Assembly: GCA_022825725.1 (NCBI GenBank)
Contig: JAJDWE010000068.1
Coordinates: forward strand, 1 to 64,000
Direction of reading: 5' to 3'
Length of the DNA: 64,000 bases
DNA from: Gemmatimonadota bacterium
GTDB taxonomy: Bacteria > Gemmatimonadota > Gemmatimonadetes > Palauibacterales > Palauibacteraceae
How positions within the stretch are numbered: the stretch's first letter is position 1; every line of letters begins with the position of its first letter. Both the position numbers and the translations under genes were made by a program. Positions 1 through 64,000 of this stretch are shown one piece after another. Below the pieces are notes generated by a model that made no database searches, was not told where the DNA came from, and was given only the letters and a program-made list of their open reading frames with translations.

Positions 1-2148
1 GAACTCATACCGCGCGACGGGGTACGTCGTCGGCAGCCCCGTGGCGAAGACGAAGTTCGCCCCCAGGCTCCAGTCCTCGCCGAATCTGTACAGTCCCGTG
101 AGGGCGAAGTCGTGCGTCCGGTCGTAGGGGGATGGATACCAGGCTCCACCGTTGACCCCGGGATCCGCCGCCGTGAGTCCGGGCGTCCGCTGATCCGAGC
201 GGGCGAGGGTATAGCTCGCCCATCCGGTGAGGCGTCCGCGGGTCTTCCTCAGGAGGAATTCCGCCCCGTACCCGCGTCCCTCGCCCGGCAGGAGAAGCGT
301 TTCGAGGCGTCGGCTGAAGTAGATGTCCGCGCCATCCACGTAGTCGATCAGATGGCGCGCCCGCTTGTAGTAGACCTCTCCCGAAAGCGCGTAGCGCCCC
401 CCGGCGAGCGTGGTGACGGTGCCGAGCGCGAACTGGTCGGCGACGTGCGGTTTCACGTACGGCCCCACCGGATCCCACAGATCGAGCGGAGTGGGAGAGT
501 TCGTGTTCGTCACCAACCGCAGGTACTGCCGCGTGCGGGAGTAGCTCGCCTTGAGCGACGAGGCTTCGCTGAACCCGAAGCGCACCCCGAGCCGCGGTTC
601 GATCCCCCCGTAGGAGACGATCGTCTCGCCGTTTCCGTACCGCGTGCTGTCCACGATGGCGCCGGGCTCGTACCGGCCCAGTGCCGCGCGATAAACGACG
701 GGCGCGTCGTTCTCGTAGTCGTAGACCGTCGCGGCACCCCGGCGGATGAACCCGCTCGCCCGCAGCCCGTAACGGAGCCCCAGGCGCCCGATCTCCGTTT
801 CGTGTTCGAGGTACGCCTCGGGAGCGAGGCCCTTCCTGGACTCGAACTCCGTCGCGATGACCGCGGAGCCCTCCCCGGGGGCAATGTTCGCGGGCTGGAT
901 CTCGTAGCTGCGGAGCCCCAGCCCGAACTCCAGCCGGTCCGACGGGCTCAGGTCCCACGACTCGTCGACGGTCACGCTGAAGTTGCGGATCCCCGCGTCG
1001 AGCGAGGCGGATTTGGCGTTGAAGCTGTTCTGTATGTGATACTCGTAGTCGCTGTAGGTCACCGTCAGATGGGAGAAGACCGGGCCGAATACGTGGTTCC
1101 AGCGCAGCGTGCCCGTCGCGTTCCCCCACGCGGCGGAGGCCTGGGCCCCGATCCGCAGCCGGTCGCGGCCGAAGTAGCCGGAGAGCATGAGCTGGCCGGT
1201 GGCGCCGTAGCGCGCGTTCGCCTTCGCGTTGAGGTCGTAGAAGTAGGCGGTGCTCTCCTGGATCGAGGGGTCGCTCGACAGGCCCAGGAAGAGATCCGCG
1301 TAGGTGCGGCGGCCCGCGACGAGCCAGGATCCCCGCCCGTCGAGGAGAGGCCCCTGGAGGCTCAGGCGGCTGGAGAGAAGCCCGATCGTCGCCGCTCCCT
1401 CGAACTCGCGCGAGTTGCCCTCGCGCTGGTGAATCTCCAGCACGGAAGAGAGCCGGCCGCCGTAACGGGCCGGGATCCCGCCCTTGTAGAGAGTGACGTC
1501 CCCCACCGCGTCCGAGTTGAAGGTCGAGAAGAGGCCGATGGCGTGGGCCGGATTGAAGACCTCGGAATCGTCGAGGCGAATCTGGTTCTCGTCGCCCGCG
1601 CCCCCGCGCACGTTGATCGCGGTCGTCGCGTCGTTCGCCGTGCTGACTCCGGGATAGAGGGTCAGCGTGCGGACCGGATCCGCCTCGCCGAGGACGAGCG
1701 GGAGTTCGGAGAGGGAGGGGATGTCGAGCCGGAGGACGCTCATATCCACGCTCGCCGGATCGAGGTCCGGAGGTTCCCGGTCGGCGGTCACCGTGAGTTC
1801 CGACACGACGACGGGGCTGAGGGGGAGCGCGAAGTCCAGCGAGGTGGTTTCCCGGAGGTCCACGACCTCGGTCACCGTCTCGTAACCGAGGCTGGAGACG
1901 CGGACCGAATACCGCGCGGGCGACAACTCGACCGAGTAGAACCCGAACCGGTTGGTCCCGATGATGAGGTCACGCTCCACGATGTCGAGCCGGGCGGCCC
2001 GGATGACCTCGTCGTTCTCCGCGACCCGCACGTAGCCCGAGAGGCGTACCGCTTCGGGTTCCTGTGCGTGCGTGCCGTCGGCGCCGACCGCCTCGACGGC
2101 CCCCGTGAGGGACAGAATCGCCAGCGCTGCTCTTATCTCGAAGCGGAT
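1..2148 (-). CDS. TonB-dependent receptor, 3' end beyond window
   Basis: This is an outer-membrane active-transport receptor; the visible part is about 716 codons and the beta-barrel end is cut off at base 1. The reading frame is open from 2148 to the window edge. The N-terminus resembles a signal peptide ending near THAQ, followed by a carboxypeptidase-regulatory-like fold (SGYVRVAENDEVIRAARLDI), then a plug domain with INVRGGAGDENQIRLDD and VTLYKGGIPARYGGRLSSVLE, then barrel strands rich in Tyr and Phe. The substrate cannot be told. The frame contains no ATG, GTG or TTG between the upstream stop and the signal peptide. An ATC at 2148, preceded by GGAGG at a good distance, is the best start, so the start is unusual or a base is wrong. 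The gene follows the LysM protein gene by about 37 bases. Confidence 0.85.
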   Translation of the reverse strand, partial: MRFEIRAALAILSLTGAVEAVGADGTHAQEPEAVRLSGYVRVAENDEVIRAARLDIVERDLIIGTNRFGFYSVELSPARYSVRVSSLGYETVTEVVDLRETTSLDFALPLSPVVVSELTVTADREPPDLDPASVDMSVLRLDIPSLSELPLVLGEADPVRTLTLYPGVSTANDATTAINVRGGAGDENQIRLDDSEVFNPAHAIGLFSTFNSDAVGDVTLYKGGIPARYGGRLSSVLEIHQREGNSREFEGAATIGLLSSRLSLQGPLLDGRGSWLVAGRRTYADLFLGLSSDPSIQESTAYFYDLNAKANARYGATGQLMLSGYFGRDRLRIGAQASAAWGNATGTLRWNHVFGPVFSHLTVTYSDYEYHIQNSFNAKSASLDAGIRNFSVTVDESWDLSPSDRLEFGLGLRSYEIQPANIAPGEGSAVIATEFESRKGLAPEAYLEHETEIGRLGLRYGLRASGFIRRGAATVYDYENDAPVVYRAALGRYEPGAIVDSTRYGNGETIVSYGGIEPRLGVRFGFSEASSLKASYSRTRQYLRLVTNTNSPTPLDLWDPVGPYVKPHVADQFALGTVTTLAGGRYALSGEVYYKRARHLIDYVDGADIYFSRRLETLLLPGEGRGYGAEFLLRKTRGRLTGWASYTLARSDQRTPGLTAADPGVNGGAWYPSPYDRTHDFALTGLYRFGEDWSLGANFVFATGLPTTYPVARYEF

Positions 2149-2185
2149 GACGTCCTCCGCCTGAAGCCGAGGTCCTCGGCGGGGT

Positions 2186-2914
2186 TCAGTCGGGAAGCGT
2201 CAGGACCTGGCCCGGATAGATCCGGCTCCCGTTCAGGTTGTTCGCGGATCGGAGGCGGGTCACGGTCGTCTCGTGTCGACGGGCGATCTCCCAGAGCGAA
2301 TCGCCCGCCCTCACCCGGTACCGCCCCCCGCCGGCGACGTATTGCTGCCCGCTGGCGCGAGTGATTCGCTCGACGTAGGCGGCGTACTGCTGCGGGAAGA
2401 GTGCCACGTGGTAGTGCGGCGGGCGGCGCTCCAGGGAAACCTCGAGTACCCCCGATCCCTCGAGCTGGAGCAGTACACGCTCGAGCCACCCGCGGCACTT
2501 CGGGCCGGGGACGCGCAAGTCGAGCGCCATGCCGGTGGGGTGTACGGAGCGCGGAGAGGCGTTGCGCGGCTGCCGGTTCATCGGGCGAGTCAGGCTCGTG
2601 ACCACAAGTCGCTCGCCGCACGCACGCCGGTACTGCGACGCAAGCCGGGAGATGAACAGATCTACTTCGGGCCGCGCGTAGGGGAACGAGATTTCGTGAA
2701 GCTCGAAGTCCGCCGTTGCGGTCACGGGGACGAGATAGCCGGCGTCGACGAAGCGCTGCACCTGCTCGGGCGTCGCGATGTAGGTGAAGTCGTGCTGACG
2801 GGCAACACGGTTCTGGCGATCCAGCGAACTCGTGGACCCGCGTAGACTCTGTCCCGAGATCTCGCCCGGCACGACCGCGGCCAGAAGAAACGGCAAGGTT
2901 GCCCAGGTTTTCAC
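2186..2914 (-). CDS. Exported DUF5715-like protein with C-terminal LysM domain
   Basis: A 242-residue exported protein, probably a cell-wall-related hydrolase or binding protein. The chosen GTG start at 2914 gives a Sec signal peptide (KTWATLPFLLAAVVPGEISG) and has GGTGGAGG just upstream; the frame is open further upstream, but that part overlaps pxpC and looks non-coding. The middle has TSLTRPMNRQ, NASPRSVHPTGMALDLRVP and HYHVALFP, a His/Asp pattern resembling M15/DUF882-type peptidases and the DUF5715 family. Residues about 195-242 form a LysM repeat (YRVRAGDSLWEIARRHETTV to IYPGQVLTLPD) that would bind peptidoglycan. The catalytic role is inferred from the motif only. It lies between pxpC and the TonB receptor on the same strand. 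Confidence 0.8.
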   Translation of the reverse strand: MKTWATLPFLLAAVVPGEISGQSLRGSTSSLDRQNRVARQHDFTYIATPEQVQRFVDAGYLVPVTATADFELHEISFPYARPEVDLFISRLASQYRRACGERLVVTSLTRPMNRQPRNASPRSVHPTGMALDLRVPGPKCRGWLERVLLQLEGSGVLEVSLERRPPHYHVALFPQQYAAYVERITRASGQQYVAGGGRYRVRAGDSLWEIARRHETTVTRLRSANNLNGSRIYPGQVLTLPD

Positions 2915-3005
2915 GATGCCTCCACCCCGCTGATCCACCCCACCTGAACTGCACCGGAACCTGAAACATAAGCAAACGGGGCGTCGCCGTTCAACTTTTT
3001 TCCGA

Positions 3006-3941
3006 TCATGGGGCGTGGCGGATCCCGAAGAACCGTTCCCGTCGGGCGAGGGCGCGGCGGAGCGCATCGGGATCGGCGCGGGCGAAACGGATGGACGTCC
3101 CCGGCCGGGCCTGCGCGAAGGCGTCGAGCGCGATCGGGTCCACCGAGCCGAGCTTCGCGTAGCCGCCGATCGTCGGGCGATCCCGCATGAAAACGAGCGG
3201 CAGACCGTCGCCCGTGACCTGCACGGTCCCGTCCACGAGAGGCGTAGAGTCGAGGACGCGCGGACCCGAACCCAGGGCGGGGCCGGCCAGTCGGCCCGCG
3301 GTTCTGTCGCTTGCCGGATCGACGGTCCATTCCGCGTCGAACACCCGCTCACGGTCCGCGTTCGAGAACTCGGCCCACTCATAGCCGACGATCAGCGGCA
3401 GCGTCAGCGAGGCCGTGTCGGGCGGAACGAGTTCGCGGGGCACCCGCCGCACCGGGCACGCGCGCGCAGGTTCACGCCAGCGAAGGGGTTCGCCCGCGCG
3501 CAGGGGCCGGCCGAGCAGCCCCGGCCATCCGTCGCGCACGACGGCCGACGCGGAGCCGAACGCCGTGGGGACAACGAGTCCGCCGGGGAACGCGACGAAG
3601 GCGCGCATGCCGGTCGCGCTGTAACCGAGCCGGAGCTCCTGGCCCGGCCGTGCCCGGACGGTGCGCCAGGCGCCCGTTTCGACGCCGTCGAGCGTGGCGG
3701 CGCAGTCCGCCCCCGTCAGCGCCACGGCCGTCTCGACGGCGAAGCGCAGGGCGAAGCCGCCCAGGGTGATCTCGAGCGCGGCGGCCGCCGGATCGTTGCC
3801 GAGGAGCCGGTTGGCCCAGAGGTACGCGCGCTGGTCCATGGCGCCCCCGGGAGCGAGGCCGGCCCGGCGGCCGGTCCGCCGGCCCAGATCCTGGATCGTG
3901 CAGAACGGGCCGGGACGGTCCACGACGCCGTGCGGGCTCAT
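3006..3941 (-). CDS. pxpC: 5-oxoprolinase subunit C (biotin-dependent carboxylase-like)
   Basis: A subunit of the PxpABC ATP-dependent 5-oxoprolinase, which opens 5-oxoproline (pyroglutamate) to glutamate. The 311-residue protein starts with the family pattern VDRPGPFCTIQDLGRRTGRR, LAPGGAMDQRAYLWANRLLGN and ALEITLGGFALRF, and ends with the conserved QVTGDGLPLVFMRDRPTIGGYAKLGSV region. Its ATG overlaps the pxpB stop by four bases (ATGA), so translation is probably coupled. Length and motif order match PxpC/KipA. The three subunits are encoded in the order A, B, C on the minus strand, an unusually clean operon for this pathway. Confidence 0.93.
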   Translation of the reverse strand: MSPHGVVDRPGPFCTIQDLGRRTGRRAGLAPGGAMDQRAYLWANRLLGNDPAAAALEITLGGFALRFAVETAVALTGADCAATLDGVETGAWRTVRARPGQELRLGYSATGMRAFVAFPGGLVVPTAFGSASAVVRDGWPGLLGRPLRAGEPLRWREPARACPVRRVPRELVPPDTASLTLPLIVGYEWAEFSNADRERVFDAEWTVDPASDRTAGRLAGPALGSGPRVLDSTPLVDGTVQVTGDGLPLVFMRDRPTIGGYAKLGSVDPIALDAFAQARPGTSIRFARADPDALRRALARRERFFGIRHAP

Positions 3942-4609
3942 CCGCCCCCGGCCTCGTACTCGTCCCGGTCGATCGGACGGAACTCCACCGAACCTCCGGG
4001 TCGAAAGCGCGCGATCCGCTCGGCGGCATCCGCGAAGAACGCCGCGGGAACGCGGCCGATCAGACGCCAGCCCCCCGGTCCCGCCGCCGGATAGATGCCG
4101 GTGCGCCGGTCCGCGATCCCGACGGATCCCGGTTCGACCCGAGGACGGGGCGTCGTGAGGCGCGGCATCGCGATGCGCGCGTCCACGTCTCCCATGTATG
4201 CGAATCCCGGCGCGAACCCGGTCGCGAGCACGGCGTACGTCGTGCCGCTGTGGAGCCGCGCCACCTCCGCCACGCCCACGCCCGCGTTCGCCGCCACAGC
4301 CTCGAGGTCGGGCGCGAGTTCCGGGTCATAGCACACAGGCAGCGACACGGGGTCGCCCGCGTCGATCCCGGGCGCCGCCGCGAGACATGCCCCAGCGCCC
4401 GCGGCCAGCCGGGACTCGACATCCGTCGCGTTCCAACTGTGGGGCGAGCCCTCCACGAGGAGCCGGTTGAACGCCGGAATCGTCGTACGCAGATCCGGCA
4501 GCTCCTCGCGTGCGAAGCGTTCAAGATCGAGGACCCGGGCGATCCCATCCCGGTCGGGCGCCACCGGAAGCGTGACCAGGGCGCTCACCGGCCCCGGGAA
4601 AGTGATCAC
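3938..4609 (-). CDS. pxpB: 5-oxoprolinase subunit B
   Basis: This 223-residue protein is the PxpB/KipI-type partner of PxpC. It shows FNRLLVEGSPHSWNATDVESRL near residue 45, LHSGTTYAVLATGFAPGFAYMG near 130 and PRVEPGSVGIADRRTGIYP near 165, the last two being the conserved core of the family. I chose the GTG at 4609 because the protein then begins ITFPGPVSALVTL, matches the usual length of about 220 residues, and starts 7 bases after the pxpA stop; the upstream frame overlaps pxpA and reads as low-complexity Arg-rich shadow sequence. KipI homologues can also inhibit a sporulation kinase in Bacillus, but the A-B-C arrangement here points to oxoprolinase. Confidence 0.92.
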   Translation of the reverse strand: MITFPGPVSALVTLPVAPDRDGIARVLDLERFAREELPDLRTTIPAFNRLLVEGSPHSWNATDVESRLAAGAGACLAAAPGIDAGDPVSLPVCYDPELAPDLEAVAANAGVGVAEVARLHSGTTYAVLATGFAPGFAYMGDVDARIAMPRLTTPRPRVEPGSVGIADRRTGIYPAAGPGGWRLIGRVPAAFFADAAERIARFRPGGSVEFRPIDRDEYEAGGG

Positions 4610-4616
4610 CGGCGAT

Positions 4617-5348
4617 CTACTTCTTCCGCGGCACGAGTTCGCGGATGCGGCGGAGCACCGCCGTCGCGGAGGGGTTGTCGCCGTGAACGCAGAGCGTCTC
4701 CGCCGCCACCGGCAGCGGACCCTCGGATGTCTCCACGAATCCGTCGAGGAGATTCGCCACGTGGCCGGCGACGGCATCCGCGTCGGAGAGGACGGCCCCG
4801 TCGATCCCGCGCGCCTGAAGACGTCCGTCCGGCGCGTAGGCCCGATCCGCGAAGGCCTCGAATGCCAGCCTCAGCTCCGTGTGCTCCAGCATCGCCTGGT
4901 GCCGCCGGCGCTCCGGCGTCGCCTGCAGGACGAAGGCGAGCGACGGGTCCAGGGCGGCCACGCCTTCCGCCAACCGCGTGAGAAGCCGGTCATCCTTCAT
5001 CATGGCGAGGTACAGCGCTCCGTGGGGCTTCACGTGCCGAAGCCGGATGCCCAGCGCCGACGCGACGCCCTGCAGCGCCCCAATCTGCGCCTGTATCTCG
5101 AGCACCAGCGAGTCGAGCGGCCAGTCCAACCGCAGGCGCCCGAAGTTCCGTCGGTCGGGATAGCCCGGGTGCGCCCCCGCCTGCACGCCGTGCGCGGCCG
5201 CCAGCTCGAGCGTCCGAGCCATCGTATCGGGATCCCCGGCATGGCCGCCGCAGGCGATGTTGGCCTGGTCGATCAGCGGCATCACCGCTTCGTCGGCCCC
5301 CTTCTCCCAGGGCCCGTAGCTTTCTCCCATGTCGCAGTTGATCAGCAT
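4617..5348 (-). CDS. pxpA: 5-oxoprolinase subunit A (LamB/YcsF family)
   Basis: First gene of the pxpABC operon; 243 residues, the usual length. The start MLINCDMGESYGPWEKG and the block QANIACGGHAGDPDTMART are diagnostic of the LamB/YcsF family, as are VQAGAHPGYPDRRNFGR near residue 56 and HVKPHGALY near 105. The enzyme with PxpB and PxpC recycles 5-oxoproline, formed spontaneously from glutamine and glutamate or from peptide N-termini, to glutamate. The divergently oriented exported dipeptidase gene begins about 180 bases away, so both may be concerned with peptide and amino-acid salvage; that link is inference. Confidence 0.95.
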   Translation of the reverse strand: MLINCDMGESYGPWEKGADEAVMPLIDQANIACGGHAGDPDTMARTLELAAAHGVQAGAHPGYPDRRNFGRLRLDWPLDSLVLEIQAQIGALQGVASALGIRLRHVKPHGALYLAMMKDDRLLTRLAEGVAALDPSLAFVLQATPERRRHQAMLEHTELRLAFEAFADRAYAPDGRLQARGIDGAVLSDADAVAGHVANLLDGFVETSEGPLPVAAETLCVHGDNPSATAVLRRIRELVPRKK

Positions 5349-5473
5349 GCGGGAAGATACCCATGCCGGAAGGGCGCCCGCACCTGTCTCTCGCCACGAC
5401 TCTCGCCACGACGCCGCCCGGGACGCGGCACGGCTGGCGGCGCGCCGTCCGCCAAGCGAGAATCCATTGAGGG

Positions 5474-5506
5474 CATATTGGCTACCGCGCCATATTGGCT
5501 ACCGCG
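5474..5506. repeat. Two copies of a 16-base direct repeat before the dipeptidase gene
   Basis: CATATTGGCTACCGCG occurs at 5474-5489 and again at 5491-5506, so the spacing is 17 bases. It sits in the divergent region between pxpA and the dipeptidase gene, 25 bases before the chosen ATG. It could be a regulator-binding site or a replication-slippage duplication; the sequence does not decide. Confidence 0.6.
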
Positions 5507-5530
5507 TTTGTCAACGGGAGCCTGTGCAAT

Positions 5531-6727
5531 ATGAAGCGACGACTCACCCGGACGGCGGCGGCGGCGGTTCTGTCCGCGCTCCTTTTCGGACTCGCGGCCG
5601 CGGATGCGCGCGCGCAGGATGAACATCTCGAGATCGCCAAACGCGTGCTGTCGAGCGTCCCCCTGTTCGACGGGCACAACGATCTCCCCTGGGCGATCCG
5701 GAACGCGGACGCGCCCCGCGATGTCCGCGCCTACGACATCTCGCGCTCCACGCCGGGGCACACCGATCTCGCCCGCCTTCGGGCCGGCGGCGTCGGAGCC
5801 CAGTTCTGGTCCGTCTACGTCCCCGCCTCGGTCATGCAGGAGGGCGGCGGCGCGCGCATGCAGCTGGAGCAGATCGACATCGCGCTCCAGATCATCTCCG
5901 ATCACCGCGAGGACCTGGGGCTCGCGGTCACCGCCGCGGAGGTGATGGACCAGTTCCACCGTGGCAAGGTCGCCTCGATGCTCGGCATGGAGGGAGGCCA
6001 CGCGATCGAGAACTCGCTCGGCGCCCTGCGTGCTTTCTATGCGCTCGGCGTCCGGTACATGACGCTCACGCACAGCGCCAACCTCCCCTGGGCCGACTCC
6101 TGCTGCGCGCTGCCCGAACTCGGAGGACTCTCGCCGTTCGGCCGGGAAGTCGTGCGCGAGATGAACTGGCTGGGCATGCTCGTCGACATCTCGCACGTGT
6201 CGCCGGGAAGCATGCACGATGCGCTCGACGTGGCCGAGGCGCCGGTCATCTTCTCGCATTCCTCCGCCAGGGCGGTGACGGACCACCCGCGCAACGTCCC
6301 GGACGATGTGTTGCGCCGGCTGCCGGAGAACGGCGGCGTGGTCATGGTCACGTTCGTCGAGTCCTTCGTGAACGAGGATGTCGCGACCTACGTCGGCCCA
6401 CCGGAGGGACGCCCGCGCGCCACGATGGCCGACGTCGTGGCCCATATCGAGCACATCCGCGACGTGGCGGGGATCGACCACGTCGCGATCGGGGGCGACT
6501 ACGACGGCATCGACCGGGGACCGGTCGGACTGGAGGACGTGTCGACGTACCCCGCCCTGTTCGCCGAACTTTCCCGCCGCGGGTGGACCGAATCCGAACT
6601 TCGGGCCCTCGCGGCCGACAACCTGCTTCGCGTCATGAGGGCCACCGAAGCGACCGCACGCCGGCTCCAGGCCGAACGCGGTCCCTCCATGGCCACGATC
6701 GAGGAACTGGACGGGCTGGTGCCGTGA
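5531..6727 (+). CDS. Exported membrane dipeptidase (peptidase family M19)
   Basis: A zinc dipeptidase of the renal dipeptidase family, 398 residues including a Sec signal peptide (MKRRLTRTAAAAVLSALLFG, cleavage near ARAQ). The metal and active-site motifs are present in order: DGHNDLPWAIR near residue 43 (the HxD pair), GMEGGHAIENSLGALR near 155 (bridging Glu), LTHSANLPWADSC, VDISHVS, FSHSSARAV, and IGGDYDGID near 320. I chose the ATG at 5531, which begins the signal peptide, over an in-frame ATG 36 bases upstream. The family cleaves dipeptides and some beta-lactam or D-amino-acid bonds in the periplasm. The gene is followed on the same strand by the two FAH-fold hydrolase genes, 32 bases away. 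Confidence 0.93.
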   Translation: MKRRLTRTAAAAVLSALLFGLAAADARAQDEHLEIAKRVLSSVPLFDGHNDLPWAIRNADAPRDVRAYDISRSTPGHTDLARLRAGGVGAQFWSVYVPASVMQEGGGARMQLEQIDIALQIISDHREDLGLAVTAAEVMDQFHRGKVASMLGMEGGHAIENSLGALRAFYALGVRYMTLTHSANLPWADSCCALPELGGLSPFGREVVREMNWLGMLVDISHVSPGSMHDALDVAEAPVIFSHSSARAVTDHPRNVPDDVLRRLPENGGVVMVTFVESFVNEDVATYVGPPEGRPRATMADVVAHIEHIRDVAGIDHVAIGGDYDGIDRGPVGLEDVSTYPALFAELSRRGWTESELRALAADNLLRVMRATEATARRLQAERGPSMATIEELDGLVP

Positions 6728-6759
6728 GGCCGGCCGTCCCCAACCGAGAGGAAAGATCC

Positions 6760-7935
6760 ATGAGAACAGCGCCGCCCAGACGAACTTCGACCGCACGGGC
6801 CCTTCCGCTTGGCATGATCGCGGTCCTTTTCTCCGCGGTCTCCGTCGCCGCCCAGGATGTCGCGGGCATCGTACTCGTGGAGCCGTTCAAGGTGGGGACG
6901 TTCGCGATCAGAGACGTTCCGCGCGTCGGGCTCGTGCTGCGCGACGCCTTCATCGTCGACATCGAACTGGCGAACGAAGTGCTCGAGCGGAACCGCGCAT
7001 ATCCGAGAGTGCCGGCGCCGACGGACATGCTCGACCTCATCGGCCGCTACGAGTACGGACTCCAGCGGCGCCTGTACGAGATCGTCAACGAGACGGTGGC
7101 CTATCAGCGGCTCTCCGGCCCCACTCGCGCGGAGTACGTCTACGACGTCGATGAGGTCCGGATCCTCCCGCCCATCATGTACCCGGGCAAGATCCTGAAC
7201 GCGGCGAGCAACTTCTACAGCCGCGTCGCCGCGGACGTGCCCGAAGGGGAGAGGGAGGAAGCGGTCCGTGAGCGCCGTGAGAACCGCGGCGTGCCCTATC
7301 TCTACCTCAAGCCGTCGCGCGGTGCGGTGGTCGGGACCAGCGACCGGATCGTGATTCCCCACGGCCGGAGCCAGACCGACTGGGAGGTGGAACTGGGCGT
7401 GATCATGGGACGGGCGGCAAAGTACGTCGCCTCCGAGGATGCCCAGGCGACCGTGTTCGGGTACACGGTGACGATCGACGTGTCCGACCGCGGCGGGCGT
7501 CCCCCGGGCGGCAATCCGACGGCTTCGGACTGGCTGGTCGAGAAGGGGCACGACACGTTCGCGCCGATGGGACCGTGGATCGTCCCGAAGGAGTTCTACG
7601 GCGACCCGATGGAGCAGCTGCGTCAGACGCTGGACGTCGGCGGTGAGCGCATGCAGGAAGCGACGGCGGTAGACATGATCCACTCGCTGTGGGAGTTGAT
7701 CGAATACGCGTCCTCGATCCTGACGCTGTTCCCGGGCGACGTGATCAACCTCGGCACGTCCGGCGGGGTCGGCATGGGCGAGGCGCGGTTCCTTCAGCCG
7801 GGCGACGTCGTCACGGCGACGATCGACGGGATCGGCACCATCGAACTTCCCGTGGTGGAGGGGCCGGAGCCTCTCGGCGAAACAGGCGTCCGGCTGCCCG
7901 CCGTGAGCACCTACAGGCGGGATCCCGGCTCATGA
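6760..7935 (+). CDS. Exported fumarylacetoacetate hydrolase-fold protein, copy 1
   Basis: A 391-residue FAH-superfamily protein with a Sec signal peptide (residues about 1-31, ending near SVAAQD), which is unusual because most FAH-fold enzymes are cytoplasmic. The core has LPPIMYPGKILNAASNFYS near 145, PYLYLKPSRGAVVG near 180, the metal site TDWEVELGVIMGR near 207, GYTVTIDVSDRG and FAPMGPWIVPKEF near 265, and LFPGDVINLGTSGGVG near 325. The family hydrolyses or decarboxylates 1,3-dicarbonyl or 2-keto-enoate acids using Mg2+. AGGA precedes the ATG at 6760. The downstream gene is a close paralogue and overlaps it by four bases. The substrate is unknown. Confidence 0.88.
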   Translation: MRTAPPRRTSTARALPLGMIAVLFSAVSVAAQDVAGIVLVEPFKVGTFAIRDVPRVGLVLRDAFIVDIELANEVLERNRAYPRVPAPTDMLDLIGRYEYGLQRRLYEIVNETVAYQRLSGPTRAEYVYDVDEVRILPPIMYPGKILNAASNFYSRVAADVPEGEREEAVRERRENRGVPYLYLKPSRGAVVGTSDRIVIPHGRSQTDWEVELGVIMGRAAKYVASEDAQATVFGYTVTIDVSDRGGRPPGGNPTASDWLVEKGHDTFAPMGPWIVPKEFYGDPMEQLRQTLDVGGERMQEATAVDMIHSLWELIEYASSILTLFPGDVINLGTSGGVGMGEARFLQPGDVVTATIDGIGTIELPVVEGPEPLGETGVRLPAVSTYRRDPGS

Positions 7936-9113
7936 GGGCGCGCGTGGCGGGTGCGGCCCTGGCGTTCGCTGCGATCCTGGCGTTCGCTGCGATCCTGGCG
8001 TTCGCTGCTCCGCTCTCCGCCCAGGGAGGGCCGGAGATCGAGATCGCGGAGCCCTTCAAGGTGGGGACGTTCGAGATCGACGGCGCGCCGCGCGTCGCCC
8101 TCGTGCTGCGCGACGCCCTCATCGTCGACATCGAGGAGGCGAACCGGGACCTCGAGCGAAACCCGGTTTATCCGCCCGTCCCGGCGCCGGCCGACATGAT
8201 CGACCTCATCGGCCGCTACGAGTACGGGGTGCGGCTCCGGCTCTACGAAATCGTCAACGACCTCGTGGCCCGGGGCGGACTCTCCGGGAGCGGCCGAGCC
8301 GACTTCGTCCACAACCTCGACGACGTGCGGGTCCTCCCGCCGATCATGTACCCCGGAAAGATCCTGAACGCGGCGGTGAACTTCTACAGCCACGTCAACG
8401 AGGCGGGCAGCGAGGAAGAGCGACGCGAAGCCCGCCGCCAGCGGCGTGAGAACCGCGGCGTACCCTATCTTTTCCTCAAGCCGACGCGCGGCGCGGTGAT
8501 CGGGGCCGACGACCGGATCGTGATCCCCTTCGGCCGGGACCGCACGGACTGGGAGGTGGAACTCGGCGCCGTGATCGGGCGCAGCGCCAAGTACGTCGAC
8601 GCCCGGGACGCCCAGGACCACGTGTTCGGGTACACGGTGACGATCGACGTCTCCGACCGGGGCGGGCGGCCGCCCGGCGGCAACCCCATGACGTCCGACT
8701 GGTTCGTCGGAAAGGGTCACGACACGTTCGCGCCCATGGGTCCGTGGATCGTCCCCAAGGAGTTCTACGGCGACCCGATGGAGAAGCTGCGCCAGACGCT
8801 GGACGTGGGTGGTGAACGCATGCAGGAGGCCACCGCGGGAGACATGATCCACACCCTGTGGGAGCTGATCGAGTATGGGTCCTCCGTCTCGACGCTCTTC
8901 CCCGGGGACGTGATCAACAACGGCACCTCGGGCGGCGTCGGCATGGGCACGGCGGTCCGCGGGGAGACGCGATTCCTGCAGCCCGGCGAGGTCGTCAGCG
9001 CCTCGATAGACGGCATCGGCACGCTGACGCTCGAGGTCGTGGCCGAGACGGAGCCAGCCGGCGGAACCGGCGCCCGGCTGCCGCCCGTCCGCAGCTATCG
9101 GGGCAACCGCTAG
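7932..9113 (+). CDS. Exported fumarylacetoacetate hydrolase-fold protein, copy 2
   Basis: A 393-residue paralogue of the gene before it, sharing almost every core block (EPFKVGTFEIDGAPRVALVL, LPPIMYPGKILNAAVNFYSH, DWEVELGAVIGRSAKYV, FAPMGPWIVPKEFYGDPMEK, LFPGDVINNGTSGGVGMG). The ATG overlaps the preceding TGA (ATGA), so the pair is translationally coupled. Its signal peptide contains a short internal repeat: three FAAIL/FAAP units encoded by direct repeats of GCGTTCGCTGCGATCCTG around 7962-8007. Copy 2 carries an extra TAVRGET insert near the C-terminus. The two may form a heteromer or handle related substrates in the periplasm; this is inference from duplication and coupling. Confidence 0.88.
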   Translation: MRARVAGAALAFAAILAFAAILAFAAPLSAQGGPEIEIAEPFKVGTFEIDGAPRVALVLRDALIVDIEEANRDLERNPVYPPVPAPADMIDLIGRYEYGVRLRLYEIVNDLVARGGLSGSGRADFVHNLDDVRVLPPIMYPGKILNAAVNFYSHVNEAGSEEERREARRQRRENRGVPYLFLKPTRGAVIGADDRIVIPFGRDRTDWEVELGAVIGRSAKYVDARDAQDHVFGYTVTIDVSDRGGRPPGGNPMTSDWFVGKGHDTFAPMGPWIVPKEFYGDPMEKLRQTLDVGGERMQEATAGDMIHTLWELIEYGSSVSTLFPGDVINNGTSGGVGMGTAVRGETRFLQPGEVVSASIDGIGTLTLEVVAETEPAGGTGARLPPVRSYRGNR

Positions 9114-9153
9114 CGCGGGCTGGCACGACGGCAACTCCCGCCCGGACCGGCGG

Positions 9154-10509
9154 ATGACGCCCAGGCCCGCCCTGGGGCTGTGGATGTGCACGGCCCTCGT
9201 GGTCGGGAGCATGGTGGGCTCGGGCGTCTTTCTGCTGCCCGCCTCGCTCTCCCCGTACGGGGGGATCAGCATCCTCGGCTGGCTGGTGAGTGCGGGCGGG
9301 GCCATGTGCCTGGCGCTCGTGATGGCGCGGCTGGGCGCGCTGATTCCGAAGGTCGGCGGCCCCTACGCCTTCGCGCGCGAGGGCTTCGGCGACTTCATCG
9401 GGTTCTGGGTCGCGTGGTCCTATTGGATCTCGCTGCTCACGGCCAACGCGGCCCTCGCCGTGGCGACCGTGAGCTATGCGACCGTCTTCTGGCCCGTGCT
9501 TGGCGCTTCTCCCGTCGCCGGGGGCGTGGCATCCCTCGCCGCGCTCTGGGGCCTGACATTCGTGAACGCGTGGGGGGTGCGCGCGGCGGGGCACGTGCAA
9601 CTCGTCACCACCGTGCTCAAGCTCCTGCCGCTGGCGGCGGTCGGCACGATCGGCTTCCTCTACTTCCAGCCCGAGCACTTCCGTCCGTTCAACCCGACGG
9701 GGGGCAACCCCATCGCCGCGGTCACCGCGACGGTGACGCTCACGCTGTGGGCGTTCATGGGACTCGAGGCCGCGACCGTCCCCGCCGCCGATGTACGGGA
9801 CCCTGCGCGGACGATCCCGCGGGCCACGATCCTCGGCACCGTGATCGCGGCGTCGATCTTCATCATCAGCACCTCCGCCGTGATGGGGATCATCGCGCCG
9901 GCGGATCTCGCGGTTTCCACCGCGCCCTTCGCGGACGCGGCCGGATCGATCTGGGGGAATGCCGGCCGGCTCGTGATCGGCGCGGGCGCCACGATCGCCT
10001 GCTTCGGTGCGCTCAACGGCTGGATTCTGCTCTCCGGCCAGCTCCCGCGGGCCGCCGCGCAGGATGGCCTCCTTCCCGCCGCCTTCGCGCGGCTCAGTCC
10101 GCGCGGCACGCCGTCCTTCGGTCTCATCTTCGCGGCGGGCGTCGCGACGATCCTCATCGCGATGAACTACACGCGAGGCCTCGTCCAGGCCTTCACCTTC
10201 CTCATCCTGCTCTCCACGCTCGCGACGCTGCTCGCCTACGTGTTCGCGAGCACGACCGGACTGCTCTTCGCCGTGCGCGAGCGCCTCGCCGCGAGGGACG
10301 CCTCGCGTGCGGGGCGAAGCCCCGGCACGGCAGCCCCCGTGGGGCGGCTGGTCGTGGCCATCCTCGCCTTCGGGTTTTCCTTCTGGGCCATCGCGGGGGC
10401 GGGCCCCGAGATTGTGTTCTGGGGGTTCCTCCTCCTCGTGGCGGGGGTCCCGGTGTTTGTCGTGATGCGGGCCGTGGGCGACGGAAGAGGCGCGGTGGGC
10501 GGGGGCTGA
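9154..10509 (+). CDS. APC-family amino-acid permease
   Basis: A 451-residue inner-membrane transporter with about 12 hydrophobic segments. The first helix carries the APC substrate motif GSMVGSGVFLLPASL; ALIPKVGGPYAFAREGFG and FWVAWSYWISLL follow, as in the AdiC/PotE/YjeH branch. It begins 40 bases after the second FAH-fold gene on the same strand, so it may share their transcript and take up an amino acid or amine. Substrate not determinable from sequence alone. The C-terminal ten residues are Gly-rich and non-conserved. Confidence 0.88.
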   Translation: MTPRPALGLWMCTALVVGSMVGSGVFLLPASLSPYGGISILGWLVSAGGAMCLALVMARLGALIPKVGGPYAFAREGFGDFIGFWVAWSYWISLLTANAALAVATVSYATVFWPVLGASPVAGGVASLAALWGLTFVNAWGVRAAGHVQLVTTVLKLLPLAAVGTIGFLYFQPEHFRPFNPTGGNPIAAVTATVTLTLWAFMGLEAATVPAADVRDPARTIPRATILGTVIAASIFIISTSAVMGIIAPADLAVSTAPFADAAGSIWGNAGRLVIGAGATIACFGALNGWILLSGQLPRAAAQDGLLPAAFARLSPRGTPSFGLIFAAGVATILIAMNYTRGLVQAFTFLILLSTLATLLAYVFASTTGLLFAVRERLAARDASRAGRSPGTAAPVGRLVVAILAFGFSFWAIAGAGPEIVFWGFLLLVAGVPVFVVMRAVGDGRGAVGGG

Positions 10510-10518
10510 CTTACGCCC

Positions 10519-11049
10519 TCAGTCGGCGGCGGTCGCGCGCTCGAGAATCCGGAGGAACTCGTCCAGCGCGGTGCGGCCCTTGTCCCGCGCGTAGTAGCGG
10601 CGGACCTCCCGATACCGGTCCGCCGGATCGAGCTCCATTCCCTCCGTCATCACCCACTCCTGGATCGGTGCCGGGCGGGGGCCCCACCACCCGCGCTCGC
10701 GGAAGGTCTCGTCGTAGATGATGAGGACGGGGATCGACCGGCTCGTCCCGTTCGTGAGGTGGGCGTCCATCAGGTCCGGATTCTCGTCGCGAAGGAGGAC
10801 GCGCAGTTCGATGTTCCCGGCGACCTCCGCCAAGCGATCAAACACGGGGAGGGTGTTGATCGCGTCTCCGCACCAGTCCTCGGTGAGCGCTATGACCTTC
10901 CAACGGCCGGGGATGGCGCGGGCACGTTGCCGGGGTTCCTCGTCCACGGACGCCCGTCGGGCCAGCGCGTGCCAGAGTTCGCGGTTCTTCCCGACCGTCT
11001 CCAGGTACTCGGAAAACGTTGATGCGCCGTGAAATCGCTCTCGGTTCAA
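10519..11049 (-). CDS. Thioredoxin-family protein
   Basis: A 176-residue cytoplasmic protein. The segment KVIALTEDWCGDAINTLPVFDRLAE near residue 55 has the thioredoxin-like beta-strand followed by a WCGDA site with a single Cys instead of CxxC, and SRSIPVLIIYDE near 105 gives the conserved cis-Pro. This fits the thioredoxin-like family of small proteins seen in Bacillota and Gemmatimonadota; monothiol chemistry is inferred. No ATG lies at a sensible position. I chose the TTG at 11049 because an upstream ATG in frame would run into the divergent DDAH-like gene. Its stop is 10 bases from the convergent permease stop. Confidence 0.75.
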   Translation of the reverse strand: MNRERFHGASTFSEYLETVGKNRELWHALARRASVDEEPRQRARAIPGRWKVIALTEDWCGDAINTLPVFDRLAEVAGNIELRVLLRDENPDLMDAHLTNGTSRSIPVLIIYDETFRERGWWGPRPAPIQEWVMTEGMELDPADRYREVRRYYARDKGRTALDEFLRILERATAAD

Positions 11050-11152
11050 GCTCGGGAACCCTCGTGCTGAGGCCGTGACGGGGCGGTGCGGCCAGCGACG
11101 CCGACGGCGCCGGGGCCAGCGAAGGTACGGGGGCGGCCGTAGCTTCAGCCAG

Positions 11153-12079
11153 ATGAACGCGCGGCTGCAAACTGAAGCGAGGTTCGGCGTCTCAAGCATG
11201 GTGGCGCCGCTGCGGAAGGTGGCGATGCGCCGGCCGGGCCGGGCGACGCTGGAGGCGGATCCGGCGCGCTGGCATTACGCGGGGCCGCTCGAGTCCGCCC
11301 GGCTGCTGCGGCAGTACGACGCGTTCACGGAGCGCGTCGCGGCCGCCGGGGCCGATATCGAGTGGATCGGCGACTCGGCGGACGACGGTCTCGCCGACGC
11401 GATGTTCCCCTTCGATCCCTCCTTCATGACGCCCGGCGGCGCGATTCTTCTGCGGCCCGGCAAGGAGTTGCGCCAGCCCGAAGTGGCGAGCCACGAAGCG
11501 CTCTACCGCCGGCTCGGCGTGGCCGTGATGGGCGCCATCGAACCCCCCGGAACCGCGGAAGGCGGAGACCTGATGTGGGTCGACGCAGGCACCCTCGCGG
11601 CGGGACGCGGCTTCCGCACCAACCAGGCCGGCATCGACCAGCTTCAGGCCATTCTGACCCCGCTCGGAATCGAAGTTCGCGCCTTCGATCTTCCGATGTG
11701 GCACGGAAGCGCCGCCTGTCTCCACCTGCTCTCGCTCGTGAGCCCGCTGGACCGGGATCTGGCGCTGATCTATCCCCGGCTCTTTCCCGTCGCGCTCCAC
11801 GAACTGCTGCGCGAGCGAGGCATCCAATGCCTCGAGGCCGGGGATGAGGAGTTCACGGCCTCGGCGGGACTGAATCTCAACGTCCTCGCGACCGCACCGC
11901 GCCGCTGCATCGCGCTCGATGGATTTCCCGAGACGGTCCGGCTGATGAGAGATGCGGGCTGCGAGGTCACGCGTTTCGACGGCGACGCGCTCTGCATCCC
12001 GTGCGAGGGTGGCCCGACCTGCCTTACGCTCCCCATCCTCCGCGACCATCCGCCCTCTTCAACGGAAACCGTCCCATGA
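11153..12079 (+). CDS. Dimethylarginine dimethylaminohydrolase-like amidinohydrolase
   Basis: A 308-residue pentein-fold enzyme of the DDAH / arginine deiminase family. It begins with FGVSSMVAPLRKVAMRRP, typical of this group, has TAEGGDLMWVD and GRGFRTNQAGIDQL, the catalytic His in MWHGSAACLHLLSLV, and the catalytic Cys in CEGGPTCLTLPIL at the C-terminus. Such enzymes release an amine from a methylated or free guanidino group, giving citrulline or a related ureido product. The start at 11153 includes the conserved FGVSSMVAP block; an ATG at 11198 is possible. The gene runs into the SRPBCC gene with an ATGA overlap. Confidence 0.85.
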   Translation: MNARLQTEARFGVSSMVAPLRKVAMRRPGRATLEADPARWHYAGPLESARLLRQYDAFTERVAAAGADIEWIGDSADDGLADAMFPFDPSFMTPGGAILLRPGKELRQPEVASHEALYRRLGVAVMGAIEPPGTAEGGDLMWVDAGTLAAGRGFRTNQAGIDQLQAILTPLGIEVRAFDLPMWHGSAACLHLLSLVSPLDRDLALIYPRLFPVALHELLRERGIQCLEAGDEEFTASAGLNLNVLATAPRRCIALDGFPETVRLMRDAGCEVTRFDGDALCIPCEGGPTCLTLPILRDHPPSSTETVP

Positions 12080-12615
12080 ATCGCACGCTGAAGCGCATCA
12101 TCATCGGGATGCTCGTCGTCATCGCGGGCCTGATCGGGGTCGTCTACGGCGTCGGGAGTGCCCTGCCCGAGGATCACGTGGCGGCGGTGCGCGCCGGGTT
12201 CTCCGCAGCGCCCGAGGATATCTTTGCGGCGGTCGCGGACTATCGCGCGTACCCCGAATGGCGCCCGTCCGTCGAGGGAATCGAGGAACTCCCGGCGCGG
12301 GACGGAAAGCCGGCCTGGGTGGAACTCGGCGCCACCGGGCCGCTCCCCATGGAGTTGACGGAGAGCGAACCTCCGAACCGGCTCGTGGCGACGATCCTCT
12401 CGGAAGGCATGCCGTTCGGCGGCCGCTGGATCTTCGAGATCGAACCCGCCGCCGCGGGGGCGACGGTCACGATCACCGAGGAGGGCGAGGTCTACAGCCC
12501 GGTCTTCCGCTTCGTGAGCCGCTACTTCATGGGGCACCACGCCACCGCATCGCTGTTCCTCACCGACCTCGGCGCCCGTTTCGAGGAGACCGTCACCGTC
12601 GACGTGGTGCGCTAG
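12076..12615 (+). CDS. Membrane-anchored SRPBCC (START-like) protein
   Basis: A 179-residue protein with one N-terminal hydrophobic segment (residues about 8-28) and an SRPBCC/polyketide cyclase-like lipid- or ligand-binding domain: AGFSAAPEDIFAAVADYRAYPEWRPSVEGI is the opening helix-strand of that fold. The ligand is unknown. It overlaps the DDAH-like stop by four bases, so the two are coupled. The C-terminus FEETVTVDVVR ends the domain neatly. A convergent marC gene ends 22 bases downstream. Confidence 0.82.
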   Translation: MNRTLKRIIIGMLVVIAGLIGVVYGVGSALPEDHVAAVRAGFSAAPEDIFAAVADYRAYPEWRPSVEGIEELPARDGKPAWVELGATGPLPMELTESEPPNRLVATILSEGMPFGGRWIFEIEPAAAGATVTITEEGEVYSPVFRFVSRYFMGHHATASLFLTDLGARFEETVTVDVVR

Positions 12616-12637
12616 CCGAGCGCGTCAGCCGACCGCG

Positions 12638-13255
12638 TCAGCCGGCGAAGAACTCCCGGATGCCGCTGAGGCACATCTGGCAGCCGATGGCGAGGAGGAT
12701 CAAGCCCGAGAAACGCTCGAAGATCCGGACCGCCCGGCCGCTCAGCGCGTGAGAGAGGAAGCCGGCCGCCAGGAGCACGACGAGCACGCCCAGCGACGCG
12801 ACCGACACCGCGATGAGCGTGGCGACGGGAATCCCGATCAACGCGCCGGCCTCATCGAGCGCCAGCGTGATCACGGCGGTGATCGACGCCGGCCCCGCGA
12901 TCAGCGGCATGACGAGCGGGACCCAGAGGTGGTCCTCGGTCTCGCCCGGGTCCCGGCGTACGCCCGTGATCCCGAATCCCGCACCGCGGAGCATCTCGAG
13001 CGCGGCGAGGATGACGACGAGGCCACCGGCCGTCCGGAACGCGGCGAAGCTCACGTCGAAGAGATCCAGGATGCGCGCGCCGGCGACCGCGGCGATGGTA
13101 AGCACGACGAGCACCCCCACCGCCACCTTCACCGCCGCACGCCGGAGCTCCAAACGCGAAAACCCGTCCGTCGCCGCGAAGAAGAACGGAAGCTCGGCGA
13201 GTGGATTCGTGAGCGCGATGAGCGCAATGCTGCCGTAGAGAATCTGGTCGATCAC
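12638..13255 (-). CDS. MarC-family integral membrane protein
   Basis: A 205-residue inner-membrane protein with about six hydrophobic segments and the MarC/UPF0056 signatures: IALTNPLAELPFFFAATDGFS at the N-terminus, FRTAGGLVVILAALEML, and LVMPLIAGPASITAVITLA near 95. Function of the family is unresolved; early claims of a role in multiple antibiotic resistance were not upheld. It lies convergent to the SRPBCC gene and divergent from the serine hydrolase gene (119 bases apart). Confidence 0.92.
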   Translation of the reverse strand: MIDQILYGSIALIALTNPLAELPFFFAATDGFSRLELRRAAVKVAVGVLVVLTIAAVAGARILDLFDVSFAAFRTAGGLVVILAALEMLRGAGFGITGVRRDPGETEDHLWVPLVMPLIAGPASITAVITLALDEAGALIGIPVATLIAVSVASLGVLVVLLAAGFLSHALSGRAVRIFERFSGLILLAIGCQMCLSGIREFFAG

Positions 13256-13374
13256 GGGGACACGATATTCGCGCCGGCGCGCCGGCGCGACCTTCGCACC
13301 CGTGGCCGGAACCGCGTGCGTCCCGCATGTTGGCAGGGTTCCAGAAACCTCTCGTCCGGACTTCGGGGGAAGCC

Positions 13375-14826
13375 ATGAAACGCCTCACGCTCGCGGCCAT
13401 CGCGCTCGCCCTGCTCGCGCCCGCAGCCACCGCCGCCCAGCAGGAGCGGTCCTACGATTACTTCGCTCCGCAGCGGGAGATGATCCAGCGCGGCGTCCAG
13501 GCCATCCTCCAGTGCAACGGCCTGTTCACGGGAGACCGGACGCTGGAGCAGGTCTTCGAACAGGAGCTCGCCTACCTGCGCAACCCCGTCGGGACGGCCG
13601 AGGGCGGCGACTACGTCGTCGACTGGGAGAGGAAGGCGGTCGCCATCGGCGAACCCGGCGCGATTCCGACCATGCGGGCCGCGTTCCGCGAGGGGATCGG
13701 GTGCGTGATCATGTCGCCGGAGCAGACCTTCGACGACATCGACGACCTGCCGATCCTGACGACCCCCCCGCCGGACGGCGATCCCGAGGGGGCGGCGTGG
13801 CCCGACGGAGATCTCGTCATGAGTCGTCCACTCCCGCGCGGCGTCGATCCGGTGGCGCTCCGGGCCGCCTCCGACTGGACCTTCGACCGCGAGTCCCCGG
13901 AACAGGTGACGCTCAGCCTCATCGTCCTCTACGACGGGGAGATCATCCACGAGCGTTACGCCCCGGGCGTCAACATGTACACGAAGACCCGCACGTGGTC
14001 GACGGCGAAGAGCATCGCCTCGACGCTGATCGGCATGCTCGTCGACGAGGGCAAGCTGGCGCTCGACGAGCCGCTGCCTTTCGACTGGCTGCCGGAGAAC
14101 GCGGGGTCCGCGGAGATCGATCCCCGGCGCGAGATCACCCTCCGCCACGCGCTCAACATGTCGAGCGGACTCTATCCCGTGGACAGCTGGGGGATGGAAT
14201 ACGCGACCGGTTCCGGCTTCTCCTACTGGGCCGGAGAGAGTTCAGTGCACGGCGCCCGCAACCGCTCGCTCATGCAGGAACCCGGGACGTTCTGGGACTA
14301 CGAGAACTACGACACGCTGCTCGGCGTGTACGCGATGAAGAAGGCGATCGGCGACCCGCAGGCCTACCTCGAGTTCCCGCGGGAACGCCTCCTCGACAAG
14401 ATCGGGATGAGGAACACGCTCCTCAGCACCGACCGCTTCGGCGACTTCATCATGAGCAGCCAGGTCTACACGACGGCCCGGGACCTGGCCCGCTTCGGAC
14501 TCCTCTACGCGCAGAACGGGATGTGGAAGGACGAGCGCCTGATCTCCGAGGAGTGGATCGACTTCGTGCGGACGCCGGCCCCCGCCACGTCGGAGACCGG
14601 CAACTTCTACGGCGGCCAGTTCTGGCTCGTGCCGGACGACCGCACGGACGTGCCGAAGGGCGCCTATTCCACCGCCGGAAACCGCGGCCAGTTCGTCGTC
14701 ATCGTCCCGTCGCACGACGTCGTGATCGTCCGACGCGGGCTCGACTACGGCCGGCAGGGCTTCGACCGCTGGGACATGACGCGCGAGGTCCTGAAGGCGT
14801 TCGAACCCGTCGCCACGAACCCCTGA
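13375..14826 (+). CDS. Exported class C beta-lactamase-type serine hydrolase
   Basis: A 483-residue periplasmic protein with a Sec signal peptide (MKRLTLAAIALALLAPAATA). The beta-lactamase-fold domain shows the catalytic SxxK as STAK in TRTWSTAKSIASTLIGML near residue 207, a Tyr motif region in FWDYENYDTLLGVYAMKK, and QFWLVP ... YSTAGNRGQFVVIVPS near the C-terminus. About 170 residues precede the fold. This subgroup (often called 6-aminohexanoate-dimer hydrolase-like) includes esterases and amidases, so beta-lactam hydrolysis should not be assumed. GGGGGA lies just before the ATG at 13375. Confidence 0.87.
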   Translation: MKRLTLAAIALALLAPAATAAQQERSYDYFAPQREMIQRGVQAILQCNGLFTGDRTLEQVFEQELAYLRNPVGTAEGGDYVVDWERKAVAIGEPGAIPTMRAAFREGIGCVIMSPEQTFDDIDDLPILTTPPPDGDPEGAAWPDGDLVMSRPLPRGVDPVALRAASDWTFDRESPEQVTLSLIVLYDGEIIHERYAPGVNMYTKTRTWSTAKSIASTLIGMLVDEGKLALDEPLPFDWLPENAGSAEIDPRREITLRHALNMSSGLYPVDSWGMEYATGSGFSYWAGESSVHGARNRSLMQEPGTFWDYENYDTLLGVYAMKKAIGDPQAYLEFPRERLLDKIGMRNTLLSTDRFGDFIMSSQVYTTARDLARFGLLYAQNGMWKDERLISEEWIDFVRTPAPATSETGNFYGGQFWLVPDDRTDVPKGAYSTAGNRGQFVVIVPSHDVVIVRRGLDYGRQGFDRWDMTREVLKAFEPVATNP

Positions 14827-14875
14827 CGCCGGGAGGCGCGGGGTCAGTTCCGCCGAGGGTCGGACCCGGCGAGGG

Positions 14876-15553
14876 TCAGACCCAGCGACCGCCGTGGAGT
14901 TGGAGGACGAAGGGGTTGGTGTCGCGCTCCAGCCCCACGGTGGTCTCGGGGCCGTGGCCGGGGTAGAGGCGCGTCTCGGGCGGTAGCGTCAACACCTGCG
15001 AGCGGATGGACTCCATGAGCGTGCCGTAGTCCCCGCTCGGGAGATCCGTCCGTCCGATCGAACCCTGGAAGATCACGTCGCCCACGATCGCCATGGGGTG
15101 CGAGGTCGAGACGAACATCACGTGTCCCGGGGCGTGGCCGGGCGCGAACAGCACTTCGAACTCCGAGCCGCCGAAGGCGATGTTCGTGCCGGGGACGAGG
15201 TCGATGTCGGGCGGAGGCGGCTCCACGCAGGGCACGCCGAAAGCGAGGGCCTGGTTCGCGATGTTGTCGTAGAGCGGCCGGTCCAGCGGGTGGAGGTAGA
15301 TGGGCGCCCCCGTCTCCGCCTTCGCCTCCTTGAGGCCGTCGATGTGATCCAGGTGGGCGTGCGTGACGAGAAGCGCCGCGATGTTCAGGCCGCGGGCGCG
15401 CGCCTCGGCCAGCGCCTCCGGGGTCGCGGCTCCGGGATCGACCAGCAGCCCGGTGCGGCCGTCCTCGCACACCACCAGCAGCGTGTTCTGCACGAACGGT
15501 CCGCCCGTGAACGTCAGAATCTCGATCTTGCCCCCTCGATTATGCCCGCCCAT
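14876..15553 (-). CDS. MBL-fold hydrolase (glyoxalase II-like)
   Basis: A 225-residue cytoplasmic metallo-beta-lactamase-fold enzyme. The zinc motif THAHLDHIDG (HxHxDH) is near residue 60, the next His in FAPGHAPGHVMFVS near 135, the bridging Asp in IVGDVIFQGSIGRTD near 155, and the last His in LYPGHGPETTVG near 200. This is the layout of hydroxyacylglutathione-hydrolase-like thioesterases. The start at 15553 (MGGHNRGGKIEIL) is chosen because the longer open frame is an antisense shadow of the MATE gene. It is divergent from the MATE gene, 105 bases apart. Confidence 0.9.
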   Translation of the reverse strand: MGGHNRGGKIEILTFTGGPFVQNTLLVVCEDGRTGLLVDPGAATPEALAEARARGLNIAALLVTHAHLDHIDGLKEAKAETGAPIYLHPLDRPLYDNIANQALAFGVPCVEPPPPDIDLVPGTNIAFGGSEFEVLFAPGHAPGHVMFVSTSHPMAIVGDVIFQGSIGRTDLPSGDYGTLMESIRSQVLTLPPETRLYPGHGPETTVGLERDTNPFVLQLHGGRWV

Positions 15554-15658
15554 GCCCGCTTCTTCGCGCTCCGTGCGGGTGAGGCGGAGTCTATCCGCGG
15601 CACCGTGGGGCGGCAAACGGATTTGCCTTTCCGAACGCGCCGGACGCAGGATTGCGCG

Positions 15659-17014
15659 ATGAACCTCACCCCCCGCCGCGCGGACCTCGAGCGCATGCTG
15701 CGCCTCGCCCTCCCGATCGTGGCCGTCCAGGTCGGCATCATGATGATGGGCACGGTGGACACGCTCATGGTCGGCCGCCTGTCGCCGACGGATCTCGCGG
15801 CCGTCGGCCTCGGGAACATCTACTTCTTCCAGATCGCCGTATTCGGGATGGGCGTGCTCATGTCCCTCGATCCCATCGTCGCACAGGGCGTGGGGGCGGG
15901 AGACCATGAATCCGCCGCCAGAGGGATCCAGCGGGCACTCGTCCTCACCCTTTTTCTGACCGCGCTCACATCCCTGCTCTTCCTGCCCGCCGCGCGCGTC
16001 TTCGCCATCCTGCGGCAGCCCGCGGACGTCGTGCCGGTGGCGGGAGGGTATGCGCTGGGGTCCATCCTCGGGATGCTCCCCTTCTACGCGTTCGTCGTGC
16101 TGCGACAGAGCCTGCAGGCGATGCATCGCGTGGCGCCGATCGTGTGGACGATCGCGGGGGCGAACCTTCTGAACGCCTTCCTCAACTGGGTGCTGATCTA
16201 CGGGAATCTCGGGGTTCCGCAGCTGGGAGCCGTGGGCTCGGCGTGGGGGTCGAGTCTCGCGCGCTGGTGCATGGCCGCGGCGCTGCTCGCCCTCTCGTGG
16301 CGTTCGATGCGTCCCTACCTGGGCCGGTTTCGGCGTGAGGCCTTCGACCGGCGCGCCCTCGTGCGCATGGTGCGGCTCGGCACGCCGATCGGCTTTCAGC
16401 AGCAGCTCGAGTTCGGGGCGTTTGCCGTGATCGGCGTCATGATGGGCTGGCTCGGCACCGAGGCGATGGCGGGGCACCAGATCGCGCTGAACCTTGCGGC
16501 GCTCACCTTCATGGTGCCGTTCGGGATCGCGGCCGCCTCCGCCGTACTCGTCGGCCACGCGGTCGGGCGGGAAGACATGGACGGAGCGCGGCGGGCCGCC
16601 GCCGCGGGGATTCAGCTCAGCGGCGTCTTCATGCTCGTGACCGCCACGGCCTTCCTCCTCTACCCGCGCTTTTGGGCCGGCTTGTACTCGCACGATCTGC
16701 CGGTGATCGCGATCGCCGCGTCCCTCATCCCCATCGCCGGCGTCTTCCAGGTCACCGATGGCCTTCAGGCCGTAGCGGCCGGCGTGCTGCGGGGCGCCGG
16801 CGACACCTTCACGCCCTTCCTCGTCAACGCCCTCGGCTTCTGGCTGCTCGGCGTGCCGGTGAGCTACTTCCTCGCCTTCCACGCCGACTGGGGTCCGCGC
16901 GGCCTGTGGTGGGGCCTGGCCGCCGGACTCGCGGTCGTGGCCGTCCTCCTCTTCGCCCGCCTTCGCCGGGTCCTGCGCCGCGGGGTGCGACGAGTAGCGA
17001 TCGACACAACGTGA
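15659..17014 (+). CDS. MATE-family efflux transporter
   Basis: A 451-residue inner-membrane multidrug/toxin exporter with about 12 hydrophobic segments. Signatures include LALPIVAVQVGIMMMGTVDTLMVGRLS at the N-terminus, LGNIYFFQIAVFGMGVLMSLDPIVAQGVGAG, GTPIGFQQQLEFGAFAVIGVMMGWLG at the start of the second half, and MAGHQIALNLAALTFMVPFG. These match the NorM/YeeO-type MATE fold with two six-helix halves. It uses an ion gradient to export cationic or lipophilic compounds; substrate unknown. ATG at 15659 starts MNLTPRRADLERML. Confidence 0.92.
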   Translation: MNLTPRRADLERMLRLALPIVAVQVGIMMMGTVDTLMVGRLSPTDLAAVGLGNIYFFQIAVFGMGVLMSLDPIVAQGVGAGDHESAARGIQRALVLTLFLTALTSLLFLPAARVFAILRQPADVVPVAGGYALGSILGMLPFYAFVVLRQSLQAMHRVAPIVWTIAGANLLNAFLNWVLIYGNLGVPQLGAVGSAWGSSLARWCMAAALLALSWRSMRPYLGRFRREAFDRRALVRMVRLGTPIGFQQQLEFGAFAVIGVMMGWLGTEAMAGHQIALNLAALTFMVPFGIAAASAVLVGHAVGREDMDGARRAAAAGIQLSGVFMLVTATAFLLYPRFWAGLYSHDLPVIAIAASLIPIAGVFQVTDGLQAVAAGVLRGAGDTFTPFLVNALGFWLLGVPVSYFLAFHADWGPRGLWWGLAAGLAVVAVLLFARLRRVLRRGVRRVAIDTT

Positions 17015-17068
17015 CCTTGGCCCCGTGTGTCCCATCTAACGGATGACGGACGACAAGCGACGGGTTCC

Positions 17069-17923
17069 ATGAGTACACGACGACGGTTCAAGAGACGGTT
17101 TCAGACTCTGCTTCTCGCGGCCCTTCCGGGCGCCCTCGGGGGCTTCGCGCCGACCGCGCTCGGTGCGCAGACCGGGAATGTCCACTACCTGCGCTCGGTG
17201 CAGTACGACTTCGAAATGCCCGAGGGTATGCCGGCCGAACGCATGGCGGCGTTGCGCGACCGGCTCGCGGCGCAGGGCACGGCCTCGATGGTCCTCCACT
17301 TCGACGGCGCCCGGTCGATCATGCTGCCGGACCCGGATGAGGAGGTCGCGACGCCCCGTGGCGGCCCCGGCGGTTCGGATCGGGCGGACCGCCGCGCCCT
17401 CGGGATGGCGATGCGGCTCAGAATGGGATCGGACTCCCGCAGCGACCAGGAGGATCTCGTTCAGGCCTACGTGGACTTCGGGAGCGGCGCGATGTCGGAG
17501 ACGCGCGAGTTCATGGGACGCACGTTCCTGATCTCGGGGGACCGGCCCACGTATCCGTGGAAGCTCGGCACGGAACAGCGCGAGTTCCTCGGCTACATGG
17601 TTCAGCAGGCGACGGCCGTCCACGACGGCGCGGAGATCGAAGCCTGGTTCACGCCCCAGATCCCGGTGCAGGCGGGCCCCGGCGCCTATGGAGGTCTCCC
17701 GGGGCTGATCCTCGTGCTCTCCGTCGACGGCGGACACATGCTCTACTCCGCGACCGAGGTGAATCTCGAGGGTCTCGGGGATGTCGCGATCACCCCCCCG
17801 ACGGAGGGCGAGATGGTCACGCGGGAGGAGTACGAAGCCCTCGTGGTGGAGAAACTCGAGGAAGTCCGGGCCACGCGCGGCGCCGGCAACCGGCGTCGTC
17901 CCTTCGACGGGGGGGCCCGATGA
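17069..17923 (+). CDS. GLPGLI-family exported protein
   Basis: A 284-residue exported protein with a signal peptide (MSTRRRFKRRFQTLLLAALPG to ALGAQ). The block AWFTPQIPVQAGPGAYGGLPGLILVLSVDG near residue 225 contains the GLPGLI motif that names the family, found mostly in Bacteroidota beside TonB receptors. The middle is acidic and low complexity. Its TGA overlaps the ATG of the following TonB receptor gene, so the two are coupled and probably work at the same outer-membrane site. Molecular role of the family is unknown. Starting at 17069 gives the twin-Arg-rich signal peptide; an earlier ATG at 17027 is less likely. Confidence 0.85.
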   Translation: MSTRRRFKRRFQTLLLAALPGALGGFAPTALGAQTGNVHYLRSVQYDFEMPEGMPAERMAALRDRLAAQGTASMVLHFDGARSIMLPDPDEEVATPRGGPGGSDRADRRALGMAMRLRMGSDSRSDQEDLVQAYVDFGSGAMSETREFMGRTFLISGDRPTYPWKLGTEQREFLGYMVQQATAVHDGAEIEAWFTPQIPVQAGPGAYGGLPGLILVLSVDGGHMLYSATEVNLEGLGDVAITPPTEGEMVTREEYEALVVEKLEEVRATRGAGNRRRPFDGGAR

Positions 17924-20796
17924 GGCGGCCGGCGATTCGCCCGGTGTCTTCGGCGCGGCCGGCTACGATCCTGGCGCTGCTCGCGGGCGGACTCGTGTTC
18001 GCGGCCATCGGCCCACGCCCCGTCCAGGCCCAGGCCGAGTACACGGTGAGCGGCGTGATCGCCGACGCGCAGGGTGCGGGGCTGAACGGCGCCATGGTGG
18101 TGGCGCTCGCGAAGCCCGACTCGGTCCTGACCCGCTTCACGACGTCCAGCGGCGACGGCGTCTTCGCCCTCGGCGATCTCGGACCCGGCGAGTACATCCT
18201 GCAGGTCACCCTGCTTGGATACGGCACGGTGCGGCAGGACCTCTCCCTCACCGGCGAAGACGTGAACGTCGGCACGATCAACCTCGAGGTGATGGCGGTG
18301 GAGGTGGACCCGCTCGTCGTCACCCTCGACCACGTCCCCTTCCTGAACCGGCGGGACACGCTTGGCTACAACGCCCTCGCCTTCCGGACCCGGCCCAACG
18401 CGACGGTGGAGGACCTCCTCCGCCAGCTTCCGGGGATCGAGGTCGAGACCGACGGGTCGATCACGGCGCAGGGCGAGGAGGTCGAGAACGTCCTCGTTGA
18501 CGGCAGGGAGTTCTTCGGGGGCGACCCCACGATGGCGACCCAGAACCTGCCCGCCGAGGCCGTGGACCGCGTGGAGGTCTACGACAAGGAATCGGACATG
18601 GCCGAGTTCACGGGGATCGCCGACGGGGAGGAAGAGCGGACGATCAACCTGGAACTCAAGGAAGAGGCGCGGTCGGGCTATTTCGGCCGTACGTCCGGCG
18701 GACTCGGCGCGGACATGGAGAACGCCTCCGTTGCTCCCGGATTCGGCGAGGATGTGGCCGCGCGGCTCCCCGCCAGCAGTGAAGCCGGGACGGTCGCCGG
18801 GGGGATTCCGTACGCGGGAGCGTTGTCGATCAACCGTTTCTCCCCCACCACGCAACTCGCCCTCCTCGGAAGCGCGAACAACGTGAACCAGGCGGGGTTC
18901 GGGTGGGGCGACGCGATGTCGTTCGGCGGACGGGATTTCGGACGCGGCGGCGGGGGCGACGACGGGCTCACCGAGACCCGCATGCTGGCGTTCAACGTCA
19001 ACCACGACTTCGGAGGCACCGACGACCACTGGATCCGGACGAGCTATCGTCTCAGCACGCTCGACAACTTCCAGAACGAGACGCGGAGACAGGAGCAACT
19101 CCTCGGCTCGAGCGCCTCGTCCCTCGTGGATCGCGCCACGCGCACGGACACCGAAAACTCGAGCCACAGGGTCAACCTGAACTCCCAGCTCACCCTCTCC
19201 GAGGGCCACGAACTGCGGCTCCGCGGGAACCTGAACGCGCGCAGCTCGCTCCTCGACCGCGTGGACTTCCAGGACACGCGCTCGGGCACCGGGCAGTTCC
19301 TCACCGCCGCGGCGACGAACTACGACGTGGACGGCGAGGACCTGGGCGGCGATGCCCGCCTCACGTGGCGGAAGCGACTCGATGACAGCGGGCGGAGTCT
19401 CTTCGCGGAGGCCCGGGTGAACCTCAGCGACTCCGACCGCGTGACGAACCTCGCGTCGTCGATCGAGGGCAACGTGGAGAACCCGCGCGCCCGGGCCGGC
19501 GACGTGCTCCAGGAGCAGACGAACCTCGGTCAGACGCTGACGCACTCGGTCCGCCTGTCGATGACCCAGCCCATGCCCTGGGAGTCCATGCTCGAGGTCT
19601 ACGGCGAGCGGAGCGCGACCGCCGAGGACGAGAACCAGTCGGTGTTCGACATCGGGCCCGACGGACGGACCGTGAACCCGCTCCTCACCTCCGGGTTCGA
19701 GCGGACGTACAGCTATCTGCGCGGGGGCTTCCGCTTCAACCGCACGAGCGAGGCCGGACGGCTCGTGCTCGGACTGCGCCTGCAGGGTTCGAACCTGGAG
19801 GGGACGATCCTCGGTCGGAGCGAGGAGATCGCCAACGGATACACGCACATACTGCCCAACGCCGAGTACCGGATGCAGGTCGACGACCGGCGCACGCTTC
19901 AGTTCCGGTATTCGACGTCCACGCGCGAACCGCGCATGACGGACCTTCAGCCCTTCGTCGACAATCGCGATCCGCTGCGGATCCGGATGGGGAATCCCGA
20001 CCTGCAGCCCGAATACACGCACCGGCTGCGGACGGAATACCGGTTCTTCGACACGTTCAGCTTCGTCAATCTGTTCACGCACGCGAACGTCAGCTTCACG
20101 ACGAACGACATCGCCCAGTCCCGGACGGTGACGGAGCGGGGGCTCCAGACGATCTCGCCCGTGAACCTCGGGAGTTCGTGGTCGGCGAACGGCGGCGCGA
20201 GCTTCGGGCGGCCGCTGCGCTGGATGGGCGGGCAGGTGGACCTGAACTACGACCTCCGTTACTCCAGCTCGAACGAACTCGTCAACGACCTCGAGAACCG
20301 GAGCCGGTCGCTGGCGCACACGTTCGGGATCGAGCTCGAGAACCGCGCCAAGGAGGACTACGACGTGCGCGGCGGCGCCAAGGTGACGCTGAGCGACGTC
20401 AGCTATTCCCTGAACGAGGAACTGAACGAGGACTACCTCACCTCCACGCTGTACGGGATCGCCGACCTCCACATGGGGCCATGGACGCTGGGCACGGAGT
20501 TCCAGTGGCGGCTCTACGACCAGGACCTGTTCGGCCCGGGGCGGAATGTCGCGCTGTGGGAGGCTTCGCTACGGCGCCTCATCCTGAACGACCAGGCCGA
20601 GATCCGGCTGGTGGCGTTCGACATTCTGGGGCAGAATCAGGGCGTGTCGTATACGAATTCGCCCGGCTTCATCCAGGAGAGCCGGGTCGAGTCGCTCACA
20701 CAGTACGTGATGCTGAACTTCACCTGGTATCTCGGGAACCGCTCGATGTCCGGCGGGGGCGGCAGGGGTGGCGGCGGAGACCGGTTCCGCAGGTAG
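17920..20796 (+). CDS. TonB-dependent outer-membrane receptor
   Basis: A 958-residue outer-membrane transporter. After the signal peptide (ends near VQAQ, residue 37) comes a carboxypeptidase-regulatory-like domain (YTVSGVIADAQGAGLNGAMV, residues about 40-125), then the plug with NATVEDLLRQLPGIEVETDG, VENVLVDGREFFGGDPTMAT and LPAEAVDRVEVYDKESD, then a long barrel. The C-terminus is Gly-rich (SGGGGRGGGGDRFRR) and not the usual aromatic end. It resembles the outer-membrane beta-barrel family common in Bacteroidota and Gemmatimonadota. Coupled to the GLPGLI gene upstream by an ATGA overlap; the DUF5009 gene follows by 25 bases. Substrate unknown. Confidence 0.92.
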   Translation: MRRPAIRPVSSARPATILALLAGGLVFAAIGPRPVQAQAEYTVSGVIADAQGAGLNGAMVVALAKPDSVLTRFTTSSGDGVFALGDLGPGEYILQVTLLGYGTVRQDLSLTGEDVNVGTINLEVMAVEVDPLVVTLDHVPFLNRRDTLGYNALAFRTRPNATVEDLLRQLPGIEVETDGSITAQGEEVENVLVDGREFFGGDPTMATQNLPAEAVDRVEVYDKESDMAEFTGIADGEEERTINLELKEEARSGYFGRTSGGLGADMENASVAPGFGEDVAARLPASSEAGTVAGGIPYAGALSINRFSPTTQLALLGSANNVNQAGFGWGDAMSFGGRDFGRGGGGDDGLTETRMLAFNVNHDFGGTDDHWIRTSYRLSTLDNFQNETRRQEQLLGSSASSLVDRATRTDTENSSHRVNLNSQLTLSEGHELRLRGNLNARSSLLDRVDFQDTRSGTGQFLTAAATNYDVDGEDLGGDARLTWRKRLDDSGRSLFAEARVNLSDSDRVTNLASSIEGNVENPRARAGDVLQEQTNLGQTLTHSVRLSMTQPMPWESMLEVYGERSATAEDENQSVFDIGPDGRTVNPLLTSGFERTYSYLRGGFRFNRTSEAGRLVLGLRLQGSNLEGTILGRSEEIANGYTHILPNAEYRMQVDDRRTLQFRYSTSTREPRMTDLQPFVDNRDPLRIRMGNPDLQPEYTHRLRTEYRFFDTFSFVNLFTHANVSFTTNDIAQSRTVTERGLQTISPVNLGSSWSANGGASFGRPLRWMGGQVDLNYDLRYSSSNELVNDLENRSRSLAHTFGIELENRAKEDYDVRGGAKVTLSDVSYSLNEELNEDYLTSTLYGIADLHMGPWTLGTEFQWRLYDQDLFGPGRNVALWEASLRRLILNDQAEIRLVAFDILGQNQGVSYTNSPGFIQESRVESLTQYVMLNFTWYLGNRSMSGGGGRGGGGDRFRR

Positions 20797-20821
20797 AGGG
20801 CCGAACAGCACGGGGTTCGTC

Positions 20822-21907
20822 ATGACCGAACCGACGGGTGCGCGCGTCGTCTCCCTCGACGCGTTTCGGGGCCTGACGATCGCCTCGATGATCCTCGTCA
20901 ACAATCCCGGCAGCTGGAGCTACATCTACGCGCCCCTGGCCCACGCCGAATGGCACGGGTGGACGCCGACCGACCTCATCTTCCCCTACTTCCTCTTCAT
21001 CGTCGGCGTCGCGATCCCCTTCTCCTTCTCGCGCCGCCTCGCCGAAGGCGCGAACCGGGGCCGGCTGTTCCGGCACGTGGTCCGGCGCTCGCTCATCCTC
21101 ATCGGGCTCGGACTCGCGATGCGGGCGATTCCGGACTTCGACGTCTTCGACATGCGCCTCTACGGCGTGCTGCAGCGGATCGGCCTCGTCTACTGCGCGG
21201 CGGCGGCGCTCTACCTGTGGGGGTCCGCCCGCGTGCGGTGGATCGCGGTCGGCGTACTCCTCCTCGGGTACTGGGCCCTCCTCGCGGGGGACCTGACGCC
21301 CGACGGAAACCTCGGCGCCCGGATCGACCGGTTCCTCATGGGCGATCGGCTGTGGCAGGGGACGTGGGACCCCGAGGGGCTCCTCTCGACGCTGCCGGCC
21401 ATCGGGACCTCGCTGCTGGGGATCTTCTGCGGCGAATGGCTGCGATCGGACCGCTCGGGAGTCAAGCTGTCGCGGGGAATGTGGATCGCCGGCGCCTGGC
21501 TCGTCGTGCTGGGGCTCGCGTGGGACACGGTGTTCCCGATCAACAAGAACCTGTGGTCGAGTTCCTACGTCCTCTTCACCGCCGGCACGGCGCTGTTCCT
21601 GTTCGGCGCCATGTACCGGGTCATCGACGTGAAGCGGCTGCGCGGGCCGTGGGCGACGCCGCTCGTCATCTACGGGATGAACTCGATCGCCGTGTTCGTC
21701 GCCTCCGGCATGTTCGCCAAGACGCTTGCCCGCATCCGGGTCGGCGACGACGAGGGCATGCCGCTGAGCGCGTGGCTGTACGAGCACGCGTTCCGCTCGT
21801 GGGCGGGCGACTACGGCGGCTCGCTGGCCATGGCGCTGGCTCAGGTCGCCTTCTGGCTGGGCGTCATGTGGCTCCTCCACCGCCGCCGCATCTACATCAA
21901 GATCTGA
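20822..21907 (+). CDS. DUF5009 / heparan N-acetyltransferase-like membrane acyltransferase
   Basis: A 361-residue protein with about ten hydrophobic segments. VVSLDAFRGLTIASMILVNNPGSWSYIYAPL and HAEWHGWTPTDLIFPYFLFIVGVAIPFSFSRRL are the signature of the HGSNAT-like / DUF1624-DUF5009 family, with conserved His (HGWTPTDL) probably in catalysis. RLYGVLQRIGLVYC and LPAIGTSLLGIFCGEWLRS also match. In eukaryotes the family passes acetyl groups across a membrane to glucosamine; in bacteria it is linked with polysaccharide use. Following a TonB receptor it could modify an imported sugar, which is inference. The ATG at 20822 gives the conserved N-terminus. Confidence 0.88.
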   Translation: MTEPTGARVVSLDAFRGLTIASMILVNNPGSWSYIYAPLAHAEWHGWTPTDLIFPYFLFIVGVAIPFSFSRRLAEGANRGRLFRHVVRRSLILIGLGLAMRAIPDFDVFDMRLYGVLQRIGLVYCAAAALYLWGSARVRWIAVGVLLLGYWALLAGDLTPDGNLGARIDRFLMGDRLWQGTWDPEGLLSTLPAIGTSLLGIFCGEWLRSDRSGVKLSRGMWIAGAWLVVLGLAWDTVFPINKNLWSSSYVLFTAGTALFLFGAMYRVIDVKRLRGPWATPLVIYGMNSIAVFVASGMFAKTLARIRVGDDEGMPLSAWLYEHAFRSWAGDYGGSLAMALAQVAFWLGVMWLLHRRRIYIKI

Positions 21908-21936
21908 CCCACCCGATCTGACATGCCCGCGAGGGG

Positions 21937-24339
21937 CTATATCCCCGCTGCCGCGAGTTCCTCGAGGACGCGCTCGGGGCGCAGGGGGATGCGGCGCATG
22001 CGCACGCCGGTCGCGTCGTGGATCGCGTTCGCGACGGCCGCGGGGACCGTGCGGTGCGAGGGCTCGCCCGCCCCGTAGTGGGGCAGGTCGGGGCGATCGG
22101 GGTTCGGATCGCCGTTCACGATCACGATGTCGATCTGCTCCGGCGCGTCGCGGTGGGTCAGCGTCGGGTGCGTGCGCCAGTCGACGCTCGTCACCTTCTC
22201 GCCGTCGAACCGTATCTCCTCGAACAGGGTCCGGCTGATTCCGTGCAGGAGGTTCCCCTGGATCGTGTTCTCGAGGCCGTCCGGATTGATGACGAGGCCG
22301 CAGTCGTGGGCGCAGACCATGCGCCTTACCCACACGCGGCCGGTTTCCCGGTCGACCTCGACTTCGGCGATCGTGGCGACCGTCGTCTGTATGCGGTACG
22401 CGTAGGAGATGCCGCGTCCGGTGAGGGTGCGTCCGTCGCCCGGTGCCCGGGGCGAGGGCCGGGCATCCCAGCCGTAGGCTTCGGCCGCCGCCTCGACGAC
22501 GGCGATGGAACGGGCCCGCCGGAAGGTCGCGTCGTCCTCGGTCGTTCCGCGCAGGAGACGCAGGCGAAACTCGACCGGGTCGGCGTTCGCGGCAGCGGCC
22601 ATCTCATCGATGAACGACTCGCCGGCAAACGCCGTCTGCGGCCCGTTGGGGTCGCGCAGGTTGCCCGTGCGGAGCGGCGTCTCGAAGGCGAGCGGGAAAC
22701 GGACGGCCCGCGTCTCGTCGCGTCGGTTCGGGATGTGGTACATCTCGTCCGGGCCGCGGCCGCCCCCGGGAGCTGGCCGCTCGGGCCGGATTCCCATGAG
22801 CTGGGCGATGAGCACGGTGTCGGCCTGGTTGTAGCCGACGTGCGCATAGTTCGCGATGCGGGCGCGGTAGTCCAGCGCGACCGCGTTCCCCGCCTCGTCG
22901 AGCCCGCCGCGCAGATCGATGGCGAAGGCGGGACCCTTGGTGTCCCAGGCCGTCTCCTCGTGCCGCATCCACTGCATCCGCAAGGGACGGCCCAGCTCCC
23001 GCGCCAGGTACGCCGCCTCGAAGCCCGCATCGTCCGCCGCCGTGCGCCCGTAGAGTTGCGGTCCCTCCATCCAGATCACGCGCACCTGCTCCGGCGGCAT
23101 GCCGAGGAACTCGGCGATCCCGGTGCGGTGGCTGTAGGGCTTCATATCGTTCGTGTAGACCGTCATCTGCCCGTCGGAGGGATCAGCCACGGCATGGGCG
23201 GGCCCGATCGCCGTGTGTCCCTGGAAGGGAATGTCGTAGGCGGCTTCCACCACCGTCGCGGCGTCCGCGAGTGCGGCGTCGGGATCGCCTTCCTCGCGCG
23301 GGCGGGGAGAACTGCCGGTTCCCGCGCCGACGGGGGTCGCGCCGCGCATGTAGTCGAACAGGTCCTCGGAAGGCGGGAAGGGCGCCGTCTCCGGCTTCTC
23401 CCACTCGACCGCGAGGCTCTCCGCCGCCTGGATCGCCTGCTCCTCCCGCTCGCAGACGACGGCGACGTAGTTCCCCTCCCGGAAGACGCGGATGAAACCG
23501 GGGATCCCGCGCACCGAGGATTCATCGAGGGAGACGAGCCGCGCGCCCGCGAAGGGAGGCCGCACGTTCCGCGCGTGGACCATGCCGGGGAGCTTCACGT
23601 CGACCGCCCACTCGAGCGATCCGTCGACCTTGGCGGGAATGTCGTACCGAGGGACGGACCGGCCAACGATCTTCAACTCCTGCATCGGCTTCACGGATGC
23701 GAGGCCCGTCGTCTCGTTCACGTTCCGTCCGGTGAGGGCGACGTCGAAGCGCCGCCCGCCGATCAGCTCCCCGTACGTGGCCGTTCGCGCGGGATCGGAG
23801 GCCACCGAGATGACGCCCTCGCTGACCGTGAGGTCATCAACGGGCACCTGGAAGCGCTCCGAGGCCAGCTCCAGCAGAACGCGTCTCGCTTCCGCCGCGA
23901 CCCGCCGCGCCGGCAGCGCGTCACGCTCGATCGCGTCGGAGCCGCCCGAGCCGCCCTGGTCCACGGTCATGTCCGTGCGGCCCATCACGAGCGTGGCCCG
24001 GTCGTAGGCGAGATCGAGTTCGTCGCACATCATCTGACGCATGGCGGTCCCGGTCCCCTGCCCGCCATCGGTCTTGCCGACGTAGAAGGTCGCCGTGCCG
24101 TCCTCGTGCACGACGAGCCACGAGTCGAGCTGGAGAAAGTCCGGGTCCGGATACGGGTTCGCCTCGCCGGGACCGCCGGACCCGTCCCGGCCGAGCCCTG
24201 CTACGCCGATACCGCCCACGCCGCTGAAGCCGAGGACGAAGATCCCCGACGTCTTGAGGAAATCTCGTCGGGACGTGCTCCCCTCCCACCGGGCGAGCGC
24301 GTCTTCGAGCCTCGGGGACAACTCCGCCGGGCGCTTCAC
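21937..24339 (-). CDS. Molybdenum hydroxylase large subunit (xanthine dehydrogenase family, Tat-exported)
   Basis: An 800-residue molybdopterin-cytosine-dinucleotide-binding subunit of the isoquinoline-1-oxidoreductase (IorB)-like branch. The N-terminus has a Tat signal (STSRRDFLKTSGIFVLGFSG), so the complex acts in the periplasm. Later blocks include TDGGQGTGTAMRQMMCDELD near residue 90, VDGSLEWAVDVKLPGMVHAR, a His/Gly-rich substrate region, and the C-terminal GAGEPSHRTVPAAVANAIHD carrying the likely active-site Glu. It hydroxylates an aromatic or aldehyde-type substrate with water as oxygen donor; the substrate is unknown. Its ATG overlaps the stop of the small Fe-S subunit. Confidence 0.9.
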   Translation of the reverse strand: MKRPAELSPRLEDALARWEGSTSRRDFLKTSGIFVLGFSGVGGIGVAGLGRDGSGGPGEANPYPDPDFLQLDSWLVVHEDGTATFYVGKTDGGQGTGTAMRQMMCDELDLAYDRATLVMGRTDMTVDQGGSGGSDAIERDALPARRVAAEARRVLLELASERFQVPVDDLTVSEGVISVASDPARTATYGELIGGRRFDVALTGRNVNETTGLASVKPMQELKIVGRSVPRYDIPAKVDGSLEWAVDVKLPGMVHARNVRPPFAGARLVSLDESSVRGIPGFIRVFREGNYVAVVCEREEQAIQAAESLAVEWEKPETAPFPPSEDLFDYMRGATPVGAGTGSSPRPREEGDPDAALADAATVVEAAYDIPFQGHTAIGPAHAVADPSDGQMTVYTNDMKPYSHRTGIAEFLGMPPEQVRVIWMEGPQLYGRTAADDAGFEAAYLARELGRPLRMQWMRHEETAWDTKGPAFAIDLRGGLDEAGNAVALDYRARIANYAHVGYNQADTVLIAQLMGIRPERPAPGGGRGPDEMYHIPNRRDETRAVRFPLAFETPLRTGNLRDPNGPQTAFAGESFIDEMAAAANADPVEFRLRLLRGTTEDDATFRRARSIAVVEAAAEAYGWDARPSPRAPGDGRTLTGRGISYAYRIQTTVATIAEVEVDRETGRVWVRRMVCAHDCGLVINPDGLENTIQGNLLHGISRTLFEEIRFDGEKVTSVDWRTHPTLTHRDAPEQIDIVIVNGDPNPDRPDLPHYGAGEPSHRTVPAAVANAIHDATGVRMRRIPLRPERVLEELAAAGI

Positions 24340-24869
24340 CGGTCCACCTCCCTACCGGCCCCACCCGCGCCGCTGGCCGCGTCGGCCCCGTTCGCCCCGC
24401 TGGCCCCGTTCGCCATCGCCTCCGAGGCGCGCCGCACGGCGGACTGGATCCGGTAGTACGTCATGCAGCGGCAGAGGGCGCCGTTCATCCCCTGCCGGAT
24501 CTCTTCGTCGCTGGGGTCCGGATTGCGGTCGAGAAGCGCCTTCGCCGTGAGGATCTGGCCATTCTGGCAGTACCCGCACTGCGGCACCTGCTCGTCGATC
24601 CACGCCTGCTGCACCGGATCCAGCTCGCCATCCGCCGACAGTCCCTCGAGTGTCGTGATCTCGCCCTCCGCGCGGGACACCGGCCGCATGCAGGAACGGA
24701 TCGCGCGGCCATCCATGAGGACCGTGCACGTCCCGCACTGGCCGAGCCCGCAACCGAAGCGGGGTCCGCGAAATCCCAGATCGTTCCGGAGGACGTAGAG
24801 CAGCGGCGTCGCGGGGTCGACGTCGAGCGCATGCGTCTCACCATTCACTCTGAGCGTGACTTCGCTCAT
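24336..24869 (-). CDS. [2Fe-2S] subunit of the molybdenum hydroxylase
   Basis: A 177-residue electron-transfer subunit. Residues about 38-60 hold the plant-type ferredoxin cluster site CGLGQCGTC ending in a fourth Cys (RSC), and the C-terminal half holds the second cluster in CGYCQNGQILTAKALL and GALCRCMTYYRIQSAV. This two-cluster layout is diagnostic of the xanthine dehydrogenase/IorA family. The last 35 residues are an Ala/Gly/Asn tail (NGASGANGADAASGAGG) that is not part of the fold. It is translationally coupled to the large subunit and presumably carried through the Tat system with it. Confidence 0.93.
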   Translation of the reverse strand: MSEVTLRVNGETHALDVDPATPLLYVLRNDLGFRGPRFGCGLGQCGTCTVLMDGRAIRSCMRPVSRAEGEITTLEGLSADGELDPVQQAWIDEQVPQCGYCQNGQILTAKALLDRNPDPSDEEIRQGMNGALCRCMTYYRIQSAVRRASEAMANGASGANGADAASGAGGAGREVDR

Positions 24870-24926
24870 GGAATCCCCCTTTTGGGTACGACCCTCTTGG
24901 ATAAAACGGGGCGCTTCGACCGCGGC

Positions 24927-26456
24927 TCAGGGAGCGACGCACTCGAAGCTGTCCTCGCGCTTCGGATCTCCCGTGCCGTTGTAGGCGGCGTAGCCCGGCC
25001 ACGGGCACACGGGCCGCTGCATCTCGACGCCCGTCTCGCCGAACTTCGACGCCACGAGTCGCTCGGGCGCCGCGTCCTCCTCGACCCACGACTGGATGGC
25101 GGCGATCCAGTCGACGAAGTCCGGGCCCGGACCGCCGGCGCAGTGCAGGACGCCGGGCAGCATGTACAGCCGCGTGTAGTCGTCCGCCTCCTCGTCGCCC
25201 GCGGCCACGCCCTCGTAGTAGGCGATCGTGCCGCTGGCCGGGATCGCCGAATCGGACCAGCCGGTCCAGAGGATCAGCTTGCCGCCCGCCGTCTTGAAGC
25301 CGCTCAGGTCCGTGTCCGTCGCGTTGAGGATCCCGCGGGCGCGGCGCGTGTCCTCTTCCCACGCGAAGTAGTCGCTGAAGTCGTACGTGGAGTAGTCGAA
25401 GTCCGGGTCGTCGAAGATGATGTACTTGTACATCTGGGTGCCGAAGGCGTAGTGGAGGTTCGGCCCGCCCGGGCCCAGCTGCATCTCGCGCCCCGTGACC
25501 CACTGCTTCCATCCACCCTGTTCGGTCTCGCCTCCGAAGGGGAAGCCCGAATAGATCTGCCGGTCCCCCGCGCGGGCCCCGCCGTAGATCACCTCCGCGG
25601 CCGCCCGCTGCTCGTCGGTGAGTCCCGGGATCGACGCGATGTCGATGTCGCATGACATGGGGTTCGTCATGAACCCGTCTTCCACGCCGTCGTTCCCGTC
25701 GCACGCCTCGAGGATCGCGGCTTCGAGGATGGCCGCGGCCTCATCCGTGATGACCGGCGTCGTGAGGTCGTTCGGATCGGGATACAGCGCCTGCTGCGTC
25801 TGGAGGAAGAAGGCGCCGAGGCCGGGCCAGTCGTAGGCGGGCGCTCCCGACACGATGCCGTCGAAGTCGTCCGGATAGCGCTGCGAAGACATCATCGCCT
25901 GGCCGCCGCCGCGGGAGCAACCGATGAAGTACGAGTACTCGATGTCGCGGCCGTAGAAGAGCCGGATGATCGTCTTCGCCGTCTCCGCCGTCACGTGCAC
26001 GGCGCGGTGGCCGAAGTTCACCTCGCGGTCGGGCCGGTCCAGCGCCCAGCTCGCGTCGATGCCAAGGCCCTGGTGCCCGGTGTCCGTCCCCGCCGTGGCG
26101 AACCCGCGGCTCAGAACCGAGACCGGCCCCGCGAACTGGAGCGCCTGGTTCTGGACGCTCCCCACGAACCCGCCGCCGCCGCCCATGAGAAAACGTCCGT
26201 TCCAGTCTTCGGCGAGCGGGAGGAGAAGTTCGAAGTGGATCTCCTCGTCGATCGTCCCGCGCACGCGGCAGTGTGCCGGGTCGTTCGCGCCGGCCTCGAC
26301 CTCCGAGACCTCGTCCAGCGCGAAGCCGCTCCACGACATGGAGGTCAGCTCGTCGCACGTGAGGGCGGGGATGAGGTCGACCGCGGGCACGGGGGCGAAG
26401 GCGGTCAGAGTCAGGACGGCGGCGGACGAAACCGCGAGGCGGCGCGACGGAGTCAT
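24927..26456 (-). CDS. Tannase/feruloyl-esterase-family alpha/beta hydrolase, exported
   Basis: A 509-residue exported hydrolase with a Sec signal peptide (RRLAVSSAAVLTLTAFAPVP). LTCDELTSMSWSGF opens the mature protein as in tannases; FLMGGGGGFVGSVQNQALQ is the oxyanion region; YFIGCSRGGGQAMMSSQRYP near residue 197 holds the nucleophilic Ser (GCSRGG); KLILWTGWSDSAIPASGTIAYYEG carries the Asp, and MLPGVLHCAGGPGPDFVD the His. Such enzymes split esters of plant or algal phenolic acids. It lies upstream of, and on the same strand as, the molybdenum hydroxylase pair (57 bases), which might oxidise a released aromatic; that is inference. Confidence 0.92.
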   Translation of the reverse strand: MTPSRRLAVSSAAVLTLTAFAPVPAVDLIPALTCDELTSMSWSGFALDEVSEVEAGANDPAHCRVRGTIDEEIHFELLLPLAEDWNGRFLMGGGGGFVGSVQNQALQFAGPVSVLSRGFATAGTDTGHQGLGIDASWALDRPDREVNFGHRAVHVTAETAKTIIRLFYGRDIEYSYFIGCSRGGGQAMMSSQRYPDDFDGIVSGAPAYDWPGLGAFFLQTQQALYPDPNDLTTPVITDEAAAILEAAILEACDGNDGVEDGFMTNPMSCDIDIASIPGLTDEQRAAAEVIYGGARAGDRQIYSGFPFGGETEQGGWKQWVTGREMQLGPGGPNLHYAFGTQMYKYIIFDDPDFDYSTYDFSDYFAWEEDTRRARGILNATDTDLSGFKTAGGKLILWTGWSDSAIPASGTIAYYEGVAAGDEEADDYTRLYMLPGVLHCAGGPGPDFVDWIAAIQSWVEEDAAPERLVASKFGETGVEMQRPVCPWPGYAAYNGTGDPKREDSFECVAP

Positions 26457-26599
26457 GTGTCTTCCCCGGGTCGGAGTGTCCCGCGACGGTGCCTCCGAGC
26501 GCGATCCTCGGGTCAGGGCTCGGAGGCGCGACCGAACAGAGTTACGGTGCCGTCGGGGACGCCGGGCCGCAACGGTCTCCCGGCCCGGGGTCGCGGATT

Positions 26600-28126
26600 T
26601 TAGTGCGGCTTGTCGCGCAAACGCAGACGGGCCCTATGGGCGCCCATGCGGGTTTGGAGCATCTGTTCCGCCTCTTCGTGCGTGATCTCGCCCGCCTCGA
26701 CCGCCACGTGGAGCCGGCGGACTTCCATGGCCAGCTCGGTGGTCAGCTCCTCCAGCCCGGAAAGCGACTCCGTGAGGGACTTCATCGAGGTTCCCAGATT
26801 CATCCACAAATCCCTGGGGACGTCCTTTTCTGTGATTGCACCCGCTCGCATACGCCCCTTGAGCGCCTCAAGCCTGACTTTGCCCTCTTGCAGCTGCCCC
26901 TTGAGCATCTCGACCATCGCGGCGCGCTCTTCGAGCGTCCTACGGATGCGCGCCTCGGCTTCCGGGTCGAGATGGAGCGCCTGGAAAACTCCGTCGTCGT
27001 CCACGTACCCGACGCCTGCTTCCGGATCGACCGCCCATTTCTCGGCGTGGACCAGGTGGAGTCCCTCTTCGTCGACGTACCCGACTTCGGCTTTCTCGCC
27101 GACACCGACCTCGGGACCGACTTTCACACCGACACCGACTTGGGGGCCGGCCACTGCCTCCGGAACCACGGCGGCCTGTGAGCGCGCGGGCCGCTCAAGC
27201 TCGCCGGGGCCCTGGGGGATCGGGGTGTCGCAGGCCAGGGCGAACAGCCCCAGCCCGGCTGCCGCGGTCAGGATGGAAGCCCGGATTCGAGGCTTCCGCG
27301 TCGCAGTGCTGATCATCATGAGTCTCCTTTCGATTGCCGAGTGGCCGCCGCGGATCAGGGCCGGCGCCGGATCCGGCGTCCGCTTGCACCCGGCGGCGAC
27401 CGTCAGAAGAAGGCGCGCGTAGCTTCGGGCGGAGGTGCCGCGGGCGAGGACGCGACGGTCGCAGTCCCCTTCCACGGCCAGCCGGAGCCGTGCGAGCGAC
27501 CACCAGACGGCGGGATTCCAGGGTGAGATCGAGGCGAGCACAAGCCCCACGGCCAGCAGCGCCGGATCGCGCGCACGCACGTGTTCCCTTTCGTGCAGCA
27601 CGACCATCTCGAGTTCCCTCTCGCCGAGACCGAAGGTCCACGACGGAAGGACGATCCGGGACCGGATCAGCCCCACGACCGCGGGCCCGAATCCATCCGA
27701 GCGCAGGACTTCCTCGCCGCAGACGTCGCGAGGCTCGCACCTCGCCCGCAGCCGCCGCAGCCGGAGGCAGAACAGCGCGAAGAGGGCGAGGACGAGAACG
27801 GAACCCAGAATCCAGATGGCTCCGAGTGAGTCTTCCCACCCGATGCCGGCGACAGAGCTTCCGCCGTGCGCGGGGAGCGGGGAGGCCGAGGTCCCAAGTT
27901 CGTACAGCGCCTGGACGGGAATGGCGAGCGGCCCGGGACCGTCCGCAGTGGCCGCGGCCGGAAGCAATCCCGGAAGGAACGGTGCCAGTCCCCCGACCCC
28001 GAGCGCGCCGATCCAGACCCACCGGGTCGGCCGTCCGAGGGCCCGCAGCCCCCGGTCGAGGAACCACGCGGACCCGCCGACGAGGAGGGCGACGATCAGT
28101 CCGTAGGTCATGATGGCCAGAGTCAT
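26600..28126 (-). CDS. M56-family metallopeptidase (BlaR1/MecR1-like sensor)
   Basis: A 508-residue membrane protein with about four hydrophobic segments and the gluzincin motif HEREH in MVVLHEREHVRARDPALLAVG near residue 195. This is the protease that, in BlaR1 and MecR1, leads to loss of the partner repressor. Instead of a penicillin-binding sensor domain, the C-terminal 230 residues hold Val/Gly-rich stretches and two related GYVDEEGLHL / GYVDDDGVFQ units, then a long helical, charged region. The last hydrophobic segment ends in LFALAC, resembling an internal lipobox. The ATG overlaps the blaI-type stop by four bases. The signal sensed is unknown. Confidence 0.88.
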   Translation of the reverse strand: MTLAIMTYGLIVALLVGGSAWFLDRGLRALGRPTRWVWIGALGVGGLAPFLPGLLPAAATADGPGPLAIPVQALYELGTSASPLPAHGGSSVAGIGWEDSLGAIWILGSVLVLALFALFCLRLRRLRARCEPRDVCGEEVLRSDGFGPAVVGLIRSRIVLPSWTFGLGERELEMVVLHEREHVRARDPALLAVGLVLASISPWNPAVWWSLARLRLAVEGDCDRRVLARGTSARSYARLLLTVAAGCKRTPDPAPALIRGGHSAIERRLMMISTATRKPRIRASILTAAAGLGLFALACDTPIPQGPGELERPARSQAAVVPEAVAGPQVGVGVKVGPEVGVGEKAEVGYVDEEGLHLVHAEKWAVDPEAGVGYVDDDGVFQALHLDPEAEARIRRTLEERAAMVEMLKGQLQEGKVRLEALKGRMRAGAITEKDVPRDLWMNLGTSMKSLTESLSGLEELTTELAMEVRRLHVAVEAGEITHEEAEQMLQTRMGAHRARLRLRDKPH

Positions 28127-28521
28127 GGCTCGCTCTCCTCCAGTTCATCGAGGATCCGCCGCATGCGCTCCAGTTCTTCCGGCGAGACCTCCCGGCCCGA
28201 GATGAGCTGCGCGAGGACGAGTTCCGCCGACCCGCCGAAGATCTTCTCCCGGATCCGGGCCAGGGCCGTCTCCCCGGCCGCCTCGGAGGCGACGAGCGGG
28301 AAGTAGCGATACGCGCGACCCTCGGCCTCGTGACGGACGGCGCCCTTCTTCTCCAGGATCTGGAGGATCTTGAGGACCGTCGTGTAGCCGACCTCATCGT
28401 CGAGCGCGTCCATGACCTCGCTCACGGAGCCGGACCCCCGGCGCCACAGGACGCTCATGATGTCCAGCTCACGGTCGCTGAATGTCGGATCCTTCACGGC
28501 GGCCACCTCCCTCTTCGGCAC
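28123..28521 (-). CDS. BlaI/MecI/CopY-family transcriptional repressor
   Basis: A 132-residue winged-helix repressor. SDRELDIMSVLWRRGSGSVSEVMDAL and GYTTVLKILQILEKKGAVRHEAEGRAYRYFPLV are the DNA-binding half, typical of BlaI. The C-terminal half (AGETALARIREKIFGGSAELVLAQLISG) forms the dimerisation domain found in the family. It is coupled to the M56 gene downstream, and two palindromes lie 16-78 bases before its ATG, so autoregulation of the two-gene operon is likely. Confidence 0.93.
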   Translation of the reverse strand: MPKREVAAVKDPTFSDRELDIMSVLWRRGSGSVSEVMDALDDEVGYTTVLKILQILEKKGAVRHEAEGRAYRYFPLVASEAAGETALARIREKIFGGSAELVLAQLISGREVSPEELERMRRILDELEESEP

Positions 28522-28536
28522 CCTCGCCCGACGCTT

Positions 28537-28554
28537 GTACGAACATCTTCGTAC
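28537..28554. promoter_or_regulatory. Palindromic operator 1 upstream of the BlaI-type gene
   Basis: GTACGAACATCTTCGTAC has perfect 7-base arms (GTACGAA / TTCGTAC) around a 4-base centre. It begins 16 bases before the repressor start codon, overlapping the expected promoter or leader. Dyads of this size at this place are usual BlaI/MecI-family operators; binding here is inferred. Confidence 0.75.
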
Positions 28555-28585
28555 GAAAGAATACGTGGCGGGGCCCGCCCTGTCA

Positions 28586-28599
28586 ACGAAGGTCTTCGT
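28586..28599. promoter_or_regulatory. Palindromic operator 2 upstream of the BlaI-type gene
   Basis: ACGAAGGTCTTCGT repeats the inner ACGAA/TTCGT arms of operator 1 around a 4-base centre. Its centre is 47 bases from that of operator 1, on the upstream side. Paired operators with a common half-site strongly suggest one repressor binds both. Confidence 0.7.
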
Positions 28600-28651
28600 A
28601 AGAGGAAGACTCCGGGCACCGCTTCGGGTCCCGGGGCCAGTCCGGCCGGCG

Positions 28652-29557
28652 TCAGTCGTCCGGGTTGGTGAGCCAGGTTTCCCGCTCGAAGGCGGGATCT
28701 GGATACGAGTAGAAGCCGATACCCGACTTCACGCCGAGTTCTCCCCGTTCGATCATCCGCTCGAGGAATTCCGGAGGCCGGTCGGAAGGGTCACCCGACG
28801 CCTCGTGGTAGACGTTCTCGATGTCGCGGATGACGTCGAGACCGACGGCATCCATCAGACCGCACGGACCGACCGGCGTACCCCAGTCGAGCATCCACGC
28901 CCGGTCGATCTCCTCCGCGCTCAGGTAGCCGCCGGCGATCAGGTGCAGGGCTTCCTTCTTGATCGCGCGCCAGATCCGGTTGGTGGGATAGCCCTGGATC
29001 TCGCGGCGCGCGACGATCGGCACGAGGCCGAGTTGGCGGAGAAACCGTCTCGCCGCCGCCGTCGTCTCGGGAGCGGTGTCGGGGTGCCCCATCACCTCGA
29101 CCTTGAGATGCTCCGGGGTGCCGAAGTTCATGTTCGTGAACCGCGCCGGGCGCCCGGTGGAATCCGCGAGCCACGAACCCGGCAGGGACGACGTGTTCGA
29201 AGCGATGAAGGCGCCGGGCGCCGCCGCCGCACCGATCCGGGCCAGGACGACGCGCTTGAGATCGAGATCTTCGGGCACCGTCTCGATGACCCAGTCGGCG
29301 TCCCGCACGCATGCCTCGAGTTCGTCGTGCGCCTCCACCAGCGAGGACGCCTCCGCGAGCGCGGGGCCGGAGCGTTCCGCATGGATTTCAAGCAGGAGAT
29401 CCACGGCCGGCAGCGCCTCCGCGAGCGCTGCGCCAGAGACGTCATGGAGCTTCGCGCGCACCCCCCGCGCCGAGCAGGCGTAGGCGATCCGCCGACCCAT
29501 CGTGCCCGCGCCGACGATGGCCACGGTCCGTACCGTCCCCTGCGCTTTGGACATCAT
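28652..29557 (-). CDS. 3-hydroxyacyl-CoA dehydrogenase-family oxidoreductase
   Basis: A 301-residue NAD-dependent dehydrogenase. The Rossmann motif VAIVGAGTMGRRIAYACSARG is at residues about 11-32, with WVIETVPEDLDLKR, FIASNTSSLP near 120 and FTNMNFGTPEHLKVEVM near 140, followed by the C-terminal helical domain (YPTNRIWRAIKKEALHLI, WGTPVGPCGLMDAVGLDVI, GELGVKSGIGFYSYPDP). Free-acid relatives of this family include L-carnitine dehydrogenase and L-gulonate dehydrogenase. It is divergent from the BKACE enzyme gene (147 bases between starts), so oxidation of a 3-hydroxy acid followed by beta-keto acid cleavage is a reasonable reading. Confidence 0.88.
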   Translation of the reverse strand: MMSKAQGTVRTVAIVGAGTMGRRIAYACSARGVRAKLHDVSGAALAEALPAVDLLLEIHAERSGPALAEASSLVEAHDELEACVRDADWVIETVPEDLDLKRVVLARIGAAAAPGAFIASNTSSLPGSWLADSTGRPARFTNMNFGTPEHLKVEVMGHPDTAPETTAAARRFLRQLGLVPIVARREIQGYPTNRIWRAIKKEALHLIAGGYLSAEEIDRAWMLDWGTPVGPCGLMDAVGLDVIRDIENVYHEASGDPSDRPPEFLERMIERGELGVKSGIGFYSYPDPAFERETWLTNPDD

Positions 29558-29704
29558 ATCCCCCGGCTCCTGTGAAGGCTCTTGTGAATCCGGCTCGCGC
29601 GACCAAGGCTCTCGGAACGATCATGAGCCTCCGACGAGGCGACAGCCAGCGGTTCACCCCCGGAACCCGACGTACCGGATCCAGAGGAGATCCAGAGGAA
29701 TCGA

Positions 29705-30676
29705 GTGAGCGAAACGACGAATGAAACGTGGAACTACGGCGATCCCTACGCCTACATGGAGCGGGTCGCCGGCGGGATGCCTCCCGTCATCATCTGCCTC
29801 GCCTCGAACGGCGGCATCCAGGGCAAGGAATACAACGACGCCCTGCCCGAGACCGCGGAGGAGATCGCCGACTCCGTGGGAGAGGCGTACGACGCCGGCG
29901 CCTCCATGGTTCATATCCACGCGCGGAACCCGGAGACGCTGTGGAAGGGCGCGACGACGGCGGAGGTGTGGAGGGACGCGAACCGGCGCCTGCGCGAGCG
30001 CTGCCCCGAGATCATCATCAACAACACGACGGGCGGCGACCTGTGGATGGACAACGAGCAGCGTCTGGCCTGCCTCGACGCGAACCCCGAAGTCGCCTCG
30101 CTGAACCTCGCTCCGGACATGGGGAAGTTCAGACTCAAGCCGCGCGGAGACGAGTACACGCACCCGAGACCGGTCATCGAGTACGACGACTGCGTCCCCT
30201 TCTCCTACCGGCAGATCGCGCACTTCGCGGCGGAGATGAAGGCGCGGGGGATCAAGCCGGAACTCGAGACCTACCATCCCGGGTGCGGATGGGTGATCCG
30301 GGACCTGATCGCGCAGGATCTCATCGAGCCGCCGTACTGGGTGCAGACGGTGATGGGCTACCAGACGTCCAGCTGGCCCACGGTGGACAACGTCGTGAAC
30401 ATGGTGCGCGAGTTCCCCGAGGGCTCCGTGTGGCTCTGCTCCGGCATCGGGCCGCACCAGCTGCCGATGACGACGCTCGCGACGCTCATGGGCGGACACG
30501 TCCGCGTCGGGCTCGAGGACAACATCTACTACCGCCGCGGAGAGAAGGTCCAAAGCAATCGACAGCTCGTCGAGCGGGCCGTGAGGATCGCTCACGAACT
30601 GAACCGCGAGGTCGCCACGCCGGCCCAGGCGCGCGAGATGCTCGGCCTCTCCCCCACCCCGTCGCAGTACGACTGA
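29705..30676 (+). CDS. BKACE-family beta-keto acid cleavage enzyme
   Basis: A 323-residue zinc enzyme of the 3-keto-5-aminohexanoate cleavage (Kce/DUF849) family. PPVIICLASNGGIQGKEYNDALP, GASMVHIHARNP (the metal HxH), EIIINNTTGGD, and GGHVRVGLEDNIYYRRGE near residue 262 are all family signatures. BKACE enzymes move the acyl part of a beta-keto acid onto CoA from acetyl-CoA, giving acetoacetate; one branch acts on dehydrocarnitine. The chosen GTG at 29705 is followed after 4 bases by the permease gene downstream. The specific substrate is not fixed by sequence. Confidence 0.92.
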   Translation: MSETTNETWNYGDPYAYMERVAGGMPPVIICLASNGGIQGKEYNDALPETAEEIADSVGEAYDAGASMVHIHARNPETLWKGATTAEVWRDANRRLRERCPEIIINNTTGGDLWMDNEQRLACLDANPEVASLNLAPDMGKFRLKPRGDEYTHPRPVIEYDDCVPFSYRQIAHFAAEMKARGIKPELETYHPGCGWVIRDLIAQDLIEPPYWVQTVMGYQTSSWPTVDNVVNMVREFPEGSVWLCSGIGPHQLPMTTLATLMGGHVRVGLEDNIYYRRGEKVQSNRQLVERAVRIAHELNREVATPAQAREMLGLSPTPSQYD

Positions 30677-30680
30677 GGCG

Positions 30681-32165
30681 ATGACCGACCCCGGAATCGA
30701 GTCGGCGACCCCGGACTCCGGCGGAGAGCGGGAGGTCCTCGGGAGGGGCATCCGGCTCCGGTCCCTCTTCTCGCTCGCCTTCGGGACGATCATCGGGGTG
30801 GGCTGGATCACGGTCATGGGAGCGTGGCTGAGCGGCGCCGGCGTGATGGGGGCGATCATCGCGTTCGCGATCGGCGGTTTCGGCATGCTCGCCATCGGCC
30901 TGTGCTACGCCGAGATGGCGGCCGCGTATCCGGTCACCGGGGGCGAGGTCGCGTACGTGTTCGAGGCATGGGGCGCGCGCTGGAGCTTCGCCTGCGCGTG
31001 GTTCCTCGGCTTCATCTACATCTTCACGACCTCCTTCGAGGCGATCTCCGTCGAGTGGGTCGTCTCCGCCCTCGTCCCGGGGTTCGGCGGTCCGGTGATC
31101 TATACGCTGCTGGGGCAGGAGGTGAGGCTGTGGAGCCTCGCGCTCGGCCTCGCCGTGATGGTCGTGATCGCGGTGATCAACTACCGGGGCGGGAAGACGG
31201 CCGCCTGGTTCCAGGACCTGATGACGGGCGGGCTCGTCCTCCTCACGCTGATCTTCGTCGTCGCGGGGGTGGCGGGCGGAAGCGCCGCCAATCTCGAGCC
31301 CATGTTCACGGGAACGACCCCGGGCGCCGCGCTGGCGGGGGTGGCCGTCGTGCTCGCGACCGCCGGATTCTGGTACGCGGGGTTCGACACGATCCCGCAG
31401 GCGATGGAGGAGGTGGAGTCGGGCACCCGGCTGCGGCTCCTTCCCCGCGTGATCGGCGCCTCGATCATCTTCGCCCTGCTCTTCTACTGCCTGGTGATCC
31501 TGGCGACGGCGATGAGTCTTCCGCGCCCGCAACTGCTCACCGCCGAACTCCCGGCCGCCGCGGCCATCGAGGCGGCCTTCGCGTCTCCGATCCTCGGACG
31601 CATCGTCCTCTTCGCGGGGCTGTGCGGACTCATCACGACATGGAACGCGCTCTTCTTCGCGGCCACGCGGATCGTGTTCGCGATGGCGCGGGCGCACATG
31701 ATTCCGCACCGCCTCGCCGCGGTGCATGAACGGTACGGGTCGCCGTCCGCTGCCGTGATCTTCGTCGCGGTCATGGGGGCCGTGGGCGCGCTGTTCGGGC
31801 GGAACGCGATCCTGGTGATCGTCGGCGCCGCGTCGATCTCGGCGGGAATCGTCTTTCTCGTCGTCGTGCTCGGCGTCCTGCGGCTGCGGAGGACGCGACC
31901 GGACCACCCGCGCCCCTATACCGTCCCCGGAGGCCGGGGATTCCTGTACCTGAGCGCCCTGCTCGCGCTGCTTCTGGCCGGAGTCGCCGCGTGGGAACCC
32001 TTCCGCGCCGCCGGGGGCCGCATTCCCGCAGAGTGGATGGTGCTCGGAGCCTGGTCCGCGCTGGGCTTCGTCTTCTACCGCGCCGCAGCCCCCCTGCGCA
32101 GAACCGTGAGTGAAGAAAGATTGCGCTGGCTGATCCTGAGCGAACGGGATTCTGGGCAATCTTGA
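30681..32165 (+). CDS. APC-family permease
   Basis: A 494-residue inner-membrane transporter with about 12 hydrophobic segments. SLFSLAFGTIIGVGWITVMGAWLS is the first APC helix with its unwound substrate-binding stretch; CYAEMAAAYPVTGGEVAYVFEAWG and FYAGFDTIPQAMEEVE-like segments (as WYAGFDTIPQAMEEVE) also match. It begins 4 bases after the BKACE stop, so it very probably imports the substrate of that pathway, an amino acid or a quaternary amine by inference. Confidence 0.9.
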   Translation: MTDPGIESATPDSGGEREVLGRGIRLRSLFSLAFGTIIGVGWITVMGAWLSGAGVMGAIIAFAIGGFGMLAIGLCYAEMAAAYPVTGGEVAYVFEAWGARWSFACAWFLGFIYIFTTSFEAISVEWVVSALVPGFGGPVIYTLLGQEVRLWSLALGLAVMVVIAVINYRGGKTAAWFQDLMTGGLVLLTLIFVVAGVAGGSAANLEPMFTGTTPGAALAGVAVVLATAGFWYAGFDTIPQAMEEVESGTRLRLLPRVIGASIIFALLFYCLVILATAMSLPRPQLLTAELPAAAAIEAAFASPILGRIVLFAGLCGLITTWNALFFAATRIVFAMARAHMIPHRLAAVHERYGSPSAAVIFVAVMGAVGALFGRNAILVIVGAASISAGIVFLVVVLGVLRLRRTRPDHPRPYTVPGGRGFLYLSALLALLLAGVAAWEPFRAAGGRIPAEWMVLGAWSALGFVFYRAAAPLRRTVSEERLRWLILSERDSGQS

Positions 32166-32213
32166 GGTGTAACGCCGGGTTGCGAAGAGTGCGGCATTGC
32201 CGCACCTTGAGCC

Positions 32214-32546
32214 ATGAAGGTCTTCACCACTAGAACCTACGAACGAGCCGTGCGTAAGCTCCTGTCGCAGGCGGACCGACGGGCAATGGAGGCCGCCATC
32301 GTCGCTGATCCGAGTGCCGCGCCCGTCGTCCCGGGAACCGGAGGGCTTCGAAAGCTGCGATGGGCGGGCTCGGGAAGGGGAAAGCGGGGTGGAGTCCGCA
32401 CGATCTACTTCCGCCGGGCTGACGCCGACGCAATCTATCTCTTGAGCGCCTACGCGAAGGCGGATCGAGAAGACCTGAGTCCAGCTGACAGAAAGGCACT
32501 GTCGCGGCTCGTAGCCGAGATCAAGAAGGAAGAGCGAAACCGATGA
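32214..32546 (+). CDS. RelE/HigB-type toxin
   Basis: A 110-residue protein starting MKVFTTRTYERAVRKLL, with GGLRKLRWAGSGRGKRGGVRTIYF and IYLLSAYAKADREDLSPADRKAL, the core of the RelE-superfamily mRNA-cleaving toxins (HigB2-like subgroup). The basic GRGKRGG followed by a Tyr strand is typical of the active face. Its stop overlaps the antitoxin ATG (ATGA), toxin first, as in higBA systems. Codon use is less GC-rich than the flanks, fitting recent acquisition. Confidence 0.87.
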   Translation: MKVFTTRTYERAVRKLLSQADRRAMEAAIVADPSAAPVVPGTGGLRKLRWAGSGRGKRGGVRTIYFRRADADAIYLLSAYAKADREDLSPADRKALSRLVAEIKKEERNR

Positions 32547-32851
32547 CCACCCGTCGAACCGATTTGGGCCGCGAGGTGGAGGCGGCTCTTGGTGAAGTGC
32601 TGGCCCATGTACGAGGCGAAGCGCCGCTTCCTGGCCGCATCGTCGACGACCCCGCCGCAGAGCGTATCCTTGCACTGCGCAAACGCCTGAAGCTCAGCCG
32701 GCGGAAGTTCGCGGACAGTTTCGGGCTCGATGTCCGCGCGGTCCAGGAGTGGGAACAGGGGCGGCGTGTGCCGGACCGGGCTGCCCGTGTCTTGCTGACG
32801 GTTATCGACAACGACCCTCAAGCGGTCGTGCGCGCGCTCGCTCAGGAGTGA
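32543..32851 (+). CDS. HigA/NadS-type helix-turn-helix antitoxin
   Basis: A 102-residue partner to the toxin before it. RILALRKRLKLSRRKFADSFGLDVRAVQEWEQGRRVPDRAARVLL is an XRE-type helix-turn-helix; the region before it would bind the toxin or position the dimer. Such antitoxins neutralise the toxin and repress the operon. Toxin-first order with a four-base overlap supports the pairing. Confidence 0.88.
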   Translation: MTTRRTDLGREVEAALGEVLAHVRGEAPLPGRIVDDPAAERILALRKRLKLSRRKFADSFGLDVRAVQEWEQGRRVPDRAARVLLTVIDNDPQAVVRALAQE

Positions 32852-32920
32852 GTCTCGACACCCCCCCGAAGATCTTTGAGGTCGGCCGACGGTAGGGCTG
32901 ACTTCCACTGGAGCGGACCC

Positions 32921-34246
32921 ATGAACACCAGTCGACGCAGCTTTCTCCGCCGGTCCGCGGGCGCGCTGGCGCTGGCCCCGATCGTGCCCGTGGGGCGGCT
33001 CGCCCTGCGGGAGGGGTGGGACGGCGCGATCGCTGACTCCGCCGACCGCTCGTCCGTCGGCGCGCGCGGTCCGCATCCGCAGGAGGCGTGGGTGGCGCGG
33101 GCGCGCGCCGAGATCCCCGCCTCGACGGAGAGCCTGTACTTCCAGACGGGCGGGATCGGTCCCGCGCCGAACACCGTCATCGGTCATGTGAGTGAACGGC
33201 TCGAGTTCCAGAACCGGAGCCCGGCCGAGCCCCGCATCTCGGAGGAGATGGCCCGTATCGAGCCCGACCTGAGGGCACAGCTCGGACGTGTATTCGGGGC
33301 CGAGACCGAGGAGGCCGCGCTCACGCACAGCACTTCCGAGGGCATCGCCATCGCCGCCTGGGGCCTGAACTGGCAGCCGGGCGACGAGGTCGTGATCTCC
33401 AACCAGGAACACCCCGCCAACGTCGTCCCGTGGTACGTGCTGCGGGACCGGTTCGGGCTCGTGATCCGCGAGATCGACCTCGGCACGGGTACCGGCCTCA
33501 TCGACGAGGTCCGCGGCCAACTCACGGACCGCACGCGCATGGTCAGCATCAGCCATGTGTCGCGGAACAACGGGCGGACGCTGCGGGCCGACGAATCAGC
33601 GGAACTCGGCGCGCTGTTGCGCTCCCGCGGCGTGGTCTATCACCTCGATGGTGCGCAGGGCCCCGGCTGCGTCGTCACCGACTTCCGCGCCCTCGGCTGC
33701 GACGCCTACTCGACGTGCGGTCACAAGTGGCTCCTCGGCCCCAAGGGCACGGGCGCGCTCTTCGTGCGGCGTGAGATGCTCGACGAGGTGCGGCTCAGCT
33801 GGGCCGGCTCGCACAGCCACGCGACGATGGACTACGAAGGCGCGTACACCCTGCTCCCCAGTGCGGCCCGCTACGAGTTCGGCACTCGCGCCCTCGCGGA
33901 TTTCGCCGGCTTCGCCCGCGCGGTGGACTGGATGGAGGACATCGGGCTGGAGAAGGTCGAGGAGCGGATCCAGTCGCTCGTCGACCACGCGATCGAAGCC
34001 GTCGACCGCACGGACGGGCTGGGCGTGTCATCCCCGCGGGCCCGTCCGGACCGCTCGGGCGTGTTCGTGGTTCAGCTCCCGGAGGGGTGCGACGCCACGC
34101 AACTCTACAACGATCTGCGCGAAGACGAGGGCATCCTCGGGTCGCCGGTCCGCGCGGCGCGCGACTTCCGTCTCTCGATCCACTTCTTCAACACCCGCGA
34201 CGAGATCGATGCCGCGATCACGGCGATCGCGGAGCGATGCAGCTGA
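32921..34246 (+). CDS. Tat-exported class V aminotransferase-fold PLP enzyme
   Basis: A 441-residue PLP enzyme with a Tat signal (NTSRRSFLRRSAGALALAP). The fold is that of isopenicillin-N epimerase/cysteine desulfurase-like proteins: LYFQTGGIGPAPNTVIGHV, THSTSEGIAIAAWGL, VSISHVSRNNGRTLRADES, VVYHLDGAQGPGC (Asp binding the PLP ring), and CGHKWLLGPKGTGALFV holding the Schiff-base Lys near residue 270. PLP enzymes are seldom exported; the folded holo-protein can use Tat. The gene is convergent with a Tat-exported alanine racemase gene, stops 14 bases apart, so the two may act on the same periplasmic amino acids. GGAG precedes the ATG. Confidence 0.9.
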   Translation: MNTSRRSFLRRSAGALALAPIVPVGRLALREGWDGAIADSADRSSVGARGPHPQEAWVARARAEIPASTESLYFQTGGIGPAPNTVIGHVSERLEFQNRSPAEPRISEEMARIEPDLRAQLGRVFGAETEEAALTHSTSEGIAIAAWGLNWQPGDEVVISNQEHPANVVPWYVLRDRFGLVIREIDLGTGTGLIDEVRGQLTDRTRMVSISHVSRNNGRTLRADESAELGALLRSRGVVYHLDGAQGPGCVVTDFRALGCDAYSTCGHKWLLGPKGTGALFVRREMLDEVRLSWAGSHSHATMDYEGAYTLLPSAARYEFGTRALADFAGFARAVDWMEDIGLEKVEERIQSLVDHAIEAVDRTDGLGVSSPRARPDRSGVFVVQLPEGCDATQLYNDLREDEGILGSPVRAARDFRLSIHFFNTRDEIDAAITAIAERCS

Positions 34247-34259
34247 TCGGGAACGAGCC

Positions 34260-35525
34260 CTATACGACCCGTCTCGGGAGGCGCGGATTCATGGCCTGGA
34301 TGATGCCGAGGAAGCCGCGCTTCGTCCGCTCGGCGATCGTGTGGGGAAGCACGGACGGATGGTCGGGGCCGATGAGCGTGGCGACATCGCCGACCTCGAC
34401 CGTCTTCTCCGGGCCGATGTCGAGAATGGTGTGCGCGGAGTTCACCCCTCCGGCGACGGGGTAGAGACGGCCGTTGATCAGCACCTCGCAGGTCCCGTTC
34501 GCTTCGGAGGGATAGCCGTCGGTGCGGCCGACCGGCAGCAGCGCCACCCAGGTGGCCCGGTCGGGCATGAAGGTCCGGTTGAACCCCGCGCTGTCGCCCG
34601 GCTCGAGGCGTTCGACGCGCACGACGCGCGTGTTGAAGCGGAACACGGGCTTGAGGTCGGCCATTTCCCTGGCGCCCTCGCCGCCGGGGTGGTTCCCGAA
34701 CAGCGCGTTCCCGGGCCGCACCATGTCGTAGTGCGCCTCGGGCAGATGGAACAGCTCGAACGAGGGTGACGCGTGGAGGGTGCCCAGCGGAAGGTTCCTC
34801 TCGCGGGCCCATGCGAGGAGTTCCTCGAATCGGGCGAGCTGCTCCCGGTCGTGGTCCAGGTCATGCGTGAACATGGTATAGGTGCCGTTCACGTCGACGT
34901 ATTCGCTCTGCACGAGCTCCTCGATCCAGCGGCGCGCGCGTGTGTACGGCATCCCCTCCCGGTTCATCCCCGTGTCGATGAAGAGCTGGATGGGTACGGG
35001 ACGGCCGATTCGCCCGGACACGCTCCGCAGCCGGCGGGGCGCATCGTCCAGCCAGACGGACGGGAGCACGTCGTGTCTCGCCAGCTCCTCGATCTCGTCC
35101 TCGGATCCCTCGGCCATGACCACGATGGGCTTGGTCACCCCTTCCTCCCGCATGGCAAGGGCTTCCTCGACGCGCACGGCGGCGATGCCGCCCACCTGGG
35201 GCATGTCGGCGAGGAGCGGCCCAACCGCACGGTCGCCCAGGCCGTACGCGTTGTTCTTCACGACCGCGAGGATGGGGCGGCCGCCAGCCAGCCGCGCGGC
35301 CTCGCGGACGTTGTGGGTCCAGGCGGCGCGGTCGAGTTCGATCCACGGGTCGAAGCGCTGGGGAGTGTAGGCGCGGTCGGTCGTGGTGCCGACGGACAAC
35401 GGTCCGATGCCCGGGCTCCGCGTCGTCGCGGCTCTCGCGCAGGCGGAGGTTGCGGCGAGGCCCAGAGCGGCACCGGCCAGGTTGAGGAAGCGGCGGCGCG
35501 GGAGAGGGAGTGTCGGGCGATCCAT
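34260..35525 (-). CDS. Tat-exported alanine racemase-family enzyme
   Basis: A 421-residue fold-III PLP racemase with a Tat signal (LPRRRFLNLAGAALGLAATSACA), which also has a lipobox-like ATSAC and so may be a lipoprotein. WIELDRAAWTHNVREAARLAGG and ILAVVKNNAYGLG near residue 85 carry the PLP Lys; FIDTGMNREGMPYTRA near 190 and HASPSFELF follow the alanine racemase layout, and the C-terminal domain contains GEVLINGRLYPVAG-like sequence (CEVLINGRLYPVAGGV). A periplasmic location suggests production of D-amino acids outside the cytoplasm, as broad-specificity racemases do. Substrate inferred from family only. Confidence 0.9.
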   Translation of the reverse strand: MDRPTLPLPRRRFLNLAGAALGLAATSACARAATTRSPGIGPLSVGTTTDRAYTPQRFDPWIELDRAAWTHNVREAARLAGGRPILAVVKNNAYGLGDRAVGPLLADMPQVGGIAAVRVEEALAMREEGVTKPIVVMAEGSEDEIEELARHDVLPSVWLDDAPRRLRSVSGRIGRPVPIQLFIDTGMNREGMPYTRARRWIEELVQSEYVDVNGTYTMFTHDLDHDREQLARFEELLAWARERNLPLGTLHASPSFELFHLPEAHYDMVRPGNALFGNHPGGEGAREMADLKPVFRFNTRVVRVERLEPGDSAGFNRTFMPDRATWVALLPVGRTDGYPSEANGTCEVLINGRLYPVAGGVNSAHTILDIGPEKTVEVGDVATLIGPDHPSVLPHTIAERTKRGFLGIIQAMNPRLPRRVV

Positions 35526-35673
35526 GGGGCCCTCCGGTCCTGGCGGGGTGATACGGGCTGACCTCGGCGTTGCCATCGTTTTCCTGAGGACACTACGCTT
35601 CGGCCATGAGCACCATCAACATCCCGCTCTGCTTCGAGACGTTGCGCGGCCGGGTTCGCCGACGCTCGAAAGA

Positions 35674-36891
35674 GTGACGGAGGCGTCGGCGCGCGGGCGG
35701 CCGAGACGAAGCGTCCCGACGTATGTGTGGACCCTGCTTGCACTGGCCGCGGGTCTGGCTGCGGGCGGGCTCTTCCCGGGTCCGCTCGCGTCGGTCGCCG
35801 ACGCCACCGCCACGCTCATTGCCTGGGTGGTCGCCGTCGTACCGCTGCTGATCCTCGCCGCCCTCAGCCCGGCCATCGCCACGCTGGTGCGGCGCGGGCT
35901 CGCCGGACGCTTCGCGGGCGCGGTCGTCCTCTGGTACGTCTTCACGTCGACCGTCGCCGGGCTCATCGCCGTCGTGACCTCCGCCACGATGTTCCGCATC
36001 CCGGTGGCCACGGGGGACCGGGGCGTGTGGACCGAGGCCGCGGCCATGCTGCGGAGCCTCGGCGACGGCGGGGCCTCGTGGCCGCTGCTCGCGATCCTCG
36101 CCGGAGTCCTGCTCGGAGCCTTCGGCGCCCGGCACGATCCGACCTACCGCGTTCTCCGAAGAATCGCCGACTCGATCGAGAAGGCTGGCGGCAAGCTGGC
36201 GTACGTGATGCTGCCGCTCATCCTCGCCTTCGGCATCACCTTGGGCGTGCGCTTCGGCGCGAGCCTGGGGCTCTCGCACTATCTGACGATGGCCGCCTAC
36301 ACCGGCGCCCTCGTCCTCGTCTGGTGGGCGTTCTACACGTTCGTGCTCGTGCGCAGGGTCGGACGCCGGCCCGTGGGGCCCGTGTTGAGCGGGTACTACG
36401 CGCCGACCGCGGTCTTCGCCGCCGGGACGTGTTCATCGCTCGCGACGCTTCCCGTCAACCTCGCGAACGCGAAGCGGGTCGGCGTTCGCGACGAGGTGGC
36501 CGATTTCGTGCTCCCGTTCGGCGCGGTCGCGAACCTGGACGCCAGCGCGTTGGCGTACGTGGCGTACGGGCCCTTCGTCGTGAGCCATGTCTTCGGCCTG
36601 GAACTCAGCTGGATGATGATGCTCGCCGCCTGGCCGGCGGTCGTCCTGTTCACGATCGCCGCCCCGGGGCTCCCGGCCGGGATGGGGACGGCGCTGTGGA
36701 GCGCGACGCTGTTCGCGAGCATGCTGGGGCTCGAGGGTCAGGCGCAGGGCGAGTTCATCGCAAGCTGGATCGCGCTCTCCGGCGGCATCCCCGACATGCT
36801 GCGCACGGCGACCAACACGACCGGAGACGGCTACACCGCGATCATCTTCGACGGCCGCTTCGACGAGTTCTTCGCGAGAGACCGTGGCTGA
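35674..36891 (+). CDS. Dicarboxylate/amino acid:cation symporter (DAACS family)
   Basis: A 405-residue inner-membrane symporter related to GltP/SstT. The N-terminal hydrophobic run YVWTLLALAAGLAAGGLFPG, then VVPLLILAALSPAIATLVRRG, and the C-terminal substrate-binding part AAGTCSSLATLPVNLANAKRVGVRDEVADFVLPFGAVANLDASA follow the SSS-containing family pattern (here CSSLATLP). SGGIPDMLRTATNTTGDGYTA matches the NMDGT-helix8 region loosely. The GTG at 35674 is chosen since the upstream frame overlaps the antisense racemase gene. The stop overlaps the start of the first M29-like gene by 8 bases, so transport and hydrolysis are probably linked. Confidence 0.85.
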   Translation: MTEASARGRPRRSVPTYVWTLLALAAGLAAGGLFPGPLASVADATATLIAWVVAVVPLLILAALSPAIATLVRRGLAGRFAGAVVLWYVFTSTVAGLIAVVTSATMFRIPVATGDRGVWTEAAAMLRSLGDGGASWPLLAILAGVLLGAFGARHDPTYRVLRRIADSIEKAGGKLAYVMLPLILAFGITLGVRFGASLGLSHYLTMAAYTGALVLVWWAFYTFVLVRRVGRRPVGPVLSGYYAPTAVFAAGTCSSLATLPVNLANAKRVGVRDEVADFVLPFGAVANLDASALAYVAYGPFVVSHVFGLELSWMMMLAAWPAVVLFTIAAPGLPAGMGTALWSATLFASMLGLEGQAQGEFIASWIALSGGIPDMLRTATNTTGDGYTAIIFDGRFDEFFARDRG

Positions 36892-37906
36892 CGGAACGGC
36901 GACCGAGTCGGGCGCGGCCGGGTCGCCGATTGCCGGGGCCGGCGTGGACCTGACGCCGGGCGCGCGGCGGCTCGTGCGCGTGAACGGCCGCGTGCAGCCG
37001 GGGGAGGTCGTCGTGGTCGTGACGGACCCCACCATGGGACGCTACGCGGACGCCGTCGCCGCGGCTGCCCGTGAGGCCGGAGCCGCCGTGACTGTCTGCA
37101 TGATTCCCATGCGTGACCAGGACGGGCAGGAACCGCCTCCGCCCGTCGCGCGCGCGATGGCCGAGGCGGCGGTGATCTTCTCTCCCGTGCGCATCTCGAT
37201 CACTCACACGCGGGCCATGCGCGCCGCCCTCGAGGCGGGGGCGCGCGTCTGCATGATGACGGCCTACACCGACGCGATCATGACCAGCCCCGCGCTGCTC
37301 GAAACCGATTTCGAGGCGCAGGCCGACGTCTGCCGCCGCCTGGGCGCGGCGTTCACGAAGGGTAGGCACATGCGGCTCACCTCCCCGCGCGGCACCGATC
37401 TTCGCTTCCGGATCGCGGGTCGCGTCGCAAACGTGCTGACGAACATCCCGGAACCCGGAGAGCTCGCCCCGGTCCCCGACATCGAGGTCAACGTCGTGCC
37501 CGTGACCGGTTCGGCCGAGGGCACGCTCATCTTCGACGCCTCCGTCCCCTACCTGGGGATCGGCGTGCTCGAAGAACCGATCGTCTGCACCGTGCGCGGC
37601 GGTGTCATTGTCCAGATGACCGGCGGGGCGCAGGCCGAATTCCTCCGCGAACACCTCGAGTCCTTCGGAGACCCCCGCTGCTTCAACGTCGCCGAGTTGG
37701 GCGTCGGCCTGAACCCGAACGCCCGCCTCACCGGGGAGATGCTCGAGGACGAGGGCGTCATGGGTACGATCCACATCGGCATCGGCACCAGCCACACCCT
37801 CGGAGGGGAGATCGTGGCCCCGATGCACTACGACCTGCTCATGTGGGAACCGACGATCGCCGTCGATGGCCGCGTCGTGCAGCGAGACAAGCAGGTGCTG
37901 GCATGA
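36884..37906 (+). CDS. M29 aminopeptidase/NicX-like metalloenzyme, copy 1
   Basis: A 340-residue protein of the thermophilic (M29) aminopeptidase superfamily. LTNIPEPGELAPVPDIEVNVVP gives the first metal Glu, NPNARLTGEMLEDEGVMGTIHIGIG the second Glu and a His, and APMHYDLLMWEPT the final His and Asp. It is shorter than classic M29 peptidases (about 410 residues) and close to the 350-residue NicX group, which are 2,5-dihydroxypyridine 5,6-dioxygenases. Peptidase and dioxygenase roles cannot be separated here. The GTG start at 36884 overlaps the symporter gene. Confidence 0.82.
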   Translation: MADGTATESGAAGSPIAGAGVDLTPGARRLVRVNGRVQPGEVVVVVTDPTMGRYADAVAAAAREAGAAVTVCMIPMRDQDGQEPPPPVARAMAEAAVIFSPVRISITHTRAMRAALEAGARVCMMTAYTDAIMTSPALLETDFEAQADVCRRLGAAFTKGRHMRLTSPRGTDLRFRIAGRVANVLTNIPEPGELAPVPDIEVNVVPVTGSAEGTLIFDASVPYLGIGVLEEPIVCTVRGGVIVQMTGGAQAEFLREHLESFGDPRCFNVAELGVGLNPNARLTGEMLEDEGVMGTIHIGIGTSHTLGGEIVAPMHYDLLMWEPTIAVDGRVVQRDKQVLA

Positions 37907-37949
37907 AGGTGGACAGGAAGCCGGGCATGGATCCGGGTACGGGACAGCC

Positions 37950-38927
37950 ATGAGAGACGGAGCCAGGATCCTCGTGCGGACGTGCGCCGACGTTCAGGCG
38001 GGCGAGGACGTCGTCATCGTGACAGACCCCGAGCGAATGGCCATCGCCCGGGCCGTTGCCGACGCCGCGCTGGAAGCCGGCGCCGTCGCGAGCGTCGTGA
38101 TCCCGCCCGAGCGGTCGATCGACAACGAGGAACCGGGACCCGCCGTGGCCGCCGCTCTCCGGGCCGCCGACGTCGCCTTCCTCCCCGTGACACTGGCGCT
38201 GGCCCACACCCGCGCGGTCCGCGAGGCCATCGGCGCGGGAGCCCGGGTTCTCTCCATGACCGCGTTCACCGAACGGCTGATGCGCGAAGGCGGGCTGTTC
38301 ACGGACTTCCGCGCGCGCAAGCCGCTATGCGACACCCTCGCCGCGAAGCTCACCGTCGGCGAACGCCTGCGCGTAACGAATCCCGCCGGCACCGATCTCA
38401 CCATGAGCCTCGCGGGCGTGACCGGGAACAGCCACGCCTGCCTCCTGGACGGCCCCGGCTTCTCGGCCGTCCCCAACATCGAGGCCAACTGCGCCCCAGC
38501 GCAGGGCACGACAGAAGGCGTGTTCGTCTGCGACGGGAGCATCCCCTACTACGGCGTGGGCCCGATCCGCGAACCCGTAACCTTCCGCATCTCGAAGGGC
38601 TTCGTCACCGACATCGAGGGCGGAGACCAGGCCGGTTTCGTCGCCGACCTGCTCGCCCGGCAGGACGACCCCTGGGTCTACAACCTCGCCCAGTTCGCCT
38701 TCGGCCTGAACCCCGCCTGCACCGAGTTCACCGGCGAGATGCTCAACGACGAAGGCGTGAACGGCACCGTCCACATCGGCATCGGCACCTCCGCCAACCT
38801 CGGCGGCACCGTCTCCGCCAAGACCCACTTCGACGCCATCAACCGCGCACCCACCGTGTGGATCGACGACGATCTCGTGCTCGCGAGGGGGCAGCTCGTC
38901 GCTAACGGATGGTCCCCGAGGGACTGA
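37950..38927 (+). CDS. M29 aminopeptidase/NicX-like metalloenzyme, copy 2
   Basis: A 325-residue paralogue of the preceding gene, 43 bases downstream on the same strand. It keeps the metal-site layout: AVPNIEANCAPAQGTTEG (Glu), FGLNPACTEFTGEMLNDEGVNGTVHIGIG (Glu, His), and AKTHFDAINRAPTVWID (His, Asp). The N-terminal domain has DVVIVTDPERMAIARAV. I chose ATG 37950 because earlier in-frame codons overlap the previous gene's end. Two divergent copies behind one symporter suggest a two-substrate or heteromeric enzyme. It is the last high-GC gene before the island. Confidence 0.82.
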   Translation: MRDGARILVRTCADVQAGEDVVIVTDPERMAIARAVADAALEAGAVASVVIPPERSIDNEEPGPAVAAALRAADVAFLPVTLALAHTRAVREAIGAGARVLSMTAFTERLMREGGLFTDFRARKPLCDTLAAKLTVGERLRVTNPAGTDLTMSLAGVTGNSHACLLDGPGFSAVPNIEANCAPAQGTTEGVFVCDGSIPYYGVGPIREPVTFRISKGFVTDIEGGDQAGFVADLLARQDDPWVYNLAQFAFGLNPACTEFTGEMLNDEGVNGTVHIGIGTSANLGGTVSAKTHFDAINRAPTVWIDDDLVLARGQLVANGWSPRD

Positions 38928-39029
38928 TGAGCCCAAGGCTCCTCGGCCTAATGACGCGCCTGGCTGTCGGCGAGGTGTCAACCGTGCGATTGTGTCCAAC
39001 CTCCGAACAACTCTAACGTACCGGTCGGC

Positions 39030-40193
39030 ATGCGATACATCGGCAACAAAACAAAGCTGCTGAGCTTCATCGCCTCCTACCTTGATGAGCTTGACCTGTA
39101 CGGCGGACGAGCGCTTGATGCGTTCGCTGGGACCACCGCCGTGGCCCGCCTACTCAAGGCTCGTGGATTTGCCGTCGACACCTGCGACATCATGAGTCTC
39201 AGCTACGTGTTCCAACGGGCGTACGTCGTCGCGGACGAATACCCAAAGTTCGCCGGGCTCGCCGACGACGCCGATCTCCGTACCGCCAAGCTCACCCCTC
39301 AGTTTCGACTGCTCGTTGAGTCTCGTTTGCGCGGACAAGGGGATCTTTTTTCGGGTGCCCCGGATCTCCAGCCCCTAGAGGAGACCCTCGTTTACTTGGA
39401 CACCTACCTCGAACCGCTATCCTCGTTCATCGACCTGAATTTCGCGGCTTCGGAGTCGCCAGTCGAAGGTCAGCGAATGTACTTTTCGCGACCGAACGCG
39501 CAGCGGATCGACGCGATTCGACACAAGCTCCACGATTGGTGGTCTGCCGGTCTCGTCACGGAAGAGGAGTTCTTCATACTTCTCACCGCTCTATTGGAAG
39601 CGGCTGATTCTGTTGCGAACACAGCTGGCGTTTACGCCGCATTTGTGAAAGCCTGGCAGAGCAATGCAATGAAGCCGCTTCGCCTCTGCGCACCCGATAT
39701 CGTGGTGGGGACGGGGCTGAAGTGCTCGGCACATTGCGGCGACATCGTGGAACTCGTCGGCCGGCTCGGGCGTTTGGACCTACTCTACCTCGATCCACCT
39801 TACAACACTAGACAGTACAGCGCTTACTACCATGTTCCCGAGTTGATTGCCGAAGGCTGGTTCGGTGCAGAACTGCCGACCCTTAGAGGTAAGACAGGTT
39901 TGATCGACGATTCCCAGAAGAAGTCGGCATGGTCAACGCGGGATGGCTGTGTTCCAGCTCTAGAGCAGCTTCTGCAGGGCGTTGACGCGACCCATGTGCT
40001 TCTGAGTTACAACAACGAGGGCATCATCCCCGAGAAGGAGATCGAAAGCTGTTTCCGACGTTATGGTGTTCCCTCCACTTATCGTAGAACCGGGAGAGAA
40101 TACAAGAGATATCGGGCCGACCGCGATAGCGACGCGCGGCAGTATTCCGGCGATCACGTGACAGAGTTTCTCTACTACGTGAGATTGCGATAG
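39030..40193 (+). CDS. D12-class N6-adenine DNA methyltransferase
   Basis: A 387-residue Dam-like methylase. The SAM site is MRYIGNKTKLLSFIASYLDEL plus ALDAFAGTTAVARLLKARG at residues about 1-48 (motifs X and I), and the catalytic DPPY is in LDLLYLDPPYNTRQYSAYYHVPEL near residue 250. This order is the alpha-class (D12) of adenine methylases, as in Dam and M.DpnII. The target recognition region lies between about 60 and 220. It would protect host DNA from the nucleases encoded next; recognition sequence unknown. The gap to the HNH gene is 38 bases. Confidence 0.92.
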   Translation: MRYIGNKTKLLSFIASYLDELDLYGGRALDAFAGTTAVARLLKARGFAVDTCDIMSLSYVFQRAYVVADEYPKFAGLADDADLRTAKLTPQFRLLVESRLRGQGDLFSGAPDLQPLEETLVYLDTYLEPLSSFIDLNFAASESPVEGQRMYFSRPNAQRIDAIRHKLHDWWSAGLVTEEEFFILLTALLEAADSVANTAGVYAAFVKAWQSNAMKPLRLCAPDIVVGTGLKCSAHCGDIVELVGRLGRLDLLYLDPPYNTRQYSAYYHVPELIAEGWFGAELPTLRGKTGLIDDSQKKSAWSTRDGCVPALEQLLQGVDATHVLLSYNNEGIIPEKEIESCFRRYGVPSTYRRTGREYKRYRADRDSDARQYSGDHVTEFLYYVRLR

Positions 40194-40231
40194 TACCCTG
40201 CCGGCATACAGTTCTCGGACAGGAGATTCTC

Positions 40232-41089
40232 GTGGCAGAACAGGCAATAACTCAGGAACAACTCTTCCTTCCGTTGCTGCACTTCATTTCCGATCACGGC
40301 GGAGAAATAGATCGCCAAGAGGATCGCCTGCTCGACGCTCTTGCCGACCGGCTTGGGTTGACCGATGAGGAGCGCAGCCGCACGACCGAAGGAGGCAGCC
40401 GAAACCAATGGCGATCGACTGTCGAGTTTTCGCGAGCCAAACTCCTCGATGAGTACCGGGCGATCGACAATGACAGTCCTCAAGGGATTTGGCGCCTCAC
40501 CGACCGCGGTCGGGCGATGGTGGAACATCCTCCGTCCGAAATACAGGAGAGCTTTAGGGAGTGGCGGCAGAGGCGACTCGCCCACCTGCCCCAGGACGCT
40601 CTCCCACCTCCATTTCGACCATCAGGGCGAGCAGTCACGCGACTTGAGAACATGAGCCAAGGGCTCACCCGTGAAGTTACTGAGACGTTGCGTGTTAAGC
40701 GAAACGCCGGATTGGCGAAGGCCCTTCGTGAGGAGTACAAGTACCGTTGTCAGCTGTGCGACGACTCCCATCCTGACTGCCCCCCGATTCCCATGGCAGA
40801 CGGGCGGTACTACGTCGAGGTTCATCATCTTCACGGGCTAGCCGAGGTCGCGGCTCGTCACGAGCACGGGCAACTTTCTGACTCGGAATACGCAAATCTC
40901 ACGTCGTGGCATAACATCGTAGTTGTATGTCCATACCACCACATGTTGATTCACCACCACGACCCACCCCTCGAGTTCGTGCGGAATGAGCTTGCGTTCC
41001 GCACAGCCGACGGGGGAGCTGCGTTGAAAATAGTTCGGCGTCTGGAATCTCATCTTGAGGCGACCGCTACCGATGGGGAGGGCAAATGA
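40232..41089 (+). CDS. HNH endonuclease with winged-helix N-terminus
   Basis: A 285-residue predicted restriction nuclease. The N-terminal 90 residues resemble an Mrr_N-type winged helix (LPLLHFISDHGGEIDRQE and YRAIDNDSPQGIWRLTDRGR). The C-terminal HNH fold has a zinc knuckle CQLCDDSH, YVEVHHLHGLAEVA with the catalytic His, WHNIVVVCPYHHMLIHH and closing strand. A GTG start at 40232 has AGGAG upstream. Its stop overlaps the start of the AspBHI-like gene (ATGA), so they are co-translated. Confidence 0.87.
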   Translation: MAEQAITQEQLFLPLLHFISDHGGEIDRQEDRLLDALADRLGLTDEERSRTTEGGSRNQWRSTVEFSRAKLLDEYRAIDNDSPQGIWRLTDRGRAMVEHPPSEIQESFREWRQRRLAHLPQDALPPPFRPSGRAVTRLENMSQGLTREVTETLRVKRNAGLAKALREEYKYRCQLCDDSHPDCPPIPMADGRYYVEVHHLHGLAEVAARHEHGQLSDSEYANLTSWHNIVVVCPYHHMLIHHHDPPLEFVRNELAFRTADGGAALKIVRRLESHLEATATDGEGK

Positions 41090-42386
41090 GGGTCGGTGAT
41101 GTATTCCGCTACGCGACGCCGAACGACTGGCGTCCGCCGACGGTGGACGGACTACCCAACTACTTCCACGCGGTTCACTCTCCCAATCAGCCCCACGCAA
41201 AGCTCGACAGGGGCATCAGCGGGATCGCAGAATTGGAAGCGGTCGATGGTCCCCGCCGGCCCGCAATCCTAATCTCTAGCAGCCCGCACAAGATCGGGTC
41301 GACCGAAACCCCATGGCAGGATGTGTTTGACGTCGACAACGGCCATATCCGGTACTTCGGCGACAATAGGCGACCGGATATCGACCCGACGAAGCCCGTG
41401 GGAAACTCAATTCTGCTGGCTCAGCGCAACGTCCACGATTCGCCCGACCCCAAGATCCGGGCGCACGCGGTCCCGCTGATATTTTTTCGCAGGGTTCCGT
41501 ACGAGGGACGGCAGAAGGGCCAGGTGAACTTCCAGGGCTTTGGACTCGTCACTCGCGCAGAGCTAGTAACGCAGTTCAGTGCAAAATCGGGCAACTATTC
41601 AGCAACTACGTATTCGATTTCACGGTGCTGAGCCTTGCTGCGGAATGCGAAGAGTTCGACTGGGCGTGGATCAGCGCGCGACGCAACGCTGCGCTCAGCT
41701 TGAAACAAACTCTGGAATACGCACCGTCCTCTTGGAGGCACTGGATTCGACAGGGTCCAAGTTCTATCGACCGACATCGGCGGCGCGTGTCGAAACTGAT
41801 GACCACAAGGAAGGGTGATCAGGTCCCCGAGCAAGGATCTAGGCAGGCCAGAACGCTGGACACGATCTTGAGGTTCTACGACAAACGGAAGAGAAGGTTT
41901 GAGGCCCTGGCAAGCGTGATTACGGCCAGCTTTGTCGAACGAAACGGCGGCGAATACATGGAGGGCTGGGTCACTCCAGCCTCATCGGACGGAGGAGCTG
42001 ACTTCATTGGCCGCCTAGACGTCGGGCAGGGTTTTTCGTCGACAAAGCTCGTGGTCCTCGGGCAAGCGAAGTGCGAGCGGCCAACCACTCCGACTAGCGG
42101 CAACCACATCGCACGCACGGTAGCACGGCTCAAGCGGGGCTGGATCGGCGCGTACGTCACCACGAGCCACTTCTCAGAAAGCGTGCAGCGCGAAGTTATC
42201 GAGGACAGGTATCCGATTCTTCTGATCCATGGCAAGACGCTTGCTGAGGAGGTGCTTCGACTCACTCAGGACGGAGGCCACGATGACGTCGGTTCCTACC
42301 TGCGAGCCATCGACGACACGTACGAGTCGTTGATCGCTCAGCGCAGACCAGAGCAGATCCTCCTCTATCCATCTCGAAAATCGTGA
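41086..42386 (+). pseudogene. AspBHI-like modification-dependent restriction endonuclease, frameshifted
   Basis: Two overlapping frames together encode one protein of about 433 residues. The first (to 41631) is the N-terminal SRA-like recognition half seen in AspBHI (MRVGDVFRYATPNDWRPP, QRNVHDSPDPKIRAHAVPLIFF, GFGLVTRAELVTQF). The second carries the Mrr-type catalytic domain: GGADFIGRLD and LVVLGQAKCERP give the D...QxK site, with GWIGAYVTTSHFSESVQREV after it. Homology jumps frames at 41596-41600 (TATTC); one added T would give NYFSNYVFDFTVLSL and restore the gene. Known AspBHI-type enzymes cut DNA containing 5-methylcytosine. Either the gene is dead or a base is missing from the assembly. 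Confidence 0.85.
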
Positions 42387-42762
42387 ACCGAATTTGCGCG
42401 TCCACGGCTTCGTGGTTTGGTCTGGGAGGTGGTCGAAGACGAGTTGGGCTGCTCTCCGTCGTTTGGTCGAGTCATCGTCTCTGTGGGACGCACCTAAGGG
42501 AGGGATGGGCGAGGATGGGATCGAGCGACTGCGCTGACGCAAGTCAACTCGGGTGCCCCGACCGGACAACTCCCGTCCGCTCACACGTCTGAAGTAGCTG
42601 CCGTTCATAATCGGGAGCTCGATCACTCCGGCAACCTGAGCACCTGGGGGAGCGGCAGGAGCACGTCTTGTCGGGTGTGGTTTCGCCGCCGAATAGTTGA
42701 TCTGCACGACATCGATGACTGTATTTTATCGGTTGGTGATCTCGAAGTCATCGTGCTGGCGG
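42376..42762 (-). pseudogene. Decayed 3' remnant of an aldo-keto reductase gene
   Basis: The minus strand can be aligned by eye with the last 400 bases of the intact gene at 43369-44307. Shared islands include VQINYSA (intact VQVNYSV), MNGSYFRRVSGREL (intact MNGNYFGRVSGREL) and, in shifted frames, the C-terminal block ending near KRRMRDLVQDF. Many substitutions and several indels break the frame, so it is older than the 53-kb copy. The remnant directly abuts the AspBHI-like gene. Confidence 0.8.
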
Positions 42763-43368
42763 AGGCTGGGCGGCCACCGACCCTGTTTGGGGACAGCTGT
42801 CAGGTGGTTACCCGTATCAGAACACGTGAGGAGACCACGATGAAACGAATCGTTCCCGTGGCCCTGGTGCTGGCCGAATGCTCGCCGATCACGGAGCCCG
42901 AGCCTCACATTCGCTCGCCTGGCCGAATGCCGTGGGGTCATACCGCCTCGTGACGGTGAAGGTCCTCACGCCAGCGGTCTCCGTTGGAGGTACTCCTTTG
43001 ATAGTCCACTTTGGCGGTTACCGACGTCCGATCTGCGAACACGTTATCGAGCAGCATGAGCGCACGGAATGTGGCTATGGGATGGGAGGTGACGGCGGAA
43101 CTCACGGATGCGTGGGCGCAGTCGGGGGACAATCTGACGCTGCTGTCAGTGCGGATGAACAATATGACACATCGGTCGTTCCCGCAGGCCGGGCGGGCAG
43201 CTGCTCCACGATGCTGCCGGCTGTTCCAATCTCGCAGTCGTCGCAGGGACAACTTTATGGATTGCGCGTGACTGTGCGTATGCGTTGGAGTTGCTACACA
43301 ACCGATGACGGGCAGGGCATCTCCACACGCCACGCGACGACGGACAGCGTGTGGGACGCTCTCGGCTG
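42763..43368. other. Intergenic stretch with a possible decayed small lipoprotein
   Basis: No convincing intact gene. A plus-strand ATG at 42841 opens MKRIVPVALVLAECSPITEPE, which resembles a lipoprotein signal, but the frame closes after 38 codons. Neighbouring frames contain RLVTVKVLTPAVSVGGTPLIV and VAMGWEVTAELTDAWAQSGDN, which might be pieces of a frameshifted exported protein. Support is weak and no family is recognised. Confidence 0.3.
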
Positions 43369-44307
43369 TCAGAAATCCTGAACCAGATCTCGCATGCGCC
43401 GCTTCGTTGCCTCGTCCGGGAGGCGGCCGAAGGCGGCCCCGATGTTCTCTGCCATGTGCTCGGGGTTTGTAGTCTCGGTGAGGGCGCACGTCACAGCGGG
43501 GTGCGCCAGGATGTACTTGAGCGAGAACTGCGCCCAGCTCGTGCAGTCGAACTCGGCGGCCCATTCGGGCAGCTCGCGTCCGCTCACCCGTCCGAAGTAG
43601 TTGCCGTTCATGAACGGACGGTTGATGAGAACGGCGAGCCCCAGATCCTGCGCGAGCGGAAGAAGACGGTCCTCCGCGTTCGGCTCCATCACCGAGTAGT
43701 TGACCTGAACGAAGTCCAGCGGCTGCGTCCTCATGAACGACTCGAACACCTCGTGCTGGGGGATGCTGGAGGTCGTGACGCCAATATAGCGCGCCTCACC
43801 TGAGTCCTTCCACCGAAGGACGTTGGGCCAGTGTACGTCGAGGTTGCGCATGCTCTCGACTTCGAGCAGATCCACGGTGCGGCTTCCGACGAGCTGCTGG
43901 TTCTGCCGCATCTGTTCGATTCCCGACGCTTCCCCGTCCGTGTTGATCTTCGTCGCGACGAAGAGGCGGCCGATGAACTCCGGCGCCGTCAGAACCTCGC
44001 CGAACTCCGCATCGATCTCCGGCGTGCGCGGTGAAGTGTCGACGACCCGCCCGCCGTACTCGAGGAGCATTCGGATCACGCCGAACAGAGGCTCCGTCCC
44101 CTCGGTCGGGATCTCGAGGACGGGCTTCGAGGAACCGAAGCCCACGATAGGCAGTGTCTCCTCGGTTCCCGGGATCGGGCGCGTGGGGAGCACCTCCTGG
44201 AGCGGCAGTGTGTTCCCCAACACGGCGCGCGGGGCGGCCAGCACCACTCCAAGACCCGCCAGACGAGTCAGAAAGCTGCGGCGCGTCGTACCGTACGAGC
44301 GTGCCAT
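43369..44307 (-). CDS. Tat-exported aldo-keto reductase-like protein (intact copy)
   Basis: A 312-residue protein with a Tat signal (YGTTRRSFLTRLAGLGVVLA). The TIM-barrel of the aldo-keto reductase superfamily is shown by LPIVGFGSSKPV, RVVDTSPRTPEIDAEFGEVL, LFVATKIN (Lys), DSGEARYIGVTTSSIPQ, and DFVQVNYSVMEPNAEDRLLPLAQDLGLAVLI. The usual catalytic Tyr after VDTS and the His of the QVHN strand are not evident, so reductase activity is doubtful. The ATG at 44307 begins the Tat peptide. Two damaged copies at 42.4 and 53.5 kb share its sequence. GC is high, unlike the flanking blocks. Confidence 0.85.
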   Translation of the reverse strand: MARSYGTTRRSFLTRLAGLGVVLAAPRAVLGNTLPLQEVLPTRPIPGTEETLPIVGFGSSKPVLEIPTEGTEPLFGVIRMLLEYGGRVVDTSPRTPEIDAEFGEVLTAPEFIGRLFVATKINTDGEASGIEQMRQNQQLVGSRTVDLLEVESMRNLDVHWPNVLRWKDSGEARYIGVTTSSIPQHEVFESFMRTQPLDFVQVNYSVMEPNAEDRLLPLAQDLGLAVLINRPFMNGNYFGRVSGRELPEWAAEFDCTSWAQFSLKYILAHPAVTCALTETTNPEHMAENIGAAFGRLPDEATKRRMRDLVQDF

Positions 44308-44777
44308 GAGACCTCCTTCGATCAACATGCCGCCCACGCTGCGGGCGCTTGTGCCGTCTCCGCACGGGCGCTGCTGGAAGTTCAGCATGTAGGACGGAGA
44401 ATGCGAGGGCAAGCTATTCCTCCGCGGGCCTAGCATGCCGCGCCCCTTCCACTGCGTCCACGTCCTGCCGCGAGGAATGGCCGGTCGTTGCTCGCGTCTG
44501 GATTTGTCACACACCGCTGTCCGAGCCGGGTGACGATGCGTGCACGCCGGATCTCGGCGGCCGGTGGGAAGCAGGCCGCAAAGCGGTCGAACAGGCTGTC
44601 AGCGCCCGGACCGCTTTGAGCAGCTGAGTCCCGGCGTGGGAGGTGTTCGTCCCGCGCGGAAGAAAGAGGCTACGGCCGGGGCGTCATCTTCCGGGACCGG
44701 AAAAGTCACCCATCAGTCGGAAGCTCGAATTCAAGTGACAACGTTGCCGGGCTCGTGCCACTTCAACATACGATGCA
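44308..44777. other. Intergenic region between aldo-keto reductase and cytosine methylase genes
   Basis: No gene recognised. The first half is GC-rich, the second half falls to the lower GC of block B, so the left boundary of block B lies about 44640-44780. A short plus-strand open stretch ending KAVEQAVSARTALSS at 44627 could be a gene tail left by recombination, but no family is recognisable. Confidence 0.5.
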
Positions 44778-45803
44778 TCAAGATGAGCTTAGGAGCGCCG
44801 CTCTTATACTCTTCCCTTGCACCCTGGCGAACGCTGGGGGAATGGCGTTACCTACCAATCTGGCATTTGCGTACTTGCCTCGGTTCATCTTGAACTTATA
44901 CCCCGCAGGGAAAGACTGGAGCAGTGCAGCTTCTCTCAACGTAATTGATCGGTTCTCCGTTGGATGCAAGAAACGCCCCTTCGACGGATTCATCGACCCA
45001 CAGGTGATCGTTGGTGCTGGGCGATCCCAGGCCATTCTGCCAAACACATCCTTGAACCCATCGACTCGACGATGGCACTCCAACTGCGTCTCCTCACCTA
45101 GCGCCACCCGGCTACCACCATCCACCGGAATCCGGCCAATCAGGTCCCGTATCCTACTAGAGCGTGACTCACCGTGATCGTGTGCGGGGTCACCGCTGGT
45201 CCCGGCGCTGGGGAGATTACCGATGGCCTCTCGAACACTGACTACTTTCCCCATCTCCTGCGGCAAATCGATCGTGAATCCACGACCGGCCATTACGATG
45301 ACTCGACGACGACGCTGCGGTACCCCGAAGTCCTTCGCATCCATGAGCGCCCACGTAACGTGGTATCCGCCTCTCTTCAGCGACCCGAGGAGGTTCTCGA
45401 ATTCTGCATGGTGCTTGAGTCCAGGTACGTTCTCCATCAGGATGGCCTTAGGGCGAAGGCTCAGTGCGAGCCTAAGGTAGTGCCCCACCAACTGATTCCT
45501 CGGATCGACAACCGTCCTACTGTAGTTGAGAGTGGTCAGCGCCGAGAATCCCTGGCACGGAGGACAGCCTGCCAGTAGATCAAGTTCTCCGCGCTGAACC
45601 CCGAACTCCCGCTCGATGTCAGCGGCGTCCAGCTTCCCCACATCTCCCAGCATCACTTTGGTGCGTGGGTGGTTGAGCTTGAAGCACTCCAACGCCACCG
45701 GATCCAGATCCACACCCCCCCGCACCCAGAAGCCAGCCTGGCGCAGCCCACTCGTGAGCCCTCCACAACCGCAAAACAAATCGACAGCCCTCGGCTTACC
45801 CAT
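44778..45803 (-). CDS. C5-cytosine DNA methyltransferase
   Basis: A 341-residue methylase and last gene of the block B operon. All main motifs are in order: I (AVDLFCGCGGLTSGLRQAGF), IV (DLLAGCPPCQGFSAL, catalytic Cys), VI (ILMENVPGLKHH), VIII (FGVPQRRRRVIVMA), then a short target-recognition region, IX (REAALLQSFPAGYKF) and X (ARLVGNAIPPAFARV). It methylates cytosine in an unknown site. The ATG at 45803 is favoured over a GTG 21 bases upstream because GGGGAGGGGAG precedes it. The gap from the HerA gene is 51 bases. Confidence 0.93.
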   Translation of the reverse strand: MGKPRAVDLFCGCGGLTSGLRQAGFWVRGGVDLDPVALECFKLNHPRTKVMLGDVGKLDAADIEREFGVQRGELDLLAGCPPCQGFSALTTLNYSRTVVDPRNQLVGHYLRLALSLRPKAILMENVPGLKHHAEFENLLGSLKRGGYHVTWALMDAKDFGVPQRRRRVIVMAGRGFTIDLPQEMGKVVSVREAIGNLPSAGTSGDPAHDHGESRSSRIRDLIGRIPVDGGSRVALGEETQLECHRRVDGFKDVFGRMAWDRPAPTITCGSMNPSKGRFLHPTENRSITLREAALLQSFPAGYKFKMNRGKYANARLVGNAIPPAFARVQGKSIRAALLSSS

Positions 45804-45854
45804 CCGTCTCCCCTCCCCCCTCACGCTGCCTCCGCAAACTTCCCACCGATCCTA

Positions 45855-47480
45855 TCACTTCAAACCACGCCCCACCCCTCGCTCGGGGTCCTCCCATTCC
45901 GTCGCCTGCTTCAAGAATTCCTCACTGCCTAAAGCTGCAGTGACCAGATCCGAATCAAAATCCACCTGGATCACTAACGGAAATCGCACCCCCTGCCCGC
46001 TCACGATCCCTTGGCCTGGGCCGAACCCAGGAAGTAGCCGGCTGTCCGACCTTGTGAGGTTCTCCATAACTTTTTCCACGAAGCCCTGATCGCGCGGATT
46101 AACGAGGCGAAAGATCAAGAACGTGTTGCACTGGGACAGCGCCGTTTCATCGAGGCGACTGGGCCTCTGGCTGATCAACAATAGTCCCGTTCCGAATTTC
46201 CTTCCCTCGGTGATGAGCTTCTTGATCACATCAACCGAAGGCGTCTCCGCTTGCCCTTCGCCCCGGGACGGTATGAAGTTATGGGCCTCCTCGACAACCG
46301 CAAAAAACGGCGGGATCCTATTCTCCATCGACGCACGGTGATTGAACAGCTGTTCGAGCACTATGGCGACAATCGTCGATTGCGTCAGGTGATCGTACCC
46401 ACCCAAGTAAACTACACTCGCTCGCCCTGGTCGGACGAATCCTGTCGGATCCAATCGTGGGTCCGGCATCGGCTCAAACGGCAAACCCTGCAGCGTAGCC
46501 TGTTTTCGTAGCCGCTCGTTGGATTTCTCCATCGCTTCCAGCCGGCCCTTCACTAATCGCAGCGCTCGCTTGATGGCCGGTATCGTTCCCGCATGCCTGC
46601 TCTTCGTATCACCTAGCTTCTTCATCATGAGTTCCACAAATCTCTGAACCGTCACCTCTCCCTTCAGGTTGATCTTGCCCAGTGCCTCGGAATATTTGTC
46701 CCTCTGAGCATCTGTGAAACCCTGTGTCATCTGCGCCACGAGATACCCAACAAGCGATAGATTCTCCTCACTCACGGTGAGGTTCGGATAAAACAAGCAG
46801 ATCGAGTTCCTGGGAAACAACTTCCGCTTGATCCACAAGCCCAAATAATCCCCGTGTGGATCGAGGATCACTAGCGGGTAACGGGCATCGAGCAGCTCGC
46901 GAATGATCCGTCTGGCAGCAACTGTCTTACCTCCTCCCGTCATCGCCAAGATCGCCATGTGCCGAGCTACAATGGCGTTTGTTTTGATACCGACCGGCAC
47001 GTCACTACGGCCGATGAGTGATCCCAAACGAAGGCGATGCACCGTCTCATCTCCCGTCAGAATGGTCCTAACTGCTCGCGCCGGCGGCAGGTAGACAACT
47101 GCTCCAGGGCTGACGGGATAATTCAGTGGTCGAATTCTCTTGAGATTACCCACATCTGTTGCACCCAGAACTAATACTCTACCCGTTACTTGGTCACGGG
47201 ACAGAGACAGTACTGTCGAGATTAGATCCACTCCCTCCTCTGCCAACTCTTGGCCAGCTTCCATCGGGAGGAAAGGGTTCGACCGGCCAAGCTCAACAAT
47301 GCGGCCCCACACCAACACCTGTTTCCGCCCCTGTCCCTCGGCTACGGGAATCTCCATCTCCACTCTCACCAGGTCCCCTAGCTTGGCCGTAAAGCTCTTG
47401 ACGATAAATGAAAACTCTTGCGGCGACGTATTGCCTACAACGGTGCCAACCTTAAATCCCGTTTCGTGTTTCGTAACCAT
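45855..47480 (-). CDS. herA: HerA-family hexameric DNA-translocating ATPase
   Basis: A 541-residue HerA/FtsK-superfamily ATPase. The N-terminal 140 residues form a HAS-barrel-like region; Walker A is ILAMTGGGKTVAARRI near residue 180 and LVILDPHGDYLGL follows; the Walker B-like acidic strand is FFAVVEEAHNFIPSRGEG near 400; SQRPSRLDETALSQCNTFLIFRL contains the sensor/arginine finger. HerA rings pump DNA and pair with a nuclease, NurA in archaeal end resection or SIR2, DUF4297 and others in phage defence. It lies 9 bases after the NurA-like stop, so the two proteins are likely partners. Confidence 0.92.
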   Translation of the reverse strand: MVTKHETGFKVGTVVGNTSPQEFSFIVKSFTAKLGDLVRVEMEIPVAEGQGRKQVLVWGRIVELGRSNPFLPMEAGQELAEEGVDLISTVLSLSRDQVTGRVLVLGATDVGNLKRIRPLNYPVSPGAVVYLPPARAVRTILTGDETVHRLRLGSLIGRSDVPVGIKTNAIVARHMAILAMTGGGKTVAARRIIRELLDARYPLVILDPHGDYLGLWIKRKLFPRNSICLFYPNLTVSEENLSLVGYLVAQMTQGFTDAQRDKYSEALGKINLKGEVTVQRFVELMMKKLGDTKSRHAGTIPAIKRALRLVKGRLEAMEKSNERLRKQATLQGLPFEPMPDPRLDPTGFVRPGRASVVYLGGYDHLTQSTIVAIVLEQLFNHRASMENRIPPFFAVVEEAHNFIPSRGEGQAETPSVDVIKKLITEGRKFGTGLLLISQRPSRLDETALSQCNTFLIFRLVNPRDQGFVEKVMENLTRSDSRLLPGFGPGQGIVSGQGVRFPLVIQVDFDSDLVTAALGSEEFLKQATEWEDPERGVGRGLK

Positions 47481-47489
47481 CTCGCGCTC

Positions 47490-49298
47490 CTAGTTCGCGT
47501 CGGCCCTGTAAAAGAAATCCCGCGGATTACCCGATAACAGTTGACGCACCTGTGACACGAGTCCCGCGTCACCGGTGTTGACCGCGCGTCTCAGAATAAC
47601 CCCCGACAGCTCAGCTGAGATGCCACGCGATAGCCAATCGGGAACCTTGGCGTACTTATCGACGATGTCGAGGCCCACCGGGAACGCATACTGAGGTAGC
47701 AATCTGCCCGTGTGATATAATAGCGACATTATATACGCACTGTTGACCTCGGCAGCAGTCGCGTTCAACTCCACGCGAAACGGAAAGCGCGTTTCCTCTG
47801 TTTTTATCAGAGACGTGTAAACGGGAGGGTATTGCGCGACGACCGATCGCCAGTGCTCTCGCGCCCGATTGACCGCATTCTTCGACACCTCCACGGGAGT
47901 AAGGTACTCGCCGGATCTGAGAATGCAGCCGAAGAGGAAATCATCCGAAATATCGAACTTCAATAGGAGGTCATCAATATCCTTCGATTCATCGGTATTG
48001 ATGATTCCGTCCTCGACCAACGCGGCCAGCACTGCCGTGGTCACGTGCCGGCCGGTTGGTCGTTCGACCACACCCGCGATCGGCCTTGCATGATTCACGA
48101 TCCTGTTGGTCACGTATCCGTAGATCGACATGAACTGATTCCACAGCGAGACGTTACGGGAATCGGGTGGGATGTCGAGCAACTCTGACATCACAGCCGA
48201 TCGATGTACACTCATACTCGCCAAAAACTCTGCGGCCATGCATGGAATGTTGTTTGGTTCCCCCTCGTCGTACATCGTGAACTGGTTGACAAGGGGGCCA
48301 TGAATGAAGAGGGACGACGTATCGGGTTTCAGTTCTAGGTGGACAAGGGCTGTTAGCAACTCAAGAACATACCTCGCAGCTTCGTGGAGTCGTTTCCGAT
48401 CCGTCGTGTCCCTTATCCCATGGGGTGGTTGGTCAACGATGTCGCCCAAGACATAGGGAGTCAGCGACCATTGTTCCCTGGTTTCCATGATTTGGTCACC
48501 CGGGGCTACATTGTAAATTCCGACTCTCAGCGCCATGGGTTCGAGGGATGCTAGGGCCGGAATTCTCGCCACGCCACCATCGAGGAAAGAAAACCGCTGG
48601 CCCTGTGCCGTCGGCCAAAAATCTCTGTGACTCTTATCGATCCGTTGAATTGCGAGACTCTTCGTCCGTCCTGTAAGGCAGTGCCTGAGGCGGTCAGCCA
48701 GCTTCCTGAGGACGATCGGGAAATCGATGTGGTCATCTGACCGAAGCGAGAGCACATGGTTGAACAGCGGGACAAGAATGTGAGGACCGTCAAGAAAGCC
48801 ACCAACATGCACTGCATAAAGCTCGACATCTGTCGTTGCACAGCGGCTGTAGATCACTTCCGCAACTCGGTTGCCACATATAATCGCGCTCGTTCTTGGA
48901 GGCAGGTCAAAGGATTGAAGTCGCAATGTCGGATCTTCTCTCTCTAGTTCGGCAAAAAAGTTGGTCGGAGCTACGTGAATAACCACTCGTGCCTCCGTCT
49001 TGCTGCCTTCAAAGTAGAAGAGCACATTCTTCGTTGTCGCGGGCATGGCGATAATGCATGCGGCAAGGTGTTGTGACTTGATGAAGAACTCATCCTTCAT
49101 CCGTATCAACTTGGCGTTTGGGTCAAGGGCGATTGTACCGTCCGTCGTGCGGCACTTGACCATGAGACGACAGCCTGCTGCCAGATGTTCGACCGATGTT
49201 CCTAACGGGCAAAGGTGCTGCTTGGCCAACCTCTTTGGATGAGAGCCCTCCTCCGTCAGCCACGTGTATCTCGCGACTAGGATGAACGGATGGCTCAT
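47490..49298 (-). CDS. NurA-like nuclease, predicted HerA partner
   Basis: A 602-residue protein, much larger than archaeal NurA (about 340). The middle has QRFSFLDGGVARIPALASLEP near residue 280, like the first acidic strand of NurA (DG[GS]), then YVLELLTALVHLELKPD and SSLFIHGPLVN near 370, matching the second strand but with His where NurA has Asp (DGPL). The C-terminal part (SAYIMSLLYHTGRLLPQYAFPVGLDIVDKYA) resembles the end of the NurA domain. The first 250 residues match nothing I recognise. Assignment rests on these patterns and on HerA next door. ATG 49298 overlaps the Vsr stop by four bases. Confidence 0.65.
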   Translation of the reverse strand: MSHPFILVARYTWLTEEGSHPKRLAKQHLCPLGTSVEHLAAGCRLMVKCRTTDGTIALDPNAKLIRMKDEFFIKSQHLAACIIAMPATTKNVLFYFEGSKTEARVVIHVAPTNFFAELEREDPTLRLQSFDLPPRTSAIICGNRVAEVIYSRCATTDVELYAVHVGGFLDGPHILVPLFNHVLSLRSDDHIDFPIVLRKLADRLRHCLTGRTKSLAIQRIDKSHRDFWPTAQGQRFSFLDGGVARIPALASLEPMALRVGIYNVAPGDQIMETREQWSLTPYVLGDIVDQPPHGIRDTTDRKRLHEAARYVLELLTALVHLELKPDTSSLFIHGPLVNQFTMYDEGEPNNIPCMAAEFLASMSVHRSAVMSELLDIPPDSRNVSLWNQFMSIYGYVTNRIVNHARPIAGVVERPTGRHVTTAVLAALVEDGIINTDESKDIDDLLLKFDISDDFLFGCILRSGEYLTPVEVSKNAVNRAREHWRSVVAQYPPVYTSLIKTEETRFPFRVELNATAAEVNSAYIMSLLYHTGRLLPQYAFPVGLDIVDKYAKVPDWLSRGISAELSGVILRRAVNTGDAGLVSQVRQLLSGNPRDFFYRADAN

Positions 49299-49729
49299 TG
49301 CGCGCCGTCGCCTCGTCTGACGGCTTGAACAACCGCGTCCACAGCATCGTGGCGGCGCGTGTTTATCTGGCACTCCCAGAACCGTAGCACGATCCAACCC
49401 GCCTCTCTCAGCGCCAGATTATCTCTCGTGTCTCGCTCCCGATTCTTGGAGAGCTTTGTCGCCCAAAAGTCGGCATTCCCTACGGGGGCCACATAGTGAT
49501 CGGGACATCCGTGCCAGAAGCACCCATCGACAAAAATTGCAATTCGCTTGGAGGCAATAGAGAAATCTGGCCGCGTTCCGGATATCTCACGACTCTTACG
49601 GTAGCGGAGGCCCCTCGCCCACATCGCCCTCCCCAACGCCGTCTCGGGAGCGGTATCTCGCTGGCGAACCCTGCCCATCAGTTGACTACGATCCTCCACC
49701 GACAAGCGATCTCTAGTGACGCGCCGCAT
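49295..49729 (-). CDS. vsr: Vsr-type very short patch endonuclease
   Basis: A 144-residue PD-(D/E)XK-fold nicking enzyme of normal length. SQLMGRVRQRDTAPETALGRAMWARGLRYRK, GTRPDFSIASKRIAIFVDGCFWHGCPDHY (catalytic Asp and zinc Cys/His) and NREDT-like NRERDTRDNLALREAGWIVLRFWECQI are the Vsr signatures. In E. coli, Vsr nicks at T:G mismatches produced by deamination of Dcm-methylated cytosine; the operon here also encodes a C5 methylase, fitting that role. A direct attack role on foreign DNA is the alternative. Its ATG shares one base with the helicase stop (TGATG). Confidence 0.93.
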   Translation of the reverse strand: MRRVTRDRLSVEDRSQLMGRVRQRDTAPETALGRAMWARGLRYRKSREISGTRPDFSIASKRIAIFVDGCFWHGCPDHYVAPVGNADFWATKLSKNRERDTRDNLALREAGWIVLRFWECQINTRRHDAVDAVVQAVRRGDGAQ

Positions 49730-52665
49730 CAGGTCTTCTCCTGCTGAAATTCGGAGAACGCCCTGGCAAGACGTGGCGCGCGGTTCGGAACATGGATGGG
49801 TGGAGGGCGGGTGTCGACCTTAAATGGCTCCGCTAGAGCCGGGCAAAGCAAGCGAAAATCGCACGCTTCGCACTTCGTGGTATGCGGACGCATGGGGAAA
49901 TCGTCGTCGAGGACGCGATCTACAGCCCATTTGACATTTCCGAGAGCAGCTTCCAGAGCTTCGGGCTCGACTGGAACGTCGATCCGTGAATTGCCTTTGA
50001 GAAGATGAACGTGTCCTGTTCTGGCGTGTTCGTTGACAACCTCATGCGCTGCGTGTGCGTACAGTTGTACTTGTAGCGACAGTTCTGTCCAATGCAGAGT
50101 AGGGTCTTCACTGGGGTTCGCCCCCCCGTCGATTGCCTTGAAGTCGATTACCCGAGCATCCAATACCTGACCTCGTTCATCCTCTCTCAACAGCAAGTCG
50201 ATGGAGCCGGTTATGACCGCCTGTTCGACCGGCACCTCGAATCGCATCTCAACCTGCCGTCGCTGACCGAAGTCGAGCTCAAATGAGTCGACGTAATCAC
50301 TCAAAATCTGGCCGGACCGTTCCTTTGCACGCTCGTACGGTCCGGGGCGAACCTCGGGGTCGCGGCTCGGAGCCACGTGCTTCAGATGAAAGACGCTCTG
50401 TGCCAAATCCCGGGCTTCGTCGGGTGACGGTGCCCCAGAATCAAACTGAAGGTGTAGGGCACTCACGGCGGTGTGCACCGTCCGTCCGAAGCCGAACATT
50501 TCCTTGATGGGCGGACTGAAGCCGTAAAGCCGACTGAATCGGTACTGCTGCGGACAACAAAGGTACTGCCGGATTTCCGTAAAGCTCGTGGGTACAACTG
50601 GCTCTTCAATTCTGGCCACCGCCTGCGCCGGTTCTAGCCCGTCAGGTAAACCAACGGAATCATCCGAGATCTCCGGATGCAACAGGCGTCGAGAGAAGTC
50701 GGACTCCCTCCATCGTTTTCGTCCGCCGGGAAGCTGTTCGCAACCAGTAACGTACAGGTATCGTTCCGCCCTCGTGATCGCCGTGTAGAAAAGACGGATC
50801 TCGCCTTCTCGCGTACCGTGGTGCGCGCCTCTGTCCACGGCCGCCTGAATGCACTCGGATGGCAACCAACCCCGGTAGCTTGATCGATTCGTGGGGAATC
50901 GTCCCTGCTCCACGTCAGCAACAAACACGACTGGGAACTCAAGTCCCTTCATCTTGTGGACTGTCGACACGGTCACCTCGTCAGGCCTGGAAGCGATCTC
51001 CCGGATGCCCGAATCGTATCCCGCCCCCACTAGGTTGTTGACAAAGTTTAGCACCGATCTATAGCGCCCCGCGGAGTCAATGCTCAGGTAGACCGACTCC
51101 ACATCCTGGAGAACTTGGCTGAGGACTCCAAGATCTCGCATCGCTTGAGGCGGCAATAGGGATCGCTTTATCTCAAAGGCGTGGAGAATCTCGTGGAGAA
51201 ACTGTTGTGGATACAATCTTACCCGACTTCCACTACTAGGTCTGTGTATATTCCGACCCCAGCGTGAAAGCACTTCAACGACCCTCCCAAACTTGGCTTC
51301 AGGGAACACGGGCCATACGTCCGCTTCTAAATGGGCCCGAACCTGATCTCGGTCCGGAGTGTCGTGTCTCAGAAGCTCCAGTGTCTCCTGGATAACCCGC
51401 GCGTGTGGCCGACTGAAGATGCTTCCTGCCGATTGCAGGTTGAATTCGACCCCGACGTTCGTCAACGCATCAGTGAAAGCAGTGTGTCTTTGAGTTCCGC
51501 TTTGTCCCTCTGGCTTATCCGCGGATCGCATTAGAATGGCGAAGTCGCCCGGGCTAAGGCCTCGTTCTGTACCGTTCGCCTCGACGAACTTCGTGCCGAG
51601 CAGATGACGGATACGGTGGGCAATCCACTCAGCTTCGTCCTGTCTATTCTCGAACCACAGGACCCTAAAGTCGCGAGGTGACGGATTGTGGTTTGCTTCT
51701 GGTGCCTTAGGGTATAGCTGCGCTCCGAGTTCGGCGTGGACGAATCTGTCCGCAGCGGTCACGATCGGTTCAGTACTCCGATAGTTCACGGAAAGCGTAT
51801 GGCGACTTGCATTCGGATGCTTTTGATTGAAACAGAGGATGTTGTTCACATCGGCACCCTTCCACGCGTAGATCGCCTGATCGTCGTCACCGACGCAGAA
51901 AAGCGTCTCGGCCCGAGCCCCCAGGATTTCAATCAACGCCTCCAAAGATGGTTCGACATCCTGATATTCGTCGATCATCAAGTGGCGCACGTGTTCGACT
52001 GCTTTCTGCGCCTTAGACTCCTGCTTCCCGAGGGCTTCAACCACCAGCCTCGGCATGCTCGAAAAGTCAACGAATTGCTCCCGGTCCATCACCTGTCGAA
52101 GCTCTTGCAGAGTTCGGCCAAGAGGGGGTGACCCTTGGGACACGCAGCTGACATCGACCATCTCACCGTTCGTCACGTACAAGGCATTGGCCACCTCGTT
52201 GATGGTCTGAAAGTACTTCGTGCGATAGAGGTTCTGGAGTTGTCCCAAGCGCAGCGTTCCATAGTGATTCATCAAGAGCAGTCTCAGCCGGTTCGGATCG
52301 AGTACATCGAACTGATTGTACTTGGCATCTATCTTCTTTAGGATCTCCAAACAGAATGCATGAATCGTACCTATGTACATCGCTGTGATCACACGAGGGT
52401 CCTGTCCAGCCCGCGCGAGCGCTCCGGACACACGCTGCTTGATGCTCTCCGCCGCTTTCTCGGTAAATGTGATTGCGACTATGCTGCCCGGATCTACTCC
52501 TTCGGACACAAGGCGGGCAATCCGATAGGCTAACGTTCTGGATTTTCCGGAGCCTGCACATGCCAAGCACAGTAGTGTATGGGAGGGATCCAGGGCAGCT
52601 CGCCGCTGGGCGGAGTTTAGGTCGACTTCAAGAACGTCTGCGAGGCAGCGGTGGTCAGCATTCAT
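49729..52665 (-). CDS. UvrD/RecB-type helicase fused to PD-(D/E)XK Fe-S nuclease
   Basis: A 978-residue superfamily 1A helicase and first gene of the block B operon. Helicase motifs: Walker A LACAGSGKSRTLAYRIARL near residue 35, Ia IVAITFTEKAAESIKQRV, II HLMIDEYQDVEPSLEAL near 225, III FCVGDDDQAIYAWKGAD, IV HTLSVNYRSTEPIV, V VTVSTVHKMKGLEFPVVFV and VI RLFYTAITRAERYLYVTG. The last 280 residues are a RecB/AddB-type nuclease with ITGSIDLLLRE and ARVIDFKAID giving the D...DxK site, and Cys residues CCPQQY and CEACDFRLLC placed to hold a 4Fe-4S cluster. It would unwind and degrade DNA ends. Confidence 0.93.
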   Translation of the reverse strand: MNADHRCLADVLEVDLNSAQRRAALDPSHTLLCLACAGSGKSRTLAYRIARLVSEGVDPGSIVAITFTEKAAESIKQRVSGALARAGQDPRVITAMYIGTIHAFCLEILKKIDAKYNQFDVLDPNRLRLLLMNHYGTLRLGQLQNLYRTKYFQTINEVANALYVTNGEMVDVSCVSQGSPPLGRTLQELRQVMDREQFVDFSSMPRLVVEALGKQESKAQKAVEHVRHLMIDEYQDVEPSLEALIEILGARAETLFCVGDDDQAIYAWKGADVNNILCFNQKHPNASRHTLSVNYRSTEPIVTAADRFVHAELGAQLYPKAPEANHNPSPRDFRVLWFENRQDEAEWIAHRIRHLLGTKFVEANGTERGLSPGDFAILMRSADKPEGQSGTQRHTAFTDALTNVGVEFNLQSAGSIFSRPHARVIQETLELLRHDTPDRDQVRAHLEADVWPVFPEAKFGRVVEVLSRWGRNIHRPSSGSRVRLYPQQFLHEILHAFEIKRSLLPPQAMRDLGVLSQVLQDVESVYLSIDSAGRYRSVLNFVNNLVGAGYDSGIREIASRPDEVTVSTVHKMKGLEFPVVFVADVEQGRFPTNRSSYRGWLPSECIQAAVDRGAHHGTREGEIRLFYTAITRAERYLYVTGCEQLPGGRKRWRESDFSRRLLHPEISDDSVGLPDGLEPAQAVARIEEPVVPTSFTEIRQYLCCPQQYRFSRLYGFSPPIKEMFGFGRTVHTAVSALHLQFDSGAPSPDEARDLAQSVFHLKHVAPSRDPEVRPGPYERAKERSGQILSDYVDSFELDFGQRRQVEMRFEVPVEQAVITGSIDLLLREDERGQVLDARVIDFKAIDGGANPSEDPTLHWTELSLQVQLYAHAAHEVVNEHARTGHVHLLKGNSRIDVPVEPEALEAALGNVKWAVDRVLDDDFPMRPHTTKCEACDFRLLCPALAEPFKVDTRPPPIHVPNRAPRLARAFSEFQQEKT

Positions 52666-52892
52666 TCAAGATCCAGCGGTTTGGGTAGCAGGCACGTGGA
52701 CGTCTCAGGCCCGTCAAAACACTCGGGCCTTCGCGAGTTCCGGGGGCGAGCCTCGGCCAGCGCTCGCTTCGGATCGCGCATCAGTTGCTGAGCGCTACGG
52801 AGGGAGACTAACGACCTGTTTGGTATCAATCAAACCACGGAAGGGGCAACGCCACAGCAGACTTGATGGCCAGAAGTAGGGTTGCCCATTTG

Positions 52893-53465
52893 GATTCCGC
52901 CGGTGCGGCGGAGCAGTCTCAGGTGGGTGCGGACGTTGTCGTGCACGAAGTAGGCGTCCTGCAGGTGGCGCGCCCCGGACGAGACCATCTCGGTGCGGCC
53001 GTGCAGGACCCGGTGGCCGGCGCACAGCAGGATCATCCCGCCCTCCAGCCGGAACTCGACCCGGGCGGCGGGGTCGTTGACGCGGCTCGACAGCTCGTGG
53101 TAGGCGGCGTAGAACTCGCCCAGCCGGGGCTCCGACAGGGGAACGGCCTGCATCTGCGCCGTGTTGAAGCGGATCATCCGGATCTCGCCGCCGCTGTCCA
53201 CGTCGACCATGGGGTTGGCCGCGTAGCACTCGTATTCGTCGCTGAAGATCCGGAACGGGACCGGCACCGAGCACAGCGAGTCGAACTTGTCGGGGTGCTC
53301 GCTGCGCAGCGCCTCGAGCACGCCGAAGCCGTCCACGACGGTCGATGCGCCGCCTTCACACTCGTTCACCAGCATGTGCAGCGCCTGCACGCTCGGAGGC
53401 CAGGTGTAGCTGGTGAAGTCGTTGTGCACTCCGACGGCCAGAGCCGTGTACGCGATGTTGTATCC
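52893..53465 (-). pseudogene. 3' fragment of a TmpA-like dioxygenase gene
   Basis: About 190 codons nearly identical to the C-terminal half of the intact gene at 56161-57276, from YNIAYTALAVGVHNDFTSYT through HRVLHGRTEMVSSGARHLQD to LLRRTG. The start of the gene is missing. Sequence after RRTG diverges and adds about 20 foreign codons before a stop at 52830. At the 5' side it joins the aldo-keto reductase fragment out of frame, so no functional dioxygenase is made. Differences such as V for E in YFVHDN show it is not an assembly duplicate. Confidence 0.9.
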
Positions 53466-53961
53466 ACCGGAGGACGTTGGGCCAGTGCACGTCCAGATCG
53501 CGCATGCTCTCGACCTCGAGCAGGTCCAGGGTACGGTTCCCGACGAGCCGCTGGTTCTGCCGCATCTGCTCGATGCCGGCCGCTTCCCCGTCCGTGTTGA
53601 TCTTCGTCGCGACGAAGAGGCGGCCGCTGAACTCCGGCGCCGCCAGGACCTCCCCGAACTCCGCGTCGATCTCCGGCGTGCGCGGCGAAGTGTCGACGAC
53701 CCGCCCGCCGTGCTCCAGGAGCATTCGGATCACGCCGAACAGAGGCTCCGTCCCCTCCGTCGGGATCTCGAGCACGGGCTTCGAGGAGCCGAAGCCCACG
53801 ATGGGCAGCGTCTCCTCCGTTCCCGGGATCGGGCGCGTGGGGAGCGCCTCCTGGACCGACAGCGCACTTCCGAACACGGAACGCGGAGCGGCCAGCACGG
53901 CACCGGCGCCCGCCAGACCCATCAGAAACTCGCGGCGCGTCGTATCGCTCGGGGTCGTCAT
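53463..53961 (-). pseudogene. 5' fragment of the aldo-keto reductase gene, joined to dioxygenase sequence
   Basis: Codons 1-167 match the intact gene at 43369-44307 at about 90 percent by eye, including the Tat signal (TTRREFLMGLAGAGAVLAAP) and LPIVGFGSSKPVLEIP. After DVHWPNVLRW the sequence switches to the dioxygenase fragment in the wrong frame and stops at 53356. The junction at 53463-53465 shares the three bases TCC between both parents, the mark of joining by short homology. Loss of the second half of the barrel means the product, if made, is not an enzyme. Confidence 0.9.
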
Positions 53962-54038
53962 CAGCCCTCCTTCAATCGGTCCGGCGGCAGGTTCGGCATG
54001 AATCTAACGGCAGAAACGGCGACGAGGGACCGGGCAAG

Positions 54039-54932
54039 CTACTCCTTGATGTAGGGGATCTCGGCGTCGCGGGACGGCCAGTGGCGCCGGACATACCAAA
54101 TGAGCACGGGAAGCGTCACGGCCACCATGGCGAGGCCGGGGAGTGCCATGGCCTCGATCTCTGCAAGCTCGTCGGCGAACGTCCACGGCTCGTCCGACCC
54201 GGGCATGAACATGGCACCCGTGGCAACCAGGTTGTTTGCGGCGTGGAAGGCGATCGGGACGATCAGCGTACGAGACTGCAGGTACAGCAGTGAGGCAATT
54301 ACGCCGAGAGCCATTGCCCCTGCCACATCAAGGTGCAGGATCCCGAATATCGCCGAGGATACGACGATGGCGGTCCCGATTCCCCACTTCACTCCCCAGC
54401 GGCTGAGGAAGACGCCCCGGAAGAGTACTTCTTCCAATACCGGAGCGACGGCGACCGCTCCGATGACCCACCAGACCGACGAAATCATCGAATCCGGATC
54501 CGGTGCCCCGGCTGTCAGGAGTGACTCCAGCAACTCCGGGGAAACGCGCGAGAGTCCGTAGGCGGTGACGACCAACGAACCGATCGAAAAGATAAACGTG
54601 ATCGCAAGGAGGCCCGCCGCCGGGAGCCAGTTGTACCCCGCCGGGACCCGTCCGACGAACCGGCCCAGGTCGATGTCGGCGTTACGGCAAGCCCACACGA
54701 TCCACGCAACGACGAGGCCATGGATGGCAATTTCAACGACGATGCCGCCGGTTGCCGACTCCATCGAATCCAGCGGCAGAATCAAGCCGGCGAGAGCCGC
54801 GACCACGAAGACGACGATGCTGCCGACGATCATCCACCAAATGAGCGTTCGGCTGCGAAGCCTCAGAAAGGGATTACCGGACGCGTCTCCCGGATCGTGA
54901 GAGACTTCGGGCGACTGCTGCCCTTCCATCAT
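54039..54932 (-). CDS. CPBP-family intramembrane protease (CAAX-like)
   Basis: A 297-residue membrane protein with about eight hydrophobic segments. The family motifs are present: EEVLFRGVFLSRWG near residue 165 (EExxxR), SSAIFGILHLD near 195 (first His) and IPIAFHAANNLVA near 230 (FHxxxN). These belong to Abi/CPBP glutamic proteases, which process prenylated or membrane proteins and in bacteria include bacteriocin self-immunity proteins. Role here unknown. The ATG at 54932 (ATGATGG) is chosen as the longer upstream frame has no family sequence. It is divergent from the sterol methyltransferase gene. Confidence 0.9.
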   Translation of the reverse strand: MMEGQQSPEVSHDPGDASGNPFLRLRSRTLIWWMIVGSIVVFVVAALAGLILPLDSMESATGGIVVEIAIHGLVVAWIVWACRNADIDLGRFVGRVPAGYNWLPAAGLLAITFIFSIGSLVVTAYGLSRVSPELLESLLTAGAPDPDSMISSVWWVIGAVAVAPVLEEVLFRGVFLSRWGVKWGIGTAIVVSSAIFGILHLDVAGAMALGVIASLLYLQSRTLIVPIAFHAANNLVATGAMFMPGSDEPWTFADELAEIEAMALPGLAMVAVTLPVLIWYVRRHWPSRDAEIPYIKE

Positions 54933-55101
54933 GGAGTTCTCCCTTCGGGGATGAATTGCAGGCAGAAGACGAGCGTGAGGCTTTGCGTCAAAGGATGTCA
55001 AGCACGTTGGAGTTGCGAAGTGCGCTTGCGGATGCCGGCGAATCGGTGTTCCTTCCCGTGCGATCTTCGGAGTACGCCTGCAAACCGGACAGGACGACCT
55101 G

Positions 55102-56133
55102 GTGACCCCTGCATCTGTCAAACGGACCGACGCCCGATCACTCGCGGATCTCGCCCCGGATGAAGTGAAATCCGTCGTCGAGCAGTACAGCGGCATCCAC
55201 GACGCCGGTGTGGAGCGCAGAAGGGAACGTTATCGGTCGTTCGTCAATCACTACTACGACCTGGTGACGGATTTCTACGAGTTCGGCTGGGGGCAGTCCT
55301 TTCACTTCGCTCCCCGGCGCCGGGGCGAGAGCTTCAAGGCGTCGCAGCTCGGACACCAGCATTTTCTCGCCGATCATCTGTCCCTTGAACCGGGGATGCA
55401 GGTGCTCGATGTGGGGTGCGGGGTAGGAGGACCGATGGGCGCCCTGGCCCGCTATTCCGGGGCGAGCTTTGTCGGCCTCAACAACAACGCCTACCAGATC
55501 GAGCGCGCGAAGGCGCACACCCGGGATGTCCGGTCCTTGTGCCGGTTCATCCACGGCGACTACATGCAGATCCCCGACGGCGACCACCGCTACGATGCCG
55601 CCATCGCCATCGAGTCCATGCCGCACGCACCGGACAAGACGGCGGCGTTCCGGGAGATCTTCCGCGTCCTGCGTCCGGGGGCCTGCTTCGCGGGCTACGA
55701 CTGGTGTCTCACTGAGGACTTCGATCCACGGGACGCCGATCACGTGCGGATCAGGGACGCCATCGTGGAGGGGGATGCGCTTCCGGATATCGCCCGAACA
55801 TCGGAGATCGGCACCGCCCTGCGCGCGGCTGGATTCGAACTCGTCGAACACGGCGACCGCGCTTCCGCATCGGACCCGACGACGCCCTGGTACCGTGCTC
55901 TGCAGGGCCGCGACCTCAACCTGAGGAGCATTCCGCGCACACCCTTTGGCCGCGCCATGACGAATCTCGTGTTGCGAGTTGGCGAGAAGTTGAGGGCGTT
56001 CCCGGAGGGCACCACCGCCGTAAGCTCGTTGTTGAACAAGACGGCCGACGCCCTGGTAGACGGTGGCAAGGCCGGGATCTTCACTCCGATGTTCTTCTTC
56101 CTGGCCCGCAAACCCCCGCACTCGGAGGCCTGA
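55102..56133 (+). CDS. Sterol 24-C-methyltransferase homologue
   Basis: A 343-residue SAM-dependent methyltransferase closely resembling ERG6/SMT. All SMT hallmarks are present: the sterol-binding region YDLVTDFYEFGWGQSFHFAP near residue 55, HQHFLADHLSLEPGMQVLDVGCGVGGPMGALA near 90 (SAM motif I), VGLNNNAYQIERAKAH near 128, AIAIESMPHAPDKTAAFREI and FAGYDWCLTEDFDP near 195. General SAM methylases do not share the FGWGQSFHF and DWCLTE blocks. SMT adds a methyl to C-24 of a sterol side chain. Bacterial homologues are known from uncultured lineages. It is convergent with the TmpA-like gene, stops 27 bases apart. An oxidosqualene-cyclase-type gene lies about 2 kb away. Confidence 0.9.
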   Translation: MTPASVKRTDARSLADLAPDEVKSVVEQYSGIHDAGVERRRERYRSFVNHYYDLVTDFYEFGWGQSFHFAPRRRGESFKASQLGHQHFLADHLSLEPGMQVLDVGCGVGGPMGALARYSGASFVGLNNNAYQIERAKAHTRDVRSLCRFIHGDYMQIPDGDHRYDAAIAIESMPHAPDKTAAFREIFRVLRPGACFAGYDWCLTEDFDPRDADHVRIRDAIVEGDALPDIARTSEIGTALRAAGFELVEHGDRASASDPTTPWYRALQGRDLNLRSIPRTPFGRAMTNLVLRVGEKLRAFPEGTTAVSSLLNKTADALVDGGKAGIFTPMFFFLARKPPHSEA

Positions 56134-56160
56134 CCGAAGGCAATCCGAAGTCCCCGGCCG

Positions 56161-57276
56161 TCAGATTCGGCCGGTGCGGCGGAGGAGCCTCAGGTGGGTG
56201 CGGACGTTGTCGTGCTCGAAGTAGGCGTCCTGCAGGTGGCGCGCCCCGGACGAGACCATCTCGGTGCGCCCGTGCAGGACGCGGTGGCCGGCGCACAGCA
56301 GGATCATCCCGCCCTCCAGCCGGAACTCGACCTGGGCGCCGGGGTCGTTGACGCGGCTCGACAATTCGTGGTAGGCGGCGTAGAACTCGCCCAGCCGGGG
56401 CTCCGACAGGGGAACGGCCTGCATCTGCGCCGTGTTGAAGCGGATCATCCGGATCTCCCCGGCGCTGTCCACATCGACTATGGGGTTGGCCGCGTAGCAC
56501 TCGTATTCGTCGCTGAAGATCCGAAACGGGACCGGCACCGAGCACAGCGCGTCGAACTTGTCGGGGTGCTCGCGGCGCAGCGCGTCGAGCACGCCGAAGC
56601 CGTCCACGACGGTGGATGCGCCGCCCTCGCACTCGTTCACCAGCATGTGCAGCGCCTGCACGCTCGGCGGCCACGTGTAGCTCGTGAAGTCGTTGTGCAC
56701 GCCGACGGCCAGAGCCGTGTGCGCGATGTTGTATCCCTTCGGGTCGAGCTTGACGTTGTGGATGCGCTCGAACAGCACCTCGCGGACCGGACCCAGACGC
56801 GGCGCGAGTTGCTCCAGCGAATCCGGTTCCGTGGGGGCATCGACGAGCACACAGACGCCGGTTCGCAGAAACTCCCCGATCACGTCCGCCGCCGCGGTGT
56901 CGCTCGCCAGGAACCGCCCGTAGTCGAATCTCCGAGGCTGGAACTGCCCGTCCCAGTACTGCAACTCGAGATGATGCCGGTGCAGAAGGCCATGGATTTC
57001 GCTGGACCGGTAGCGGGTGCGGTGACCGTCCGGCCAGGCGATGGCGATCGCCTCGTCCTCGGATCCGGCGCCTTCGATGTCGACCGTCCGCGGCTTCAGA
57101 TCGCTGGGTACACGGAAGACGTGGAACCGCTTCTCCGAGGTCTGCTCGACGCAGCACTCGCCGCAGCCGCAGTTGTCGCGCAGCCAGAGGTAGGGGAGGT
57201 CCGTCCGTTCGCCATCGCTCCAGACCGCGGTCATGGCATCGGCGTTCTGCGCGAGGCTGCTGATCGTGTGAGGCAT
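56161..57276 (-). CDS. TmpA/gamma-butyrobetaine hydroxylase-like 2-oxoglutarate dioxygenase
   Basis: A 371-residue non-heme iron dioxygenase. The N-terminal DUF971-like zinc domain is LPYLWLRDNCGCGECCVEQTS; the TauD domain has VGVHNDFTSYTWPPSVQALH (HxD iron ligands, near residue 187), HRVLHGRTEM near 340 (distal His and 2-oxoglutarate Arg). This is the architecture of gamma-butyrobetaine and trimethyllysine hydroxylases and of TmpA, which hydroxylates 2-(trimethylammonio)ethylphosphonate. The divergent HD-domain gene 144 bases away is the TmpB type, favouring TmpA; carnitine synthesis is the alternative. The ATG at 57276 starts MPHTISSL. A broken copy of this gene lies at 52.9-53.5 kb. Confidence 0.85.
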   Translation of the reverse strand: MPHTISSLAQNADAMTAVWSDGERTDLPYLWLRDNCGCGECCVEQTSEKRFHVFRVPSDLKPRTVDIEGAGSEDEAIAIAWPDGHRTRYRSSEIHGLLHRHHLELQYWDGQFQPRRFDYGRFLASDTAAADVIGEFLRTGVCVLVDAPTEPDSLEQLAPRLGPVREVLFERIHNVKLDPKGYNIAHTALAVGVHNDFTSYTWPPSVQALHMLVNECEGGASTVVDGFGVLDALRREHPDKFDALCSVPVPFRIFSDEYECYAANPIVDVDSAGEIRMIRFNTAQMQAVPLSEPRLGEFYAAYHELSSRVNDPGAQVEFRLEGGMILLCAGHRVLHGRTEMVSSGARHLQDAYFEHDNVRTHLRLLRRTGRI

Positions 57277-57420
57277 CGTCGATCCCCTCCATCCGCTGTG
57301 ACCTGCCCGCAGCATGCCGGACATCGCGCGCGCTTGACAAGGCCCTTCGGGTCGATCGACGGTGCGGGGGGAGGAACCCCGAGGAGCCCTCGTTCCAGCT
57401 TCCGCAGGAGAGTGACAGGC

Positions 57421-58056
57421 ATGCCCCCAAAGGCGACGCCGAACCCGACACCGAATCCGATGGCGAGCCCAACGCCGAGCCCGGCACCCGGCGGTCCCGT
57501 CGTGAGCTTCACCCGCATGGCGGACGGCACCCGCGAGGACTACGAACTGCTCACGCGCCTCGAGGAGGAGTTCGCTGCCGGCACCGCCGACCGGGTGCTG
57601 GAGCACCTCCGCGGGCTGTCCGGTTCGATCGCCGGCTACCAGGTGGACCGGCTGGAGCATTCCCTGCAGAGCGCGACCCGCGCCCATCGCGACGGCGCGG
57701 AAGAGGAGATGGTCGTCGCGGCGCTCCTCCACGACATCGACGACCTCCTGGCCCCGCACAGCCACGGCGAACTGGCCGCCCTCCTGCTCCGTCCCTTCGT
57801 GACCGAGCGAACCCACTGGATCGTTCGGCACCACGGCCTCTTCCAGCGCGTCTACTACGCTCACCACGTGGGCGGCGACCCCAACGCGCGCGACAGGTAC
57901 CGCGACCATCCCTGGTATCAGGACGCCGTGGACTTCTGCCACCGCTGGGACCAGTGCGCGTTCGATCCCGACTACGATTCGCTGCCGCTGGAGTTCTTCG
58001 AACCAACGGTCCGCCGCGTCTTCGCCCGCGAACCCTTCAGCCTCGCCCCGCGGTAG
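57421..58056 (+). CDS. TmpB/PhnZ-like HD-domain mixed-valence diiron oxygenase
   Basis: A 211-residue HD-domain protein. Metal ligands are seen in order: QVDRLEHSLQSATRAHRDGA (His), VVAALLHDIDDLLAPHSHGE (HD and His), WIVRHHGLFQ (His), and FCHRWDQCAFDPDYDSLPLEFFEP (Asp). PhnZ and TmpB use this site as a diiron oxygenase to cleave the C-P bond of 1-hydroxyphosphonates, TmpB giving glycine betaine and phosphate. The pair with a TmpA-like gene is the known layout. Residues 1-30 are Pro/Thr/Asn-rich repeats (NPTPNP, SPTPSP) and not conserved, so translation may really begin at MADGTRED near 57517. Confidence 0.82.
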   Translation: MPPKATPNPTPNPMASPTPSPAPGGPVVSFTRMADGTREDYELLTRLEEEFAAGTADRVLEHLRGLSGSIAGYQVDRLEHSLQSATRAHRDGAEEEMVVAALLHDIDDLLAPHSHGELAALLLRPFVTERTHWIVRHHGLFQRVYYAHHVGGDPNARDRYRDHPWYQDAVDFCHRWDQCAFDPDYDSLPLEFFEPTVRRVFAREPFSLAPR

Positions 58057-58066
58057 CAGCTTCGCT

Positions 58067-59909
58067 TCAGCCTGTGGCGTCCGCCGCGAGCAGGGTGGGT
58101 GTCATGAGATCCATCCGCGCCCGGCGTCGCTGCTCGTAGAGACCGAGCGCCTGCAGAGGGAAGTAGTCCCGGTACAGGGCATACTCCAGCAGCGCCGTGC
58201 GGAAGAAGACCCCGGCCATGTGCTGCCTGGGCCACGCCCCATCCGTCCCCTGGGCGTCGACAAGGAACTGGACGCCGCGCGAAATCGCGGTCCAGTTCGA
58301 ATCTTCCGCCGCGAGGAGCGCGATCAGGGCCCATGCGGTCTGAATGACCTGGCTTTCCTCGTGCGGAACGTATCGGCCGGTCAGGCAGCCGCTGTAGTGT
58401 TCACCCCAGCCCCCGTCCGCCCGCTGACGGTCGAGCAACCAACGGCACGCGAGACGCAACGCCGGATCGCCGGGACGCGCCCCGGCGGCAACCAGACCCC
58501 TGACTCCGAAGAGCGTGCCGTAGATGAACTGGATGCCCCACACGCCGCGCCACGATCCATCGCTGGCCTGGGTCCGGCGAAGCCACTCTTCGGCCCTCGA
58601 GATGGCCCTCGTCATCTCTCCGTTCGTGGCTGGTGCGGAGTGTTCCCTGCAGGCGGCGAGTGCCGCGAGGCAGGATGCGGTACACTCGACAAAGGAGTGC
58701 TCGGTCATCGAGTCGCCGAACATTTCGGCGGGGTTCAGCCACTCGAGTCCGATCCTCGAGCGCCGCGCCTCGTAGCTGCCGAACCCGCCATCCCGGTTCT
58801 GTCCGCGCAGCATGAAGTCAACCGCATCCCGGAGCATCGTCGTGTCCGCGGCGTCGGGGCGCGCTTCGATCATCCCGAGCACGGCTTCCGCGGTGCAGTC
58901 GGTGACCGGCCAGCCATGCCAGCTTCCGGGGAAGCACCAGCCTCCCTTCGGGTCGATCCGATAGGCCTGGCGAAATCCCTCGAAGCTGACGTCGATTCTG
59001 TTGCCGCCGCAGGTAACCGGCGCCCTTTCGCAGGGCGTCCGGCACCCCGTCCAGTTCGGAGATGGTCGCCAGCGCCTGCAGCGAGTGTCCGGTGTCCCAG
59101 GAGGCGCTCCTCGCGCCGGTGACGCGCGCGCCCTCCTCCTCATCTTCCCAGATCCAGCCATCCAGCTGCTCGAGCGCCTGGCGGCAGTCGGTATCGTCCG
59201 GGTCATGCAGCCAGAGGGCAAGGATGTTTAGAAAACCGCTGACCGGGGAGATGCTCGCGTGGCCGGTGGTCTGCAACTCCCACTTGATGCGTCCGAGGAT
59301 CCCGTCCACGCAGCGCGCGCGCAGACGCTTGCCGTGGAGCCGCTCGAAGACTCTCGCAATGCCGTATCCGGCCCGCAGCCAGCGGCTCGGCCGCGCGTAG
59401 AGGTCGTCGGCTCGCAGCCGGTTGCGGCCGGTGGAGAAATCGACCTCGGCGAACCCCCGAGGGAAGAGTTCCTCTCGTATCGACTCGATCAGGGGGGTGA
59501 CCGGCGCCTGAAAGCGGCGCGCATAGATCGCGGCCATCGCCATGTAGATGAGCCGCGTGTGGCAGTACCAATTCGAGGGATGCAGCGCGATCCACCGCGG
59601 CAGGCTCCACAACTCCGGCAGGATGGCGTTGACCCCGCGCCAGTCGTAGAGGTTGAGGAGGGCCAGCCAGAACTTTCCCCAACTCGGGATGCCGATAACG
59701 CCCTCCGCCTGCAGGAAGCGCCGGGCCGATGCCACCAGCGGACTGTAGGTAGCTCGAATTCGGACAGGAAATCGTCTAAAGTCATACAGGACTGCACGAT
59801 CTGCGCTTCCTGTCCCCGTGCTACATCGCTTCCTGCAGAACCGAAACGGCGGTGAAATCGGGTTTGATTTGCGGGAATTGCCTTCCGCCTCGACCGAGGG
59901 CTTGGCCAT
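58067..59909 (-). pseudogene. Oxidosqualene cyclase-type triterpene cyclase, 5'-shortened and frameshifted
   Basis: Two frames together give the C-terminal 560 or so residues of a class II triterpene cyclase. The first holds GVIGIPSWGKFWLALLNLYDW and LPRWIALHPSNWYCHTRLIY; the second begins NRIDVSFEGFRQAYRIDPKG and carries PVTDCTAEAVLGM. DCTAE is the acid motif of oxidosqualene cyclases; hopene cyclases have DDTA. Four QW repeats (QNRDGGFGSYE, QASDGSWRG, QRADGGWGEH, QGTDGAWPRQ) follow. The frame switch lies at about 58996-59010, a net one extra or two missing bases. Homology starts only near 59735; about 150 N-terminal residues normally found are absent. The 5' boundary is therefore approximate. 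Confidence 0.87.
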
Positions 59910-60018
59910 CGTATCCGTGGAGCCGCCCGCCTGCTGCCCGGCGTATTCTCTTCGCCTCCGCGACGGCACGCGACTCAAGCTCCTCTTCAGTCCGGCGAGG
60001 CTAACTTGGATGGTGCGA

Positions 60019-60645
60019 TCAGGGCGATTCGGCCAGCGTGACCGCACGGTCCATCGTCCACCCACAGACCATTCCTTCGACCCTGGCCGGAGCAATTCCG
60101 GCAGCCGCGTCCTCGCGCGAGACCCGGCTCTTCAGCGTGTTGGTCAAGTCGCATCGGCCTGCGCGTTCGCCCAACGTCCATCTCAACGTACCCGAGACAT
60201 CCGCTTCGATCAGGATGTCCGCACCGTAGGAGAGGGTGATCCGGATCGTTTGCGCCAAGCCGTCGCTGTCCATCACAAACGACTCGTCGTCGCCGCTGAA
60301 TGCGCAGTCCGTCGCGGTCAGCGTGCCTTCCAACTCGGCGGACAGCGTACCCTCCGCCAGCGCAAGCATGGCATCCCCCTTGAAGGACGCTCCACCACCT
60401 TGCACGCAGGGAATTTCGACTCTCATCGGTGAGCGCACCTTAGAGACCTTGGGAGCCGGATAGGGGCCAAGGTGGAAGATCTCTCCATGAGCCAGCAGGC
60501 GCCCGCCGTACAGCTCCTGCACTAGGGCGGCGGCCTCGGCTTCGGTCAGAGCCGGATCAGGGCCTGCGACGTCCCCGCAGGCCATCGGCGCGAGCGCGGC
60601 GGTGACGAGGAGCAGCGGGAAGCGCAGCTTTCTCAGTGCAGGCAT
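60019..60645 (-). CDS. Hypothetical lipoprotein
   Basis: A 208-residue predicted lipoprotein: the signal RKLRFPLLLVTAALAPMAC ends in a lipobox-like APMAC, and GAGGAGGTGA lies 6 bases before the ATG. The mature part is mostly beta-strand-like with two small Cys pairs (IPCVQGG, ATDCAFSGDDE, GRCDLTN, MVCGWTMD), suggesting disulfides outside the cytoplasm. No family is recognised. GC is that of region 3, and it is the last such gene before the final accessory patch. Confidence 0.75.
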   Translation of the reverse strand: MPALRKLRFPLLLVTAALAPMACGDVAGPDPALTEAEAAALVQELYGGRLLAHGEIFHLGPYPAPKVSKVRSPMRVEIPCVQGGGASFKGDAMLALAEGTLSAELEGTLTATDCAFSGDDESFVMDSDGLAQTIRITLSYGADILIEADVSGTLRWTLGERAGRCDLTNTLKSRVSREDAAAGIAPARVEGMVCGWTMDRAVTLAESP

Positions 60646-60905
60646 TCGGGTTCACCTCCTCGCGGTCCGTGGGGGCGGGTGCAGTAGACGGGCGAGTATG
60701 AGATCTACCCGTGCGTTGCCCCCAAGTGCGAGCGGGAATCCGCCGCACACCCGTCGGCGATTCGTCTCCGACGGTACGCTCGGAACCGGGTTCGCACGCT
60801 ACCAAGGCCGGTAAGTGGCCGGTGCATTATCGTACGGGAGACCCACGCGTTGCGCGGCGGCATCCACCCGAGGGCCACATCAAGACGCCACCATATGACG
60901 CGACG

Positions 60906-61265
60906 AAGCTGAACTGGATCGACAACTGCGTCTGGGCAGCGCGGACGATGGGCTCCAGGATGTCTACGTGCGCAGGAAGTACCGCGACGTGATCTTGCCG
61001 ATGACCGTGCTCCGCCGGCTCGACGCGGTGCTGGGGCCAACGAAGCGGGCCGTGCTCGACATGAAGGCCAGGCTGGACGCCGCCGGGGTCGCGAACCAGG
61101 ACGCCGCGCTCCGGGGCGGGCACGGAGCATTCTATGCTCTCGAACAACGCGTTTCCCGACACGGGAGTTCGACTTCATGCTCTCGAACCCGGCCTATGGG
61201 CAGAGTTGGACGACCGACCTCGGTCGCCTGGGTGGCAAGACGGAACTCCGGTACACGAACTTTCT
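60906..61265 (+). pseudogene. Remnant of a type I restriction methylase subunit (hsdM)
   Basis: Two recognisable pieces of HsdM remain. The N-terminal piece reads, across a frameshift, KLNWIDNCVW then DVYVRRKYRDVILPMTVLRRLDAVLGPTKRAVLD, the standard HsdM N-terminal helix. The second, in another frame at 61167-61265, is EFDFMLSNPAYGQSWTTDLGRL, the catalytic NPPY block with its second Pro changed to Ala. The 300 or more codons normally between them are gone, so it is non-functional. No hsdS or hsdR piece is nearby. Confidence 0.85.
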
Positions 61266-61423
61266 CGGGGCCGCGGCTCATCGAAGGATTGGGCTGCCTT
61301 CGACGAGTTGTCATAGGCCCGACGCGACTACCTTGCCGGATGGCACGCAAGGGGGATAGCGCGATCCTGCCGCGTCCGGTAGATTATTGAAGCCTACACA
61401 CAACCCTCAATGGGAGCAATTGG

Positions 61424-61645
61424 ATGGCAAACCGCCAGCTGCCAGACCGACCGCAAGAAGTCACGACACGACAGCACCAACGCGACGCTCTCCTGCAAGA
61501 GGCCATGCACCGTCCGGGTATTCGCGAGGTCATGAGGGTCTACGAAGATTGGAAGCGAGCGGACCGCGTCGTCGAATCCCACCGAGCGATCACGGGATGG
61601 AGGGGCAGGATCACGAATCGGACCAACGCCTGTGAGAAGGGGTAG
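61424..61645 (+). CDS. Small hypothetical protein preceding the Clp-fold proteinase
   Basis: A 73-residue charged protein (RDALLQEAMHRPGIREVMRVYEDWKRADRVVESHR) predicted as helical, with no hydrophobic segment. It ends 15 bases before the GTG of the Clp-fold proteinase, suggesting co-expression. No family is recognised. Composition matches the lower-GC patch. Confidence 0.6.
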   Translation: MANRQLPDRPQEVTTRQHQRDALLQEAMHRPGIREVMRVYEDWKRADRVVESHRAITGWRGRITNRTNACEKG

Positions 61646-61660
61646 GCGAAACTCCACCCC

Positions 61661-62656
61661 GTGCCGATCTGGAGCGAAATCCTCGAGGAACTGAACCGAA
61701 CGGGCGAGCAAGGCCAATCGCCACCTTTTGATTTCATCCGCAGGAAGTATTTGACTCTCCTGCATGAACACACTGCCCGTAACATTATACTGTATGCTTC
61801 GGGATGGATCCAGAGACCCGGCACTCCCCCCGAGTTTCTGACCATTAGCGACGAAGACGTCCAAGCCCTCATGGAGGTCACGCAAGGGCTGACGGGTACC
61901 GATGTCGATCTGATCCTGCACAGTCCGGGCGGATCACCTGAGGCGGCGGAGGCGATTGTCTCTTACCTGCGGTCCCGTTTCTCACACATTCGTGTCGTCG
62001 TACCTCATCTCGCCATGTCGGCGGCCACGATGCTGGCCTGTGCCGCCAACGAGATCGTACTCGGCAAGCACTCGTTTCTCAGCCCAACTGATCCTCAGCT
62101 TCTGTTAGCCACGCCGTTGGGAGTAAGGTCTGTGCCTGCCCAGGCTATGCTGGACCAATTTGACCGGGCACAACGTGAGTGCGAAGATCCAGCGAGACTC
62201 CCCGCATGGCTTCCAATGCTCGCACAATACGGCCCCGATCTGCTAACGACTTGCGATGCAGCCCTGCGGATGTCACGACAGCTGGTCAGCACTTGGCTGG
62301 AGAACTACATGTTCGTTAACCAGAAAGACGGAAGAAGAAAAGCGGCCAACGTATCGGATTGGCTCGCAGACCACGAAGCGTTCAAGAGCCACGCTCGCCA
62401 CATTTCCAGAGAAGCCTTGAAGGCGAAGGAACTGATCATCATCGATCTTGAAGCTGATGAACTGCTGCAGGACTTGTGCCTCTCCGTATTCCATGCCACG
62501 ACACACACGTTCGCTGGAACATCCGCTGTGAAGCTAGTCGAAAACCACACGGGGCGCGCCTTCATCAAGCACCATGTCCCACAACAGTTGCCCGCTCATG
62601 TAATGCAACAGGCGACTCCTATTCCTCCCACACCACTCGATCCACTTGGAGAGTAA
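61661..62656 (+). CDS. SDH-family Clp-fold serine proteinase
   Basis: A 331-residue protein of the ClpP/crotonase fold, in the group named serine dehydrogenase proteinase (SDH_sah). LTGTDVDLILHSPGGSPEAAEAIVSYLRSRF near residue 90 is the SppA/ClpP-like glycine strand, and VVPHLAMSAATMLACAANEIVLGKHSFLSPTDPQ near 125 contains the nucleophile Ser (AMSAAT). Residues near the C-terminus are Pro-rich. It has no signal peptide, so it acts in the cytoplasm or at the membrane face. The substrate is unknown; such genes turn up in accessory and defence islands. The GTG start at 61661 follows the small gene. Confidence 0.82.
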   Translation: MPIWSEILEELNRTGEQGQSPPFDFIRRKYLTLLHEHTARNIILYASGWIQRPGTPPEFLTISDEDVQALMEVTQGLTGTDVDLILHSPGGSPEAAEAIVSYLRSRFSHIRVVVPHLAMSAATMLACAANEIVLGKHSFLSPTDPQLLLATPLGVRSVPAQAMLDQFDRAQRECEDPARLPAWLPMLAQYGPDLLTTCDAALRMSRQLVSTWLENYMFVNQKDGRRKAANVSDWLADHEAFKSHARHISREALKAKELIIIDLEADELLQDLCLSVFHATTHTFAGTSAVKLVENHTGRAFIKHHVPQQLPAHVMQQATPIPPTPLDPLGE

Positions 62657-63111
62657 CCTTGAGCACGCGTTTCTTGGGCCGCGGAAATATTGTGCCGAAA
62701 CTCGGCCTTACCGGTCGGATCGATGACCAGCAATCGTGTCGGCGCCGCCGTGAATATTAGAAATAGTCGGCGTCCGTCTGTTCGGCTCATAGAAAAAACG
62801 AAAATCCGCCGAGTTCGTGCTGCCGCTTCAACGGTTGATCAGCGAGTCGGTGGAGTGATCGAGTGAATCACGTTCTATCGCCAGTCGACCGTCAGGATCC
62901 CGGCAGGCATTCGTTGTCCGTCCGGTGCCATGGAAGAATAGCAGCATATCGATTACGGACCCCGCGTGAATCGTTGGACCGGCAAAATTCAAGCCCGAAC
63001 TCCCATTGGCACACGTTTTCTGGAAAATGGGCACCGCCTGGCCTGGAAACTTGACCGCTTCGCCGACGTTACTAGCGTGCGAAAGAAGTGAAAGGAATGG
63101 ACACCTCGTTC
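62657..63111. other. Intergenic region without recognisable gene
   Basis: No frame longer than about 145 codons with plausible composition, no recognised motif and no clear hairpin. It separates the plus-strand Clp-fold gene from the minus-strand protease gene, so both 3' ends and any terminators lie here, but none is certain. Confidence 0.5.
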
Positions 63112-63936
63112 TCACCAGTCGTCGCGGATCAAGTGGCCGTCCGCCGCAATACACATGAGCGATCGAGCACGCATCAGGTCGATCTCGCGACCAGTTTCGA
63201 CTAGGATCCCAACCAAATCTGTCCAAGCGATCATATCTGGCGCCAGGAGGTTCCTCACCACACACATCGCTCCGCCGCTCATGCCGCCGAGGTTCAGACG
63301 GGGGCGGAGCGACCGGCTACTGTACGGCATGCTGGTGGATCTGTGCATCACTATGCTCGGGTAGCGTTCAGAGGCTCCGGCAGAACGTCCAATAAAGTGC
63401 ACGAAGTCATGCGTGGAACTGTCGGTCTGTTCGACGACGGTTCTCCAAGGCCAACCCCCTACCAGAACCAGATCGTCTTCCTTGGGTGCTTCGGGTGGCC
63501 AGACGGGCGGTGAGTGGATGTGGGACCCGGAAGCGGTCGCTTGGATCTCGGATACCCGGTACGTGGCCAAGTCCAGATTCCGGTCGATGTCGATCAGACG
63601 CTCGGATGGCTGGAACGAATGACCGCCAATCTGACATCCTAATTCCGCGTCGCGATTGAGAGCTTCGATGCATGCCTGATGCACATGCGCCGCTGTCAGC
63701 CCGAGCAATCGAACGCCCGTATGGACGAAGCATACGGTCCCACCTCCTATCGTGCGGCTTCCTGAAGCTCGCTGCGGATCATACCAGAAGAAGGGAGCCG
63801 TCAGCTGCTTCACCGTCTTCTCAAGTGTTGGGATGAAGCCGCTCTCCACTAGTTCGCGGAGGGCCTTGAGGTGTTCCGGAGTAGGCTCCGAGCCCGCGGA
63901 TACGGGACGATTCTCTTCCGTTTCGTGGTCTGACAT
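63112..63936 (-). CDS. Trypsin-like serine protease-fold protein
   Basis: A 274-residue protein with a chymotrypsin-like fold. The catalytic triad can be placed: His in LLGLTAAHVHQAC near residue 75, Asp in DIDRNLDLATYRV near 118, and Ser in NLGGMSGGAMCVV near 230 (GxSGG). No signal peptide or hydrophobic segment is seen, so it is probably cytoplasmic, as for trypsin-like proteins found in defence gene clusters. ATG 63936 is chosen, with GGAG upstream. Neighbour beyond the window unknown. Confidence 0.8.
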   Translation of the reverse strand: MSDHETEENRPVSAGSEPTPEHLKALRELVESGFIPTLEKTVKQLTAPFFWYDPQRASGSRTIGGGTVCFVHTGVRLLGLTAAHVHQACIEALNRDAELGCQIGGHSFQPSERLIDIDRNLDLATYRVSEIQATASGSHIHSPPVWPPEAPKEDDLVLVGGWPWRTVVEQTDSSTHDFVHFIGRSAGASERYPSIVMHRSTSMPYSSRSLRPRLNLGGMSGGAMCVVRNLLAPDMIAWTDLVGILVETGREIDLMRARSLMCIAADGHLIRDDW

Positions 63937-64000
63937 GTTTTCGCGCTCCAGGTTGGAGGTCGAACACGGTCGCGGTGACATGTTTCTGGCGACCAAGGGC

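Follow-up and report, generated by a model that had tools for sequence, protein, structure and literature searches.

A compact operon of five genes, located in a window of 64,000 nt (the whole stretch of DNA that was analysed), encodes a C5-cytosine methylase together with HerA- and NurA-type proteins. Judging from the sequence, this methylase plus HerA-NurA set probably provides restriction-modification defence of a kind that is rare and uncatalogued. That the operon represents a horizontally acquired restriction-modification-type system with HerA-NurA as effector is considered moderately likely. The starting points are direct observations on gene content, a methylase-NurA-HerA core in distant lineages, the NurA fold, the insertion and the replacement of accessory genes.

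An ORF check of the window yielded five minus-strand ORFs at 44778-52665 that form one compact operon (Table 1). The genes for the UvrD-PDDEXK protein and Vsr overlap by 1 base, those for Vsr and the NurA-like protein by 4 bases (ATGA), and 9 bases separate the NurA-like gene from herA. The gap between herA and the methylase gene comprises 51 bases with an ATG start at 45803 and 30 bases with the mechanically assigned GTG start at 45824. A GGAG-like site is present upstream of the ATG at 45803, which is likely the true start. With this start, the gene arrangement of the original prediction is correct. The lower GC content claimed for the block was also found: 56.1% compared to 69.2% (bases 1-38000) and 67.3% (56200-60000), the lowest of any 7.9-kb stretch in the window. 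All five predicted domain identities hold in profile and structure searches, with Pfam matches for each protein and the NurA fold from structure comparison.

Table 1. Features of the operon and its insertion site (positions in the window).
Feature	Position	Strand	Basis
Inserted segment carrying the operon, between aldo/keto reductase and TauD-type genes	44321..56167		These genes adjoin in congeners
C5-cytosine DNA methyltransferase	44778..45824	-	Pfam PF00145 4.6e-55; motif PPCQG
HerA-type hexameric dsDNA translocase	45855..47480	-	Pfam DUF87 1.2e-25; HAS barrel, Walker A MTGGGKT, Walker B VVEEAH
NurA-type nuclease, 602 aa	47490..49298	-	Pfam NurA 1.6e-4; motif I D240 (DGG); predicted structure
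Residues 1-215 of the NurA-like protein (N-terminal extension, a candidate domain for target reading)	48654..49298	-	Own model, pLDDT 79.4
Vsr endonuclease, Asp at the E. coli H64 position	49295..49729	-	Pfam Vsr 2e-23; NCBIfam TIGR00632 130.8 bits
UvrD/PcrA-like SF1 helicase with C-terminal RecB/Cas4-like PD-(D/E)XK nuclease and Cys cluster	49729..52665	-	Pfam UvrD-helicase 8.2e-55, PDDEXK_1 5.6e-20
Chimeric duplicate at the right edge	52893..53977		Window self-comparison

The operon-bearing segment is a recent insertion. In two congeners (L041 and L044), the points matching window positions 44320 and 56168 are only 45-46 bases apart, and the NurA-like gene was found in none of 15 congeners. 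The duplicate at the right edge is composed of a copy of 56164-56736 (52893-53465, 95%) and a copy of 43809-44323 (53463-53977, 87%). A second insertion 2-6 kb away carries genes for an adenine methylase, an Mrr_N/HNH-type protein and an AspBHI-type protein; therefore, the site collects defence genes.

The NurA identity is weak by Pfam: the PF09376 match of the window protein (21.7 bits) is just above the cut-off of 21. Relatives score higher in L007 (32.5 bits) and L009 (41.2 bits), two of them with E-values of 7.8e-8 and 1.8e-10, and those from L004, L006, L010 and L015 had no listed PF09376 match. The identity is supported by the predicted fold. With the AlphaFold model (pLDDT 77.7), the best six Foldseek matches in the PDB are all NurA (E 8.7e-8 to 1.2e-6), led by 2ygk (E 8.7e-8), 9x1n and 3taz. 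The protein is matched by none of the PADLOC, NCBIfam and PHROGs models. A profile comparison that used one haloarchaeal NurA did not reach significance, a PDB sequence search with the NurA alignment gave one chance match only, and the viral structure library yielded no match at E 0.001. The motif I Asp (D240) is retained. In all seven loci, however, a His (H333) replaces the Asp of the canonical NurA DGPL/DGTL motif; therefore, NurA catalysis might be altered or lost. The protein has about 215-230 extra N-terminal residues. Residues 1-215 had no match in a Pfam search. The matches from a fold search were all weak and none of them significant; several were to plant B3 DNA-binding domains, and the B3 likeness is a lead only.

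The NurA-like protein is encoded in six further loci: in a MAG of the same class, a gammaproteobacterial MAG, a Bacillota MAG and three phage-type contigs. In this sample of seven loci (three on contigs classed as viral), the DNA methylase is genetically linked to the nuclease module: a C5-methylase gene lies near the NurA-like gene in 7/7 loci, and herA does so in all six whose contig continues. Each of the four whole genomes contains only 1-4 C5-methylase loci; the probability that chance would put one no farther than about 11 kb from NurA in every one of these genomes is near 1e-8. The HerA orthologues of L004, L006, L007, L009 and L010 are 52-69% identical; the methylase orthologues that adjoin NurA/HerA in L004, L006 and L007 are 46-56% identical. 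Methylase, HerA and NurA split into the same two clades, except for the divergent L010 methylase, as expected if the unit travels together. As controls, two canonical plasmid HerA-NurA pairs were found to have no methylase nearby. An archaeal candidate (L008; 35% over 110 residues) was set aside. In scans of genome contigs, a HerA alignment gave matches; the single NurA-like sequence gave nothing. The operon is rare. It was detected in 2 of 395 genomes of a phylum sample, and samples of 299 and 321 genomes contained it only in the centre genome itself. Plasmid and INPHARED phage collections had no NurA-like relative. Nothing close to the phage-contig type of HerA was found in plasmids, and E. 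coli genomes had no close operon copy.

The remaining components are less constant. The complete set of five recurs, in a changed order, in the gammaproteobacterium. Vsr is present in four of six complete loci and missing from L007 and L010. A UvrD-RecB-type gene is found in two of six; the L006 counterpart is only 26% identical to the window copy, whereas HerA of the same two loci is 64-65% identical. By comparison of the loci, the UvrD-RecB-type gene is a variable accessory part of the operon, its place being taken by AIPR (abortive-infection family) genes in L009 and L010. Thus, of the one system originally proposed, the recurrent methylase-NurA-HerA unit and the neighbourhood of these genes in distant genomes stand, but a fixed set of five finds no support.

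We infer every enzyme activity and the order of events in the proposed system, which might operate as follows. The C5 methylase would mark a sequence in host DNA as self, as its family suggests. A NurA dimer would dock on the HerA hexamer, as in the known end-resection complex, to constitute the restriction effector, which would load on DNA devoid of the mark, pump it through the ring and degrade it. The best candidate for the reader of the unmarked site would be the extra N-terminal domain of NurA, the alternative being the methylase itself. Vsr would clear T:G mismatches arising from 5-methylcytosine deamination at marked sites and so serve the upkeep of the mark and not attack. The UvrD-RecB-type enzyme may be an exchangeable helper that probably carries on degradation from breaks. 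A more far-reaching version is tentative and held with low confidence: HerA-NurA would be the restriction enzyme of a new ATP-dependent class, in which the unmethylated target is read by the N-terminal domain of NurA (perhaps a pseudobarrel of the B3/EcoRII-N-like kind). This reading would permit the HerA ring to load, resulting in processive digestion instead of a site cut.

The role of Vsr can be viewed differently. It has been suggested that Vsr is the recognition enzyme that nicks or cuts unmethylated sites, with HerA-NurA and the UvrD-RecB-type enzyme degrading from the nicks. The vsr gene shares bases with both the helicase gene and the NurA gene, translational coupling to them is probable, and loss of a Caulobacter cytosine methylase causes Vsr-dependent DNA damage (PMC12907096). 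By score, window Vsr belongs to the family (130.8 bits in TIGR00632, cut-off 97.85). In an alignment with E. coli Vsr (1cw0), the positions of E25, D51, H69 and D97 are aligned and H64 corresponds to Asp, as in Neisseria Vsr proteins active on relaxed motifs. However, L007 and L010 lack Vsr but keep methylase, NurA and HerA. In the Bacillota genome (L007), in which no Vsr was found, a MutY/MIG-type glycosylase occupies its place; this HhH-GPD protein gives matches to MutY as well as to 1kea, a T:G glycosylase. Such a replacement is in keeping with mismatch repair but not with restriction. Furthermore, each of the two other C5-methylase matches in the host genome has a Vsr-family gene no more than a few kb away. 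Consequently, nicking by Vsr is unlikely, and Vsr probably repairs deaminated 5mC rather than attacks.

Repair could also be the task of the whole cassette, HerA-NurA and the RecB-type enzyme resecting breaks while Vsr and the methylase perform very-short-patch repair. HerA-NurA is the end-resection complex of archaea and Deinococcus (PMC9960219), and repair relatives exist for every part. This explanation has the same small probability as nicking by Vsr: the operon is missing in 15 congeners, inserted at a variable site and found on phage-type contigs and next to AIPR or AspBHI-type genes, it lacks the adjoining Mre11/Rad50 of the archaeal pair, and window HerA (162 bits) is far below the 970-bit cut-off of the repair HerA equivalog NF040819. 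Across the loci, AIPR genes, the AspBHI-type restriction gene, phage contigs and the hotspot insertion form a defence-type setting. Abortive infection, in which the methylase is the antidote and NurA-HerA destroys host DNA once methylation is lost on phage takeover, is less probable still. A methylase and a strong nuclease can make a toxin-antidote pair, and L009 and L010 have AIPR genes in place of the helicase, but R-M operons often contain such genes (PMC2292703) and no sequence feature distinguishes this scenario from ordinary restriction. Least probable by far are unrelated defence genes that became chance neighbours in a hotspot. The second defence-type insertion 2-6 kb away would agree with this, but the same three to five genes occur together in six other loci of distant lineages, and the above chance probability, which covers only the methylase and only the four whole genomes, is already very low, so that chance is largely refuted.

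As originally predicted, no named five-part system was found, either in PADLOC or in the literature searched (mostly freely readable text without supplements), where the gene set is not described. The systems that come nearest are those of the paraMORC type with C5 methylase and Vsr (Iyer et al., 2008, PMC2292703; PMC8011034). MORC/paraMORC-type R-M systems share the C5 methylase, Vsr, exchangeable nucleases, helicases and AIPR, but here HerA and NurA replace the GHKL/MORC ATPase as ATP-driven part; a Pfam search revealed a GHKL family match in none of the five genes. Related methylases (37-43% identical) of plasmids and prophages have GHKL/HATPase or HEPN plus DUF262 partners, e.g. those of a Pantoea prophage (43%) and a Burkholderia plasmid (41%) adjoin HATPase_c_3 proteins; therefore, the effector is exchangeable. 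With the archaeal/Deinococcus HerA-NurA pair, the operon shares adjacent herA and nurA genes and the NurA fold. It differs in a C5 methylase instead of Mre11/Rad50 and in a NurA of 602 aa with N-terminal extension and His for the DGPL Asp, and window HerA is about 26-29% identical to archaeal plasmid HerA proteins. In known HerA-based defence, HerA acts with SIR2 or DUF4297 or in DndH/HerA-FtsK capture systems (PMC11291478, PMC10853773). There, too, a HerA translocase feeds a nuclease, and PADLOC HerA models match window HerA. By contrast, HerA is here partnered with NurA and accompanied by a C5 methylase, and the HerA_antiphage scores stay below the cut-offs (NF042943/NF042944, 95.7 vs 800 and 105.1 vs 850 bits). 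Dcm-Vsr very short patch repair likewise has a C5 methylase near Vsr, but without surrounding HerA-NurA and helicase-nuclease. The best PADLOC matches among the five genes are methylases, HerA, Vsr and generic UvrD-type helicases. Only single parts resemble Druantia, DISARM or Gabija: the best PADLOC score of the methylase is a DruM2 model, and GajB models score with the UvrD-type helicase. The hallmarks of Druantia, DISARM, BREX and Gabija (DruE, DrmA/DrmB, PglZ/BrxC, GajA) were not among the five genes in PADLOC.

If the proposed system is real, methylation-guided immunity has taken over an archaeal-type motor for DNA end resection as its cutting arm. HerA-NurA would then join the GHKL and HEPN modules paired with related methylases in one exchangeable-effector design. 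The glycosylase that occupies the place of Vsr in one lineage allows a direct test of whether Vsr acts in repair or in attack in R-M operons.

The operon lies in an assembly of 3.49 Mb (84 contigs, 97.7% complete). Its successive junctions, overlaps of 1 and 4 bases followed by gaps of 9 and 51 bases, are those of the original prediction; the last gap, between HerA and methylase, presumes that the methylase starts at the ATG at 45803. The low-GC block was confirmed as well: GC content is 56.1% versus 66% for the window, and the block is the lowest 7.9-kb stretch of the window. All five proteins were assigned by Pfam, with a weak match for NurA (1.6e-4).

Relatives of the NurA-like protein were found at loci elsewhere. 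One genome of the same class (G285) carries such a locus, L004 (methylase // NurA, HerA, Vsr, DUF3427 protein). A HerA alignment search retrieved L006 in a gammaproteobacterial MAG (NOV_C protein, NurA, HerA, Vsr, UvrD-PDDEXK, methylase) and L007 in a Bacillota MAG (NurA, HerA, methylase, HhH-GPD glycosylase). Three loci are on phage-type contigs: L009 (methylase, AspBHI-type REase, Vsr, NurA, HerA, AIPR), L010 (NurA, HerA, AIPR, methylase) and L015 (methylase, NurA, then contig end). This gene content means that methylase, NurA and HerA form the core of the system. By identity, all three fall into the same two clades, except for the divergent L010 methylase. The four whole genomes contain only 1-4 C5-methylase loci each, and the probability of chance co-location of a methylase in all four is about 1e-8. 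No methylase is located near the canonical HerA-NurA pairs of a Natrinema plasmid and an M. jannaschii plasmid.

The proposal that the five genes form one system is supported for this core, and L006 contains all five, rearranged; it is not supported for UvrD-PDDEXK. This protein is not a fixed part, because the window and L006 copies share 26% identity, and an Athalassotoga plasmid carries, in an unrelated methylase locus, a helicase that is at least as similar to the window copy. On plasmids and prophages, related methylases adjoin GHKL ATPases or HEPN-DUF262 genes, so the effector partner is exchangeable. Further HNH-type and methylase-like genes beside the gammaproteobacterial locus (L006:16769-20532) suggest a larger defence island. 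On the L009 contig, which also has tail genes, a tyrosine-type integrase (L009:3357-4631) is encoded near the methylase, and the system may travel as prophage cargo.

Of the six complete loci, four have Vsr together with the methylase. Vsr is absent from the whole genome of L007, where the methylase gene is followed by one for an HhH-GPD protein of 227 aa that matches MutY and the T:G-mismatch enzyme 1kea and is too short to include the MutY C-terminal domain. Where 5mC deaminates, the resulting T:G mismatch can be a substrate of Vsr and also of a glycosylase of this type. Their interchange favours repair over nicking, the two roles originally considered for Vsr. In a short-region test 1kea was not favoured over MutY, so we only infer T:G mismatches as substrate of the L007 glycosylase. 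Elsewhere in the host genome are two more Vsr genes; each of them lies at most a few kb from another C5-methylase match (G000:C17:369-2916 and G000:C38:3227-4554, the second methylase match being partial).

By structure comparison, the 602-aa NurA-like protein has a NurA fold. In the PDB, its AlphaFold model, built from seven relatives (pLDDT 77.7), is closest to NurA 2ygk, the HerA-bound T. kodakarensis NurA (9x1n) and P. furiosus NurA (3taz). The motif I Asp is D240. Judged from motifs against two canonical proteins rather than by superposition, the Asp of DGPL/DGTL is replaced by His (H333) and the His of the M. jannaschii YP..AHNKAK motif by Asp (D547), both in 7/7 relatives. Motif I is preceded by roughly 215-230 residues that have no Pfam match; this domain is the best candidate for target reading. 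A fold search with it yielded no significant match, and its weak top matches include plant B3 DNA-binding domains several times. The B3 fold is common to the EcoRII recognition domain. VP1/RAV-type domains were noted in related operons by Iyer et al. (PMC2292703). The B3/EcoRII-type likeness is a lead only, and much of this region is missing from L009 NurA.

The congener loci L041 and L044 have the sequences of window positions 38881, 43364-44320 and 56168 onward side by side, with gaps of only about 35-46 bases. Compared with these congeners, the window therefore holds two insertions, at 38.9-43.4 kb and at 44.3-56.2 kb; the operon is part of the latter. The NurA-like gene was found in 0/15 congeners. 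The chimeric right edge of the second insertion points to illegitimate recombination or hotspot exchange rather than an integrase. The adenine methylase and its neighbour are probably a separate R-M pair in their own insertion. Since a 5mC-dependent nuclease adjoining a C5 methylase could cause self-harm, the frameshift of the AspBHI-type gene may be selected; it may also be an assembly error.

Features of the operon and its surroundings
Feature	Position	Strand	Remarks
Five-gene operon	44778-52665	minus	reading order UvrD-PDDEXK, Vsr, NurA-like, HerA, C5 methylase
D12-class adenine methylase, then Mrr_N-domain protein with HNH-like C-terminus	39030-41089	plus	
AspBHI-type restriction gene (modified-cytosine-dependent family)	41086-42386	plus	two frames, 41086-41631 and 41625-42386; intact relative at L009 6619-7917, within the HerA-NurA locus
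Twin-arginine-type aldo/keto reductase gene copies	42378-42709, 43369-44514, 53463-53977		frame the insertions; only 43369-44514 complete, two partial
Chimeric duplicate of flanking sequence	52893-53465 and 53463-53977		right edge of second insertion; window self-comparison
Second low-GC stretch	61000-64000		57-58%; window end
ORF resembling SDH/ClpP-type serine protease	61661-62656		by eye only
Trypsin-like ORF	63112-63996		by eye only

In known cases HerA-NurA is a 6:2 translocase-nuclease (PMC9960219). In the proposed mechanism, the C5 methylase would mark self, the NurA N-terminal domain would be the best candidate to read the target site, and HerA-NurA would degrade unmarked DNA. Described so far are paraMORC R-M systems that combine C5 methylase with Vsr (PMC2292703, PMC8011034), HerA/FtsK capture systems (PMC10853773, PMC12839542) and HerA-NurA in repair. 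PADLOC, NCBIfam and PHROGs hold no model for the NurA-like nuclease, and no description of this gene set was found in the literature searched, although it may have been published elsewhere; this agrees with the view that no named system has exactly these five parts. The gene set is probably an uncatalogued form of restriction-modification-type defence. The system is rare, which may explain its absence from the catalogues.
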